From Azorinus chamasolen (Eukaryota > Mollusca > Bivalvia > Cardiida > Solecurtidae), in the NCBI GenBank assembly GCA_963576725.1, contig OY755241.1:31250853-31314852 (forward strand): a stretch of 64,000 nucleotides of DNA, given 5' to 3'. Numbering within the stretch: the first letter of the stretch is position 1; each line of letters begins with the position of its first letter. Positions 1 to 64,000 of the stretch are shown here, in pieces. Under the pieces are notes generated by a model, which worked only from the letters and a program-made list of their open reading frames with translations, was not told the DNA's origin and made no database searches. Made by a program: the position numbers and the translations under genes.

Positions 1-417
1 AGCCTTAACAGATGGACACACATCATATTTGTGGACATTTCAATGGTGACCCCAATGACCTGCCATACAAAATTTCTCACACAGATAAAAAGCTACAGAT
101 TCAAAGGAATTATTCTTTCAATGTAAATTAAATGAAGTTATAAAATTAAGCGTTTCATATATTTTAATGTGTTTTGTTTTTCTTTTATTCAATGGTTAAT
201 ATTAATATCCTTTTATTAACTTTTTCATTCAGTGTATATAGATCCAATTCTACAGTTGCTGACATGGGCAAAAAAGTTCTTTTCATCACATGCCATTATA
301 CAAACTCAGCCATTAATGTTCATGATGAAGTCATTTCTTCCATGAATATTTATCAGGTAAAGGGTTAAACATGGCAGAGCTAAGATATCAAGCAATAGTA
401 TGTGACTATAGACTTAC

Positions 418-488
418 CGAGAATTTCTTTCCTTCTTAAGTTTTGCATCTCCTCCCATCTGACCTCAAACAACTTGTCTTCTTTGATT
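418..488 (-). CDS. LRSAM1: LRSAM1 exon 13, coiled coil (residues 403-427), last exon in window
   Basis: 71 bases, in phase 2 and out phase 1. Acceptor CTTATACAG, donor CTCG|GTAAGTC. It encodes RIKEDKLFEVRWEEMQNLRR..., aligned with the [24 protein letters not shown] block of the family. No further exon is visible in 1-417. Confidence 0.88.
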
Positions 489-3400
489 CTGTATAAGACA
501 TAAAATCAACATTGAGAAATCAACCACACAGTGAAGCCAAACTAACTAAAATGTTTGGATGAGTATCTAATCAATAACCCTTTACTCTACAGATTCATCT
601 TTTAATGTTTATGCAAACAGGGTAGTCCCAAATCAGACAGCTCCTACAAGAACTGTCTAATCAGGATCTGCTCTGGGGGCTTATGAAACAATAAATCTGA
701 TTCTGCAGTTTGTTCCAATGGCTAAAAATTCCCATGTCATTATATTAATGTCATTATTTTGTTATACATGAACAATCATGAAGTAATGGGTTAACCATTC
801 CCTCATATTGACGACTTTTGATGACTCTGTAAAAGTCACTTTCTGAAACCATTGTGATAAATAGAACATTTGCTCCTATAGGAGCAAATGCTCTATTTAT
901 CACAATGGTTTCAAACTACAAAATTCTAAAATTTTCCTTTCCTCTAGTTAATGCTCCTTTTCGGTAGATTTATTCAAAGAGGTTGTACCTAAAAATAGCC
1001 TATTGAGGTAAAGGGTTAAACAATTCTACATTGCCTGTACACATTATTAACCCTTTCCCTCATATAAACGTGTTTTCACGCATTTGCAAACAGAGTAGAC
1101 CCAGATCAGACGGCTCCTAGAGGAGCCGTCTGATCAGGGTCTGCTCTGTTTGCTAATAGAATTTGATAGATCTGTTTATTTGTTTTCTAAAATGTCTACA
1201 ATGTTCCATCTTCTATATTTCTTTGTAACTATTTTATTAATGAATATTCAGGTATTGAAATTTGGAATAAACATAGAACAGGGAAAGGGTTAACCATTTA
1301 CTTCATATACACGATTGTTCATGCCTTTGCAAACAGGGAAGCTGTCTGATCACGGTCTGCTCTCTTTACCTCTATAATACAGATATGTCTCTACAGTTTC
1401 TGTCATGATAAAGTATTTCCATTTACCCTTTATATGTACTCCATAAATTTAAAATACAACTTTTAACACTTTTGAAAACAGAGTAGACCCAGATCAGATG
1501 GCTCCTGTTTGAGATCTGTTTACTAATGGTATTATAAATAATCTACAGTTGAACTCCGATATCTCGAACTTGGATAACTTGAACTTCGGGATAACTCGAA
1601 CTAAAGGTTTGGTCCTTCCAAAATTTACAATACAGAATTGTTCTGAAATGTATCACTACACATGTATAGAAACACACATGACAGCTTAATGCAGGTCGAA
1701 GTAATGCTGAAAGCTCCTGCAGGAGCTTTCAGCATTACATTCGACCTGCATTAAGCTGTGAACTTGAGATATTGGTCAGATTATGATTCGGATGACTCGA
1801 ACCTCTGTTATCTTGAACTAATTTGTACGGTCCGTTGAAGTTCGAGATATCGAAGTTTAACTGTAATTTATATTCATGATGTCATTATTTGTTATATAAA
1901 TATTCATGATGTAAAGCATTAGTATTCATGATAACAATATTTCTAACTAACTGTTCATGAGGTAAAGGGTTAATTTAATATTTATCACATCTGAATACAG
2001 ACCTTGAATGCATGCTATAGATAATATTTCTATTTCTTTATAGCAAATAAACTTTCTGTCCAACTTCATAGAACAACAGGGCCATGATGGTCCTATATCA
2101 CTCATCTGAATCAAAAAGCCATGTGACCTACTATGTACATTTACCAAATTGTTCTGGCCATTATATTTCACTGAAACACAGGTCACACAATTCTTGCACT
2201 GCCACCAAAACTAGAACTCACTTATTAATCATTTGAATGTGGAACATGCATGGAATGGCATTTACAAATATTGTCAGCCCAGATCTGAGGGCTCCAAGAA
2301 GAATCCTCTTATCAGGGTCTGCACTGATTATTATTCAACACTGATGGGCTATTCCGATCTGAAAATTTAGTGTCAAAAGGGTTAAACCCTTCCCCTGTTC
2401 TATATTTATTCCAAATTTTAATACCTACTGAATACTGAATCTATCAAATTCCATAAGCAAACAGAGCAGACCCGATCAAACAGCTCCTATAGGAACCGTC
2501 TGATCTGGGTCTACTTTGTTTGCAAATGCATCAAAACATGTTTATATGAAGGAAAGGGTTAATACTCCCTCCAGCACTTGTCATGGATATCAGGCAAAGA
2601 CAAGATGCCTAGGTGATAAGTTTCACTAAGCTTTGCTCTAAATGACAGGTTACCTTTCCTACAGGGCCAGTGTTTGGAAAACTTCCAATTTCGAGACTGA
2701 GTTCAATCTCAAGTATCCAATTGGTCAGATGCTGAGTTTCATCCCAAATCTGATCTACAAGATGCTTGAGAAAGAGCTCAGACTCAAGCAATTGTTTCAT
2801 AATCATGAGATCAGGATACAAACGGGAGAGAGAGTGGTTGAAGAATGGGTGTTACAGAGGTGAGTGAGGGAGGTTCAGGAATGGGTGTTACAGAGGTGAG
2901 TAAGGGAGGTTGAGGAATGGGTGTTACAGAGGAAAGTGAGAGAGATTGAGGAATGGGTGTTACAGAGGAAAGTGAGAGAGATTGAGGAGTGGGTGTTACA
3001 GAGGAAAGTGACAGAGATTGAGGAATGGGTGTTACAGAGGAAAGTGAGCGAGATTGAGGAGTGGGTGTTACAGAGGAAAGTGAGAGAGATTGAGGAATGG
3101 GTGTTACAGAGGAAAGTGAGAGAGATTGAGGAATGGGTGTTACAGAGGAAAGTGAGAGAGATTGAGGAGTGGGTGTTACAGAGGAAAGTGACAGAGATTG
3201 AGGAATGGGTGTTACAGAGGAAAGTGAGCGAGATTGAGGAGTGGGTGTTACAGAGGAAAGTGAGAGAGATTGAGGAATGGGTGTTACAGAGGAAAGTGAG
3301 AGAGATTGAGGAATGGGTGTTACAGAGGAAAGTGAGAGAGATTGAGGAGTGGGTGTTACAGAGGAAAGTGAGAGAGATTGAGGAATTGGTGCAGTGGTGA

Positions 3401-6400
3401 GTGAGAGAGACTGATGAATGGGTGTTACACAGGAGAGAGAGGTTGAGGAATGGGTGTTACCTTTGTTCCTCTATGGCTTCCAGCAGTTCCTCGTTGCGTT
3501 TGGCCTTCACATTCATGTTCAGCAGTCGATGGATGAGAGTATCTGCATTCTGCTCCACTGTAAGACAATCAAGTAACAACATCAGCATTTACTCTGTACT
3601 TAATGATTATTCATGTATTATCAACTCTTTCAACACAAAATTGTTTGAGTAGAACAGCCCATCATTATTTAACCCTTTTCCTGTTCAATTCCAAATTTCG
3701 ATACCTACTGAATAACATTGCAGACCCTGATCAGACGGCTCCTATGTTTGCAAAGGCATAGAAAGGCGTATTTATGGAGTAAAGGGTTAAGATAATGAAT
3801 ATTCATAAAGTGACAAATTCACACATAAATGTTCATTAGGGAAAGGGTTGATGTACTGTAGATATAGCTAAACCATCTACCTGCTTGTACATCTTTGATC
3901 AGTCTTTGCCTGGTTTGCTCCTGGTCCCGGAACAGCTTCTCAAATTCTTGTTCCATGTTGGACTCAGCATCGGCTATCAGCTGCAGCGTTTGCTCTCTAT
4001 TGGCCTGTGCTATCAGTGCCAGCTGCGCCTGCTCTTCCTGATGCTCAGCAAAACTCCGCTCCAACTCGATCCTCTCTTGACGCTTCCTCTCCTGCAAAGT
4101 ACAGTAGAACCTGTCTTCATTTATTGAACAAAAAAGTCTTACGAAGCAGGTGACTGCTTAATGCTGGGCGTATGTCATCCAAATTTAATTGTGATTCAAT
4201 TATTGAACATAGGAGTGTTAGAAAGCAGGGGAAGGGCTAAGAGACTTCATTAAAAACTCTATGTGTAGCTCATGTGGCATACTTTCACAGCCAATCAAAA
4301 CCATTTATATCACTTTCATAGATGACCATCTAAGTATCATTCCTGTGAAGTATTGTTAAAATCTCATTCAGTGGTTTAGGAGAAGAAATTACAATGTATT
4401 ATTAGGTATTCTTGCACAAAACGTGCTGTTGTAGTCCTGCTAGACCATGTATTAACAAGGCGATTCTCGTGCTCACACGCCGTTGTTGACCGGTTTTAAT
4501 TATACCTATTCGGGGCCTAAGGTAAACAATGGACGCGAATGCTATAGCGTTATGGCCTAAGCTAGGTGAATGGTGCGGGTATTTCAGGGGCACCGACAAT
4601 GAACTGTTAAAACAGTGTAGTGGTTATGCTGTTAGACCTGGATTAACTTAAACAACATGTCGCAGTTTAATTTATCGTTAATTTTCTGTGTTTACATGCA
4701 TACTGTTTTGTAAACAACGCCATCTGATCGTTGTACTACTGTAGTGATAGACATATTGAATGAAATGACGTCAGAAAGAAAACAGTGGCCCGGAAACAGC
4801 ATAAATCGAACGAAGTGTGTCAAAGAAGTGTATAGTTTTGCTTGTATTTGGAAGAATTAAATTGATGCAGGAAAGCAGAAAATGGCAGGGTTACAGATAA
4901 GGGGAGTATTGGGGTATTTACCCAATTAAAATTGTGGAAAAAGCAATTGTTTTTCAAATCAATGAGTAACAGAAAGCAAATAAATATAGCAAAAAGCAAA
5001 CAAAATTTAGAATACCTATTAAGAATATGAATAATACCCAATTACGAAAATTGCCAATACCCAATAAAAATTGCAAATACCCAATTCTGTAAAAAATCAA
5101 GGAGTAAATACTCAATTGCATCAAAACCTTGTCTGTAACCCTGAAATGGGTTTTATGCAAGAATAGCGTTAATACACGTTTGTTTTCGGGCAATAACATC
5201 TGCAGTGTCCCTCGGGAATGTTGTTGCCCTCGCCCTTCGGGCTCGGGCCAACAGCAGTCCCTCGGGACACTGCAGATGTTATTGCCTGAAAATACGTGCA
5301 TTAACCCTCTAGTACTGTGACCTATTTGTACCCCAGATTGGAAAAAAAATATTCAAATTCAATAGAGGGTCACCCGAAGATCCATTATCCATGCTTATAA
5401 AACTTTTTAGTTGAGTCTGAGTTCGTTCTCAAGTTTTTGATTGGTCAGATTTGAGCCTTTGAGAACAAACTCAGACTCAACTAAAAAGCTTTATAAGCAT
5501 GGACCCAGTCCTGTAAAATTCGATGGAAATCCATGCATATGAGAACGTGTCCTTTAAAGAAACTGTTTATTAAAATCTATAATTAGCTCCTGTGGACCAC
5601 TTACAAAGCGAGGAATTATACAAATATAGGGTCACCTGCAGATCATTCAAGTAACACTTAGTAAACATCCAGTCTGTAATTTAGGAGATGCCATTTAACC
5701 CTTTCCCTCTTGAATATCAATTCATGAATATCATAATGGCATTATGATGAAGGGGAATTATAATGCACACTGAAGAATCAGATCTATATAATGTCATAAG
5801 CAAACAGAGCCGACCCTGATCAGATTGCTCCTACAGGAACCATCTGATCTGAGTCTACTCTATTTGCAAAGGTGTGAAAATATATCTCCATCAGGTAAAG
5901 GTATAAAGATATAATTTGACAAATTCTGTTTTTAGCTCCTTCGACATACCAATGCATTGGGCTGGAACCATTTATATAATTTTGATGGAAAACTTCATGA
6001 GAATAAATTGTGTGAAGTTTTCAATTAGCATTAGTGTGTGAAGTTTCTGAAGATTGGCACGAACAGTAAAGCAGTAATAGTCAACATTAAAGTTTCCAGA
6101 TGACAACAACAACAACAACGCAGACACAGGAGGTACAACAATAGCTCTTATTTCTTTCTTAGAAAAACAGGTGAGCTAAAATACAGACAAGCTAAAAATG
6201 TGCATCCATCGATTAGACAGCTGGTAATGACAAAGTTTTTGTGTCTGTATCAGGCATATGACACAGAAGACATGAAAACCTACTTACCATCATACTGTTG
6301 TAGTCATCAATGGATCTCTGAAAGTATGAATGAAAAGAATCTACACATTTTTACATTAATCCTTTACTCGATGAATATTCATGTCAGAAATAATAATATC

Positions 6401-9400
6401 AGGAATATTAATTAGATTAATTGTTATAATGACACATGAACACAGGAAGATTTGGCCGTGGCAGAAACTGTAGACTCATATTCATATCGTTTCACAAGAA
6501 AACAGAGCAGACCCTGATCAGATGGCTCCTACAGACGCTGTCTGATCAGGGTCTACTCATCAGGGTCAACTCATTAGAATCACCTCTCTAAGGCCATTAA
6601 AATGAGTTGCAATAAGATAGGGTTTGGTGGAGAAATAAGACATTTTGATAGATCAGTACAGTAGAACCTCTCATAGGCAGTCATTAATTCATTGAGCATG
6701 CAGCTCTAAAAAGCAGAAGGTAGCTGCTTAATGCTGGGAAACATTAATGCAGAAAGCTTTCTGCATTATTTTTGACCTGCATTAAGGTACCACCTGCCTC
6801 ACAGACCTGTAATTAGACATGTCTCTTTAGTACATATCCTACCTATTGCACATAGTATTATCTTACCTAGTGTATATCCTACCTATTGCACATAGTATGT
6901 ATCTTATCTAGTGAATATCCTACCTATTGCACATAGTATGTATCTTATCTAGTACTAATTTTATCTAGTACACATCTTACATGCAGTACTGAGACGGTGA
7001 GGCCTCATACTGTACAACAGACAATAATACCAGTGGTCCAGCTAAGTAATTTAAATTAAAAATATTTTCAAGTATAACTTCTTTATTTCTTCATCCAACC
7101 CCATGTTGTGACCACTCTTTAAAATCGTCTGTTCACGACGATTCTAAAGAGTGGTCACAACATAGTGTTTGGTGGAGAAATGACGATTTTAGTATTTGAG
7201 TACACACCGTTATCAGTAGCTCTGAAAACTTCAACATTCAATGAATTATCATCAAGGCACAAGTTACTAATTAGTGACATACCATGAGATTTTCCTCGTG
7301 CTTGAAGGCTTTGCTGGTTGGGCTTGAGACGGAAAACTTGGGCGGGTCAAGGACATTGAGCAGGAAGTTGGAGGGTGGAAGGTATTCCATCCCACATTCT
7401 AACAAATAGAACATAACAAATCATCTCTAATAAAGACTCCCAGGGGTGAAACATTTGAAAAGTTGATTTCCAAATACTTAGCGTTAAATGGGTAGATGCA
7501 CTTAACATATACCCAGACTGTCTACAGGAAAAGTTCATGTAGTTCATGTAGTTTCGAGGCCAGATGCATCTATGTTGCATAAGCTTTGCAGCTTCTTCGG
7601 CCCATTTGCATTTGTTCTCTTCAGTTGAATTTTTATACACCGGTTCCAGTAATGTCCTTTATTGTTCACTTCACTTGCATGAATATCAGTTCTGTTCATT
7701 TAATATTCTAAAATATCTACACTGCCCGTTCACTACTAGTGAACATTGATTTTCACATTCGTTTCATATGTACACATACTACTCACAGTTCCATACAGTT
7801 CTATTCTGTTTTATTGTCTTTAATCACTGTCGACACTTCACTTATATGGGTAATAGCACTCGGCATCAAACTTATTAGCTTTATTGGTGGCCCCCAGTGC
7901 CAATTCAGCTGTGATTTAAATATATTCAGTGTGGGTGCCTGAACAACACTGTTAGGGAGAGAGTTCCAGAGGTCTATTACCCTATGGCTAAAAGTACCCT
8001 TTCTCTGTTCAGTTCTAGCCCTTGGCTTACCGAGTTTCATATCGTTACCCCTTGTTCTACTACCCTCTTTTTCAGCTTTTCTATCCCTTTTGAAAGTTTT
8101 CAGGATCTACACTGCTCACAAATGCCATTTAATTTGATTCCCATATTTAAAAGGTTAAAGCAACCATTTTGTGAAACACATAATTTCAAACAATTACAGT
8201 ATAACCAATCTGAAGAGATCATTAAAAGCTAAAAAAAATTAAAATGGAATGTGTATACACAATGTTTTGGTATTGTTTGAAACTGTGAAGTCTAATCTAT
8301 TGTAATTTCATAGGCAAACAGAGCAGACCCTGATCAGATGGCTCCTAATGGAGCCATCTGATCTGGGTCTACTCTGTTTGCAAAGGCGTGAAAAAGTGTT
8401 TATATGAAGGAAAGGGTTAATCTACTTTCATATTTTACCTGAGCATAGCAGTTTCATAATTTCCTCTGTACCTGAGCTACAAACATCTGAAACAGAATCA
8501 AGAATATCTAATCAGTAATGGAGATGTCACTTACTTCTGTACCGATCTGACTTTGAAAAGAATTCTTCTTTCTCAAATGCCTTCCCAAAAATTATTCATA
8601 TAAGAGATAAATGAATATATGAATATTAAATATCTGGACTTTAAAAATAATATACATGTAATCAACAAGGGATCTTTTTACCGCTAGAAAAACTGTAGAA
8701 TCAGAACTATATTATACTATAAGCAAACAATATTACCCCTTTCCTTGTTGAATACTTATGTAAAGGGGGTGTCATACTTGAGCAAATGGCACAAACATAT
8801 GCGAGCATATGAGAAACAAGAGCCGCATGCGGCTCCAACGCTCGTCTGATTTGGTGCTCGTCCAGCTAAATTAAAAGAATTCGAAAAAAATAAAGGGCCA
8901 TAAATCCAAGATTTTGAAATCAAGAGTTATGGTTCTTATGTAGGGGCCTTCCACTCATTGAGATCTACTAACCTATGAAGTTTCATGTTGATACCTCTTA
9001 TACTTTTTGAGTAATGAGCTATATTAAGTTTTTGCATGCCGCCGCCGACAATGCCGACGACCCGGTGATCACAATAGCTTCTTCGAAACAGACAAGCTAA
9101 AAATGCTCATATGCTTGTATACGCAGATATACGCTAGGGGTAGGTTAGGCATACATCGTAAACTTTTCAAGTACGCTGCCATAAGTCTGTGTATGTTCTC
9201 ATACGCAGAGGCCAAAAATAATTTTTGAACAAGTTCAGCTTATCATACACTAGGTACATGTTAAATTCGCCAGAGTGTGGGTAAAGGTATATTTCTTAGA
9301 GGTCAAATACGCTTCATATAAGGTGGCATGAAGGCAGCCAGTAAAGCGATTATACAAATAGCGTATCAGTAACACATTTGTAACACGAGCTTGCATACCC

Positions 9401-12400
9401 TACTTATATGCTGATATACCCTACACTGACGAATTTGGATTTATAGGCTCAAAAATTGAGCGTATGATCAGTTTTTTTAAAACTTTCATATGCAATCCCT
9501 ACGTTTCTCTCATACGGTATAGTGTGACTGGGTCATAAGAAATGATGACATCATGAATATTCATTAGTTGAGTTTTTATTATGGCCTATGTACACAGGAT
9601 ATTCTGGAATTGGTAGAAACTGTAGAGTCCGATCTATTAAAATTTCATCAGCAAGCAGAGATGACCCTTATTATACAGCTCCTATTGGAGCCAGAAGCTT
9701 TAACAAGAGCACAGCAAGCAGGTGCCAACGCTCGTCTGTCATCATTGTCAAGATGAACATGTATACCAAAAATGAAGGTTGTAAATGAAAAATTGAAGAA
9801 GTTATGGTCAATGTTAAGATTTCGGACAACGACGACAACGTGGACGCCGGAGTTACGACAATAGCTTGTGATTTCTTTGAAACAGACGAGCTAAAAAGCA
9901 TTAAAGAGTACAGTAAAACCTCTCTATAACGTCCACTAAATTGTGTTAAATAGTTGGTATTTAGGGCAGGTGGCTACTTTCACCTTGCTTTAAGCAGCCA
10001 CTTGCCTTTAACACAAAATACTTGATGTAATTTAGTGGTCGTTATAGAGAGGTTTTACAGTATTTTATGAAGCCTTCAACAAAAGGAAAGGGTTTAAATT
10101 ATAGAACATTATCACTTCGTACAGACCTTTTGGAGGGTAGACCATTGCATCAGTATCCAGTACAAGTGTTTCCAGAGTCCGCACCTTGCAGAGTTCTTTT
10201 GGAATGCTGGTGACACGATTGTCACTTAGGTCTAACATACGTAAGGATTGCAACGTACAGATGGTGGATGGTAGGGTCCTTAACTTGTTACCTGGAAAAT
10301 CATACACAATTTTCATTTCCTTGATACCCTAAGTAACCCAAGTACGATAATCTACATTTAATCAAAAGTTATCAAAATGGTGCCAAATTGAATTACTCAT
10401 CAAATACTCATCAAACTGGTGAAGAAGGGTGACTGGGTACCTGGGTCCATGCTTATAAAACGTTTAGTTGAGTCTGAGATCGTTCTCAAGTTTTTGATTG
10501 GTCAGATTTGAGCCTTTGGTTCAAATCTGACCAATCAAAAGCTTGAGAACTCAAATCTGACCAATCAAAAGCTTGAGAACGAAACTCAGACTCAACTAAA
10601 ATCTTTATAAGCATGGACCCTGGATACTTAGGGCATTAAACTTTAGCATAAACATAGAACAGGGAAAGGGTTAAGAGAGGTTCTACTGTATGCCTAAGTT
10701 ATACCTACAGTATTTCAGGAGCCAGCTCTACAAACAAGAGAGGAGGGAAAACTTGGTGTCCAAAATACCTACGGTAATTACAATAAACATTAAGTCAGCT
10801 ACAACAATGAATAGATAGCCATACCTTTAACATTAAGTGTCTGTAGGCACTTCAACTGCCCTATGGTGTCCGGTAGGCGTGTTAGTTTGTTGTTCTCAAG
10901 GTTTAGCACCTGTAAAGTTTAAATCAATACCATCAATATCACAGTCCTAACCCCTAACTGGTCCAGTAACCCTTTCTTCTTGAAATATTTATCCGAGAAT
11001 TTATTTTACTGCATAACTATTCAGGAGCTGATTTTTTATCATTACACATGAACAGGGGAAGTTTTGGCTTCAGATCTGATTTATTCCATTCACAAACAGC
11101 TCCTATATTGTCAAATTGAATTAGTTGATATTATATCCTGAATTGTCTGATCTGGGTCTACTCTTTTTGCAAAGGTTCCAAAATGCGTCTATATGAGGGA
11201 ATGAGTTAACCCTTTCCTTCAAATAAACACCTTTTCACAACTTTGCAAACATAACAGACCCAGATCAGATGGTTCCTGTATGAGATGCCTGATCAGGGTC
11301 TGCTCATAAGCAAACATAGCAAACCCTGTTCCATCTAATCTGGGACTACTCTGTTTGAAAATCTGTTTATATGAAGGATAGGGTTAAATCAAAGCATTGC
11401 AGATGCTGCGGTATTCTTTGTTTGATATTGTACAGAGGTTAGGTGATATTTTACAGAGGTTAGGTGATATTTTACAGAGGGTGGGTGATATCATTGCCCC
11501 ATTCCCCAGGAAGAATTACTTCCTTCAAAATAAGTGAACACCTGCTATGCAATTAGCAATGGTATGCTTTCTTGAGTAAATTCTATTTTATGATCAAATA
11601 TATCACATGACTGATATGTGGTTTTGTCACATGACTGATATGTGGTTTTGTCACGTGTCTGATATATATAACCATGCACTCTTCTTAACCCTTTCTTTCA
11701 TATAAATGCTTTTTCATGCCTTTGCAAACAGAGTTAACCGAGATCAGACAGCCCCTGTAGGAACCGTCTGATCAGGGTCTGCTCTGTTTACTTATGAAAT
11801 AATTATAGATCTAACTTTACAGTTTCTTCCAATACCTAAAGTTTATGTATGCATAATATGCCATTATAAAAATTCAGCTAATAAATATTCATGATGTCAT
11901 TAAATTAATTCTTATATCAATATTCACCAGGGAAAGGGTTAAACAATGTTATATTTTGTGGACTTTTGGCACATATTAAGCCAATGCTAATGTTACGTGG
12001 CATGTTATTAAACCATTATTCATATCCATTAGCCCTTTCCTCCATAAATAAGCCTTTCTACGCCTCTGTAAAAGTCACTTTATGAAACCACTGTGATAAA
12101 TAGAGCATTTGCCCCATAGAAGCAAATGCTCTATTTATCACAATGGTTTCAAAACTACACAACTCTACTATTTTTCTTTTCTCTAGTAAATGCTCCTTTT
12201 CAGTTGATTTTACTCACAGGCTCGATCTAATAAAAGAAAATGTGTCCATGTGACACGGATGCCCCCGCCGTCAAACAGGAAGTAGATGAACTACAGATTT
12301 GAAAAGGGGAGACACGGTACAACTCACTATGATTATGCTTCAGACCAAATATCAAATCATTGCAGCTTACACAAGCGCAGAAATGTTTGACGAAATATTT

Positions 12401-15400
12401 TGTCATTCAACAATCACCAAAATTCAATCAAAGTGTCAGCAAACAGGAAGTAGATGGAAGACAGACCTGAAAAGGGGACATACATTACAAGTCACTATGA
12501 TAATGCTTCAGACCCAATATCAAGTCATTCCACCTTACACAAGCCAAGAAATCCTTGACGAAAATTTCGGACGTACAGACGTACGTATGTAGACATACGG
12601 ACGGTCAAGGGTAAAACTTAATGCCCTCGTCGCCTAAAGGCGGAGGAATAAAAATAGAATATGAGGTAATGAGATAAATACACATCAATAACTATTCTGT
12701 TAAGTCGGCAAGGATTACCAGGATCAACCTGAGAAATCAATTCCATTGTGTGCTATTGCTTATGCAAAGAATACAAAAACTATCTGCTCATACTGCAACC
12801 CACTGCAGCTTTTTTTTTAATTTGCTAAATGCATATAAAATCAATAGCCCAGCACTAAGCCATTTTCTAGGATTCAGAAGCATAGACGAATTAAACCTTT
12901 TCTACATGAAATTCACAAAAGCCATAAGAAATAATGACATCATACATACTGATTATGGTATCTGATTTTTTTTATGGGTTATGATATGAGAAATTTGACC
13001 ATGGCAAAAACTGTAGAATAAGATCTCTATATTCCATGAACAAACAAAGCAGACCTTGATTAGACTCCTACAGGCATATCATTTGACCTGGTATATCTAT
13101 ATATAAAGTAAAGCCTTAAAAAGGCAGTGAACGGTTAACCCATTCCCTCATAGGCTATTTTAAGATACAACCTCTTTGAATAAATCTACCGAAAAGGAGC
13201 ATTAACTAGAGAAAAGGATTTTTTTTTAGAATTCCGCAGTTTGAAACCATTGTGATAAATAGAGCATTTGCTCCTATAGGAGCAAATGCTCTATTTATCA
13301 CAATGGTTTCACAAAGTGACTTTTACAGAGTCGCCAAAAGTCATCAATATGAGGGAAAGGGTTAACCCCTTCTCTCATACAAACACCTTTTCATGCCTTT
13401 GCAAACAGAGTCGACCCAGATCAGATGGTGCCTTTTCATGCCTTAGCAGAATAGACCCAGATCAGACAGCTCCTGTAGGAGCCATCTGATCAGGATCTGC
13501 TTTGGTTGCTAATGAACTCTACGGAATTTCTACCAACACAAAATATTTCTGTGTACATTAATATGCCATTATAAAAATTCAGCTTATAAATATTAATCAT
13601 GTCATTATTTCATACATAAATATGCAATAGGGAAATGTAGGTTTTTATCACCCACCTGTAGGTTTGACAACTCTCCAATCTGGTCTGGTAAGGATTTGAG
13701 CTCATTATTGTGAAGATCCAGCACCTACAATGAGACATTGAATACAGGTAATTCATAAACCTGAGATACTAGACTATGCCAACACATATACAGTAAAAAC
13801 CCTCTAAACTAGAATTCTAGTAGAGGAGAATTAAGATACTTTTAGGCAGGTGGCTGCTTAATGCATGGGCACAGTCATGCAGAACGCTCCTAGAGGAGCT
13901 TTCTGCATGGCTTTCACCCTGAATAAAGCTGCCACCTGTCTCTAAAACTGATAAAACGTCTGGTTTAGATTGGTTTTACTGTAATTGTGACAGTCACATA
14001 AGATGGCTGAGAGAATGAAACAAGAGTGTTCAAAGGAACACAGGTGTCACCTACCTACTGAAGTGGAAAGGTGAACAAAAAAAACATGAACCACAATGGT
14101 TTTGTGATCAGGATGACATGTAAAGGTTGGGTTGTTGGATACAAATATTTGGCAGACACTCCTAAGTGGCAAACAGTGTCTACTCAGATAAAATATCACA
14201 TCTGTGTCAGTCTGCTCAGTTTCAAAGAAACTTTATTGATGTTGCATGATCCCATTTGGCTTTTGTATCAAACACATCAATCCTTTCCTCCATCAATATT
14301 AATTTAAGAAATAATGATGTCATAATTTAGATTAATTTGTTATAATAGCATATTGTCCATAGCAAAAACTGTTCGAAACCATTGTGATAAATACAGCATT
14401 TGCTCCAATACGAGCAAATGCTGTATTTATCACAATGGTTTCATAAAGTGACTTTTACAGAGGCGTAGAAAGGTGTATTAATGGAGGAAAGGTTTAATAA
14501 AAGGCCAATGCCTTGCATTAGTAGGCTACCCACCCTGATGCTTAGCAGGTCATTGATGCTACCACTATGTGGGAACAGTGAATTCAGCCAGTTATCATGT
14601 AGCAGTAGAACCTACAACGATAAAAACAAAAACATTCCAAACAGTGAATTCAGCCAGTTATCATGTAGCAGTAGAACCTACAACGATAAAAACAAAAACA
14701 TTCCAAACAGTGAATTCAGCCAGTTATCATGTAGCAGTAGAACCTACAACGATAAAAACAAAAACATTCCAAACAGTGAATTCAGCCAGTTATCATGTAG
14801 CAGTAGAACCTACAACGATAAAAACAAAAACATTCCAAATAGTGAATTCAGCCAGTTATCATGTAGCAGTAGAACCTACAACGATAAAAACAAAAACATT
14901 CCAAACAGTGAATTCAGCCAGTTATCATGTAGCAGTAGAACCTACAACGATAAAAACAAAAACATTCCAAACTAGAAGGTGAGCCCGTAAGAATACAGAG
15001 TAGTAAACTGTTGACCCATTCTCTTATAGGCTATTTAAGACCCATTCCCTCATAGGCTATTTTTAGATCCAACTGCTTTGAATAAATCTACTGAAAAGAA
15101 GCATTTACTAGAAAAAAGGAATTTTTCAGAATTGTGTAGATTTGAAATCAATATGATAGGGCAAATGAGCAAGAGCTAGAGCAAATGCTTTATTTATCAC
15201 AATGGTTTCAAAAAGCGACTTATACAGAGGCGTCAATGAGGAAATGGGTTAACCTATTCCTCATATTGACGCCTTTCTACGCCTCTGCAAAAGTCACCTG
15301 TTGAAACCATTGTAATAAATAGAGCATTTGCTCCTATAGGAGCAAATGCTCTATTTATCACAATGGTTTCAAACTACAATATTCTAAAATTTTCCTTTTC

Positions 15401-16878
15401 TCTAGTTTATGCTCCTTTTCGGTAGATTCATTCAAAGTGGATGGATCTAAAAATAGCCTATGAGGTAATGGGTTAACCTGTAGACACACATGTCTGAAAC
15501 ACGCATGTTTGAAACATGTACTCTCCACAACCTTGGCTTAAAGTGATAGTCCTTATAATAATAACATCATAAACATCGTGTTGGTTATGTTTAAGTTCAA
15601 ATTGATAACCTATAGCTTGTCAAATTTGAATTTATGAACTTCACAACAGCAGGTTTTAAGTGCTTGTGTAGTGGCCTTAAGATGTCGCCCTGTACTTCAT
15701 TCTCAGTGTTCTCAGGGGGTGTGAGTAGTGTTGCATACATGTGATAACTACCGGATTCTGCGGGAGACTACCGGATTTGAGCCCAACTCCCGCAAGTCCC
15801 GGCCGGGAGACGAAATCTCCCGATTTCTGAATAAAAATGATTTTTATTTTTTTCCCACCCCATTTTCTATCATTTTTTGTCAATAAGCGCTAGCCAGACG
15901 CCTCAAAGAACCAGTGTTGTTGACTTATTTACTGCCCTATTTATCATGGCAGGCACAGCACCGTGTCCCTTTTGTAGTACGTCGCCATGTTGCCCCTTAT
16001 CAAAGACCACCGCAGCATGCCCTAAATACCATGCTGTGTAATTGTGGCCCCAGTGAAAGGGATTAAATGGTCAGCAAACTCAGCATGGTGTGTTATTTAC
16101 CTTGGCATGTGTGTATTCCGTAACATAAACATTTGTGTATGCATATATGTCTCTGGTGTATTACACTGTCGTCATTACATGCTTTTTTCTTCACGGTCAG
16201 GTTCTACTAAATTTCTGTTGAAGACGATCTTATTTTCTGAGACTAAACATCTAGATAGTTACTTTATTAAATTAATTTAGGTTCTAAGTTTATTAATAGA
16301 TGTCCACATGGCATAACTGTAATGAAAATGTGCTTTTATCAGAAAAAATAAAATTTAAAAAAATTGGTTGCCTCAAACCACGGATTTTTCGAACGGTGAA
16401 ATGTGTCATTTCATAGAGGCAAACACAAACATTGTTTTCCACAGACATTTGGTAACATATTCAAAAGAAATTGTGTTTGTATTGAGTATAGAATGTATGG
16501 ATGTCAAATACACAAAATTTGGTGAGATAGGAAGCACTTTTCAAACCAAAAATGAAACTACAAAATGCAAAGATAGTGTACTAGTGTTTGGATAGTACCA
16601 TATTTCGGACAGAAAGTGACAAATGTATTATGTTTATTTCAGAATATAAATTTCTGGATATATTTCATTACAAAAATGAATTAAAATAATAAAAACAATA
16701 ATGTCAATAATAATATAAGAATGAGAATAATGTAAATAATGATAGTAAAAATAATAATAATAAACACATGTCTATCAATTGGCCAGTTAAAATAATAAAC
16801 ACAAGTCTATCCATTGGCCAGAATGGAATGGAATAGAAAGAAATGGTAATTAGAAGAGAGTATATGGAAATATATAAT

Positions 16879-16920
<42 letters not shown>

Positions 16921-17253
16921 AAGAATAGAAATGAATAGTAATTAGAATAGATTATATGAGCACAGAATAGATAATGGAATAGAATGGAATGAAACACAAA
17001 GGAATTAGAATAGATAAGAGAATGAGATGGAATGGAATAGAAAGGAATGGGAAATGTTGAGTAGATGTTGATGGATGTAGAACAGAGAATAGTACAGAAT
17101 AGAATAAGGAATAGGATATAAAATAGAATTAATACAAACTAAATTACACAGATGTAATTTGCTAGATAGGCAAAAAAAATGCCCTAGTAATTAAGATGGT
17201 TTGTCGCGCATAAAAGTGTTTTTTATCATACCTCCTCCTTTCAAACCAGGTGT

Positions 17254-17284
<31 letters not shown>

Positions 17285-20200
17285 GGGTCTTTTCTTGCAG
17301 ATATTTATGTAATATAAATATAGGTCTCTGGCCTATTATACCATCAAATAACCATCCGCATAAATCTCCCTCTTTGAAACCCAATCTCCCTCATTTGAAA
17401 AGCTAATCTCCCTCTTTGCCTCGAAAAAATTATCACATGTATGAGTGTTGCAGTTTTCATAACTGCTCCCCAGATCAGATGGTTCCTGTAAGAGCTGTCT
17501 GATCAGAGTCTGCTCTGTTTGCTTATGAAGTAATATAGATATGTTTAAACAGTTTCTGGCATGGCCAAATTTTCTTATGTTAATGTGCTAATGTTAATAT
17601 TCATGAGGTCATTATTTCTTACATGAATATTCATGGAGTAAAGGGTGAAATAAAGGAAGACAGTTTTACACTTCTATTGTATAGAAATACATTAATGACA
17701 TACCTCTTTTTGTAGAACTTTACACAGGGCAAACACTTTGGATGGAACCTAAACAAGAAACAATAATTAATTAACAGATCTAAACAAGAAACAATAATTA
17801 TGTAATAAACAAACCTAAACGAGAAACAATAATTAAGTAACAAACCTAATCAAGAAGCAATAATTAATTAACAAACCTGTATACCAAAAGCCAAAAGCTC
17901 CCAGGAGTGTTTAACCCTTTCCTCCATAAATATGCCTTTCTACGCCTCTTTAACCATTGTGATAAATAGAGCATTTGCTCCTATAGGAGCAAATGCTCTA
18001 TTTATCACAATGTTTTAAAATTACAAAATTCTAAAAAAATCCTTTTCTCTAGTTAATTCTCCTTTTCAGAAGATTTATTCAAAGAGGTTGGATCTAAAAA
18101 TAGCCTATGGAGGAAAGGGTTAACTGAATTTTTTTAAAATGGCATATGTACACAGGATGTTTTGGCTCAGAAAGAAACTGTAGAATCAGATCTATATCAT
18201 ACCGTAATCAAACAGAGCAGACCCTGATCAGATGTCTCCTAAAGCAATCTGATCTGGGTCTACTCCAGCTGACTTGTTGTAGGTCGGTGGTTCTACTTGG
18301 ATGTTCTTCTGTGCATAAAACAATTTGATCCGTGCACAGAAAAACATCTAGATGGTCTTCCTCCACCTGTAATTAGCTGGAAGTCGTGATATGACCGAAA
18401 TACTGTTAAAACGAAATAAAAAATAGGAGGCTACTGTAAGCAGGGATCTTTCAAAAACTATTATAAAATCTACTTTCAAAACATTTAACTGATAAAGTCA
18501 CCAGCAATACAGGAGCACCTCTCTACAATAATCACTTAATGGTGAGTTTAAAAGCAGGTCACACATTAGTGAAGCCATCACTTGCTTTAACACTTTATTT
18601 CATAAATAAGTCTGCAAACTGAGTAGACCAAGATCCTATAGGAGCTGTCTGATCAGAGTCTGCTACGTTTGCTTATGGAAAAAATAGAGATCAGATTTTA
18701 CAGTTTCCATCATGGTGAACATAATCCATTTTCCATGTTCCATTTTATTGATTCTGTGCAGGAATATTAATGAGATTGTAAAAACTTGAATAAATGTTAA
18801 CAATCTGTGCAGGAATATTAATGAGAGTATAAAAACTTGAATAAATGTTAACACTTTCCTTCATATAAATGTCTTTTCACGCCATTGCAAATGGAGAAGA
18901 TCCAGATCAGATGGCTCCTATAGGAGCCATCTGATCAGGGTCTGCTCCGTTTGCTTTTGGTACAATATAAATCCAACTCTTCAGTTTCTCTCTGAGCCAA
19001 CAATCCATGTGTTCATTATTATGCCATTATTAAAATTAAGCTTATAAATATTCATGATGTCATCATCTCTTACATGAATATTCAACAGGGAAAAGGTTAA
19101 GCGACCACTTGCTTTAACCCTTTCCTTCATATAAATGCCTTTTCACACATTTGAAAACAGAGAAGACCCAGATCAGATGGCTCTCATTGTAGTCATTTGA
19201 TCAGGGTCTGATCTGGGTACAGTATTCCTCCTTTTATACTTCATTATAACTATTTTAGCCATGGATATCTAGTAGGTATTAAAATTTGAATAAACACAGA
19301 ACAGGGAAAGTGTTAACCCTTTCCTCCATAAATACGCCTTTCTAGGCCTCAGTAAAAGTCACTTTTTGAAACCATTGTGATAAAAAGAGCATTTGCTCCA
19401 TAGGAGCAAATGTTCAATTTATCACAATGGTTTCAATACTACACAATTCTAAACTTTTCCTTTTCTCTAGTAAATGCTCCTTTTCAGTAGATTTATTCAA
19501 AGAGGTTGGATCTAAAATAACCTATGAGGGAATGGGTTAAAGACCCAGAATTAGGTTAGCCTATATACTTATTTACTTATACCTATAAATTCAGCTAATA
19601 CATATTCATGATATCATTATTTCTTAGACGAATATTCAACAAGGAGAGGGTGAAGTAAATGCAGTACTCTTACCTCCTCAAGCTCACAGTTAGAGATATC
19701 AAAGATGGGTTCGGGATTTTCCTGGGCCTGCAATACAAACAATAGTAAATTAGTAATGTAACACTTTGCACACTAGCAGTGAATTTGATATTACCTACAT
19801 GTATGCAGACAGATTGGATCCAGATGAGATAAAAAGACTAGGCCTCACATCAGGATTCAATATTTGTCACTAAGACCACATTTTTGACTAGAATATAAGA
19901 CAAGCAAACAATGCGGAAACTGCATTAAAGCTGGATGTTTTGACTTTGACCCGATTTCATGTATCCTTGTATCAACTGAAAGACCTTCACCCAAGCTATC
20001 TGCATACCAAATATAAATTGTTTAGCATATGTAGTTCAGAAGCTATAACAAAATTTTGATGACAGCAAAGTTTTCAAAATAGTGACCTTGACCTAATTTC
20101 AGGTATCTTTATTTCATCTGTAAGGTCCTTACCGAAGCTATCTGAATACCAAAGGTGAATTGCCTACCGTTCGTGGATCAGAAGTTATAGCAAAATATTA

Positions 20201-21147
20201 AAGTATGTTAAAAACAGCCAAGTTTTCAAAATAGTGACCTTGATCCAATTTCATGTGTCCTTGTATCAACTGAAAGGCCTTCACCAAAGCTATCTCCATA
20301 CAATACATGAATTGTCTAGCATATGTGCTTCAGAAGTTAAGACAAAATATTGAAGTTTTTTAATGATGGCCAACTTATCAAAATAGTGACCTTGACCTTG
20401 ACCTAAATTCAAATATCTTTATATCAACTGAAAGGCCTTTTCCAAAGCCATCTGTATACCAAAGATGAATTGCCTAGCATTTGTAGTTCAGAAGTTATAG
20501 CAATGTTAAAGTTTGTTAAAAATGGCAAAGTTTTCGAAATAGTGACCTTGACCTGATTTCACGTATCGTTGTATCAAGTGAAAGGCCTTCACACAAGCTA
20601 TCTGCATACCAAATATAAATTGTCTACCTTAAGTAATTCAGAAGTTATAAGCAATGTTAAAGTTTTGTTAGCGATGACACGCTGTCGGCCGGCCCGCCCG
20701 GTTTTCAGCAAACTATAAGCAGAGATTTTTATTGAAAAAATCCGGCTAAAAAAATAACTGATATTTGTAGCAGTCAACACTTTTTGTAGAGAATTAAATT
20801 GAACACAATGATAGAGTAAGTGAGTTACAGTTTTCTTTCAAGTTTCTTATTTCATTCCACATCTTATGTCATTCCACATCAAAAGGACAAGCTTAAAGTC
20901 AAATCATAGAATTTTCAGAGAAAGCTTCTACACTCACCAGATATTCAAGATGGTCATGCCGTCGTTTGGCTTTCTCACTCTGTTTTCTAAACAATGGCAT
21001 CTTTTTACTAGGCTTCTTCTTCTGTTTGTCTGTCACTGGGGAGGGACCATCTTGGGCGTCTGCTGAGCTGTCGCTGTTGTTTCTGGTCTTGGACGAGACT
21101 GAAGATAGCCGTTTGCCTTGCTTGGCCTTGCTATCCTTCTGGCCCAT
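418..21147 (-). CDS. LRSAM1: LRSAM1, E3 ubiquitin ligase (5' part of gene, 13 exons, runs off left edge)
   Basis: Spliced gene: exons 20938-21166 (ATG at 21145-21147), 19674-19727, 17704-17748, 14534-14611, 13656-13724, 10825-10909, 10127-10291, 8439-8486, 7283-7398, 6288-6317, 3881-4091, 3461-3557, 418-488. All introns are GT-AG and the phases chain without a break, giving 426 codons plus one base. Residues 50-70 (MPLFRKQSEK...) match the family N-terminus. Residues about 80-235 are leucine-rich repeats ending in a family block (VRTLETLVLDTDAMVYPP). Residues about 285-426 are charged coiled coil. Vertebrate LRSAM1 is about 720 residues, so the rest of the coiled coil, PTAP-type motifs, SAM and RING are off-window. 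Family role: cytosolic RING ligase that ubiquitinates TSG101 and acts in endosomal sorting and antibacterial autophagy. Identity rests on remembered family motifs and on the order of all exons. Confidence 0.93.
575..794. mobile_element. TTAA-1 MITE, degenerate
   Basis: Left end ATAACCCTTTACT, right end AATGGGTTAA. The imperfect central palindrome (CAGACAGCTCCTACAAGAACTGTCTAATCAGG region) is diverged. It lies in the LRSAM1 intron upstream of exon 13 and shares its right TTAA with the next element. Confidence 0.65.
791..1019. mobile_element. TTAA-2 MITE
   Basis: TTAA at 791-794 and 1016-1019. The central hairpin has arms GAAACCATTGTGATAA and its complement around GCTCCTATAGGAGC (872-885). Confidence 0.85.
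1047..1293. mobile_element. TTAA-1 MITE, good reference copy
   Basis: Ends TTAACCCTTTCCC and GGGAAAGGGTTAA. Central imperfect palindrome around GCTCCTAGAGGAGC (1113-1126). The TTAA target and CCC/GGG ends are piggyBac-like. There is no coding capacity. Confidence 0.88.
1422..1973. mobile_element. TTAA-1 MITE split by a TA-2 MITE
   Basis: The left part carries AAACAGAGTAGACCCAG and the right part ends AAAGGGTTAA. The TA-2 element at 1546-1863 interrupts it. Confidence 0.6.
1546..1863. mobile_element. TA-2 MITE (pogo/Tigger-like ends)
   Basis: Starts CAGTTGAACTCCGATATCTC and ends with the inverted form, flanked by TA (1544-1545, 1864-1865). Inner palindrome around GCTCCTGCAGGAGC (1713-1726). 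Confidence 0.8.
2225..2562. mobile_element. Two TTAA elements sharing a TTAA (2225-2385 and 2382-2562)
   Basis: The second is a TTAA-1 copy in reverse orientation (palindrome around GCTCCTATAGGAACC, ends CCCTTCCCCTGTTC and GGAAAGGGTTAA). The first is a diverged relative. Confidence 0.65.
2837..3460. repeat. 36-bp minisatellite, about 17 units, abutting LRSAM1 exon 12 donor
   Basis: Unit GAATGGGTGTTACAGAGG plus AAAGTGAGAGAGATTGAG, period 36. It is open in one plus-strand frame only because 36 is divisible by three (12-residue repeat EEWVLQRKVREI). The last unit runs into the exon donor: the first intron bases on the minus strand (GTAACACCCATTCC) are those found in each unit. Confidence 0.95.
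3461..3557 (-). CDS. LRSAM1: LRSAM1 exon 12, coiled coil (residues 371-403)
   Basis: 97 bases, in phase 1 and out phase 2. Acceptor GTCTTACAG, donor AAAG|GTAACA. It continues the coiled coil (VEQNADTLIHRLLNMNVK...). The 36-bp minisatellite begins directly at this exon's donor site. Confidence 0.88.
3669..3790. mobile_element. TTAA-1 MITE, internally deleted
   Basis: TTAA at 3669-3672 and 3787-3790. Only one palindrome arm (GACCCTGATCAGACGGCTCC) is kept. Confidence 0.75.
3881..4091 (-). CDS. LRSAM1: LRSAM1 exon 11, coiled coil (residues 301-371)
   Basis: 211 bases, in phase 0 and out phase 1. Acceptor TACTTTGCAG, donor GCAG|GTAGAT. It encodes a Glu/Gln/Arg-rich helix (ERKRQERIELERSFAEHQ...) with heptad-like hydrophobics, matching the LEFERRLELGQREHTQLL coiled coil of the family. 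Confidence 0.93.
5174..5300. repeat. Fold-back element with long hairpin
   Basis: The arms contain CAATAACATCTGCAGTGTCC and its complement, separated by a CG-rich loop (CCCTCGCCCTTCGGGCTCGG). It would form a stem of roughly 45 bp. Confidence 0.85.
5389..5502. repeat. FB-1 fold-back, copy 1
   Basis: Arms begin CCATGCTTATAA and end TTATAAGCATGG. The stem includes TTAGTTGAGTCTGAG. A second copy lies at 10447-10616. Confidence 0.85.
6288..6317 (-). CDS. LRSAM1: LRSAM1 exon 10, 30-base microexon (residues 291-300)
   Basis: 30 bases, phase 0 at both ends, encoding RSIDDYNSMM. Acceptor ACTTTCAG, donor ATG|GTAAGTA. It is placed by matching phases and by the DYE/DYN position before the coiled coil in the family. 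Confidence 0.75.
6356..6580. mobile_element. TTAA-1 MITE, reverse, degenerate right end
   Basis: Starts TTAATCCTTTACTC; the palindrome arm AAACAGAGCAGACCCTG and its partner are visible. It lies just upstream of the microexon acceptor. Confidence 0.55.
6659..6818. mobile_element. TA-1 MITE, truncated
   Basis: Starts with TA then CAGTAGAACCTCTCATAGGC. It has the family inner block (AGCTGCTTAATGCTGG ... ACCACCTGCCTC) and lacks the right terminal repeat. Confidence 0.65.
6831..6955. repeat. 40-bp tandem repeat, 3 units
   Basis: CCTACCTATTGCACATAGTA recurs at about 6838, 6878 and 6919. Confidence 0.85.
7080..7190. repeat. FB-2 fold-back
   Basis: Arms CCATGTTGTGACCACTCTTT and AAAGAGTGGTCACAACAT around a short loop. 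Relatives at 28640-28735 and 41070-41170. Confidence 0.85.
7283..7398 (-). CDS. LRSAM1: LRSAM1 exon 9 (residues 252-290)
   Basis: 116 bases, in phase 1 and out phase 0. Acceptor TTTGTTAG, donor ATG|GTATGT. It encodes ECGMEYLPPSNFLLNVLDPP, matching ESGLEYYPPSQYLLPIL of the family, followed by a lysine- and serine-rich linker. Confidence 0.92.
7860..8100 (-). pseudogene. Non-LTR retrotransposon relic (C-terminal tail of RT ORF)
   Basis: The minus-strand frame reads RTEQRKGTFSHRVIDLWNSL and then LPNSVV, the typical 'WN-LP' tail after the reverse transcriptase of Jockey/CR1-group LINEs. It is 5'-truncated and has no RT domain. It sits inside LRSAM1 intron 8 in the sense direction. Confidence 0.7.
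8290..8420. mobile_element. TTAA-1 MITE, reverse (right part)
   Basis: Palindrome centred on GGCTCCTAATGGAGCC; right end GGAAAGGGTTAA at 8409-8420, just before exon 8. Confidence 0.75.
8439..8486 (-). CDS. LRSAM1: LRSAM1 exon 8 (residues 236-252)
   Basis: 48 bases, phase 1 at both ends. Acceptor GTTTCAG, donor CAG|GTAAAA. It encodes DVCSSGTEEIMKLLCS, matching the post-repeat EVCGAGTAAILQFLC block of the family. Confidence 0.88.
8815..9102. mobile_element. AGC element (ends ...CAAGAGCCGCATGCGGCT / GACAAGCTAAAA)
   Basis: Starts at an inverted GAGCCGCATGCGGCTC and contains CCAACGCTCGTCTG. It ends CACAATAGCTTCTTCGAAAC then AGACAAGCTAAAAA. A diverged second copy lies at 9702-9897 and a right-end fragment at about 6085-6180. 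Non-coding; class uncertain (Helitron-like is possible, not shown). Confidence 0.6.
9702..9897. mobile_element. AGC element, second copy
   Basis: Shares CCAACGCTCGTCTG near the left and CGACAATAGCTTGTG ... ACAGACGAGCTAAAAA at the right. Confidence 0.55.
9911..10060. mobile_element. TA-1 MITE
   Basis: Terminal repeats CAGTAAAACCTCTCTATAAC and inverted copy, flanked by TA (9909-9910, 10061-10062). Tc1/mariner-like; the centre is shortened and lacks the GCTCCT core. Confidence 0.88.
10127..10291 (-). CDS. LRSAM1: LRSAM1 exon 7, last leucine-rich repeats (residues 181-236)
   Basis: 165 bases, phase 1 at both ends. Acceptor TTTTCCAG, donor AAAG|GTCTGT. It holds NKLRTLP, LDLSDNRVTSIP and the family signature VRTLETLVLDTDAMVYPP, the clearest single piece of evidence for LRSAM1 in the window. 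Confidence 0.95.
10447..10616. repeat. FB-1 fold-back, copy 2, with internal duplication
   Basis: Arms CCATGCTTATAA / TTATAAGCATGG. The segment CAAATCTGACCAATCAAAAG is duplicated in the right arm. Confidence 0.85.
10825..10909 (-). CDS. LRSAM1: LRSAM1 exon 6, leucine-rich repeat (residues 153-181)
   Basis: 85 bases, entering in phase 0 and leaving in phase 1. Acceptor CTTTACAG, donor AAAG|GTATGG. It encodes a repeat VLNLENNKLTRLPDTIG... and the start of the next (TLNVK). Confidence 0.94.
10967..11385. mobile_element. Two TTAA-1 MITEs sharing TTAA at 11206-11209
   Basis: The left copy is diverged. The right copy (11206-11385) is a chimera with two partial palindromes. Confidence 0.6.
11685..11942. 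mobile_element. TTAA-1 MITE, full length
   Basis: TTAA both ends, palindrome arms AAACAGAGTTAACCGAG and GGTCTGCTCTGTTTAC. About 258 bp. Confidence 0.85.
12025..12215. mobile_element. TTAA-2 MITE, truncated at right
   Basis: Hairpin arms ATAAATAGAGCATTTGC / GCAAATGCTCTATTTAT. It breaks off just before the PRL-2 element. Confidence 0.7.
12234..12655. mobile_element. PRL-2 element, copy 1
   Basis: Begins AAAATGTGTCCATGTGACAC GGATGCCCCCGCC. Two tandem cores carry ACAGGAAGTAGATG ... AATGCTTCAGAC. It ends with a (GTACGTA)-type microsatellite and CGTCGCCTAAAGGCGGAGG. The 97-residue plus-strand frame inside it is repeat sequence, not a gene. Second copy at 33351-33738. Confidence 0.75.
13135..13640. 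mobile_element. TTAA-2 (13135-13365) abutting TTAA-1 (13362-13640)
   Basis: The two elements share the TTAA at 13362-13365. TTAA-2 has a perfect core TTTGCTCCTATAGGAGCAAA. The right end of TTAA-1 has lost its GGGTTAA. Confidence 0.8.
13656..13724 (-). CDS. LRSAM1: LRSAM1 exon 5, exactly one leucine-rich repeat (residues 130-152)
   Basis: 69 bases, phase 0 at both ends, encoding one 23-residue repeat (VLDLHNNELKSLPDQIGE...). Acceptor CATTGTAG, donor CAG|GTGGGT. Repeat length and exon length coincide. Confidence 0.94.
13791..13981. mobile_element. TA-1 MITE, second subtype
   Basis: CAGTAAAAACCCTCTAAACT and the inverted end, flanked by TA. Core AACGCTCCTAGAGGAGC. Subtype mate at 28903-29097. 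Confidence 0.85.
14373..14498. mobile_element. TTAA-2 MITE fragment with matched arm changes
   Basis: Hairpin 14373-14442. At 14394 and 14423 both arms differ from the family (C and G in place of G and C), so pairing is kept. Right end GGAGGAAAGGTTTAA. Confidence 0.8.
14534..14611 (-). CDS. LRSAM1: LRSAM1 exon 4 (residues 104-129)
   Basis: 78 bases, phase 0 at both ends. Acceptor CGTTGTAG at 14612, donor AGG|GTGGGT below 14534. It encodes a leucine-rich segment starting VLLLHDNWLNSLF, matching the VLIVHTNHLTSL block of the family. Its acceptor and first 39 or so bases are tandemly copied five more times upstream (see repeat 14577-14972). Only the copy next to the full exon is productive. Confidence 0.9.
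14577..14972. repeat. 66-bp tandem array carrying the exon 4 acceptor, 6 units
   Basis: Period 66 (splice junction copies at 14611, 14677, 14743, 14809, 14875, 14941). Each unit holds, on the minus strand, a pyrimidine tract, ATCGTTGTAG and the first 39 or so exon bases. Both plus-strand frames stay open only because 66 is divisible by three; these are not genes. Confidence 0.95.
15041..15476. mobile_element. Two TTAA-2 MITEs in opposite orientation sharing TTAA 15249-15252
   Basis: First copy 15041-15252 (hairpin decayed), second 15249-15476 (core GCTCCTATAGGAGC intact). Confidence 0.8.
15734..17443. mobile_element. 1.7-kb TIR element with 9-bp flanking repeats
   Basis: Ends CATACATGTGATAA and TTATCACATGTATG. 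Direct repeats AGTGTTGCA at 15727-15735 and 17444-17452 look like a target-site duplication (8-9 bp, hAT-like). CTCCC/GGGAG motifs recur near both ends. The interior has (AC)n at 16884-16916, many GGAATAGAA-type decayed repeats, (TG)n and G20 at 17268-17287. No intact transposase seen. A short Cys-rich frame at 15946-16040 is unidentified. Confidence 0.65.
17704..17748 (-). CDS. LRSAM1: LRSAM1 exon 3 (residues 89-103)
   Basis: 45 bases, phase 0 at both ends. Acceptor CTTGTTTAG, donor GAG|GTATGT. It encodes VPSKVFALCKVLQKE, matching the family block with the CKVLQK core. Confidence 0.9.
17911..18123. mobile_element. TTAA-2 MITE
   Basis: TTAA both ends, core GCTCCTATAGGAGC. A partial TTAA-1 copy lies before it (17470-17660) and another after it (18120-18270). 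Confidence 0.85.
18685..18860. repeat. Imperfect direct duplication, 2 units
   Basis: TGTGCAGGAATATTAATGAG and AAAACTTGAATAAATGTTAA occur twice about 62 bp apart. Confidence 0.8.
18848..19540. mobile_element. Chain of three TTAA MITEs
   Basis: TTAA-1 18848-19100, TTAA-1 19114-19316, TTAA-2 19313-19540 (the last two share one TTAA). Ends and palindromes of all three are recognisable. Confidence 0.82.
19674..19727 (-). CDS. LRSAM1: LRSAM1 exon 2 (residues 71-88)
   Basis: 54 bases, phase 0 at both ends. Acceptor GTATTGCAG, donor GAG|GTAAGA. It encodes AQENPEPIFDISNCELEE, matching the family segment before the first repeat (DISKCEL type). It is too short to appear as a long ORF and was found by splice sites and family match. 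Confidence 0.9.
19935..20690. repeat. About 150-bp tandem array, 5 diverged units, in LRSAM1 intron 1
   Basis: Each unit has AAGTTTTCAAAATAGTGACC TTGACCTGATTTC, then TGTATCAACTGAAAGGCC, CTATCTGCATACCAAAT and TTCAGAAGTTATA. TGACCTTGA (complement TCAAGGTCA) is kept in most units, at about 20083, 20233 (decayed), 20386 and 20541. No coding frame. Confidence 0.88.
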
Positions 21148-21166
21148 ACAACCACCAAGCCAACAC
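20938..21166 (-). CDS. LRSAM1: LRSAM1 exon 1 (first coding exon; residues 1-70)
   Basis: The acceptor TTTATCTACCAG ends at 21167, so at least one 5'UTR exon lies upstream (not located). The first ATG in the exon (21145-21147) opens a frame that runs to the donor CTG|GTGAGT at 20938. Vertebrate LRSAM1 starts at the MPLF motif, here residue 50, so this protein has a 49-residue extension that is basic and Ser-rich and begins MGQKDSK, fitting an N-myristoylation signal (Gly2, Ser6, Lys7). The later ATG at residue 50 is an alternative start. No in-frame stop separates the two. Confidence 0.9.
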
Positions 21167-22848
21167 CTGGTAGATAAACAAAACAACCCTAATGAGATCA
21201 AGACAAGATCAAATCACCAGCTAGATTAATAGAATCAAGCATGGTATTTGTAAAAGATGGGGGACTCTATACCCTTGGTTTGTCTGTTCCTGTCGGAAAC
21301 ATGCTAAAGCTCGTTTCCGACAGGAACAGACAAACTGAGGGTATAGAGACCCTCGGCTTTAACAAACCCCATGCTTAAATATTTCTCTCGCTTAAATATA
21401 CCCTTAAAACAAGTAAGTTAACGGATTTTGTGATGTACTACTATCCAGTATGTAGTACGACTACCGTATCCAACAGCAACAAACAGCTGTATAAAGTGGG
21501 ATGCCAAATGACGTCATTTGTGATACCATAAACGCCACGTTTTGGCGTTAGATTTTTGGTGGAGAGACTACAAAACTACATCTTCTGTTAATTAAAAAGG
21601 TTTTTAAAATGTTTATCTGATAAATAGAATCTCACATTTGCGCTAATTACTTAGTAATTTTAATCTATTAACTCTTTGACTGTATAAATTTTGGAATAAT
21701 TTTGTAAGAGTTACTTCCCTTGTACTGATTTTCGCCTAATCACGCATATAAATACACCAGACAAGGGGTGTTCCAGATACGGATCTCTAAAACATCTATT
21801 TTTTAGTAACTCAGGTTATCTAGCACATCTGAGAAGCGAGAATTAACTTGACCTGTTCAATATTCAAGTAAAAATAATGATATCATGAGAATTTATTAGC
21901 TAATTTAGCTGAATTCTCATAATATAATTTTTTCAAGGGAATTCTATGCATTGACAAAAACTGTCTTTAGAATTAGATCAATATCATGCCAAAAACTGTA
22001 GAATCAGATCTATTATAATTGCATAAACAAACAGGACAGACAATGATCAGGCGGCTCCTGTTTGCAAAGGTGTGAAAAGGCATTTGTATGAGGGAAAGTA
22101 AAGTACCTAGTTATAGTCTACTTTCAGTCCGAATGACCGCTCAGCCGACTGTACATTTACTCCCCTGGTCATTGATTATTTCTTTACTTCATGTATATTC
22201 ATGTAAGAAATAATGACATCACCAACTGATACAAAATACATATATTTTATCAATGTCATATGAACACAGGAAGTTTTAGTTTAAGACCCAGCAGAAACTG
22301 TAGGATTAAATCTATTTCTCTCTCTTTCTCCACCCCCACCCTTCTGCCCTTCAGTGATAAAAACCATTTCTGACAATGCTGCAGTGTAAACATGATAAGT
22401 AATAAGAGATCTCTCAATTTAACCCCTCCGCTAGGCCTGGGTAATCAATACAAGCATCAGTGCTATTTCCTCCGTGATTCAATAATGGCTGTTAGCAACA
22501 CTCTGAGCCTATTTGCTGTCATAGACTGAGATAATGACTATTTCACCCTGACCCTGTTGAATATTCATGTTAGAAATAATGATCTCATGAATATTTATAA
22601 GCTCAATGTTTATGACAGCATATGTACACAGGATTATTTGGTATTCATAGAAACTGTAGTCAGATCTATAGAGCAGACCTTGATCAGATGACTCCTACAG
22701 GAGCCGTCTGATCGGGGTCTACTCTTGTTTGCAAAGGCATGAAAAAGTGTTTCTATGTGAGAAAGCTCATTATATATGCATTTTCCAGAATTAACTCTTT
22801 CCCACATATACAGATGCCTGTTCATGCCTTCACAAACAAGACTAGACC
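21167..22848. other. Upstream flank of LRSAM1: promoter and 5'UTR exon not resolved
   Basis: Exon 1 has an acceptor, so the first non-coding exon and promoter should lie here or beyond. 21250-21376 is a fold-back (arms ACTCTATACCC...TTTGTCTGTTCCTGTC and complement). 21400-21850 is non-repetitive with no clear TATA box or CpG-rich stretch. 22010-22110 and 22600-22760 hold partial TTAA-1 copies. Confidence 0.5.
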
Positions 22849-23051
22849 TTAACTCTTTGCATGCTAGCGGTGAAACCGTGATTACCTATGCAAACAGTTT
22901 GGATCCAGATGAGACACCGCATAATGCAGGATCCAAACTGTTTGTCACTTTTACCATATTTTTGCAAAGAAATGAGAGAAATTTTATTTTAAGAATTGAA
23001 GCAGACGACAATTGTTGCAGACGAAAAATTACCTAGCATGCAAAGAGTTAA
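22849..23051. mobile_element. TTAA-3 MITE nested in a TTAA-1 MITE
   Basis: Ends TTAACTCTTTGCATGCTAG and TAGCATGCAAAGAGTTAA. The interior has AAACAGTTTGGATCC pairing with GGATCCAAACTGTTT. It interrupts a TTAA-1 copy (22793 to about 23190) exactly at a TTAA. Second copy at 34768-34981. Confidence 0.85.
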
Positions 23052-23361
23052 TTAATTGAAAGCTCCTGTCTGATCAGGGTCTGCTCAGTTTACTTATTGA
23101 ATTATATACATGTAGATCTGATCCTACAGCTTTTGTCTAAGCCAAACTTCCCCTTGAAAGATTTACATTTTAAATACAAAGTTAATGAATATTCATGACA
23201 TAACCAATTCAGTCATAAATATTCATGAGATACACTTCTAACATCACATGACAGACACATAACATCAACCTGCCAACCCTTACCTAGCTGTACAAAAAAA
23301 GGCTGCTCAAAATTGGTGCAAGTTTGATTTCTTCCAATTTATTCAAGTTTTCCATAAACTA

Positions 23362-23835
23362 TTAACCCATTCCCTCATGTTGACACCTTTTGACGCCTCT
23401 GTAAAAAATCACTTTTTGAAACCGTTGTGATAAACAGAGCATTTGCTCCATACCAGCAAATGCTCTATTTATCACAATGGTTTCAAAACTACAAAATTCT
23501 AAAATTTTCCTTTTCTCTAGTTAATGCTCCTCTTCGGTAGATTCATTTAAAGAGATTGGATCTTAAAAAAGCATATGAGGGAATGGGTTAACCCTTTCCC
23601 TCAGATAAACACTTTTCACATATTTGCAAACAGAGTAGACCCAGATCAGACAGCTCCTGTAGGAGCTGTCTGATCAGGGTCTGCTCTGTTTGTTTATGAA
23701 ATTATAATAGATCTGACTCTAGTTTTTACCAATAACCAAAAACACTACAAACATGATTGTGCCCTTATAAAAATTCAACTAATAAATATTCATGGCATCA
23801 TTATTTCTATGAATGTTGAACAGGGAAAGAGTACA
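23362..23835. mobile_element. TTAA-2 (23362-23591) abutting TTAA-1 (23588-23835)
   Basis: They share TTAA 23588-23591. The TTAA-1 right end reads GGGAAAGAGTAC, a mutated GGGTTAA. Confidence 0.82.
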
Positions 23836-23858
23836 GCTTGATTCCTGATATATAATGA

Positions 23859-25383
23859 CAGGCTGACCATATCTGCGGATTTTTCCTGAATCTGCGGATC
23901 TTTTTCAACTTCTACGGATCTACGGAACGATTTTCAAATCTGCGGAATTTTGGAAAGAAATTTCGCCAATATTATTTTTGCAGGCAGTAATTTACTCAGA
24001 CACCGATTATTTCAATCGCATTTCTCTTTTGTCTGTTGCCCACTGCAATTAATTAAGTACTCCGAGTGATCACTTAAGATAAGCCGATTAGCTAGATTTG
24101 ATTGAGCCAATCAACAGGCTGATAACATCAAGATGCAGAATTCAAAATATTGACATGTAGATAAGGCTGTCGATAAACAAAGAAATGATTATTTGATAGC
24201 TCGCTTCTTTACTCAGAAGATGGTCGATTTAAATGCTTCGAATGCAAAATACGATAAAGATCTATAATATTCGCTTTGAATAATATTATACATGTATATA
24301 TATACATTATGAAATTGAAAAGGAAATGTCTTTAAAACCGACCTCCCTCTTACTCAGTTACTTAGATAACCTAGCCCTACAACTTTTTTCGCCATGTTCA
24401 CAAATATCTATCTTTTAATGTTTATATAGATCTATCAAGACAAAAATTGACATCACAAATTTGGATTATTTGAAACAAAGGTATAAAGTGCACTGAGTCA
24501 GAGACCTATACATACGTGTATGTTTATATCTAATGACTGAGTGTAAAACAATAGCCAAGTGGACAAAAGCCCGCTGGGACATTAGCCCACTTATATAATA
24601 ATATGCATAATTATGCATTTTGATTAAGAAATTGCATGAGTAAGTATTGTAATGAGTTTAAAATATAAGTACACGTATTCATAATTCAACAGCGTAGATA
24701 TTTCTTTTAATTCTGAAGCAGATCCAGATCCAACACTTTTTTTACCAGCTCTATATTTTTTACTCATGTTTTGTTTGGTAGACACAGAGTATAAATGAGT
24801 AAAACACTCTGTTTAATTGAATATGAAAAATTATGTTTTGACTATAAACAGACAAAGGATTGAATTTGTATTAAAAATATATAAATTTATGTAAATGTAA
24901 AGGACTGTGATGTGAAACAATTCCAAGATATTGTCATGTGTACATACAGACCATCTTTAAATTAACTTTGTAAATTACATTTTGATGATACATACATACA
25001 TACTAGTCAAGTTGAATTATGTTCTACATATTTAACCCGTTGCTCTATAGATTGTGTTCAGTACTGAAGATATATGGTAACTTAAAGCAGGCTTAAAGTT
25101 AAGCAGAATGCTACTTTAGGGACTTTCTTTAGGCCTGTTTGAAGCTACAATCTGCTAGGATATTGGACATATTTCTTATGCATACTCTATTTTTCTATAA
25201 AATGGGACAGTTTTCTTGAGTGGAGGAAATATGAAATGTGTGGAAATCAGTATCTATGTGTAGTAAAGGGTTAATCAAAGCGCGCGAGTTGCAAAAACAG
25301 ACAAATATTCAGAATCGCGCGCTTCGATTGAAATTTTTTTTGGAAATCTACGGATTTTTTTCCTCAAAGTTATGGTCACCCTG
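23859..25383. mobile_element. 1.5-kb TIR element (CAGGSTGACCATA ends)
   Basis: Left CAGGCTGACCATATCTGCGG and right TATGGTCACCCTG are inverted repeats, with ATCTGCGGATTTTT against CTACGGATTTTT further in. TAATGA flanks both sides (23853-23858, 25384-25389). The CAGGG-type end suggests hAT. The interior is AT-rich with no readable transposase. A GCGCGC hairpin lies at 25280-25322. Confidence 0.65.
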
Positions 25384-25515
25384 TAATGATGAGGTATTAC
25401 TTCTCATAGATGGGCCCAATTCATTTGTAAATGCACATCAGGCTGCAAGTATAAATATTCACCTTTCCTGCACACATCAATAATGTCTGTTTGTTTTGCT
25501 TCTACTGTAAATACC

Positions 25516-25744
25516 TTAACCCTTTCCTCCATAGGCTATTTTTAGACCAAACCTCTTTGAATGAATCTACCCAAAAGGAGCATTTACTAGAGAAAAGTAA
25601 AATTTTAGAATTTTGTAGTTTGAAGCCATTGTGATAAATAGAGCATATGCTCCTATATGATCAAATGCTCTATTCATCACAATGGTTTCAAGAAGTGGTT
25701 ATTACAGAGGCGTAGAAAGGCGTATTTATGGAGGAAAGGGTTAA
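25516..25744. mobile_element. TTAA-2 MITE
   Basis: TTAA both ends; arms intact, core slightly mutated (CTCCTATATGATC). Confidence 0.85.
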
Positions 25745-25984
25745 ATAATCAGACAGACAAACTTAGACAAATAGTGTAGATCCAGATCAAACAGCTATAG
25801 AATGAAACATTTGATCAGGGTCTCCACTGTGTTATTTTGACAGTCTGATCTGGGTCTGCAGTATCTTCTATTCCATTAGTGTCATTTAACCTTCTATTCC
25901 ATAAATACACCATTCAACACATTGGCAAACCCAGTAGACCTACTTCAGACTGCTCCTGTAGGTGGGTCTGCTCTGTTTGCTTAT

Positions 25985-26735
25985 GAAATAACCCTTTCCT
26001 TCATAAAAAGCACTTTTTCATACATCTGCAAACAGAGTAGACCCATATAAGATGACTCCTATAGGAGCCATCTGATCAGGGTCTGCTCTGTTTGCTATTG
26101 GTATTTGATAGATATGTTTCTTTACTTTCTAAAATGGCTAAAATGGCTATAATGTTCCACCTTCCATATTTCATTATAACTATTTTGTCCATGAATATTC
26201 AGTAGGTATTGAAATTTGGATTTTAGAACAGGGAAAGGGATTATACAGATGTGATACTACACTTTGTGCTATGGTCAAATATGTCCTTGTTCATGGTGCA
26301 ATTAACAAAATGCAGCTACTTGTTATTCATACATTCATTGCATTCTAATGAATATTCATGAAGCAAATGGTTAAAGTTATCAACACAGTGCCATATTGAA
26401 TTGTTCAGCCTTACAAACCAGTACAATAGAAGATTGGATGTTGGAATTCTCAGAGTGAATACAGTATAACCTGTCTTAATTAAGCCTTTCCCTCATATAA
26501 ACATGTTTTGACGCATTTGCAAACAGAGTAGACCCAGATCAGATGGCTCCTATGGGCGCCGTCTGATCAGGGTCTGCTCTGTTTGCCAAAGGAATTTGAT
26601 AGATTAAATGTTTCTTTAGTTTCTAAAATGGCTACAATGTTGCACCATCCATATTTCATTATAACTATTTTTGCTATGAATATTCAGTAGGTATTGAAAT
26701 TTGGAACAAAAACAAAACAGGGAAATGGTCAAGAA
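25985..26735. mobile_element. Two TTAA-1 MITEs (25985-26240, 26481-26735)
   Basis: Both show AAACAGAGTAGACCC and GGTCTGCTCTGTTTGC arms and the AATATTCAGTAGGTATTG right interior. Terminal TTAA is partly mutated in each. Confidence 0.75.
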
Positions 26736-27034
26736 GCCATAAACAATCTAATTATGGGTGATAGCTTAAATCCAGGTCAAAAGTAATGCAGAAAGTTCCT
26801 ATTGGACCTTACTGCATCACTTTTACCAATTGCATTAAGCAACCACCTGCTTTTTCAAGACTCCTAATTACAATAAATAAAAAGCCGCTTAGGTCAGGTT
26901 TTACTGTATATTAATGAAAGTCATCGAAATACTGTAATAAATGTTCATCATTGTAATTATCAGTACAGTAGAATCTGTCTATATAGTGACCACGTAATGG
27001 ATAAACATGGACGTCTATAAAAACAGTTGATTGC

Positions 27035-27558
27035 TTAACCCTTTTCCTCATATAAACACATTTTCACGCATCTGCAAACAGAGAAGACCCAGATCAGATG
27101 GCTCCTATAGGAGCCGTCTGATCAGGGTCTGTTCTGTTTGCTAATGGAATTTAATAGATCTGTTTCTTTAGTTTCTAACATGGCTAAAATATTCCACCTT
27201 CCATATTTCATAACTGTTTCGACCATGATCATTCAGTAGGTATTGAAATTTGCACTAAACATAGAACAGGTGAATGCTTAATACCGGAGGAAAGAAACAC
27301 AGACAGTTCCTAGAGGAGCTTTCAACATAACTTTCATCCTGCACTAACCCATTCCCAAAAAGACTATTTTTAGATCCAACCTCTTTGAATAAATCTACCG
27401 AACAGGAGCATTAACTAGAGAAAAGGATTTTTTAAAAAAAAATTTGTAGTTCTGAATCCATTGTGATAAATAGAGCGAATGCTTTATTTATCACAATGGT
27501 TTCAAAAAGTGACTTTTACAGAGGCGTAGAAAATCGTTTTTATGGAGGAAAGGGTTAA
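27035..27558. mobile_element. TTAA-1 (27035-27281) nested in a TA-1-like element, then TTAA-2 (27346-27558)
   Basis: The left TA-1 half (from about 26965) ends TTGCTTAA and the right half resumes TTAATACCGG. The TTAA-2 copy follows after CCTGCACTAA. Confidence 0.7.
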
Positions 27559-28331
27559 GGTACCATTTGTTTTAAAAACCCAGGAACAGACAAATTATGG
27601 ATATCCATTGTAGACAGGTTTTTCTTTACTGCAATATTTGATTTTACATGACGACAATAGATAACACAACTGTTTGCATAGGTAACCATTAGTCTGACAC
27701 CCATGTGCAAATACTTCAACCCTTTCCCTGAGAAGCGGGAAATAACTTTACCTGTTCAATATTTAAGTAGGAAATAATGACATCATGAATAGTTATAAGC
27801 TGAATTTTTATAATATTAACTTTTGAATTAAAGAGAATTATTTGCTTTGACAAAACTGTACAATCAGATCTACATCATGTCGAAAGCCAATACAGCAGAC
27901 CATAATCAGACATCTCCTATAGAAGCCATCTGATCTGGGTCTACTCTGGTAACGCAAAGGTGTAGAAAGGTGTATTTATGGAATAATGGGTAAAACCCTT
28001 TCTCTTAGTAGTGAATATGTTTGCATGAGAGAGTAAGCAAGTTCAGTTGGGTTGTGGGCACAGCGACAATTTTGCTTAAATTAATCACACCATCGGCATG
28101 AATATTCATTAACATAATTTTTATACAGTAATAATTCAAATGGGAATTGACAAAAAACTGTAGGATCAGAACTATATGATTTCATAAGCCCAGGGACCGT
28201 CCTGATCAGATGGTTCCTACAGGAGCTGTCTGATCTGGAGATACTGTTTGTAAACTCTGTTTGCAAAGGGGTGATAAAGCGTTTATTTGACAATGAGGGA
28301 AAGGGTTAAAACTGATGGCTAATGAGTCATA

Positions 28332-28436
28332 GATAAAAAGACATAAATTGATTTCAAATGTGCGTACTGGATAAACATGGACGTCTATAAGAACAGTTGA
28401 TAAAAAGACATAAATTGATTTCAAATGTGCGTACTA
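28332..28436. repeat. 36-bp direct repeat
   Basis: GATAAAAAGACATAAATTGA and TTTCAAATGTGCGTACT occur at 28332 and 28400, separated by 32 bp. Confidence 0.9.
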
Positions 28437-28634
28437 CAGTACAATCTCTCTATAACGGCCACTAAATTACATCAAGTATATTGTGTTAAAGGCAGGTGGC
28501 TGCTTAAAGCAAGGTGAAAGTAAAACTGAACGCTCCTATAGGAGCGTTCTGTTTTACATTCACCTTGCTTTAAGTAACCACCTGCCTAAAACTAATTAAC
28601 ACACTTTAGTGGTCGTTATAGAGAGGTTTTACTG
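28437..28634. mobile_element. TA-1 MITE, best copy
   Basis: 198 bp, flanked by TA. Ends CAGTACAATCTCTCTATAAC / GTTATAGAGAGGTTTTACTG. Near-perfect inner palindrome around AACGCTCCTATAGGAGCGTT (core 28532-28545). Confidence 0.92.
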
Positions 28635-28902
28635 TATAACTAATTTTCTCTACTGTGATCGCTTTTTAGAACTGTCTCTAAGAGATGATTCTAATGAGTG
28701 ATCACTTCATAAAGTTTGGTGGAGAATTAATGGTGGTATTTTTGAGAAAAAAAATAAATAAAAATAATGTACACATATCCATGTATGTATATTATCTGTG
28801 ACATCATCCGAAGTATCTCCCTAACAATGATCAGAAACAAAATGTTGATTGTTTCCCCACTTACACATCTTACTGTCATGTGTCTATATGACATTGTATG
28901 TA

Positions 28903-29097
28903 CAATAAAACCTCTCAGAATTGAAATTCTGGTTAAGAAGAATTTATATATTTTAGGCAGGTGGTTGCTTGAGTGCACAGTAAAAGTCATGCAGAAAGCT
29001 CCTAGCAGAGCTTTCTGCATGAGACTTTCAACTGCACTAAGCTGCCACCTGTCTCATTTATACTAAATGGAATGTCCAGTTTAGAGGGGTTTTAGTG
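28903..29097. mobile_element. TA-1 MITE, second subtype
   Basis: Flanked by TA; same inner block as 13791-13981 (AGCTCCTAGCAGAGCT core, CTGCCACCTGTCTC). Confidence 0.85.
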
Positions 29098-29509
29098 TAC
29101 CCTATAACATCTCCCTAACAAATGATTACAAGCAAACTGAACCTAGTTTTCCCACTTACTGCATCTTGCTGCCATATGTCTATATGTATGTACTATGTAT
29201 CCCGTAATGCCATCCCCAAGTTTCTCCCTAACACACAATTACAGCTAATCCTGACACAACAACTCCTTACTTGTCACAGACCTTCAGTTAGGTTGTGTTC
29301 CAAGTATGATTCCAGCACATAAACTAATCATACAGCTCAATGCATCAGCCATCGTTGACAGAAAATTCAATCTCACGTTCTGTTTCAGATCCCTCAAGGC
29401 TTGCAGGAGGACAATATTTGTTGGCAAACATTAGAAAATGTGACAAGAATCGGCTGCCATTCACAGAAAAATCACGAAATGAGTGCTTAACCCTTTACCT
29501 CATGAATAT

Positions 29510-29738
29510 TTAACCCTTTCCTCCATAGGCTATTTTTAGACCCAACCTCTTTGAATGAATCTACCCAAAAGGAGCATTTACTAGAGAAAAGTAAAATTTT
29601 AGAATTTTGTAGTTTGAAACCATTGTGATAAATAGAGCATTTGCTCCTATAGGAGCAAATGCTCTATTTATCACAATGGTTTCAAGAAGTGGTTATTACA
29701 GAGGCATAGAAAGACGTATTTATGGAGGAAAGGGTTAA
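29510..29738. mobile_element. TTAA-2 MITE nested in TTAA-1
   Basis: Perfect core GCTCCTATAGGAGC. Flanking halves TTAACCCTTTACCTCATGAA and GTAACAAATAATGACATC belong to a host TTAA-1 copy split at TTAA. Confidence 0.8.
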
Positions 29739-30563
29739 GTAACAAATAATGACATCATGGATATGTACATGATTTCAAATGTAAACAGAGTAGACCTTGC
29801 CTATATGATTCCTTTGTAGAAAGAGTAGACCCAAACCCGATTTCACAGTTTCTCCCACCGAAAAAACATCCTCTGTTTATATACCACTATAAAAATCCAA
29901 CTAATAAATGTCATTATTTCTTACATGGATATTCATGAGGTAAAGGGTTTATATAAACAGCAAATTATGCATAGTTAATTTCATTTTGATTTATGTAACT
30001 AACACAATATAAAAGTATAGCAAGCTGACAGGAACCGCTGTAACCCTTTCCCTGCTGAATTTTCAAATGGATTTAATAAACAGTGCAGACCCTGATTAGA
30101 GGGCTACTGAGACTAAGAGCCCCCTGGGTTGGATCTACACTGTTTGCAAATGACAGTGTATGTGCAGTGAGCGTGCCACATTCAAAGGGTCAAGTAAAAC
30201 TTGCTCCACTTTTCATTTGAACCAAAACTATCGGAAAAGTGATAAAAATGGCTTTCTGCAGGCAAAGCATCAAAATGACAGACAAACTTTCCATGTTCAA
30301 TCATATATAATTACGATGAATTATAGTGTGTACTGTCTGGTTCCATAGAAACCTTTTTAAAACCTATTAGCTGTTTTTTTCATTTCCCTGACTTTCATTG
30401 CCCTTGCAGAGGTGGGGAATTACTATGCAAGACTTGTCCTACACAGGACTTATTGCCAGCGGACAAGTAGATTTTCCCATAGTATTTGTCCGTGGGCAAG
30501 CGGACTGGGATGGGTTTGACAGAATTTTCCATCCTAAAGCAATTGTTGCACTGTGACAATCAC

Positions 30564-30976
30564 TTAACCCATTCCCGCATATTGACACCTTTTCAGGGGG
30601 TTTTCACCTTCTATAACAGAGGCCTGTAAAAGGCCCCCTCCCAATTGAAAATTCCTTTAAAATCATGCAGTTTTCCCAAAAATCCAAACTTACACCAGCT
30701 TTTTTGTTTCCCAAATCAGCAAATTTAGCGATAATTCTTCCCAAAATCAGCAGGCTAAGGCCCCTTCCCAATTAAGAGAGAAAAAGTCCTGCTTTTGACA
30801 CTTCTATAAAGGTCACTTTGTGAAAACATTTTGATAAATAGAGCATTTGCTCCTATAGGCTCTATTTATCACAACTACAAAATTCTTAAATGTTCTTTTT
30901 CTCTATTTAATGCTTCTTTTTGGTAGATTTAATCAAAGAGGTTGGATCTAAAAATAGCATATGCGGGAATGGGTTA
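30564..30976. mobile_element. TTAA-2 MITE carrying a roughly 190-bp insertion
   Basis: TTAA both ends. Interrupted at about 30597-30790 by unrelated sequence with AGGCCCCCTCCCAATTGA and GGCCCCTTCCCAATTAA near its two ends. Confidence 0.7.
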
Positions 30977-31280
30977 AACAACTTAACAGTACCGTATTTA
31001 ACTAATTATGATGTTGACTTCTACTGTTACATAAGTGTACATTTCTTGTAACTAACATTTATAAACAAGATTGAATTAAGTAGAATTTTGGATATAAATG
31101 TCGGTTAAATAAAGCAATTGTAGCTATATAAGCCTGATACTATAGTTTTTCTCTGTTTATTTGGGCAAGTGAACTTGAGCTACGGACAAGTAGAAATTTC
31201 AGTCAATCAAAATTCCACACCCCTGCCTTATCAAACAGTATTTAGGATATCATTTTAGCGCACAAATCAAATTTACACAT

Positions 31281-32158
31281 TTAACCTTTTCCCTGTTCTG
31301 TGTTAATTTCAAATTTCAATACCTACTGAATATTCGTGAATAAAAACATTATAATGCATTATGGAAGATGGAACAGTGTAGCCATTTTAGATACTAAAGA
31401 AACAGATCTTTCAAATTCCACTAGCAAACAGAGCAAACCCTGATCAGATGGCTACTCTAGGAGCCATCTGATCTGGGTCTACTCTGTTTGCAAATGCGTT
31501 AAAACACGTTTATAAGAGGGAAAGGGTTAAGATGTTGATGTCATCCATCCAGGGACGACGTGATGTTATTTCCTGAAAGATGTGATGCCGTAGAGCACCA
31601 ACACCATTCATCTACCTACAGCAAGAACAAATCGAGGGCCCTCGAAATACACATAGGGACTCAATAAACGCACAACAATTGAAGAAAACACTGTTTGCAT
31701 GTTCAGGCTCAACCCCCTTTGCGGTTTGTTTTCACATATGTGTGTTATTTGCCAGTGTTTTCTGCAATTGTCAACGTCAAAGTCTTTCTATCATAATGGA
31801 GGCCACTTAGTTGATTTCATACAGAATTGTTTCTTGATAAAGGTCAAGTGACCAAAAATTTGAAAAAAGAGTGTTTATTATTATTACATATATTGGGTTA
31901 TTCCACTCTAAAAATTCAGCGTTTAACCCTTTCCTACATAGGCTATTTTTAGACCCAACCCCTTTGAATGAATCTACCCGAAAGGAGCATTTGCAAGAGA
32001 AAAGTAAAATTTTAGAATTTTGTAGTTTGAAACCATTATGATAAATAAAGCATAACATTTTGCTCCTATAGGAGCATTTGTTCCTATTTATCGCAATGGT
32101 TTCAAGAAGTGGTTATTACAAAGGCATAGAAAGGCGTATTAATGGAGGAAAGGATTAA
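31281..32158. mobile_element. TTAA-1 reverse (31281-31530) and TTAA-2 (31923-32158)
   Basis: Both have TTAA at each end. 31531-31922 between them shows no gene signal or recognised repeat. Confidence 0.8.
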
Positions 32159-32499
32159 ATAGCAAATCAAAGCTCAACACATTGGGACCTTGGGACTGAT
32201 CAATGCAGAAAATGACTGTACTGCATTTGCATATAATGTAGACTCTTTATCTGAACTGCTTGTTATTTATAATTTTGGCAAATTTAGGCATTTGATAATT
32301 ATATTAATGGTTAAACCCTTTCTTTCATATATACACTTTTTTGTGCATTTGCAAACAGATAAGTCCCAAAATAAATGGCTCCTATAGAAGCCGTCTGATC
32401 AGGGTCTGCTGTGTTTGCTTGTGAAATTATTGTAGATCTGATTTTACAGTTTCTGCCTAAGACAAAAATAATGTCCTGTGTTCAAATAATATTATAAAC

Positions 32500-33350
32500 T
32501 AGAAAATTGTGTCTGTAAGACACAGTGAAGCCCCCGTGTGGGTGCTTGCCTAGCTGTACGTAAAATTCCTAAGTCATTTGACCTTGACCTTGGGCTTGCG
32601 GGCAGCATGGGCCGGGTGCATAATGAAAGTATGGATGGTGTTGAATGTGCATATGCAATTCCATGCCAATAGCTTTAGTGGCTAGTGAGATATAAGACGA
32701 TGAAAAAAATGTGACAACCAATTGCACTTAAAATTCCTTAGTCATTTGACCTTGACTTTGGGTTTGTGGACAGCATGGGCTGGGTGCCTAATGAAAGTAT
32801 GGATGGTGTTGAATGTGTATATGCAATTCCATGCCAATAGCTATAGCGGTTAGTGAGATATAAGACGATGAAAAAACTGTGACAACCAACTGCACATAAA
32901 ATTCCTAAGTCATTTGACCTTGACCTTGGGCTTGCGGGCAGCATGGATCGGGTGCGTAATGAAAGTATGGATGGTATTTAATATGTATATGCAATTCCAT
33001 ACAAATAGCTACAGTGGTTAGGGAGATATAAGACAATGAAAAAACTGTGACAAAACACTGCATGTAAATGTGACAACCAACTGCACGTAAAATTTCCAAG
33101 TCATTTGACCTCGACCTTGGGCTTGCCGGCAGCATGGGTGGGGTGCCAAATGATAGCACAGATGGTAATTGATGTGTATGTGAAGTTTCATGTGTATAAG
33201 TGTAGAAATTACTGACTTATAACACTTGAAAAACTGTGACATCCAACCGCACTTAAAAGCGTGACAGACGGACTGACAGACAGACAGACGGACTGACAGA
33301 CATGTGCAAAACATAATGCCCCCTGACTATCGTCAACGGGGGCATAATAA
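32500..33350. mobile_element. PRL-1 element, 4 tandem cores of about 170 bp
   Basis: Begins TAGAAAATTGTGTCTGTAAG then ACACAGTGAAGCCCCCGTG. Each core has AAGTCATTTGACCTTGACC TTGGGCTTG and GTATGGATGGT. Ends with a (GACAGACGGACT)n microsatellite (33261-33300) and ATCGTCAACGGGGGCATAA. Non-coding. Confidence 0.82.
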
Positions 33351-33738
33351 AGAAAACGTGTCCATGGGACACAGATGCCCCCGCCGACAAACAGGAAGTA
33401 CATGTAGATGAACGACAGACCTGAAAAGGGGAGATACAGTACATCTTACTATGATTAAGCTTCAGACCAAATATCAAATCATTGCAGCTTACACAAGCGA
33501 AGAAATCTTTGATGAACATTTTTACAGGAAGTAGATGGACAACAGACCTGAAAAGGGGAGACACAATACAACTCACTATGGTAATGCTTCAGACCAAATT
33601 TCAAATCATTCCACCTTACACAAGCCAAGAAATCCTTGACAAAAATTTCGGACGTATGTACGTATGTACAGACAGATGGACTGGACGGACAAGGGTAAAA
33701 CTTAATGCCCCCATCGCCTAAAGGCGGGGGCATAAAAA
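33351..33738. mobile_element. PRL-2 element, copy 2
   Basis: Same ends as 12234-12655 (GTGTCCATGGGACACAGATG ... CGCCTAAAGGCGGGGGCATA) with two AACAGGAAGTAGATG-type cores. Confidence 0.8.
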
Positions 33739-33959
33739 TAATCTAATTAATATTCATGATATCATTTTGTCTTACATGAATATTAAACAGGGAAAGGGCC
33801 ATACACTCAGTTTAACCTTCACTCCATAAATACGCCTATACATAATACGCTCCTATACAAGTGGTCTGATCAGTCTGCTCCGTTTGCTTTTGAAATAATA
33901 TAGATATGGGTCTACCGTTTCTGCCATGACCAAAGGTTTCTTTGTTTATGTTCCATTAT

Positions 33960-34470
33960 AAACTAGAAAATTGTGTCTGTAAGACACAGTGATGCCCCCG
34001 TGTAGGTGCTTCCCTAGATGCATGTAAAATTTCCAAGTCATTTGACATTGACCTTGGGCTTGCGGGCAGCAATGACTGGGCTGGGTGTACAATGAAAGTA
34101 TGGATGGTGTTTAATGTGTATATGCAATTCCATGGCAATAGCTACAGTGGTTAGGGAGATATAAGACAATGAAAAAAATGTGACAAAACACTGCACGTAA
34201 ATGTGACAACCAACTGAACGTAAAATTTCCAAGTCATTTTATCTTGACCTTGGGCTTGCGGGCAGCATGGGTGTGGTGCCATATGATAGCACAGATGGTA
34301 ATTGATGTGTATGTGAAGTTTCATGTGTATAAGTGTAGACATTACTGACTTATAACACTTGAAAAACTGTGACAACCAACTGCACCTAAATGCGTGACAG
34401 ACGGACAGTCAGACGGATGGACATGTGCAAAACATAAAGCCCCCAGACTATCGTCAACGGGGCATAATAA
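33960..34470. mobile_element. PRL-1 element, copy 2, 2 cores, inside another TTAA-1
   Basis: Same ends as 32500-33350. The host TTAA-1 copy spans about 33810-34536 and is interrupted after CCATTATAAACTAG, the same interior position as in the first case. Confidence 0.78.
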
Positions 34471-34678
34471 AAAATAACCTTATTAATATTCATGACATCA
34501 TTATTTCTTACATGAATTTCATGGAGTAAAGGATTAAACATTGAGCATTCAAACAATCAGACAATCAGAGATGGCCTTGAGCCATGGAAATGCAGCAGTT
34601 AGCATTAACCCTTTCAACACACGGAATTGTCAGAGTAGAATAACCTTTCAGTGTTCAACTATAGAATCCATTCAATAT

Positions 34679-34753
34679 CGAGGGCTTGGTGCAAAACTAT
34701 TGTAACTCTGTCACTTTGTGAAGGAGTTACAATAGTTTTGCACCAAGCCCTCG
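34679..34753. repeat. Short fold-back (75 bp)
   Basis: Arms CGAGGGCTTGGTGCAAAACT and AGTTTTGCACCAAGCCCTCG around a short loop; it would form a near-perfect stem. A relative lies at 59062-59132. Confidence 0.9.
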
Positions 34754-34767
34754 ATTATGAATTAGGC

Positions 34768-34981
34768 TTAACGCTTTGCATGCTAGCGGTGAAACCGTCA
34801 TTACCTATGCAAACAGTTTGGATCCAGATGAGACGCAGCATAATGCGGCATCTCATCAGGATCCAAACTGTTTGTCACTTTGACCATATTTTTGGAAAGA
34901 AATGAGAGAACTTTTATTTTTAGAATTGAAGCAGACGACAATTGTTGCAGACGAAAAATTACTTAGCGTGCAAAGAGTTAA
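34768..34981. mobile_element. TTAA-3 MITE
   Basis: Ends TTAACGCTTTGCATGCTAG and TAGCGTGCAAAGAGTTAA. Pairing block AAACAGTTTGGATCC / GGATCCAAACTGTTT. Its right TTAA abuts a further diverged TTAA element (to about 35105). Confidence 0.85.
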
Positions 34982-35635
34982 ACTTGTTAGAGGATATTCA
35001 ATGACAAACAATGAAGACCCTGATCAGAAGATCCTCTTGGTGCCCTCTGACCTGGGTCTACACTGTTTGCAAATGACAGTGCTTGTGTGTCCCGCATTCT
35101 AACGGTAATTGTATTGTAAGAGTTATTCACTCTTTTGTCTCCTCTCTTCCATATTAATTAAGCAGTACATCAACTACAGTGCGTAACATTTTGCAAGCTG
35201 GAAATGAGTGTACTGGAATTTGCAAACAGAATTGAACCAGATCAGAGGACTCCTAGAGGAGCCTTCTGATCAGGATCTACACAGTTTGTCATCTTATATC
35301 CTCTAGAAAATAGAAATCTTTCATAAAGAATGGAATGTGTCATTAAACAATGATGGACTATTTCACTTTGACAATTCGGCTTCAAAGGCTTTGAGCACTG
35401 GATCATCGGGACAAGAAATTTCTTAAATCAATCGTCCTAACTTGAAATTCACTTGTACAACAATGCATATCTCAATGGGTACAATTGTTCCATGTTATAC
35501 CTTAATCCTTTCCCTGTTACATATTCATGCAAGAAATAATACATCATGAATATTTATAAGCTTAACCCTTCTCATGTTACATTTTATAGACAATTCTGAA
35601 CACTGAACATGTAAGAAATAATGAAGTCATGAATA

Positions 35636-35864
35636 TTAACCCATTCCCTCATAGGCTATTTTTAGATCAAACCTCTGTGAATAAATCTACCGAAAAGGAG
35701 CATTAACTAGAGAAAAGGAACATAATAGAATTTTTTAGTTTTGAAACCTTTGTGATAAATAGAGCATTTGCTCCTAAGGAGCAAATGCTCTATTTATCAC
35801 AATAGTTTCAAAAAGTGACTTTTACAAAGGTGTAGAAAGGTGTAGTTATGGAGGAAAGGGTTAA
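35636..35864. mobile_element. TTAA-2 MITE nested in a reverse TTAA-1
   Basis: TTAA both ends, core GCTCCTAAGGAGC. Flanking TTAA-1 halves at about 35503-35639 and 35861-36050. Confidence 0.78.
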
Positions 35865-36053
35865 TAATGTTATTTTTTATAATGGCACAGTACAAACAAA
35901 GGAACTTTTGGTGATGGCAGAAAGTGTAGACTCATATCTATATTATTTCATAAGCACAGGGGGGCAGATCCTGATAAGCTAGCTCCTTTAAGATTCATCT
36001 ATAAATCAAGATCTGCTCTGTTTGCAAATGCCTGAAAAAGCATTTACAATGTA

Positions 36054-36210
36054 CAGTAAAACCTCTCTATAACGGCCACTACATTACATCAAGTAATTTG
36101 TGTTAGAGGCAGGTGGCTGTTTTACTTTTACCTTGCTTTAAGCAACAATCTGCCCTAAATACCAAGTACCGGTAATTAACACAATTTAGTGATAGATCTA
36201 GGCTTTACTG
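36054..36210. mobile_element. TA-1 MITE, centre deleted
   Basis: Flanked by TA; ends CAGTAAAACCTCTCTATAAC and a mutated right repeat (GGCTTTACTG). Confidence 0.8.
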
Positions 36211-36499
36211 TACATGAACATGTATATAAAGGAAAGGGTTAACACCTTTTCAAACAGAATAGACCTATTTCAGATAACTCCTATAGGAATCGTCTGATCA
36301 GGGTCTGCTCTGTTTGCTTATGATATAATGATGATTCTACAGTTTCTGCCACAGCTAAAGCTTCCACGTGCTATTCATATCATTATTTGTTACATGAAAA
36401 TTCATGGAATAAAGGTTTAAATGGTGTTTAATGCACAGTGAAAGTAATTCAGAAAGCTCATTACTCCATGTCTTTCACCCTGCATTCAGTCGCTATCTG

Positions 36500-37500
36500 T
36501 CTCTTAACCCTTTACACTATACGCTTTTTTACACCTTTACAAACAGAGTAGACCTAGATCAGATGGCTCCAGTTTGCTTATGATATAATTATATGATTCC
36601 ACAGTTTCTGCCATTGCCAAAAATTCCTGTATCAATGTGCTATTGTAATAATCATTCAATTCATTTAATATCCATGATATTATTTCTTACATAAATATTC
36701 ATGGAGTAAAGGGTTAATCCAATTAGTCAAAGTGCTGAATGCAAGTTAAAATTTCCATAATTTCTGTTTGCAAATGAATGAAAATGCAATAACATGCATT
36801 TAACCCTTTCAAAACTGAATTTTCACAGTGGAATAGTACATTCTGTGTTTAGTATGAAAGGCTTAACCCTTACTGTGAGGGATATGAGTCACTATATATG
36901 TTTTGTAAACAGCCCTCTCATCAGGGTCTGCACTGTTTGTCTTGTTACACTTTTCTTTAGAAAAATCCCTAATTATGCAACACAAGCTTGACCTTTTTGA
37001 AATTCGGAACAATCCATTTGAAAAATCAGCATTGTAAGGGTTTTAAGCTTGCTAGAGGATTCTGAACGACAAACACTGACGCAGTGCAAAGCCTGATCCT
37101 AGGAGGCCTCTCTGATCTAGGTGTACACTGTTTGTAAATACCTGAGTGCATATGTGTCCCACATTCAAAGGGTAAACAATTAAAAGCAATCTGTTTATAA
37201 TCGGATATTCAGTAATACAAATTCAGGTCAAAAATGTAAATCACTCTCGGAAAAATCCACTCAGGGTAGAATGAGACCATTAACATGGCACCAGTGTAGC
37301 TATTGACCCATTGAGGCAAAATCTATTTATCAAACTCGTTTTGAACAGATATCATATACATTTGTATATGTATGTATGATTAGATACTACTGTATATACA
37401 TGTTTGTAGAAAATAAATATTAAACCTTTTTGCTGCTAACCCTTTCCCTGTTGAATATTCAAGTAAGAAATAAGGACTTCATGAATATTGAATAGGTGAA
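36500..37500. other. Diverged TTAA-element remnants; no gene seen
   Basis: Several TTAACCCTTT starts (36505, 36801, 36864) and CTGTTTG...CAGGGTCTGC fragments are present but no element is complete. 37190-37430 is plain AT-rich sequence. Confidence 0.5.
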
Positions 37501-37503
37501 GTC

Positions 37504-37945
37504 TAACCCATTCCCTCATAGGCCAGTTTTTCGACCCACCCTGTTTGACTAAATCTGCCCAAAAGGAGCATTTATTAAAGAAAAGAAATATTTTAGAATC
37601 ATGTAGTTTTGAAACCATTGTGATAAATAGAATGAATGAATGGTGTTTTACGGCCCATCAACACTGATAGTTATATAGAGCAGAACAAATAATGTAAATA
37701 AAACTATAATATGAAATCAAATAGAGACAATCTCACTAGGTTATGTAAATGTCAGTCCCGATCAACAGGATTGTAAACAAAACAAGGACAAAACATAATC
37801 GACATTCTAAAATTATACCTTTTAAATTTTAGAAATATATATTGATAAATAGAGCAATGGAGCAAATGCTCTATTTATCACAATGGTTTCATAAAATGAC
37901 TTTTACAGTGGTGTAGAAAGGCGTATTTATGGAGGAAAGGGTTAA
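37504..37945. mobile_element. TTAA-2 MITE interrupted by a SINE-like insert
   Basis: The left part runs to TGTGATAAATAG (37630) and the right part resumes TGATAAATAGAGC (37843). Confidence 0.85.
37631..37842 (-). mobile_element. SINE-like insert with 10-bp target-site duplication
   Basis: Flanked by TGATAAATAG (37621-37630, 37843-37852). On the minus strand it ends GGGCCGTAAAACACC(ATTC)n, the style of mollusc SINE tails. No Pol III boxes recognised. A shorter copy lies at 46464-46576. Confidence 0.75.
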
Positions 37946-38454
37946 TAATGATTTATGAACACAGCATTACGGCATATTAAGCAAACAAAGCAGACCCTGA
38001 TCAGACAACTCCTACAGGAACCACATGATCTGGGTCTACTGACCATGCTTTTAGAATGTAAAGGAGAGAACACTGGTAAAACAGAGTAGCCCCAGACTAA
38101 ATGTCTGATCATAGTCTGTTCTGAACAAAGGTAATACATGTATAGATCTGATTCTAAAGTTACTGCCAATTGGCCAAAATCCCTGCATTCTAATACCATT
38201 ATAAAAATCCAGCTAATCAGTACAATGGCATGTATTTATGATGTCACTATATTTACATGAATATTCATCAGGTAATGGTTTTCCCTTTACCCCATAAATA
38301 TGCCTTTCAGAGTAGACCCAGATCAGACAGCTCTTGCAGGAGTCTTCTGATCAGGGTCTGCTCTGTTTGTTTATGATATTCTACCATTACTGGTATGGCC
38401 AAGAATTCCTGTGTCCATGTGCTGTTATAACAACTAATTGTGTTACATGTACTA

Positions 38455-38658
38455 CAGTAGAACCCCTCTATTGCGACCACTTAATGATAAACATAGGTGT
38501 CATTAAACGCAAAAGGTTGCTTAACGCAGGACAAAAGTAATGCAGCAAGCTCCTCTAGGAGCTTTCTACATTACTTTTGTCCTGCATTAAGTTACCACCT
38601 GTCTCTACCACCCAGAATTATACCTCTTTTAGGTGGTCGCATTAGAGAGGTTTTACTG
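38455..38658. mobile_element. TA-1 MITE
   Basis: Flanked by TA; ends CAGTAGAACCCCTCTATTGC / inverted. Long inner palindrome (AGGACAAAAGTAATGCAG...) around GCTCCTCTAGGAGC. Confidence 0.88.
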
Positions 38659-38764
38659 TATTTATGATGTAATTCTTTCTAACATAAATATTCATAAATA
38701 AAGGAATCAACAGTTTGCAACTGACCCAGTACATGTACATTTCATCCCAATGATCCCTAAGTGT

Positions 38765-39075
38765 CTGTGACTTGTTTGAATACAAGAATGTTCGGAGGAA
38801 CACGTGTGTCACCTGCTCGCAGCTGACACAAAAACTTATTCTTAATATGAAAAAGGAGAATAACTAAAACAATATTGGTGCTAGAGTTGTGGCCGTTGTG
38901 CATGACACTTCTTCTCATCATCCTTGTTCCATGTGTGAAATTTGAAAACTCTATAATGATTAGTTTAGAAAGGACAGCCAAAAAAAAAAGTGTGACAGAC
39001 AGACAGACAGACGGGCAGACAGACAACGGAAAAGTGATCCCTAAGTGACACACTGCCTCTCGGCAGGTGACACAA
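38765..39075. mobile_element. PRL-3 element
   Basis: Left GTGTGTCACCTGCTCGCAGC and right GCCTCTCGGCAGGTGACAC, with (GACA)n microsatellite 38995-39025 and a single core. Same layout as PRL-1 and PRL-2; a fragment occurs at about 14030-14060. Confidence 0.65.
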
Positions 39076-39834
39076 TAGTACCTGTCAATAGCCCATATAA
39101 TAAATCAATATGGAGGTCGATTATAAGAGCAGGCAGTTGCTAAATGCATGGCAAAAGTAATGCATGCAGACATGAGACATCACCTAGAGGAGCTTTCTGA
39201 AACAGTTGTCCTAAATTCAGCTACCACCTGTCTTGAAGCCCCAGATATTAGACCTGAATATAATGGTCACTGCAGCAAGGTTTTACTGGAAATGTTGAAG
39301 GTCTCCATCAGGGAGAAGTTATGTGAGAATCAGGGAAATTTTATCTACCTGTACTTTCTTTATATTTCACAAATTCCCTCATAAATAATAAAGTATTTTT
39401 TTTATAACTGTGTAGTTTTGAAACCATTGTGATAAATAGAGCATTTGCTCCATAGGAGCAATGCTCTATTTATCACAGAGGTTTCAAAAAGTGACTTTTA
39501 TTGAGGTGTCATAAGATGTCAATATGAGAAGGTAGGTTAAAATACTCACAAAGCTCAAAACAGGGAGAAGTAGAAAGAGTTAGGAAGGTTTTTTGCTCTC
39601 AAATCACCTTTTAGCTTGAGTGCTGAATGAGCATACTTACCATCAAAATACCTCTAGGTCTACCCAAAGCAGCATGTAGACGTAACCTTTCACAGTGACT
39701 TATCAAATAATTAATCCAAAAAGCTTGGATACAAGTCCACTCACAGTGCACACATGGAGTTCTCATCAACATTCACAGTTACACATGTATATATATTATT
39801 ATATACCCCTCCCATATACAATTCTCCAGATTTC

Positions 39835-39968
39835 AAGATAAGTGGAAGACTGTGCTATCTCTGGACTTCAAGATAAGAGGAAGACTGTGTTATCTCCAAA
39901 GTTAAAGATAAGAGGTATACTGTGCTATCTCTGAAGTTCAAGATAAGAGGAATACTGTGCTATCTATG
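39835..39968. repeat. About 37-bp tandem repeat, 4 units
   Basis: TTCAAGATAAGAGGAAGACT and GTGCTATCTCTGGA recur with small changes. Confidence 0.85.
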
Positions 39969-40323
39969 GAAACTGTGTGCAGTGACCATTTACCCGTTCC
40001 CTGTTGAATATTCATGTAAGAAATAATGACATCATGAATATTTATTAGCTGCATTTTATAATGGTAGGAGTACACATGCATTTTTGTTAAAACTGTTGAG
40101 TCAGATCTATAATGATTCAATAAGCAAACAAAGCAGACCCTGATCAGACAACAGCTGTCTAATCTAGATATACTTTGTTTGCAAAGGCATGGAAAAGTGT
40201 TTGTATTCAGGAAAGGGTTAACAATAGGTCTAAGTCAGGTGGTAGCTTAATGCTGGTCAAATGAAAGCTCCTACTGGAGTTTTCTAGATTATCTTTACAC
40301 TGCGTTAAGCAAGCACATGCTTT

Positions 40324-41170
40324 TTAACCCATTCCCGCATATTGACGCCTCTGTAAAAGTCACTTTCTGAAACCATTGTGATAATAACAGCATTTGCTCC
40401 TGTGGAGCAAATGCTCAAATTATCACAATGGTTTCTAAAGGGTGGTCACTGTATAATGGTTTGGGAGAAATAAAGGAGCTTTTCTTAAAAGTGTTTAAAT
40501 TTATGCACAGTTTTAAAACTACAAATCTTTAAACTGTTCCTTTTCTCTAGTAAATTTGTCTTTTCGGTAGATTTAATCAAAGATGTAGGATCTAAAAATA
40601 GCCTAAGTGGGAATGGGTTAAGACTAATATGTTCAATAAATTAATGGTCACTTAGGACATGTTCTATTGCATTTTGTTTCTCAGTCAAAACAAATCTTGC
40701 ATCTAGAAATTGAAAAGGTAATTTTAATGAGTACAATGTACCAACAAGAAAGGTTTGGCAGAGAAATATGAAGAAACTTTTTTAACCCATTCCCTCATAG
40801 GCTATTTTTAGATCCAACCTCTTTGAATAAATCTACCGAAAAAGAGCATTAACTAGAGAAAAGGATTTTTTTTTAGAGTTTTGTAGTTCTGAAACCATTG
40901 TGATAAGATTAATAGAGAATTTGCTCCTTAGGAGCAAATGCTCTATTTATCACAATGGTTTCAAAAAGTGACCATTACAGAGGCGTATTTATGGAGGAAA
41001 GGGTTAAGCCAAACAATTGAAACTCTGTCGCCTCTCAGAGCTAAAGATAAAGGTGTGTACCCCAAATACTAAAATCGTCATTTTTCAACCAAACCCTATA
41101 CTGTGACCACTCTTTAGAATCATCTCAAAGTATAGGGTTTGGTCGAGAAATAAAGGAGCTATTCTTGAAA
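40324..41170. mobile_element. TTAA-2 (40324-40621), TTAA-2 (40782-41007) and FB-2 hairpin (41070-41170)
   Basis: The first TTAA-2 contains an FB-2-type fragment (about 40440-40500). The second is complete. The FB-2 hairpin has AAACCCTATACTGTGACC and AAAGTATAGGGTTTGGT arms. Confidence 0.75.
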
Positions 41171-41499
41171 ATGTTTTAATTTACGCACCTTATCCGGACC
41201 TCTGTCGTCTGTTATTTTGATATTCATTAAAATCACACCAGAGAGGCAACTCAAATGAATATATGTTTTGGCAGGAAATATAGGATAAACTTCATAAATA
41301 TGCCTTTCTATGCCTTTGCAAACGGCGTAGACCCAGATTATATGGCTCTTGTAGAAACTGTCTGATCAGGGTCTGCTCCGTTTGCTTACGATATATTGTA
41401 ATATAGATATGATGCTACAGTTCCTGTCATGGCCCAAAATTCTTGTGTGCATGTGCTACTATAACATTTAATCTAATCCATATTCATGATGTTTAACCC

Positions 41500-42069
41500 A
41501 ATGTTTTACCTAGTGTTTCTAAATACTCCTCCTATTTACAGCAGCTCTGTGATCTCATTTGCTTCATGCTGTTCCATAAAGCAGGTTGGAGAAAAGAGAA
41601 TCTTACGACATTAAAACCAAAACACCAAGTGAACTTTCAGTCTGACAACTTAATTTTCCTCTAATACAATCATCTCATGACAACAAATATTTTGATTGCT
41701 TTAAGTACTCCAAGAAGGGCGATATTTTCTGGCCGAGATTATATATTCCTGGTACAGTATACAAAATATTGACATTTCTGACAGCTCTAGCACTGCAGCT
41801 CTTGGATATCTATTAGAAAAACCTGGTCAATGGAGAATCTGGAATCCAGCCGTGCCAATAAAATTCCAATACACACAAACTCCCATACACACCAAGCTTC
41901 TGTCACCACCGTAAACCGATCAATAGTCCCTGCCAGTCTGCATGAAGCAGTGACTTTATGCTGTGCTAAGAATTATTACTCTTACTAGCACTGGTGAAAC
42001 AAACCTCTTGAATTACTAGCCCTCCAGAAAACAACCCTGCAAGCTCAATTTTTTTTTATCTGATGCAAT
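41500..42069. other. No feature seen
   Basis: Non-repetitive AT-rich sequence without a convincing frame, splice pattern or repeat. Confidence 0.4.
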
Positions 42070-43036
42070 TTAAACCCTTTACTCCATGAATATTCATGTA
42101 AAAAATATTGACGCCATGAATATCTATTTGAATAATTGTTATTATACATATTGGCAGTGACAGAAACTATAGAATCATATCTATAGTATATCATAAGCAA
42201 ACTGAGCAGATCCTAATCAGACGACTCCTACAGATATGGGTCTACTCTATTTGCAAAGGCGTAGAAAGGCGTATTTATGGAGCAAAGGGTTAACTACCTC
42301 CAATTCCACCATCAGTTAACGGGGAAACAAGGCTCACCATCAGTTAAAGGGAAACAAGGCTCATCAGATGCAAAGGGAGAAGCGGCTAACAATAGAAGTT
42401 ATAATGTAAACAATTCAGAGAATGTGCCGTTTGAGCTACTTGAATGAATGAATGAATTGAATTGAATTGGAAGATGAATCAGAAGAGACTATTACAATTT
42501 GTCAGATGCGCTCTATTGCAATGTTCAGAGTATCATTAACCCTTTCCCTGTTCTATGTATATTCCAAATTTCCGTACCATATTCATGGGCAAAATAGTTA
42601 TAATGAAATATGGAAGGTGGAATATTGTAGCTATTTTAGAAAGTAAAGAAACAGATTTATCAAATTCCATCAGCAAACAGAGCAGACCCTGATCAGACGG
42701 CTCCTCTAGGATCTGGGTCTACTCTGTTTGCAAATGCGTGAAAACACATTTATATGAGAGAAAGGGTTAACACTGTATCAGATACATATTAACCTTTTCC
42801 CGCATAGAAACGTGTTGTCATGCATTTGCAAACAGTAGACCCAGATCAGACGGCTCCTAGAGGAGCCGTCTGATCAGGGTCTACTTTGTTTGCTAATATA
42901 ATTTGAAAGATCTATGTCTTCACTTTCTAAAATGGCTATAATGTACCACCTTCCACATTTCATTATAGCTATTTTGTTAATGAATATTCAGTAGGTATTG
43001 AAATTTGAAATAAACACAGAACAGGGAAAGGGTTAA
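42070..43036. mobile_element. Three TTAA-1 MITEs (42070-42293, 42536-42770, 42789-43036)
   Basis: All have TTAA at both ends; the second is reversed. The third abuts the gypsy protease directly, so it marks the present left end of the retroelement. Confidence 0.85.
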
Positions 43037-43040
43037 AGCA

Positions 43041-43469
43041 GTGATAGATACAGCCGCGAAAGTGTCTATAATCCCAGATAGGCTGTATAGTAGTATGGAA
43101 AACAAACCCACAATACTAAGGACAGTCACCTTGAACACAGCCGGACGTGAAATGAAGATGAGGGGATTTGTTGTTGGCCCGGTAGAAATTCGGCTTGGAA
43201 ATAAGATGTTCAGAGAAAATGTGTATGTAGCACCGATAGAAGATAACATGTTGCTAGGGATTGATCGTATGAAGAAGTGGGAAGTAGCTATAAACATCAG
43301 GGAAGTCAAGCTTACATTGGCTGATGAAGACATTATAGTAGAATTTGGAGACCCATCGAAAGAAGCAAGAGTCACTAGGATGACTGTTAAAAGGAAAGAA
43401 GTGAAGTATCAGTGGAGTATCAGGTTTTCGCACAGGACGAGTTTGATCTTGGAAACTTCACTGCTTTAA
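43041..43469 (+). pseudogene. Gypsy protease domain
   Basis: 142-codon frame. DTAAKVSIIP at its start resembles the retropepsin DTGA motif with Gly changed to Ala. VAPIEDNMLLGIDRMKKW matches the downstream 'LLGxDxL' block. The catalytic motif change suggests an inactive enzyme or a diverged lineage. Confidence 0.8.
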
Positions 43470-44007
43470 AACACAAGATTGACACCGGAGGTACTAAGCC
43501 CATACAACAGAGGTTTCACATCGGAAGAAGAAGCCAATTTACAGAAAATGCTAAAGGCGAAGGTAATAAGACAGTCGGTTTTGGAATGGGCCTCTGCTCC
43601 AGTGCTGGTAAGAAAGTGTGACTGAGCGTGTGTTGGTGTGTGGACTACAAGCTTCTAAACTCAGTGACCTCCAAAGATGTATTTCCATTGCCGATGGTGG
43701 GGGACTGTGTGGACCCTTTGGCAGGAAACCAATGGTTTTCAAAGTTGGATGCGAATTCTGCATACTGGCAGGTTAAAATTGTGGAAGAAGATCGACTGAA
43801 GACTGCGTTCATGACCAAATATGGGCTTTTCGAATTCGTGTCAATGGCTTTTGGTCTCTGCAACGCCCCCTCAACCTACTCTAGTTATGAAATCTGGTTT
43901 TTAGAGGACTGGCATGGAATATAGTACTGGCCTTCTTAGACAACATTTTGACGCTAGACAAGACCTTTGGTGAGCACCTTCAAAACTTAAAGGCAGAACT
44001 TCGTTTT
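43470..44007 (+). pseudogene. Gypsy reverse transcriptase, N-terminal half
   Basis: Recognisable blocks: KIDTGGTKPIQQRF (43479), WCVDYKLLNSVTSKDVFPLP, FSKLDANSAYWQVKI, TAFMTKYGLFEF, MAFGLCNAPSTY. After a frameshift near 43920 the active-site block reads FLDN where family members have YxDD, so one catalytic Asp is replaced by Asn. Confidence 0.88.
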
Positions 44008-45523
44008 TTATGGCGTTCGGAACGCCATATACTAGTCGGTCTCTTTACGGCAACGAGTTCACTTGTCTAGTGAACATGCGCAAGACAAAATAGTTTTCTT
44101 CAAGTCTGCACTAGTTTGGTTGTAAATTGTTCATGTATTTGTTTACTCTTCATGTATTTAATAATAATTCGCTGTGTGTGATAATTACTACTAATCTACA
44201 CAAAGATAAACTTTTTAAAAGTCTTGAATTTTAATAAACTCCAAGTACGTCGATGCTCCAGAGTGGGCCCTGTACTTTAATCAGAAGAAGAAGAAGAAGA
44301 CGCGAACGAATATTTTTACCGTAGTTTTCGCAACACCTTGGCGTTCTAAAGCAGAAGGAATATAGCCGAGGTTTCCGATTGCATTTTTATACACATTCGT
44401 AACTGATTAGCATATAGACCTACATCTTCAGCCAATCAAACTGCCTTTTGCATCGTATTTGGTCATTTCCGTTTGACCCGTACTCAAAATTAGAAATATG
44501 AAGTTTCATAAAGGACAAGGTCAAAGAAATCTATTAAAAGTAATCAACCAATAAAATTCGGAATTCCCATATACACATTTATCACGCATCGAACAGCGTG
44601 TTTTGCCTATGGCACCCATCCTCAACACAAGTCTAAGTCTTACAAGAAGTTAAAAACCGTAAAAACACGGGGTTCTTAGTATCGGCTTATCAAAGTAAGT
44701 ATTATCCATAGAAGGTTTTCAACACATACATGTATTCAATCAAATTATATTCCAGTGTCAATTTAACAACTGTGAAAATAAGAGTCTCTTCTATGTATCG
44801 TGTAACCGCCGAGTCGCCGACACTCGTTTGCTCAAGACGTTTGTGTCGTGTAAAAGCGAAAGTAGGTAGCAATTTGTTGAAATGTCTTTCCCAGCTTACA
44901 ACTCTTCTTCTGACTGTAGTTCTGAATTTGAGTTTCATCAGGTTCCAAACAACTACCGTAATTGTATGTACATGTATGGATCTACTTAGTAATTAAAAAT
45001 AAAAACAGTCTACCTTCAAATTTGTAAGCAGACTACATTTATTCAAAATAAACGAGTGCTGAACATGGAAAAATAAATGTTATGTGTAAGAGTTAGTTGA
45101 ACAAAAAATATAGGATTATAGGTAGCCTTTGTATAATTTTGATGTTGTGCTTCAGTTTTTGCATCAGCTTTGGACATGAAAGCATTAATTGACCCTTTAC
45201 TTCATGAATATTCATATAAGAAATAATGACATCATGAATATAATTAAGATATTCTTTTGCCACAGTAGAAACTAGAAGCATGTCTATATATAAACAGCAG
45301 ATCATGAGATGGCTCCTTTTATTTCAGTCTGTCATATTTTCATGCCCCCAATCAAGGGAGGGGGGGGGGGGGGGGGGGGGGGGCGCTGACTTTGTTGGCT
45401 TGGCTCAAACTTTAATGTTGGCAATAACTTTGTAGCCATTGCACATCCATACTTCAAACCTGGCATGTCTATGCAACTTACAGAGGCGAACATTTTTATT
45501 TATTTATTTTATTTTTTTGGAAA

Positions 45524-45555
<32 letters not shown>

Positions 45556-45756
45556 CTTATTAAAATCAAGGTTATATTACAGTTAAATGTCACATTACGG
45601 GTCAAATTTATATTTGTCATAATCAGGGGCATAGTGTTTCACAAAAATGTGTTGTTATTAATACTGTTATCAATTCCAAGACGTTATTGTTATTAACGTG
45701 TACATCAATTTCCCCCCTTACACATAACATCCATATCAAACCCGAACGCCATTATG
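44008..45756. mobile_element. About 1.75-kb insertion inside gypsy RT
   Basis: RT coding stops after ...LQNLKAEL and resumes near 45757. The insert has ATGGCGTTCGG near its left end and CCGAACGCCAT near its right end (inverted). TTC on both sides may be a 3-bp duplication. It contains G24 (45360-45383), G32 (45524-45555) and a diverged TTAA-1 fragment (about 45190-45320). No transposase seen. Confidence 0.55.
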
Positions 45757-46080
45757 GCCATTCAGGCCTTTGATATGGACTTAAATTGAAGTCAAAGAAA
45801 TGTTTATTGTTACAGAAAAGGGCAGAATTCTTGGGACGCTGGGTCAGTGAAGAGGAAATGGAGATAAATAAGGGCCACATCTCAATTGTTACCGATTGGC
45901 CAACTCCCAAGAATACGAAATAAGTAGAGCAATTCCTTGGGCTAGCCATTGTTACTATCATAGAGCTTACAAGAAAGGATTATGCTAGACTGGCTGGAAG
46001 AGCTTAGCCAATGCAACTTAAAGTCATCCATCTGAAAGGGCTGCAGCATGGAAAGGCCGATGGCTTATCGCGCAGGACAA
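45757..46080 (+). pseudogene. Gypsy RT thumb / RNase H remnants
   Basis: RAEFLGRWVSEEEMEIN is the 'FLGhvVs..G' block after the RT fingers and palm. The RNase H body is deleted; the frame resumes at 46011 with HLKGLQHGKADGLSRR, the conserved end of gypsy RNase H ('G..N..AD.LSR'). Confidence 0.8.
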
Positions 46081-46463
46081 TGGAGGAGCCAATGTGCAAG
46101 AATTATAGGCTGGATGGTACTGACGAGGACTTGGGAAACCTGCCTTGTGGGAGATGCAATTACTACAAAAGAGCTAACAAAAACTTGGCGAACTTCATAC
46201 AGGAAGTGGATGACGTAATCCCACTGACTAATCTGTTTAGGATAGTTGGAGGAGGTGTGAATACTGTTTGGCCACGGGAACCCAGTGGATGCCCAGATAG
46301 GCCCATCCATCTGGACGTGGTGACAATGGAGGATGGTTCGAGGTTTCTGGAGGAGAAAACGAGTGCAGTCACAATATGTGCTATCTCGAAAGGTAAAAGA
46401 TATGAGCTTCAGGTACCCATAGAGTTACAAAAAGAGTTGTATATAATGAGGGCCTGGAACTAA
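46011..46463 (+). pseudogene. RNase H to integrase linker frame (150 codons)
   Basis: Starts in the RNase H end motif, contains CGRCNYYKRANK, and runs to the SINE insertion, which creates its stop. Continuation of the polyprotein is in the sequence after 46577. Confidence 0.75.
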
Positions 46464-46576
46464 TGAATGAATGAATGGTGTTTTACGGCCCATCGACACT
46501 GATGGTCATATAGAGCCGAATAAATAATGTAAATAAAACTATATGATGAAATCAAATAAAGACAATCTCACTAGAT
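46464..46576 (-). mobile_element. SINE-like insert with 10-bp target-site duplication
   Basis: Flanked by CTGGAACTAA at 46454-46463 and 46577-46586 (left flank ends at 46463). Sequence (TGAA)n then TGGTGTTTTACGGCCCATCG matches the longer copy at 37631-37842. Confidence 0.85.
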
Positions 46577-46599
46577 CTGGAACTAAAGACATTGATCAC

Positions 46600-47700
46600 G
46601 TGGTTGACATCTGGGGTAGAACCAACTGAAGATATCATGATGTTGTTGGGACCCGTCGGAAAGTACCTGTAGATTAACAGAGATTTTTATTCTGGAGGAT
46701 TGTTTATTGTGGAGAAAGGCTTGCTAGTGATCCCTGGCAAGATGAGAGACCAAATATTCAAGCTAGAACATGATGTACCCTCCTCGGGGCATCAGGGGGT
46801 CCATAGGACCAAGTAATTAATAAAGGCCAAATACTACTGGTATGGGATGTAAAAAGATGTCGCCAGAAATGTACAAGCATGTGAGGTCTGTAACCATAGC
46901 AAGAAGGCAACCAGGAAAGCAAAATTTTGGATGACAGTGTTCCATGCGGGTTTGCCTATGGAAAAAGTGCACATAGATTTCCTTGGACCGTTACCGAAAA
47001 CACCAAATGGCAACGAGCACGTTCTTGTGATCGAAAACACCAAAATGGCAACGAGCACATTCTTGTGATCGAAAACACCAAAATGGCAACGAGCACATTC
47101 TTGTGATCGAAAACACCAAAATGGCAACGAGCACATTCTTGTGATCGAAAACACCAAAATGGCAACGAGCACATTCTTGTGATCGAAAACACCAAAATGG
47201 CAACGAGCACATTCTTGTGATCGAAAACACCAAAATGGCAACGAGCACATTCTTGTGATCGAAAACACCAAAATGGCAACGAGCACATTCTTGTGATCGA
47301 AAACACCAAAATGGCAACGAGCACATTCTTGTGATCGAAAACACCAAAATGGCAACGAGCACATTCTTGTGATGGTAGACCAGTTCACTAAGTGGGTAGA
47401 ATGTATTCCATTGCCGTCGCAAACCGCCAAGGTGACAGCTAGGGTGGCAGTTAATGAATTCTTCTCCAGGTTTGGCTACCCATTTCAGTTACACTCTGAC
47501 CAAGGCAGAAACTTTGTAAAAGTAAGCTTTTAGCCAAAGTGTGTGAGCTGCTTCAAATACATAAGGCAAGAACTACACCATACCGACTCTCAGGAAACAG
47601 ACAGGTCGAGAGATACAATCAGACATTTATAGACACGGTACGATGCTACAAAGGAAATAACCAAAACTAGTGGGATAAATTCCTACCATAGATAGCAGGA
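46600..47700 (+). pseudogene. Gypsy integrase (zinc-binding and catalytic core), broken
   Basis: The zinc-binding part is visible as SSGHQGVHRT ... QACEVCNHSKKA (H2C2). The core shows HIDFLGPLPKTPNGNEHVLV, then after the tandem array MVDQFTKWVECIPLP and LHSDQGRNFV. A third block, in another frame, reads SGNRQVERYNQTF and would carry the catalytic Glu. Several stops and frameshifts. Confidence 0.85.
46993..47373. repeat. 38-bp tandem array, about 10 units, inside the integrase core
   Basis: Unit CGAAAACACCAAAATGGCAA plus CGAGCACATTCTTGTGAT. The unit derives from the integrase codons for KTPNGNEHVLV. Since 38 is not a multiple of three, each unit shifts frame on the plus strand. Three overlapping minus-strand frames stay open through the array but are repeat artefacts. 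Confidence 0.95.
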
Positions 47701-47779
47701 GCCATGAGGTCAGCGTGAACAGGAAAACAGGGTTTACACCCAACAGATTAATGCTAGGTAGGGAAATTAACCAACCCGA

Positions 47780-47992
47780 ATGAATCAGGATAGAAAGGAG
47801 TGTGAGAACTATGTGACAGACTTAGAATGTGCCATAACCAAAGCCCATGAGATTACCAGGACAAAACTGAAATCAAACCTGAAGCGTATGAAAAAGGATC
47901 ACGATGTAAAGGTATTAGAGAAGTCATACTACAAACGTGACGTGGTCCTTATACTGGATTCAAGCACACCCAAAGGAAAACCAAGAAATTGA
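47780..47992 (+). pseudogene. Gypsy integrase C-terminal region, part 1
   Basis: KLKSNLKRMKKDHDVKV and YKRDVVLIL resemble the 'QK.YYD.......GD.V' segment before the integrase C-terminal barrel. It overlaps the next frame by 4 bases (ATGA), possibly a decay frameshift. Confidence 0.7.
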
Positions 47993-48360
47993 CAAAGCCA
48001 TGGAAGGGGCCAGGCGTCATAGTAAAGAAATTGTCGCCCTTCCTTTATAGGTTACAGCTGCGGAACAAAATCTTCATGGCAAATCATGATAAATTGAAGA
48101 TCTGCCTTGACTGTGAACTGCCTACTTGGCTGATTAAAAAACGGGAATATGGACTAATGGTGAAGCAAGAAAGCATCATATATTGCATATGCAGAACGCC
48201 AGATACTGGGGAGTTTATGATCCAGTGTGATAACTGTATGGAATGGTACCATAGAAATTGTGTCCTGAAGGTGAAAATAACATCCAAAGAGGCGGAGGCG
48301 ATACAGAAGTACAGTTGTCCATTGTGCAAAGTTAGCCCAGTTTTTGCAGCAGCTAATTAA
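47989..48360 (+). CDS. Gypsy integrase C-terminal domain with PHD finger (123 codons)
   Basis: Residues 1-40 are the integrase C-terminal barrel (KPWKGPGVIVKKLSPFLYRL ... ANHDKLKIC). Residues 65-113 are a C4HC3 PHD finger: Cys66, Cys68, Cys80, Cys83, His88, Cys91, Cys110, Cys113, with RFMI-like GEFMIQCDNC and Trp86 in the aromatic-cage position, similar in style to BPTF/KDM7-type fingers that read H3K4me3. It ends in a natural stop 11 residues after the last Cys. Family knowledge: several gypsy lineages carry a chromodomain here to steer integration; a PHD finger would be an alternative chromatin reader. Function is inference, and the rest of the element is dead. Confidence 0.85.
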   Translation: MTKPWKGPGVIVKKLSPFLYRLQLRNKIFMANHDKLKICLDCELPTWLIKKREYGLMVKQESIIYCICRTPDTGEFMIQCDNCMEWYHRNCVLKVKITSKEAEAIQKYSCPLCKVSPVFAAAN

Positions 48361-49659
48361 GTTTCATTTATGATACCTTTGATTTTGTTTCAGATTCCTA
48401 GACTACCTGGAAACTTTAATTAAGCTGATAGTGAGATTTACTTAATTCTAATTAAATATGTTTCAGATTCCTAGACTACCTGGAAACTTTAATTAAGCTG
48501 ATAGTGAGATTTACTTAATTCTAATTAAATATGTTTCAGATTCCTAGATGTACCTGGAATATTTAGCAGGAGAAGTAGGTGAATTTAGTCAAAACACCTA
48601 GAAATAGCTGGTGGCGTGCTGTACAAAAATGGAAAGCTCTTCAGAAAGCAAGGGGTCATGACGAAGTTGGAGAAACAGGGGAAAGAAGGAGACATTGTTT
48701 ACGCAACAAGTCCAGGAGAACACAGCTAAGGGTGTGCTGATAGAACAAAAAACCTTAATTCAGAACCTGGGTTTGGACAACTCCCTAACCAGTGAAAGCA
48801 TGGTAGTAGGATGTAGTAGAATGGATAGCTTGCAGCTTCTGGTCCCAGTTTTAGGCCAGACCCGGTTCGTCACATCCGGTCATTACCCACCATCTGCCTC
48901 TCCTGGTCAGCCTGGAACCAACTGCTGAGCAATACACATGTGGAGCTGAACTGTACTCACTCACCGTGACCTAGCGCAGCATCTAGACCTACTTTAGACG
49001 TTCGACCAGATTATACTGGAAACTTTGAGTACTGTATTTAGTTAGTCGACTGGTAGCTTGTTAGAAACACTATAGTAGCATGGTCTCACAGTCTATCGAA
49101 CCTCTTAACCTTTGACCAAGAACAGAAAACGTTTACAGTGAATATTGAAGAAAAAAATAAATCAGCAGTTCAAAATAATCTTTTATACATACCTTGAAAC
49201 AATTAAGTAATTTTTTTCTCATCTATTAATCCCAAAACAATCCAGTGTTCCCCACCATCCGCATAACAAAAACAAAAATGGCTGCCAGAAAAATATCACC
49301 TGCTTATCGAACCTTTATTTAAGAAATTGTTTTGTTTTGGTACACTTTGCAATTTATGTTGATATTCTATAACGTATTAAGAGTTTTCTCATGTTTAGCA
49401 TAGCTGAACGGAAAATAAACTGTATAAACCTGGTTATGTTTTATATTTCATTTTTAAAGCTACGAGGCATTGTTTACAGACAAAGCAACGGTACTCATGA
49501 ATTTAAGACGTAGTGTGCACTTGTGCATGCATAAAAATACAAAAAAATGAAAGGTTCGAAAAACATGTATGGTTTGATAGAAGGCGAGTCTACGATACTC
49601 TGTAGAATCACTACTGTATCTGTATCTATACGTCGTAGAATCCTATAAAGGCTTTTACA
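48361..49659. other. 3' flank of gypsy relic: 73-bp direct repeat, otherwise no gene seen
   Basis: 48391-48560 holds a 73-bp unit (CAGATTCCTAGACTACCTGG...) twice plus a partial third. The 77-codon frame at 48695-48928 is unidentified and may be retroelement 3' sequence. No LTR pair could be matched. Confidence 0.5.
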
Positions 49660-50062
49660 CTACGGGTGAGAAGAGACGCCACTATAATTGGCGATGATCT
49701 CGTAGGGCTGTCTTGAAAGCCTCTACGGAATCAGCATGTACTATGCTGTCAGGCAGTTTGTCCCATTGAATCGTAGCGGCGTAGTGTCTACAAAGAATGA
49801 ATTTCTGTATTGAGGGGTCTTGCCATTTGGGACTGCCAACCCTCTTGAGTTATTGCATACTTGGTTTTCTATTATGTTTCTTGTATCGCAGTCTTTAAAC
49901 TTGGTAGCTTTGATGTTTCTTCTCGGTTTTGCCGGCTTTGTGAATGTGGATGTCGGTAGAGCAGGTACCAAGCCCTCAACTAACTTATACATAAGTATTA
50001 GACGAAGGCTTAGTCTCCTGTCTTCAAGGGTCTCTAACCCCAGTTGTTCTCTCAACTACTGT
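49660..50062 (-). pseudogene. Non-LTR retrotransposon 3' fragment (minus strand)
   Basis: Minus-strand frame LETLEDRRLSLRLILMYKLV is the post-RT region of Jockey/CR1-group LINEs. After a frameshift near 49,830 the tail WDKLPDSIVHADSVEAFK follows in another frame. 5'-truncated; no RT core. Confidence 0.8.
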
Positions 50063-50331
50063 CCATTTTAATTTACTTTGTCACTGAATTTTAGTCGATA
50101 TTTTTTTCATTTTCAGTCAGACTGACCTTAAATATACTTCATTTGATCGCATCGTTTTTCAGGAACTCCCATGCTAAATATCCCTCAATATCATGCAGTA
50201 AAAAGGAATAAAATGCCGAAAATGCATTTTCTACATGCTAATTCGATCACCCCTGATTGGGCTTTTGAACCGACAAAAACACTACAGGAATCAAAGCTGC
50301 GTAATGCTGTCGGGGGGAATCTACCAGACTA

Positions 50332-50946
50332 TTGGATCCGTATCCGTACATCGAATTGAAATCTACAAAGAATGCAAAATACCTAGGCGTAACCATTAGC
50401 GATAACTTTAGTTGGAAAAAGCACATTGAAACGGTCTTGTCCAAAGCTAGAAATACCCTAAAATTCATAAAAAGAAACATACAGACTAGTAATGCTAACC
50501 TCAAAGAAACTGCCTATAAAACCTATGTCAGACCACAATTAGAATACTGTAATACTGTTTGGCATCCCTGGCAGAAAAATCTGACTTACGAACTGGAAAG
50601 GGTACAAAGAGCCGCAGCCCGATATGTCACCAACAATTATAATTATTCCTACTATAGCAGTGTAACAGAAATGCTTGAAAGTCTCAGATGGCAAACTCTT
50701 GAACAACGTCGAATATATGCATCTCTCTTAATGTTATACAAAATTGAAAACAATCTTGTCCATGTAGATCACAATCATCTTACACCTTCCAGAAATCTCA
50801 ATTATTTTATTCCATTCTCCAGGACACAATCATATGAACAGCTTCTTTCCACGAACTATCAGATATTGGAATGCCCTGCCTAACAACATCAAGGCCAGTG
50901 ACAGTCTTTCAGGATTCACTACCAGCCTCCAATCTCATATGTTCTA
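50332..50946 (+). pseudogene. Non-LTR retrotransposon 3' fragment (plus strand)
   Basis: KYLGVTISDNFSWKKHIE and VRPQLEYCNTVWHP are the thumb/post-RT blocks of Jockey/CR1-group ORF2. The WNALPNNIKASDSLSGF tail is in another frame after a shift near 50,845. 5'-truncated. It faces the fragment at 49660-50062, so these are two separate insertions. Confidence 0.88.
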
Positions 50947-51617
50947 GTGCAGTACTCCTGTTTTTTTATCCGTTTTTATCATATTTTTATTGTACGTCAT
51001 GTAACTTCAACTAACTTGACTGGTTTTTAACATTTTAACTTGTCCCCGACCTATCAGTATAGTCAGAAATTGACTGTTGATAGTATCAACGTAGATGTAG
51101 ATATATTACGCTTTTAATACAAATAGAGTCAGTTGAAAAATGAAAACAAACTTACGATACCTATAAAATGACACTTATGTCAGAAATATGTCATGTATGT
51201 GGTAATAAACCAGATACAATTCTCTCATTTTCAGATTACACCGCAAACAACAAGCCCGTGAAATCAAGGCTTAGCAAGATCAATATAATGTAGAAACAAT
51301 CAACTTACCAATCTATAAAAGGTTTAGCTGAAAAAGTTGCAAAAATCGTAGATTGCGAAATTGTGCTGATCGTTTTAGAACTTCATTTTCATCACAACTT
51401 GACGTAAATGTCCGAGATATCCAAAACACAGTAAAATTGCTGGACGGGTTCTTCTACAGTTACTATATTAAAGATTCAATTGAGAGAAAAAATGAGAAGC
51501 TAGGAGAGATAACTCGGTCAGACGGTGTTAAAGTAAACATCCTTGTGTGAAACAAGAAATATATTTTTCAAAAAGATAAACAGCGTTTTATTTTGTACAG
51601 CAAAGGTAAGGTTGATG

Positions 51618-54115
51618 GTCGTTTCGTCGAGTGTAGGGTGATTCCCCCATAGGGTGATTCCCCCATAGGATGATTCCCCTATGGGCAATTGCCCCTTAGG
51701 ATAATAACCCTTTAGGATTATTGCCCCATAGGGTGACTGCCCCTCAATATAAAAAATATATCATTATTTTGTAAAAAAAAATAATATATAAGTAAAATTT
51801 AATAAATTATATGATGAAAATAAATTAGTAGAAGGCTGTGTAGACCAATTGGAACTGTTGTATGTATTGTATTGATTCCAAATATTTGGACATGTAAACC
51901 TGAAGAAAGGGCATAATCCCCATTAGAAAGTACACACTAAGAAAATTTTTGTACAACTTAAATGAAGAATTAATAATTCTTTAATCCCTTTGCCTGCTAA
52001 GTGCAACCTAACTGGTATTTGCTAACAGTTTGGATCCTGATTAGGCGCTGATTAAGATAGCGTCTCATCACAATGCAAGCTGTATGATCAGTCATTAGTC
52101 TCTCAAAAGCGTACACAAAACGAAAGTAAGAGAAAATGGTGACAGGTCACTGCTATAAGGGTTAATAGGAGCTACACTGTGGTTTGTATGTCCAAATTAA
52201 AAGAGTAATAAATTAAGATTCTGTTTCATTTCGGGACACTGTATAGAAATATCAACAGCAATAAATAAAAGTTAATTGATTTTATTTTCTTGCATACACT
52301 CAATGCATTTTGTTATAATATTTCATAATAATATTATATTATTTTTAATATTATATTAATGAATATTCATGACAAAGCTTTCTGATCAGTTTCTGTTCTG
52401 TTTGCTCAATGACAATAAATATTCATTAGGTAAAGCACATCATTGTAAGATAATGTAATACATTATACCAGCACATATGGCATATATTGTATTTATAAGC
52501 ATAAATTGTATGACCACCTAAAGCTATATAATCTGGGTCTACCCTGTTTGCTCAATGTCAGACAATAAAGAGTCATTAGCTAAAGATAATGTAATACTAG
52601 CACATATAAATAGCTAAAGGTCATGTAATACTGTAATACTAGCACATGTGGTATATTTAACAAGCATAAATTGTACGAACAAACATTTCTAATTCCTTCT
52701 CATCGAAACAGATTAGACCCAAAACAAATTTAAAGCTATATGATCTGGATCTACCCTGTTTGCTCAATGTCAGATAATAAAGAGTCATTAGCTAAAGATA
52801 ATGTAATACTAGCACATAAAGTATATTAAACAAGCATAAAATGTACGAACAAACATTTCTAATTCCTTCTCATCGAAACAGATTAGACCTAAAAAAATTT
52901 TTAAAGCTATATGATCTGGATCTACCCTGTTTGCTCAATGTCAGATAATAAAAAGTCATTAGCTAAAGATAATGTAATACTAGCACATAAAGTATATTAA
53001 AGTCATTAGCTAAAGATAATGTAATACTGTAATACTAGCATATAAAGTATATTAAACAAGCCTAAATTGTATGAACAAACATTTCTAATTCCTTCTCATC
53101 GAAACAGATTAGACCCAAAACAAAATTAAAGCTATATGATCTGGATCTACCCTGTTTGCTCAATGTCAGATAATAAAGAGTCATTAGCTAAAGATAATGT
53201 AATACTAGCATATAAAGTATATTAAACAAGCATAAAATGTACGAACAAACATTTCTAATTCCTTCTCATCGAAACAGATTAGACCCAAAACAAATTTAAA
53301 GCTATATGATCTGGATCTACCCTGTTTGCTCAATGTCAGATAATAAAGAGTCATTAGCTAAAGATAATGTAATACTAGCACATAAAGTATATTAAACAAG
53401 CATAAAATGTACGAACAAACATTTCTAATTCCTTCTCATCGAAACAGATTAGACCTAAAAAAAAAATTAAAGCTATATGATCTGGATCTACCCTGTTTGC
53501 TCAATGTCAGATAATAAAAAGTCATTAGCTAAAGATAATGTAATACTAGCACATAAAGTATATTAAAGTCATTAGCTAAAGACAATGTAATACTGTAATA
53601 CTAGCACATATGGTATATTAAACAAGCCTAAATTGTATGAACAAACATTTCTAATTCCTTCTCATCGAAACAGATTAGACCCAAAACAAAATTAAAGCTA
53701 TATGATCTGGATCTACCCTGTTTGCTCAATGTCAGATAATAAAGGGTCATTAGCTAAAGATAATGTAATACTAGCATATAAAGTATATTAAACAAGCATA
53801 AAATGTACGAACAAACATTTCTAATTCCTTCTCATCAAAACAGATTAGACCCAAAACAAATTTAAAGCTATATGATCTGGATTACCTGTTAAAATTATAT
53901 GGCATTTAGCCTTCAAAAACATCAAATAATTTTATAATATAAAAAAAGAAAAGTAAAAACACTTTTTAGAGATTTTTAATAACCATGGGGGAATTGCCCC
54001 GTTTGGCAGTTTTATTGCGGGGCAGTCATCCAGGGGGCAATCATCCAGGGGGGAATAGTCCTATGGGGTAATCACCCTATGGGGAAGTTGTCCGTACCCC
54101 CGTTTCGTCGACCTT
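51618..54115. mobile_element. Composite element: satellite enclosed by inverted CCCC/GGGG repeat blocks
   Basis: Left block 51640-51750 repeats GATTCCCCCATAGG and ATTGCCCC. Right block 53980-54100 is its rough inverse (GGGGCAATCATCCAG, GGGGTAATCACCCTATGG). CGTTTCGTCGA occurs just outside each (51621-51631 and about 54101-54111) as a possible 11-bp target-site duplication. The satellite at 52530-53890 fills the centre. Confidence 0.6.
52530..53890. repeat. About 171-bp satellite with 566-bp higher-order unit
   Basis: TTTGCTCAATGTCA starts at 52547, 52759, 52930, 53155, 53325, 53496, 53721: spacings 212, 171, 225, 170, 171, 225. The 225-bp units hold an extra AGTCATTAGCTAAAGATAAT block. The pattern 225+170+171 repeats. 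The GATCTGGATCTACCCTGTTTG part resembles the TTAA-1 palindrome arm. Confidence 0.9.
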
Positions 54116-54119
54116 ATTT

Positions 54120-54790
54120 TATATAGTAGACAACACAGGGATCATGTTTTTCACACATATGTAATGTATTCTGCTTAGAATATGAAACAGACTATAGATA
54201 CCTTTACTACCCTAATCCTCTGTGATAGTAACCTACCTTATCAGTCGTGTATTAGATCTCAAACTGAGAGTACCATTAAAGTAGTACTTGTGTTACTTAT
54301 TTATTTGTCACTTGACAATACTCATTTGAGTTGATACTTAAAACTAGTACTACTACTACAACAAACATAAAACATTAAGAATACAAGCAAGGTTTTACGC
54401 AAGCGTAAAATGGCTGCGTAACATGTATTTAAGCAGGATAGAAGAAAAAGAGGGAGCAATATTGGGAAAACATGACTAATAATTATTATATTATTAAATA
54501 ATTAATATGAATTAATACATGTAGCAGAAACGGGGGAATGTTTTAATGAGCCATGATGCATAATACCTTTGTTTGACACCAATAATACACATTACGTCAC
54601 AGATCAATGTTATTCATTTGCTGAAACACACTGACGTAGAAACCATTATCACATTAAGTGGTGTTCACAAGGCATACAAACTCCCATACTTACAGTCTAC
54701 ATGAAATTATTCCGATAGGTCGACTCAATGCCCATTAAGTTTTTCATTTATATTGTCCCCAAAAAAAGAACAGGTTAGTATAAGATAATT
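54120..54790. other. No feature seen
   Basis: AT-rich sequence with short simple repeats (TAATTAATA) and no convincing frame. Confidence 0.4.
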
Positions 54791-55004
54791 ATACAGTAAA
54801 GTTGAAGCAAATTCAAATTCACAATGGTGAAATATGCAAAACTGTCAACAAAACCACGAGTAAAAGGTCTCAGCTAAATAACTTTAACAAAGCCAAAATG
54901 CAAACAAAGGACTTATATTTTAATGTACAAAATGGTTTTAAACCAAAAGCACGTATACTAAGGGTGCTAAGAAAATATGAGAGAAAAAAAACAATTCTGT
55001 TTCC

Positions 55005-55075
55005 ACCGAGGATCGAACCCACGACCTCACGTATCCTAGTCCATCGCTATAACCCCTAGACCACGCTGACAGCTA
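55005..55075 (-). other. tRNA-like Pol III sequence (SINE head or tRNA pseudogene)
   Basis: The minus strand has an A-box-like TGGTCTAGGGG and a B-box GGTTCGATCC at tRNA spacing, followed by T8 (complement at 54983-54990), a Pol III terminator. The acceptor-stem ends (GTCAGCG and TCGGTGG) do not pair and the anticodon stem is poor, so it is not a functional tRNA. Confidence 0.6.
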
Positions 55076-55089
55076 TGCTAGTGTAGGTG

Positions 55090-55955
55090 AGTTTAATGAT
55101 TTATACCTAATTCACTAGCATTTTCACTGAAACTGGATCATGGCAGACAAGAAAGAATTATCCCCGACAAAAATATGCTTAGAAAAATATATGAATGAAA
55201 ATAAATAAAATAAATGAAGTCTCACAGTAAACCATATTTATTAAAAAGATTGGCATTTATAGAAACACAGGACCGCAGAAACGCATGGGCAAAATTCAAA
55301 GCCGTATCAGTGTGGGCTGCTTTCGCAGCCCAATTACAACATATGCCTCGGCTATGTATAACATTTAATGAATGTTTACTAGCTTTTCAAATATGCGCGT
55401 GTCGGCAATTGTCGCAAACTGCCAAATCCTAGTTCAGACCAATATCGAGGTTAATTTACCAAGCGCTTCGCCCTCCTGGATGTTTCCTCGAAAATCCTAT
55501 CCTACCAGTTAGGGTCTGCTCTGAATGCTTTCGACTTGACATTTCTGTAATAACAAAACTTTACGTGATGAATGATTTTTTAATGGTGACATTGTTAACC
55601 ATTCGCTTGCTATTCACGTCAATATACCTACCTGTAATTAGTATAGACCCAGATAAGACAGCTCCTGCAGGAGCTTTCTCAACAGGGTCTGCACTATTTA
55701 CAAGTTGATTATGCAACCAGTGCACTCCACGGCAGTGATTGCACAGCGAAATATTTGTACACAGTGAAGATATATGTAATTATACAACAGGGCATTGGTA
55801 AAGAAAGAGAAAAGTATTTTAAAATTCAGCAAGAGAAGGGTAAAGGAACCGACTGATCAGGGTCTCACCTGCTCTGTTTGCTTCTGAGCTTGTGAAATAT
55901 ACTTGAAAAATTCCGAAAAAGACTCTTATTAAGGGCGACTTCATTATTTCTTACA
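55090..55955. other. TTAA-1 remnants; host sequence of LINE insertion
   Basis: 55600-55700 has a diverged TTAA element (TAGACCCAGATAAGACAGCT, GCTCCTGCAGGAGC). 55840-55980 holds TTAA-1 pieces (GATCAGGGTCTC, CTCTGTTTGCTT, TAGACCCAGATGAGACGG). The 55214-55432 frame is unidentified. Confidence 0.5.
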
Positions 55956-55998
55956 CAACATAGTAGACCCAGATGAGACGGTCCATGTATGATTCAAA

Positions 55999-57498
55999 CT
56001 ATTTAATAAAGAAGTTATTGCGGGTCCCCAGTCTTGGTAAAGCAGGAGGGATTAGATATGAATCGGTTTTGTGTTCTTCTTTTTCTTCCTTTGACTGGCC
56101 GCCTTCGTCGTGCCGAATACTCTGCCAGTTGTGCGCAATAACAACCCCCCTTCCCATTGATATTTTTGAATAGCCTTTTTTTGTCAGATTTGCTTTGTGA
56201 CACCTGAGATTTAAATATCTCAAGCGACTTTGCTTCTGCGATGTTTTGTGGTAGTGCATTCCAGTCTTTAATAGTTTGGTAGAAGAATGACCATTTCCTG
56301 GAATCTGTTCTTGATGTTTGCACTGCATAACTATGGGGTTGTGCATATCTAGTAGGTTTTTTAAGTATTTATCTGGATTTGTTTCTACTAAGTTGTTGAT
56401 TATTTTGTAAAACATAGACAGTCTGGCTTCCTTTCTTCTTGTTTTAAGGTCTTTCCATTTGAGTATGTTCAGCATTTCCCCTACACTGGATCTGTTTCTA
56501 TGTTTGCCCATGACGTATCTTGCGCTGCGTCTTTGAATTTTGTCTAATTTATCTATATGTGTTTTCTTGTATGGGTCCCATACAGTGCAGGCATATTCTA
56601 GTTGGGGTCTTACTAAAGTGAGGTATGCCTTTTCTTTTATGTTTTGTGAGGAGATGTGTAAATTTCTATGCAGGAAGCCTAGTGTTCTGTTGGCTTTGTT
56701 TGTTATGTTGTTTATATGTTCTCCCCAGTCCAAGTTGTCTGTGATAGTGCAACCAAGGTATTTTGTGGACTTTTCATGAGCGAGAGCGCTTCCGTGTAAG
56801 CGATAGTTATGGCGTATGGCGTTTTTCTTTTTCGTCACAGATAATACCGAGCATTTATTGGGATGGAATTCCATTTTCCATTTGTCTCCCCATTCCGCCA
56901 ACCTGTCCAAGTCTTCCTGTAGTACATGGCAGTCAACCTTTGAGGCTACAGTCAAATAGGCAATAGTGTCGTCTGCAAACAGTCTGACAGTGGAGCTCAG
57001 GCCTCTCGGCAGGTCGTTAATGTAAAACAGAAACAGACTGGGTCCAAGTACCGAGCCTTGGGGTACCCCAGAATCAACTGTTTCCGTGTCAGACTCTTCG
57101 CCTTCGACCGCGACAACCTGGGTTCTGCCAGTTAGAAAAGCCTTAATCCATTGGAGAGTTTTACCTTTTATGCCATAATGGTTTAACTTGTGAAGAAGGA
57201 GTGAATGTGATACTTTATCAAAAGCTTTTGAAAAATCGAGTATTAACAGATCTGTTTGGTTTCCCTCTTCGAGATTTTTAGATAGATCATCTATACATTC
57301 TACAAGCTGTGTTTCGCAGGAACGTTTACTGCGGAATCCATGTTGCAGAGGGTAGAGTATCTTATTTACTTCCGCGTGCCTCATCAGATGACCGGTGATG
57401 ATGTGTTCCATTAGTTTACAACACACACAGGTCAGCGAAATGGGTCGATAATTTTCTGCTTGGTATTTCTGTCCTTTTTTGAACGCTGGTTTTGTGTT
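55999..57498 (-). pseudogene. Non-LTR retrotransposon ORF2, RT domain, one frameshift
   Basis: The minus-strand frame of 475 codons (57426 to 55999), with in-frame RT sequence upstream to about 57498 (PAFKKGQKYQAENYRPISLT). RT blocks: YPLQHGFRSKRSCETQL, LDFSKAFDKVSHSLLL, GVPQGSVLGPSLFLFYINDL, RLFADDTIAY (catalytic FADD present), KYLGCTITDNLDW, VRPQLEYACTVWDP. Near the C4 run at 56336-56339 the frame changes; the expected tail (FFYQTIKDWNALPQN) is in the 56015-56323 frame. The endonuclease and ORF1 are missing (5' truncation), so it is a dead copy but a fairly young one. Jockey/CR1-like group. Confidence 0.92.
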
Positions 57499-58242
57499 TA
57501 CTCTGTTTGCAACACATTTATATGAGGCAAAGGGTTAACTATTTCTGGAAATTGTGTATGTATGAATATGCACTTACTGAATGAATAAAGTTTAATTTAA
57601 CACCATTGTTATCATTTTGAAATTACTAGCCTATGCTAACAGAGTAGATCAAAATCAGGCAGCTGATTGATCAAGATACACTCTGTCATAAAATTAAAAT
57701 GTGCAGTTTTCCGTTGAAGCAGAGTACCAGATTAACTGAATCGTTTATAGAATACGCCAGCAAAAATCTATCAGAAATAGTAGGGAAACAACTTGTGAAA
57801 AAGTGGTTTGGCAAGCTATGTGCGAAAGTGCGAATGTCATGACTATCTAAATCTCACGCCAACACAATTTCTAATTTAGAACACGGTTGGAAAATATCCC
57901 ATTTTAAACGTTTACATCGCATAGTTTTACATAAAAAATTCTTATAAACATTTAGAATGACTTTACCAACTAATATTGAGAATAACCCTACTGTATTAAC
58001 CACAGTAACCCGACATTTATCGAGTTGGCTTTGTTGACTCTAGGTCGACGAGTGTCGGCGTCTTTCCGTTGCTATAATTCGGGTTTTAAATGCAATCTAA
58101 GGCAATCTTTCGAATATTTAAATATTTTTATTCATTTATGACAGCATAATATTACTATATATGGCTGTTTATATATAAATAATGCCCTAAAACGCCTTTT
58201 TAAGTTAGTTGTCTCTAGTTGACACTTGTTGTCTCTGTTTAG
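57499..58242. other. TTAA-1 right half, then sequence without visible features
   Basis: CTCTGTTTGCAACACATTTA to AAAGGGTTAAC (57503-57540) is the far half of the TTAA-1 copy into which the LINE inserted. The rest shows no gene. Confidence 0.5.
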
Positions 58243-58482
58243 TATTGTCCTGTTTTATTAACCTGTCAAATTTGAATATTCCTACGTCACTGAAAGGATA
58301 TATTTAGCTTGGGTAAACCTGTGTTTCAAACGTTTTTCACGAGATTCACAAATAAATATACAGGTACTTGAATAAGCCAAGTAAGAAAGCTTTTATTAGC
58401 GGAAACGGTCGATATCAACCGAAGCTATATATGGCGTGTTCAGCAAGCGTATAATTTGACAGGTTAATAAAACAGGACAATA
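58243..58482. mobile_element. 240-bp element with 30-bp perfect inverted ends
   Basis: TATTGTCCTGTTTTATTAAC continuing to CTGTCAAATT at 58243-58272 is exactly inverted at 58453-58482. Non-coding MITE of unassigned class. Confidence 0.85.
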
Positions 58483-58564
58483 CCACCGCCATGTATTGAT
58501 AAATCGCAATTTCTTGAAATTAACGATATGACTTGTATATAACCATAATATATTGTATATAGTG

Positions 58565-58720
58565 TGCGAAACGACCATGGGAGCGAAACGATCAGGTACA
58601 AAACGTCCTGGAAGAGAAACGTCCAGGACGCGAACTGGTTAATGGGCGAAACGACTATGGGGCGAAACGACCAGGTACAAAACGTCCTGGGAGCGAACTG
58701 GTTAATGGGCGAAACGTCTG
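58565..58720. repeat. Degenerate GGGCGAAACGACC-type repeat block
   Basis: Variants such as GGAGCGAAACGATC, GGGGCGAAACGACC and CGTCCTGGGAGCGAACTGG follow one another, with two larger copies of ACGTCCTGG...GAACTGGTTAATGGGCGAAAC about 75 bp apart. Related in style to the blocks flanking 51640-54100. Confidence 0.75.
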
Positions 58721-59061
58721 GTCACCAAGATCAATGAATTTAGTATCACATTCTCATTTCTCAGACTTGACTTTAAATATTTTTTTCTGACAAAGGTGGT
58801 AAACTAGGATGACTTTGATCAAAGAAAACATTCAACCAGAGACATATATGTCTCTGATTCAACACTGTGCTATTTATTTATTTGCTCTCGGAAACAAGTC
58901 AAACCGGCCTCCAAAAAGTCAAACAGGACCTGAATTTGGTACAATTTACTACATATATGACAATCAAAGCACTGAAAGTGCTGCTAGCAAGGGGCTTTTA
59001 GCAAAGACGGTTGTATTGGTGTTACAAAGTGCTGATTTCTTCCGAAGCATTTTTGTTCAGG

Positions 59062-59132
59062 GTTTGGTGCAAAAGTGATATAACTTCGCCACTAAAGTGA
59101 AGATGTAACAATAGTTTTGCACCAAATCCGTT
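59062..59132. repeat. Short fold-back related to 34679-34753
   Basis: GGTTTGGTGCAAAAGTGATA and AATAGTTTTGCACCAAATCC form an imperfect hairpin. Confidence 0.75.
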
Positions 59133-59210
59133 ACGATGCGATAGTGTGTATATAAAGGCTTGTTCAATTGGTTACACCATATAGATTGTTGAATAAGTTA
59201 GAGTTATTAT

Positions 59211-61160
59211 ACCCCCCTTTTGAAAAAATGGGGGTATATTGCTTTGCACATGTCGGTCGGTCGGTCTGTCGGTCGGTCGGTCGGTCGGTAGATCGATGGT
59301 TTCCGAACGATAACTAATAAACGACTTGGCCTAGAATCTTCAAACTTGCTGTGGTGGTTGGTCATGATAAGTAGATGACCCCTATTGTTTTTGAGGTCAA
59401 AGGTCAAGGTCACCATGACCTAAAATGGTGAAATAGTTTCCGATCAATAACTGCTCAATGGTTTGGTTTGGGATCTTCAAACTTGCTGTGGTGGTTGGTC
59501 ATGACCACTAGATGACCCCTATTGATTTTGAGGTCACTAGGTCAAAGGTCAAGGTCACCATGACCTTAAATGGTTAAATGGTTTCCGATCAATAACTGCT
59601 CAAGGGTTTAGCTTAGAATCTTCACACTTGCTGTGGTAGTTGGTCATGACCACTGGATGACCCCTATTGATTTTGAGGTCACTAGATCAAAGGTCAAGGT
59701 CACCATGACCTTAACTGGTAAAATGGTTTCTGATCAATAACTGCTCAAGGGGTTGGCTTAGGATCTTCAAATTTGCTTAGGTGGTTGGTCATGACAACTA
59801 AATGAGTCCTATTGTTTTTTAGGTCACTAGGTCAAAGGTCAAGGTCACCATGACCTTAAAGGGTGAAATGGTTTGCGATCAATAACTGCTCAAGGGTTTG
59901 GCCTAGGATCTTCAAATTTGCTGTGGTGGTTGGTAATGACCACTAGATGACCCCTATTGTTTTTTAGGTCACTAGGTCAAAGGTCAAGGTCACCATGCTC
60001 TTAACTGGTCAAATGGTTTCCAAATCAATAACTGCTCAAGGGTTTGGCTTAGAATCTTCAAACTTGCTGCGGTAGTTGATCATGACAACTGGATGACCCC
60101 TATTGTATTTGAGGTCACTAGGTCAAAGGTCAAGGTCACCATGACCTTAACTTGTAAAATGGTTTCTGATCAATAACTGCTCAAGGGTTTGGCTTAGGAT
60201 CTTCAAATTTGCTTAGGTGGTTGGTCATGACAACTAGATGAGCCCTATTGGTTTTTAGGTCACTAGGTCAAAGGTCAAGGTCACCATGACCCTAACTAGT
60301 AAAATGGTTTCTGATCAATAACTGCTCAAGGGGTTGGCTTAGGATCTTCAAATTTGCTTAGGTGGTTGGTCATGACAACTAAATGAGTCCTATTGGTTTT
60401 TAGGTCACTAGGTCAAAGGTCAAGGTCACCATGACCTTAAAGGGTGAAATGGTTTGCGATCAATAACTGCTCAAGGGTTTGGCCTAGGATCTTCAAATAT
60501 GCTGTGGTGGTTGGTAATGACCACTAGATGACCCCTACTGTTTTTTTAGGTCACTAGGTCAAAGGTCAAGGTCACCATGCTCTTAACTGGTCAAATGGTT
60601 TCCAAATCAATAACTGCTCAAGGGTTTGGCTTAGAATCTTCAAACTTGCTGCGGTAGTTGATCATGACAACTGGATGACCCCTATTGTATTTGAGGTCAC
60701 TAGGTCAAAGTCACCATAACCTTAACTTGTAAAATGGTTTCTGATCAATAACTGCTCAAGGGTTTGGCTTAGGATCTTCAAATTTGCTTAGGTGGTTGGT
60801 CATGACAACTAGATGAGCCCTATTGTTTTTTAGGTCACTAGGTCAAAGGTCAAGGTCACCATGACCTTAACTGGTGAAATGGTTTGCGATCAATAACTGC
60901 TCAAGGGTTTGGCTTAGGATCTTCAATGTTGCTGTGGTGGTTGGTCATGACCAATAGATAACCCCTATTATTTTTTAGGTCACTAGGTCAAAGGTCAAGG
61001 TCACCATGACCTTAACTGGTGAAATGGTTTGCGATCAAGAACTGCTCAAGGGTTTGGCTTAGGTTCTTCAAACTTGCTGTGGTGGTTGGTCATGACAACT
61101 AGATGACCTCTATAGTTGAGGTCACTAGATCAAAGGTTCGGGGGTCTGGGGGTATACATG
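59211..61160. mobile_element. PRL-4 tandem-core element with 145-bp units bearing AGGTCA clusters
   Basis: Left end ATACCCCCCTTTTG...GGGGGTATATTGC with (GTCG)n microsatellite (59251-59288); right end GGGGTCTGGGGGTATACATG. Between them are about 12 units of 145 bp. A full unit has AGGTCA-CT-AGGTCA-A-AGGTCA immediately followed by AGGTCACCATGACCT (e.g. 59531-59566), and many also carry GGTCATGACC. Non-coding. Confidence 0.9.
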
Positions 61161-61179
61161 TTTTACAAACATCTCTTGT

Positions 61180-62400
61180 TTGAAGAATAACTTGGTAAGG
61201 CATGCTTATCCTGAACTCTGAGTAGATGAATAAAATAACTACAAGTTGCATTTTGTGTAAAACATTTATTGGAAAAGTTCAGCAATGAATTTGGAAACAC
61301 CATGATAAAAGTATTCATTCATAAAGCCCTTAGCAGCATTTGAACATGTGTATAGTGACCAGCACTGTTTGCGTTTTGACCCTTTCAACTCTAAGTAGCT
61401 ATTGTGGGTTTTTATGTTGTCATGTAGGTCTTTTTTGTCACCAAAAAATGAACCAGTGTACAACTGTACATGGAATTTGGTTTTTTTTCAGATACTGTTT
61501 TAAATAAGCAAACACTGCAGACTCTGATTACAGGGTTCCTATAGGAGCCTTCTGAACTGGTTTTACACTGTTTGAAAAAGGAATGACTACATAAAAACAG
61601 GCACATAGTTCTGAAAGAGTACATGTCAGACAAATTCAGAAAGGCTAAGTTCTTGTAGACTCGTGCGTTATTCAGGATACTACATGTATGGAAACACGAA
61701 CCATTCCCACATGAATATTAGTTAAAGGAATTTTACTGTATTTATATTCCAGGACTAAAGTTTACCCATACACAGTACATGTAACTCATTCCCTCATAGT
61801 TCCACCTTTTAATGCATTTGTATTTATCATTCATTCATTTGCTCCTTGTCAGTAGATTTATGGCATCCAACAGGTTGGGTTCAAAATAGCCTATGAGGGA
61901 ATGGGTTAACATGAAATAGTAACAGCAAACCCTGAGCAGATGGCTTCTACTTAGTTGCAAATGTGTCAAAAGTTGTCCCTATGAGAAAATTTGTTGATTC
62001 ATAAATATTGATTTGACATGATGACATTATGAATAACAATTTGATAAAACCTTTACTGCATGAACACTCATGTACAAAGTAGCGACACCATGAATAACTG
62101 ATTTTTACGTTGGCATATTAACACATGAATTTTGGCCTTGGTAGAAACAGTAGATTTAAACTTTTGTTATTTCATATGCAAGCAGAGCATACCCTGATTG
62201 CTACAGGAGCCATCTGATCTCAGTCTACAAAGGCGTAGACAGGCTTCTTTATAGAGTAAAGGATATATTTATATAATGGTCTGTGAGCACAGGATCATTT
62301 TTTGCAGATACTACAGAATTAATTAAAGCTTATTCCATAAGCAATTAATATAGGTCCTGACCAGAAAGTTTCTACAGGAACTGTATGATCTAGGTCTACT
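61180..62400. other. Diverged TTAA remnants; no gene seen
   Basis: 61490-61620 and 62160-62250 hold decayed TTAA-1 palindromes (GGTTCCTATAGGAGCC at about 61535). 61785-61909 is a decayed TTAA-2 (right end GGGAATGGGTTAA). A minus-strand AATAAA lies at 61265-61270. Confidence 0.5.
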
Positions 62401-62402
62401 AT

Positions 62403-62900
62403 ATTTAACCCTTTCCTCATAGAAACGTCTTTTCATGAATTACGCAGAATAGACCCAGATCAGACGGTTCCTATAGGAGACGTCTGATCAGTGTCTGCTC
62501 TGTTTGCTTTTGACATGATATACATCTGATTCTACAGTTTTTGTCAAAGCAAACAATTCCCTTGAAAAGTTTACATGATTATTCGTGTTGTCATTTTAGC
62601 ATAGAAACTACAGAAACAGATCTAGTAAATTCCATTAGCAAACAGAGCAGACTCAGATCAGATGGCTCCTTAAGGAGACATCTGATCTAGGTCTACTCTG
62701 TAATTGAGTGAAAATGTGTTTGTAAGAAGGAATTGGCAATATATTATTCCATAAGCAAATAAAAAAGACCCCGAACAAAAAGCTTCTACAGGATCTGTCT
62801 GATCTGAGTCTACTCTGTTTACCCCTTTCCCTCATATCAATGCATTTTCACACATTATGCAAATGGAGTTGACCGAGATCAGATGGCTCCTATAGAAGAC
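62403..62900. mobile_element. Cluster of diverged TTAA-1 MITEs
   Basis: Three palindromes with CAGACGGTTCCTATAGGAGA-type centres follow one another (62455-62510, 62640-62700, 62760-62890). Ends are incomplete. Confidence 0.6.
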
Positions 62901-63260
62901 GTCTGACTGATATAGATCTAATTACATGATTAAAAATATTCATAATGTCATTAATGTTTATATGAATACTGTAAAAGGCATATACTTTTTGTATTTCCAG
63001 TAAATATCCAGTAATTGGCTAAAGTTAACACTATCCATGATGTATATTGTAATTTCTTTTCCATATAAGTGACACACAGTTTTAATTGAGATGAGAGTCT
63101 GGGATATTCAGTATCTTCATTCGGAATCCATGATGTTACATATTTATGTTGAGTCAATTAGCAAAAGAATGATAAATGTATCTGTTGGGGACAAATCCTG
63201 TATACTGGTCAATGCTGTCCAGGAAGGTGTCCCTTATCCTTTAAACACAGTAGCTTGAAA

Positions 63261-63394
63261 TTATTCCCTGTTGTCTGCTCCCACATTGCAAAGCCGCCTC
63301 ATGGCTCTGTTATAGTATTCTGCTCCCATGCATGTCTGTGATATGCCTTGACCAATGGCGAAAGTTCTGGGTCAGGGCAAAGACTATCCATTTG
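63261..63394 (-). CDS. Candidate terminal exon of an unidentified gene
   Basis: Repeat-free island. On the minus strand CTTTTTCTATTTCAG is a strong acceptor (exon would start at 63394) and opens MDSLCPDPELSPLVKAYHRH..., ending at a stop at 63299-63301. A second acceptor TGCCCTGACCCAG (exon start 63366) opens another frame containing GISQTCMGAEYYNRAMRRLC, ending at a stop at 63261-63263. I cannot decide between them and recognise neither protein. It would belong to a gene lying to the right of the window. Confidence 0.35.
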
Positions 63395-63444
63395 CTGAAA
63401 TAGAAAAAGGACATGCAGTGATTATGTCCCTAAAATCATCTACT

Positions 63445-63700
63445 GACTTTAACCCTTCCTCTGTTCAATATCCATGTAAAACTAATGATATCATAAATAG
63501 CTATTAGCTGATATTTTATAATGGCATATACAAATTAGTTTTTCGGGTATTGGTAGGAACTATAGTCAAATCTATTATAATTTCATAAGCAAATAGCAGA
63601 CCATGACCAGATGACTCTTATAGGAGCAATATCTGACTAGTCTACTCTGTTGGCAACTGTGTGAAAAAAAGCACTTATAGGGAGGATAGGGTTAACACTA
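63445..63700. mobile_element. TTAA-1 MITE, reverse, degenerate
   Basis: Starts TTTAACCCTTCCTCTG and ends AGGATAGGGTTAAC; palindrome arms partly decayed. Confidence 0.65.
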
Positions 63701-64000
63701 TTGGCAAACTTTCCAGGACAACAGTTTGGATACAGATACAGCATAAAGTAACTAAACAACATATTTGGATCAAAACTGTTAATTGCTCAAACCTGGTTGA
63801 TTGGAAAGTAACTGTATAAAATGATTTTTTATCATTCTTTGAACATTCTTCTCAGTTGCCTTTTCAAATACCAGTACACATTGCATGAAATTATTGATGA
63901 AAAGGAACGCATTGCATAAAAATTATTGATGAAAAGTAAGTTATTATCTGCTGACAAATTACATAGTTTAGGTTTGTTGATGCATTACTGCAATTACATG

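Follow-up and report, generated by a model that had tools for sequence, protein, structure and literature searches.

Does anything keep a cluster of nuclear-receptor-type half-sites intact in the units of a tandem array, and if so, at what level does it act? The question is raised by a locus in the bivalve Azorinus chamasolen, within a 64,000-nt stretch of one contig (the whole of which we call the window), where 145-bp units each hold several copies of the half-site AGGTCA. A first-pass annotation had read the array as mobile and multimerised, either enhancer-like or receptor-sequestering, and had placed its emphasis on a perfect estrogen response element (ERE).

A receptor-site array and the element that carries it

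The array (12.8 copies of the unit, 87% matches by TRF) holds eight exact copies of the IR3 AGGTCACCATGACCT, starting at 59407, 59552, 59697, 59842, 60133, 60423, 60853, and 60998. These are all of the exact sites named by the first-pass annotation, and all eight agree with the ERE palindrome AGGTCAnnnTGACCT. The decayed copies were also found where it had put them, with two changes at 59987 and 60569, one change at 60278, and a further copy near 60710. The IR0 GGTCATGACC had been described as present in many units, which overstates it: 13 places in the array lie within two changes of it, and only three of them match exactly. The entire 36-bp composite, hereafter the core, is exact in six units, starting at 59531, 59821, 60112, 60402, 60832, and 60977. 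Outside the array, AGGTCAAGGTCA and TGACCTTGACCT would be expected about 0.004 times each in the window and were counted 0 and 6 times, respectively, and the six TGACCTTGACCT matches all lie within two other tandem arrays of the window. The units show half-site gains and losses of 6 to 8 bp, and units u06 to u09 are a copy of u02 to u05, a higher-order duplication of four units and ∼581 bp.

Table 1. Positions of the elements, arrays, and subfeatures discussed in the text, numbered within the window
Feature	Positions	Strand	Description
Element A, whole	59205–61178	+	Non-autonomous Helentron (HINE) of family A; ends accurate to ∼3 bases
5' palindromic subTIR and IR of A	59208–59238	+	TATACCCCCCTTTT / AAAATGGGGGTATA; 14-nt arms, 93% complementary, 3 nt between them
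Microsatellite of A	59252–59289	+	GTCG tetranucleotide (TRF)
Central array of A	59296–61137	+	SatDNA-like, with 4-unit higher-order duplication (TRF and unit comparison)
Intact core	59531–59566	+	36 bp, AGGTCA-CT-AGGTCA-A-AGGTCA-AGGTCA-CCA-TGACCT (DR2, DR1, DR0, IR3); includes TCAAGGTCA
3' subTIR of A	61148–61156	+	GGGGGTATA, inverted copy of 5' TATACCCCC
3' stem-loop of A	61158–61172	+	ATGTTT-TAC-AAACAT; the element ends (CTCTTG, then TT) ∼6 bases further on; same region in other copies
Search pattern for ends of A			TATACCCCCN{5,20}GGGGGTATA
Element B	32499–33350	−	HINE of family B; CCCAAGGTCAAGGTCAAATGAC in units of 168 bp
Element D	33351–33738	−	HINE of family D; units of 127 bp that lack the AGGTCA core; directly adjoins B
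Element C	33963–34468	−	HINE of the same family as B; short array, cores decayed
Array E	19941–20670	−	Family E; 152-bp tandem units with AGGTCAAGGTCAC core; HINE ends not recognised

The array forms the middle of a larger element that has the anatomy of a HINE (Table 1). Subterminal repeats lie near both ends, a stem-loop is found close to the 3' end, and the microsatellite and central repeats keep the same order and strand from copy to copy; this arrangement was seen in 17 of 18 copies, since the left flank read for the remaining one (L031) stops short of the microsatellite. The ends are common to all 18 copies examined. By reading, insertion was between T bases in T-rich DNA: TT precedes ATACCCC on the left in 18/18 copies, and TT follows CTCTTG or CTCTCG on the right in 17/18, with TA in L055. 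No target-site duplication was seen by eye at the ends of the 18 copies, and element A has no stop-to-stop ORF of at least 120 aa, as expected of a HINE without coding capacity. In all 18 elements the final unit of the array is broken off inside the core, and the truncated core adjoins the 3' subTIR, so the core lies at a junction. The feature in the window is an individual copy of a HINE that is abundant in this genome and has a short satellite-like array in its middle. The 18 elements with the same ends bear out the earlier description of the array as mobile and multimerised. Short repeats of the GCGAAACGwCC type lie dispersed just to the left of the element (58560 to 58740).

The window holds further elements of this kind. 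Besides A, TRF reported four arrays with a period above 100 (B, D, E, and one at 52611 to 53792), two of which, B and E, bear the core; both were encountered without any motif search. The left flank of A is homologous to that of B (80% over 60 nt, E=2.8e-9) and similar to that of C (76% over 50 nt), and the units of A and B have nothing detectable in common except the core. Elements D and B meet exactly at TT (33345 to 33351), as if one HINE had inserted at the end of another. Retroelements are also present. A long reverse transcriptase ORF (55999 to 57534, minus strand; PF00078, E=1.3e-37) probably belongs to a non-LTR retrotransposon. Elsewhere, retroelement ORFs that include an aspartyl protease (43014 to 43469) are followed downstream by a C-terminal piece with a PHD finger (47941 to 48360, plus strand; PF00628, E=3.9e-9), which is possibly the chromatin-targeting module of an LTR retrotransposon integrase; the same region contains a 38-bp minisatellite of ten copies with 99% matches (46995 to 47373; TRF). 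Rfam gave no match, and a scan for bacterial-type promoters performed about as chance would (6 found, 4.5 expected).

Genome-wide, exact matches to the 36-bp composite number 15,450 (7504 + 7946) in the 1.72-Gb, 137-contig assembly, compared to 0 for a backwards control. We also drew a blind sample of twenty 10-kb stretches, whose round coordinates on contigs C1 to C10 were fixed beforehand (4,619 N). These 200 kb contain 32 array rows with a period of at least 90. A half-site cluster is present in six rows from five elements, which by eye fall into family A (three) and a new HINE family, G (two). The two strands of the sample together hold 274 copies of AGGTCA, up to 188 of them within the six cluster rows, two of which overlap. 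The other 26 rows have at most one half-site each, and element D, also a HINE, lacks the core; the core is therefore not needed by such arrays generally.

Variation in the core and the level of constraint

The test named by the first-pass annotation is to compare the AGGTCA positions with the rest of the unit. The window array alone is poor evidence for this and was set aside: among its 11 complete units, variable columns (gaps counted) number 12/36 in the core and 35/109 elsewhere (p=1). When the four higher-order copies are taken out, the seven units left give 4/36 and 33/109 (p=0.027), or 4/30 and 33/115 for the half-sites alone (p=0.10). A 16-column invariant run is also present outside the core in this array. 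We used 156 units from 18 family A elements, 14 of which had been found through an exact core, and, separately, the 25 units of the three family A elements of the blind sample. Slices outside 120 to 160 bp (family A) or 100 to 200 bp (family G) were dropped before counting. Alignments centred on the core, as used for E, Glo, and B among the families compared below, can inflate variation at the edges; those of A and G were redone start-to-start.

In the 156 units, the mean minor-allele fraction is 0.022 in the core versus 0.091 in the rest (MWU p=0.0018), and the core is the lowest of all 145 circular 36-column windows, a rank that it keeps when one exact unit is removed from each of the 14 core-ascertained elements. 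The blind units agree: the fraction is 0.026 in the 36 core columns and 0.097 in the other 109 (p=0.0005), a contrast that persists without CpG columns (p=0.0019). Only 2 of the 145 circular windows are at or below the core in this set, and the lowest begins at the core's first base. Other summaries are less clear. Per-element consensus sequences from eight elements show no significant difference (variable columns 0/36 in the core versus 8/109 in the rest, p=0.20), and gaps are commoner in the core among 58 units (0.0077 versus 0.0019) and rarer there in the blind units (0.0011 versus 0.0044). The outcome of the comparison supports the earlier reading on this point: the AGGTCA direct-repeat cluster is the least variable part of the 145-bp unit.

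Within the core, conservation is uneven. Half-sites 1 to 4 have minor-allele fractions of 0.010, 0.022, 0.013, and 0.011, the 27 direct-repeat columns together have 0.014 (p=0.0003), and the spacers CT and A between direct repeats are conserved too (0.020 and 0.007). The fifth, inverted half-site is less conserved (0.045). The right arm of the IR3 with its CCA spacer, at 0.047 versus 0.091 for the rest, is not significantly more conserved in the 156 units (p=0.83), and the IR3 is intact in 103 of them. The conserved part is thus the direct repeats and not the estrogen palindrome. In B, E, G, Glo, and Bb158, the other families that bear the core, the consensus unit contains no such IR3 either. 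The emphasis that had been placed on the ERE is not supported by these results, and the array is best read as something other than an estrogen-receptor array.

Conservation could be maintained in the resident copies or in the lineage that transposes, and comparing private with shared variants is a direct way to ask which. Within the blind set, alleles confined to a single element have about the same density in core and rest (0.50 versus 0.52 per column; 76 of 145 windows at or below). Alleles found in two or more elements are almost missing from the core (0.028 versus 0.450 per column; 1 of 145 windows at or below). As counts, there are 18 private and 1 shared in the core and 57 private and 49 shared in the rest (Fisher p=0.0006). 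The same count shows no contrast in the other 15 elements (shared to private 18:19 in the core and 95:83 in the rest, p=0.72) or in all 18 (22:23 and 116:80, p=0.24); recurrent mutation among more elements may blur the contrast in the larger set. A contrast does appear under a stricter measure of old variants, their copy number. In the other 15 elements, alleles with at least eight copies stand to singletons as 3:17 in the core and 51:80 in the rest (p=0.045), and as 0:13 in the 27 direct-repeat columns (p=0.004). For all 18 elements, the counts of singletons and of alleles with at least eight copies are 21:3 in the core and 78:53 in the rest (p=0.01), and among alleles with at least 15 copies none is in the core and 39 are outside it. 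For singletons in the 18 elements, 12 of the 145 windows are as low as the core or lower, a slight deficit in the core that is gone (54/145) after correction for ascertainment by dropping one exact unit from each of 14 elements.

In all, these counts support a McDonald-Kreitman-like reading, from few elements, in which new mutations land freely on resident cores and rarely reach high copy number. The small blind sample indicates that constraint acts on the spreading lineage and not on resident copies. Free private variation combined with a scarcity of high-copy variants is more easily reconciled with a function that serves the element, or with erasure by exchange, than with a role of the residents for the host.

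It is tempting to attribute host function to so many perfect EREs and DR1, DR2, and DR0 sites, whether as enhancers or as a sponge for the estrogen receptor or other receptors, kept by selection on resident copies. A precedent exists in the Alu DR2 elements that are bound by RAR in cells (PMC1785376, as far as the parts consulted go). This was also the first-pass reading, and it sits badly with the equal frequency of private mutations in and outside the core of the blind copies, with the unconserved right arm of the IR3, and with the lack of that palindrome in the other core-bearing units. We consider it very unlikely.

Conservation without any protein reader has to be taken more seriously. 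The core could be an old box whose short direct repeats convert or slip, or are a preferred place of exchange, such that variants are erased. The 6- to 8-bp changes in half-site number, the position of the core at the broken end of the last unit, and the higher-order duplication, which records exchange between units, are all as such a process would leave them, and the shared/private contrast is missing from the other 15 elements. However, erasure among hexamers does not readily account for conserved spacers that are not hexamers alongside a fifth half-site that is less conserved, nor for private changes that were not erased from the core in the blind set. Neutral conservation of this sort remains a serious competitor, if on balance an unlikely one, and further evidence on both of its sides comes from other repeat families.

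The core in unrelated and related repeat families

Apart from the arrays of the window and the blind sample, we scanned contigs of prokaryote genomes with the 19-mer AGGTCAAAGGTCAAGGTCA, which gave 11 loci. Three were used (L001, L002, and L007). Seven were left out because they were judged bacterial by title, G+C, and local context (L003, L004, L006, L008, L009, L010, and L011), as was L005, a single copy at a contig end with no array. Loci L001 and L002, from a GTDB “Bacteroidetes” metagenome-assembled genome (Glo_2), contain a HINE-like element with units of ∼147 bp in DNA that is animal-like by eye. L007, from a Bathymodiolus gill symbiont assembly, contains a 158-bp array with HINE-type ends, placed by eye, on the other strand. 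These three loci were ascertained via the motif, so the presence of the motif there proves nothing and it is the setting that counts. The animal-type HINE and other repeats of L001 and L002 are likely host contamination in a reference genome, and the HINE-like element at L007:4949-5382, with its half-site core inverted relative to a backbone related to that of family G, is probably host contamination as well. A viral or plasmid origin was also considered and rejected: the 19-mer has 0 matches in viral contigs, phages and plasmids gave no match, and the 13 viral loci returned by a spaced pattern are, by eye, Gly-Gln-like repeats.

The extended half-site TCAAGGTCA is common to the consensus units of A, B, E, Glo, Bb158, and also G; two of the five units other than that of A came to light through the motif. 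Once the half-sites are masked, 12 of the 15 family pairs are without similarity in the strict scheme and 13 in the permissive one. Families E and G are clearly related outside the core (0/300 shuffles). The backbones of G and Bb158 are related (p=0.003 permissive, 0.02 strict) and by eye lie in the same element orientation, but their cores are on opposite strands. A and Bb158 match (p=0.03) through a run of T and in the strict scheme only. An inverted core on a related backbone is as can be expected of a site for a protein that reads double-stranded DNA. The relatedness of E and G means that part of the sharing of the core is descent, a point in favour of neutral conservation, whereas the core as the only detectable feature common to the units of A and B speaks against it.

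Low variability of the core is also found beyond family A, to differing degrees. The number of windows at or below the core is 4/118 for Glo (15 units, MWU p=3e-5), 2/125 for G (22 units, p=0.12), and 1/140 for E (5 units, p=0.10); family B fails the test (33/117, 6 units). The ranks of A (2/145), B, E, G, and Glo combine to p=8e-5, which is indicative, given that units within families are not independent.

The period of core-bearing units runs from ∼137 to 169 bp, so the proposed link between 145 bp and the length of a nucleosome core is weak. A nucleosome-phasing satellite with incidental half-sites would account for the period of family A, which is near core-particle length. It would be harder to square with the range of periods seen here or with the 138- to 181-bp consensus units given for Cg_HINE in the sections covered of PMC7492417, and it leaves the conservation of the core unexplained. 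We regard it as hardly probable.

Iterons occur near rolling-circle origins. The core could likewise be an iteron-like site, read by the element's trans-acting Rep/helicase or by another non-receptor factor in rolling-circle copying. The truncated last core beside the 3' subTIR in every element is placed as such a site might be, and constraint on the spreading lineage in the blind set agrees with such a role. Against this, HINE D has no core, the core of Bb158 is inverted relative to its backbone, and the core fits a known receptor monomer site exactly. An iteron seems improbable to us, less so than host enhancers or phased nucleosomes.

Candidate readers of the core and known systems

Element A itself is an ordinary HINE. 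What is new is the conserved core of the TCAAGGTCA type, which the spreading lineage appears to keep. In the portions of the literature we drew on, the ERR site is given as TNAAGGTCA with C preferred at N, and an ERR dimer can bind an extended half-site embedded in an IR3 (PMC5476932); the NR5A2 monomer site is TCAAGG(C/T)CA, bound also in SINE B1 (PMC11102866). The half-site TCAAGGTCA, of this ERR/NR5A monomer type, is present in A, B, E, Glo, Bb158, and G, and TCAAGGTCACCATGACCT of family A is laid out like the ERR-bound extended half-site in an IR3 (PMC5476932). The oyster has 43 nuclear receptors, including an ER homolog without estrogen binding and an ERR homolog in which such binding is unlikely, and FTZ-F1 is discussed for oyster in the same source (PMC4070562, covered in part). 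Among changes in half-sites 1 to 4, 6/51 stay within RGKTCA, about the 2 in 18 of a random draw, so they do not follow the degeneracy that a receptor would tolerate; many of these changes are rare and probably young, which leaves this comparison little power. The core-less HINE D likewise counts against a receptor as the reader.

We put forward, as a tentative reading not far below an even chance, a selfish HINE with a protein-binding box that is maintained by its lineage, perhaps as a docking site for orphan nuclear receptors. Mobility would come from a Helentron Rep/helicase acting in trans, in line with descriptions of the HINE class, and unequal exchange or slippage would lengthen and shorten the array. 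The core would be a candidate docking site for host orphan receptors of the ERR and NR5A/FTZ-F1 type. Receptors docked in the germ line or early embryo would cause the chromatin of the element to be opened or transcribed and would thereby make its copying more likely, and most new lineages would then descend from copies whose core is intact. Individual inserted copies, as the small blind sample indicates, would let the core decay like any other sequence. A broader proposal is more doubtful, and we offer it as a possibility: that a HINE lineage of bivalves, and possibly of other marine animals, parasitises orphan receptors of the host germ line or early embryo through TCAAGGTCA in every unit, with the box kept or gained anew on either strand as the rest of the repeat turns over, and with selection acting only in the transposing copies.

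Much of this anatomy is familiar from known elements. In the parts of PMC7492417 covered, the Cg_HINE elements of Crassostrea gigas and the Pearl family share with A a 5' subTIR and IR, a GTCY-type microsatellite, a 3' subTIR and palindrome, a T-rich target, and central repeats (of the lengths given above) in fixed orientation to the flanks. Receptor half-sites and conservation by level are not described in those sections; boxed low-variability segments common to some clusters are, and these, known to us by description, may include the core of A. The same may be true of one of the two conserved motifs that the BIV160 and Cg170 satellites have in common, again known by description (PMC5139131, in part). 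Much oyster satellite DNA resembles the central repeats of Helitron-like elements (PMC11136912, in part). DINE-1/HINE elements have palindromic subTIRs, a 3' stem-loop, central repeats, microsatellites, TT insertion, and no coding capacity, like A; unlike A, AGGTCA arrays are not mentioned in the parts covered of PMC4067079. Full-text literature searches on receptor half-sites together with satellites, Helitrons, or molluscs found, in titles and abstracts among the matches listed, no report of this feature.

Other mobile repeats are known to spread receptor sites or regulatory sites, as seen in the parts of each source covered. Alu elements have spread >100,000 AGGTCA-type direct repeats, some of them bound by RAR in cells (PMC1785376). 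Alu is a SINE whose DR2 sites arise mostly via CpG decay, whereas A carries clusters of sites every 145 bp in a rolling-circle element. Mouse SINE B1 carries the NR5A2 monomer site and is targeted in zygotic genome activation; there, binding was measured, whereas here it is inferred, and both element class and phylum differ (PMC11102866). The ISX helitron of Drosophila miranda is a rolling-circle element that spreads binding sites for a regulatory complex, as proposed for A (PMC4384637). Resident copies of ISX were selected for host dosage compensation, in contrast to the residents of A, which decay in the blind sample.

The comparisons made here single out one box within the unit and show how private and shared variants can be used to ask whether a resident copy or a transposing lineage is under constraint. 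If receptors read the core, the genome of A. chamasolen would hold >15,000 exact composite receptor sites. If this is true, their number would be large enough to affect work on receptor occupancy and on endocrine disruption in animals of this kind.
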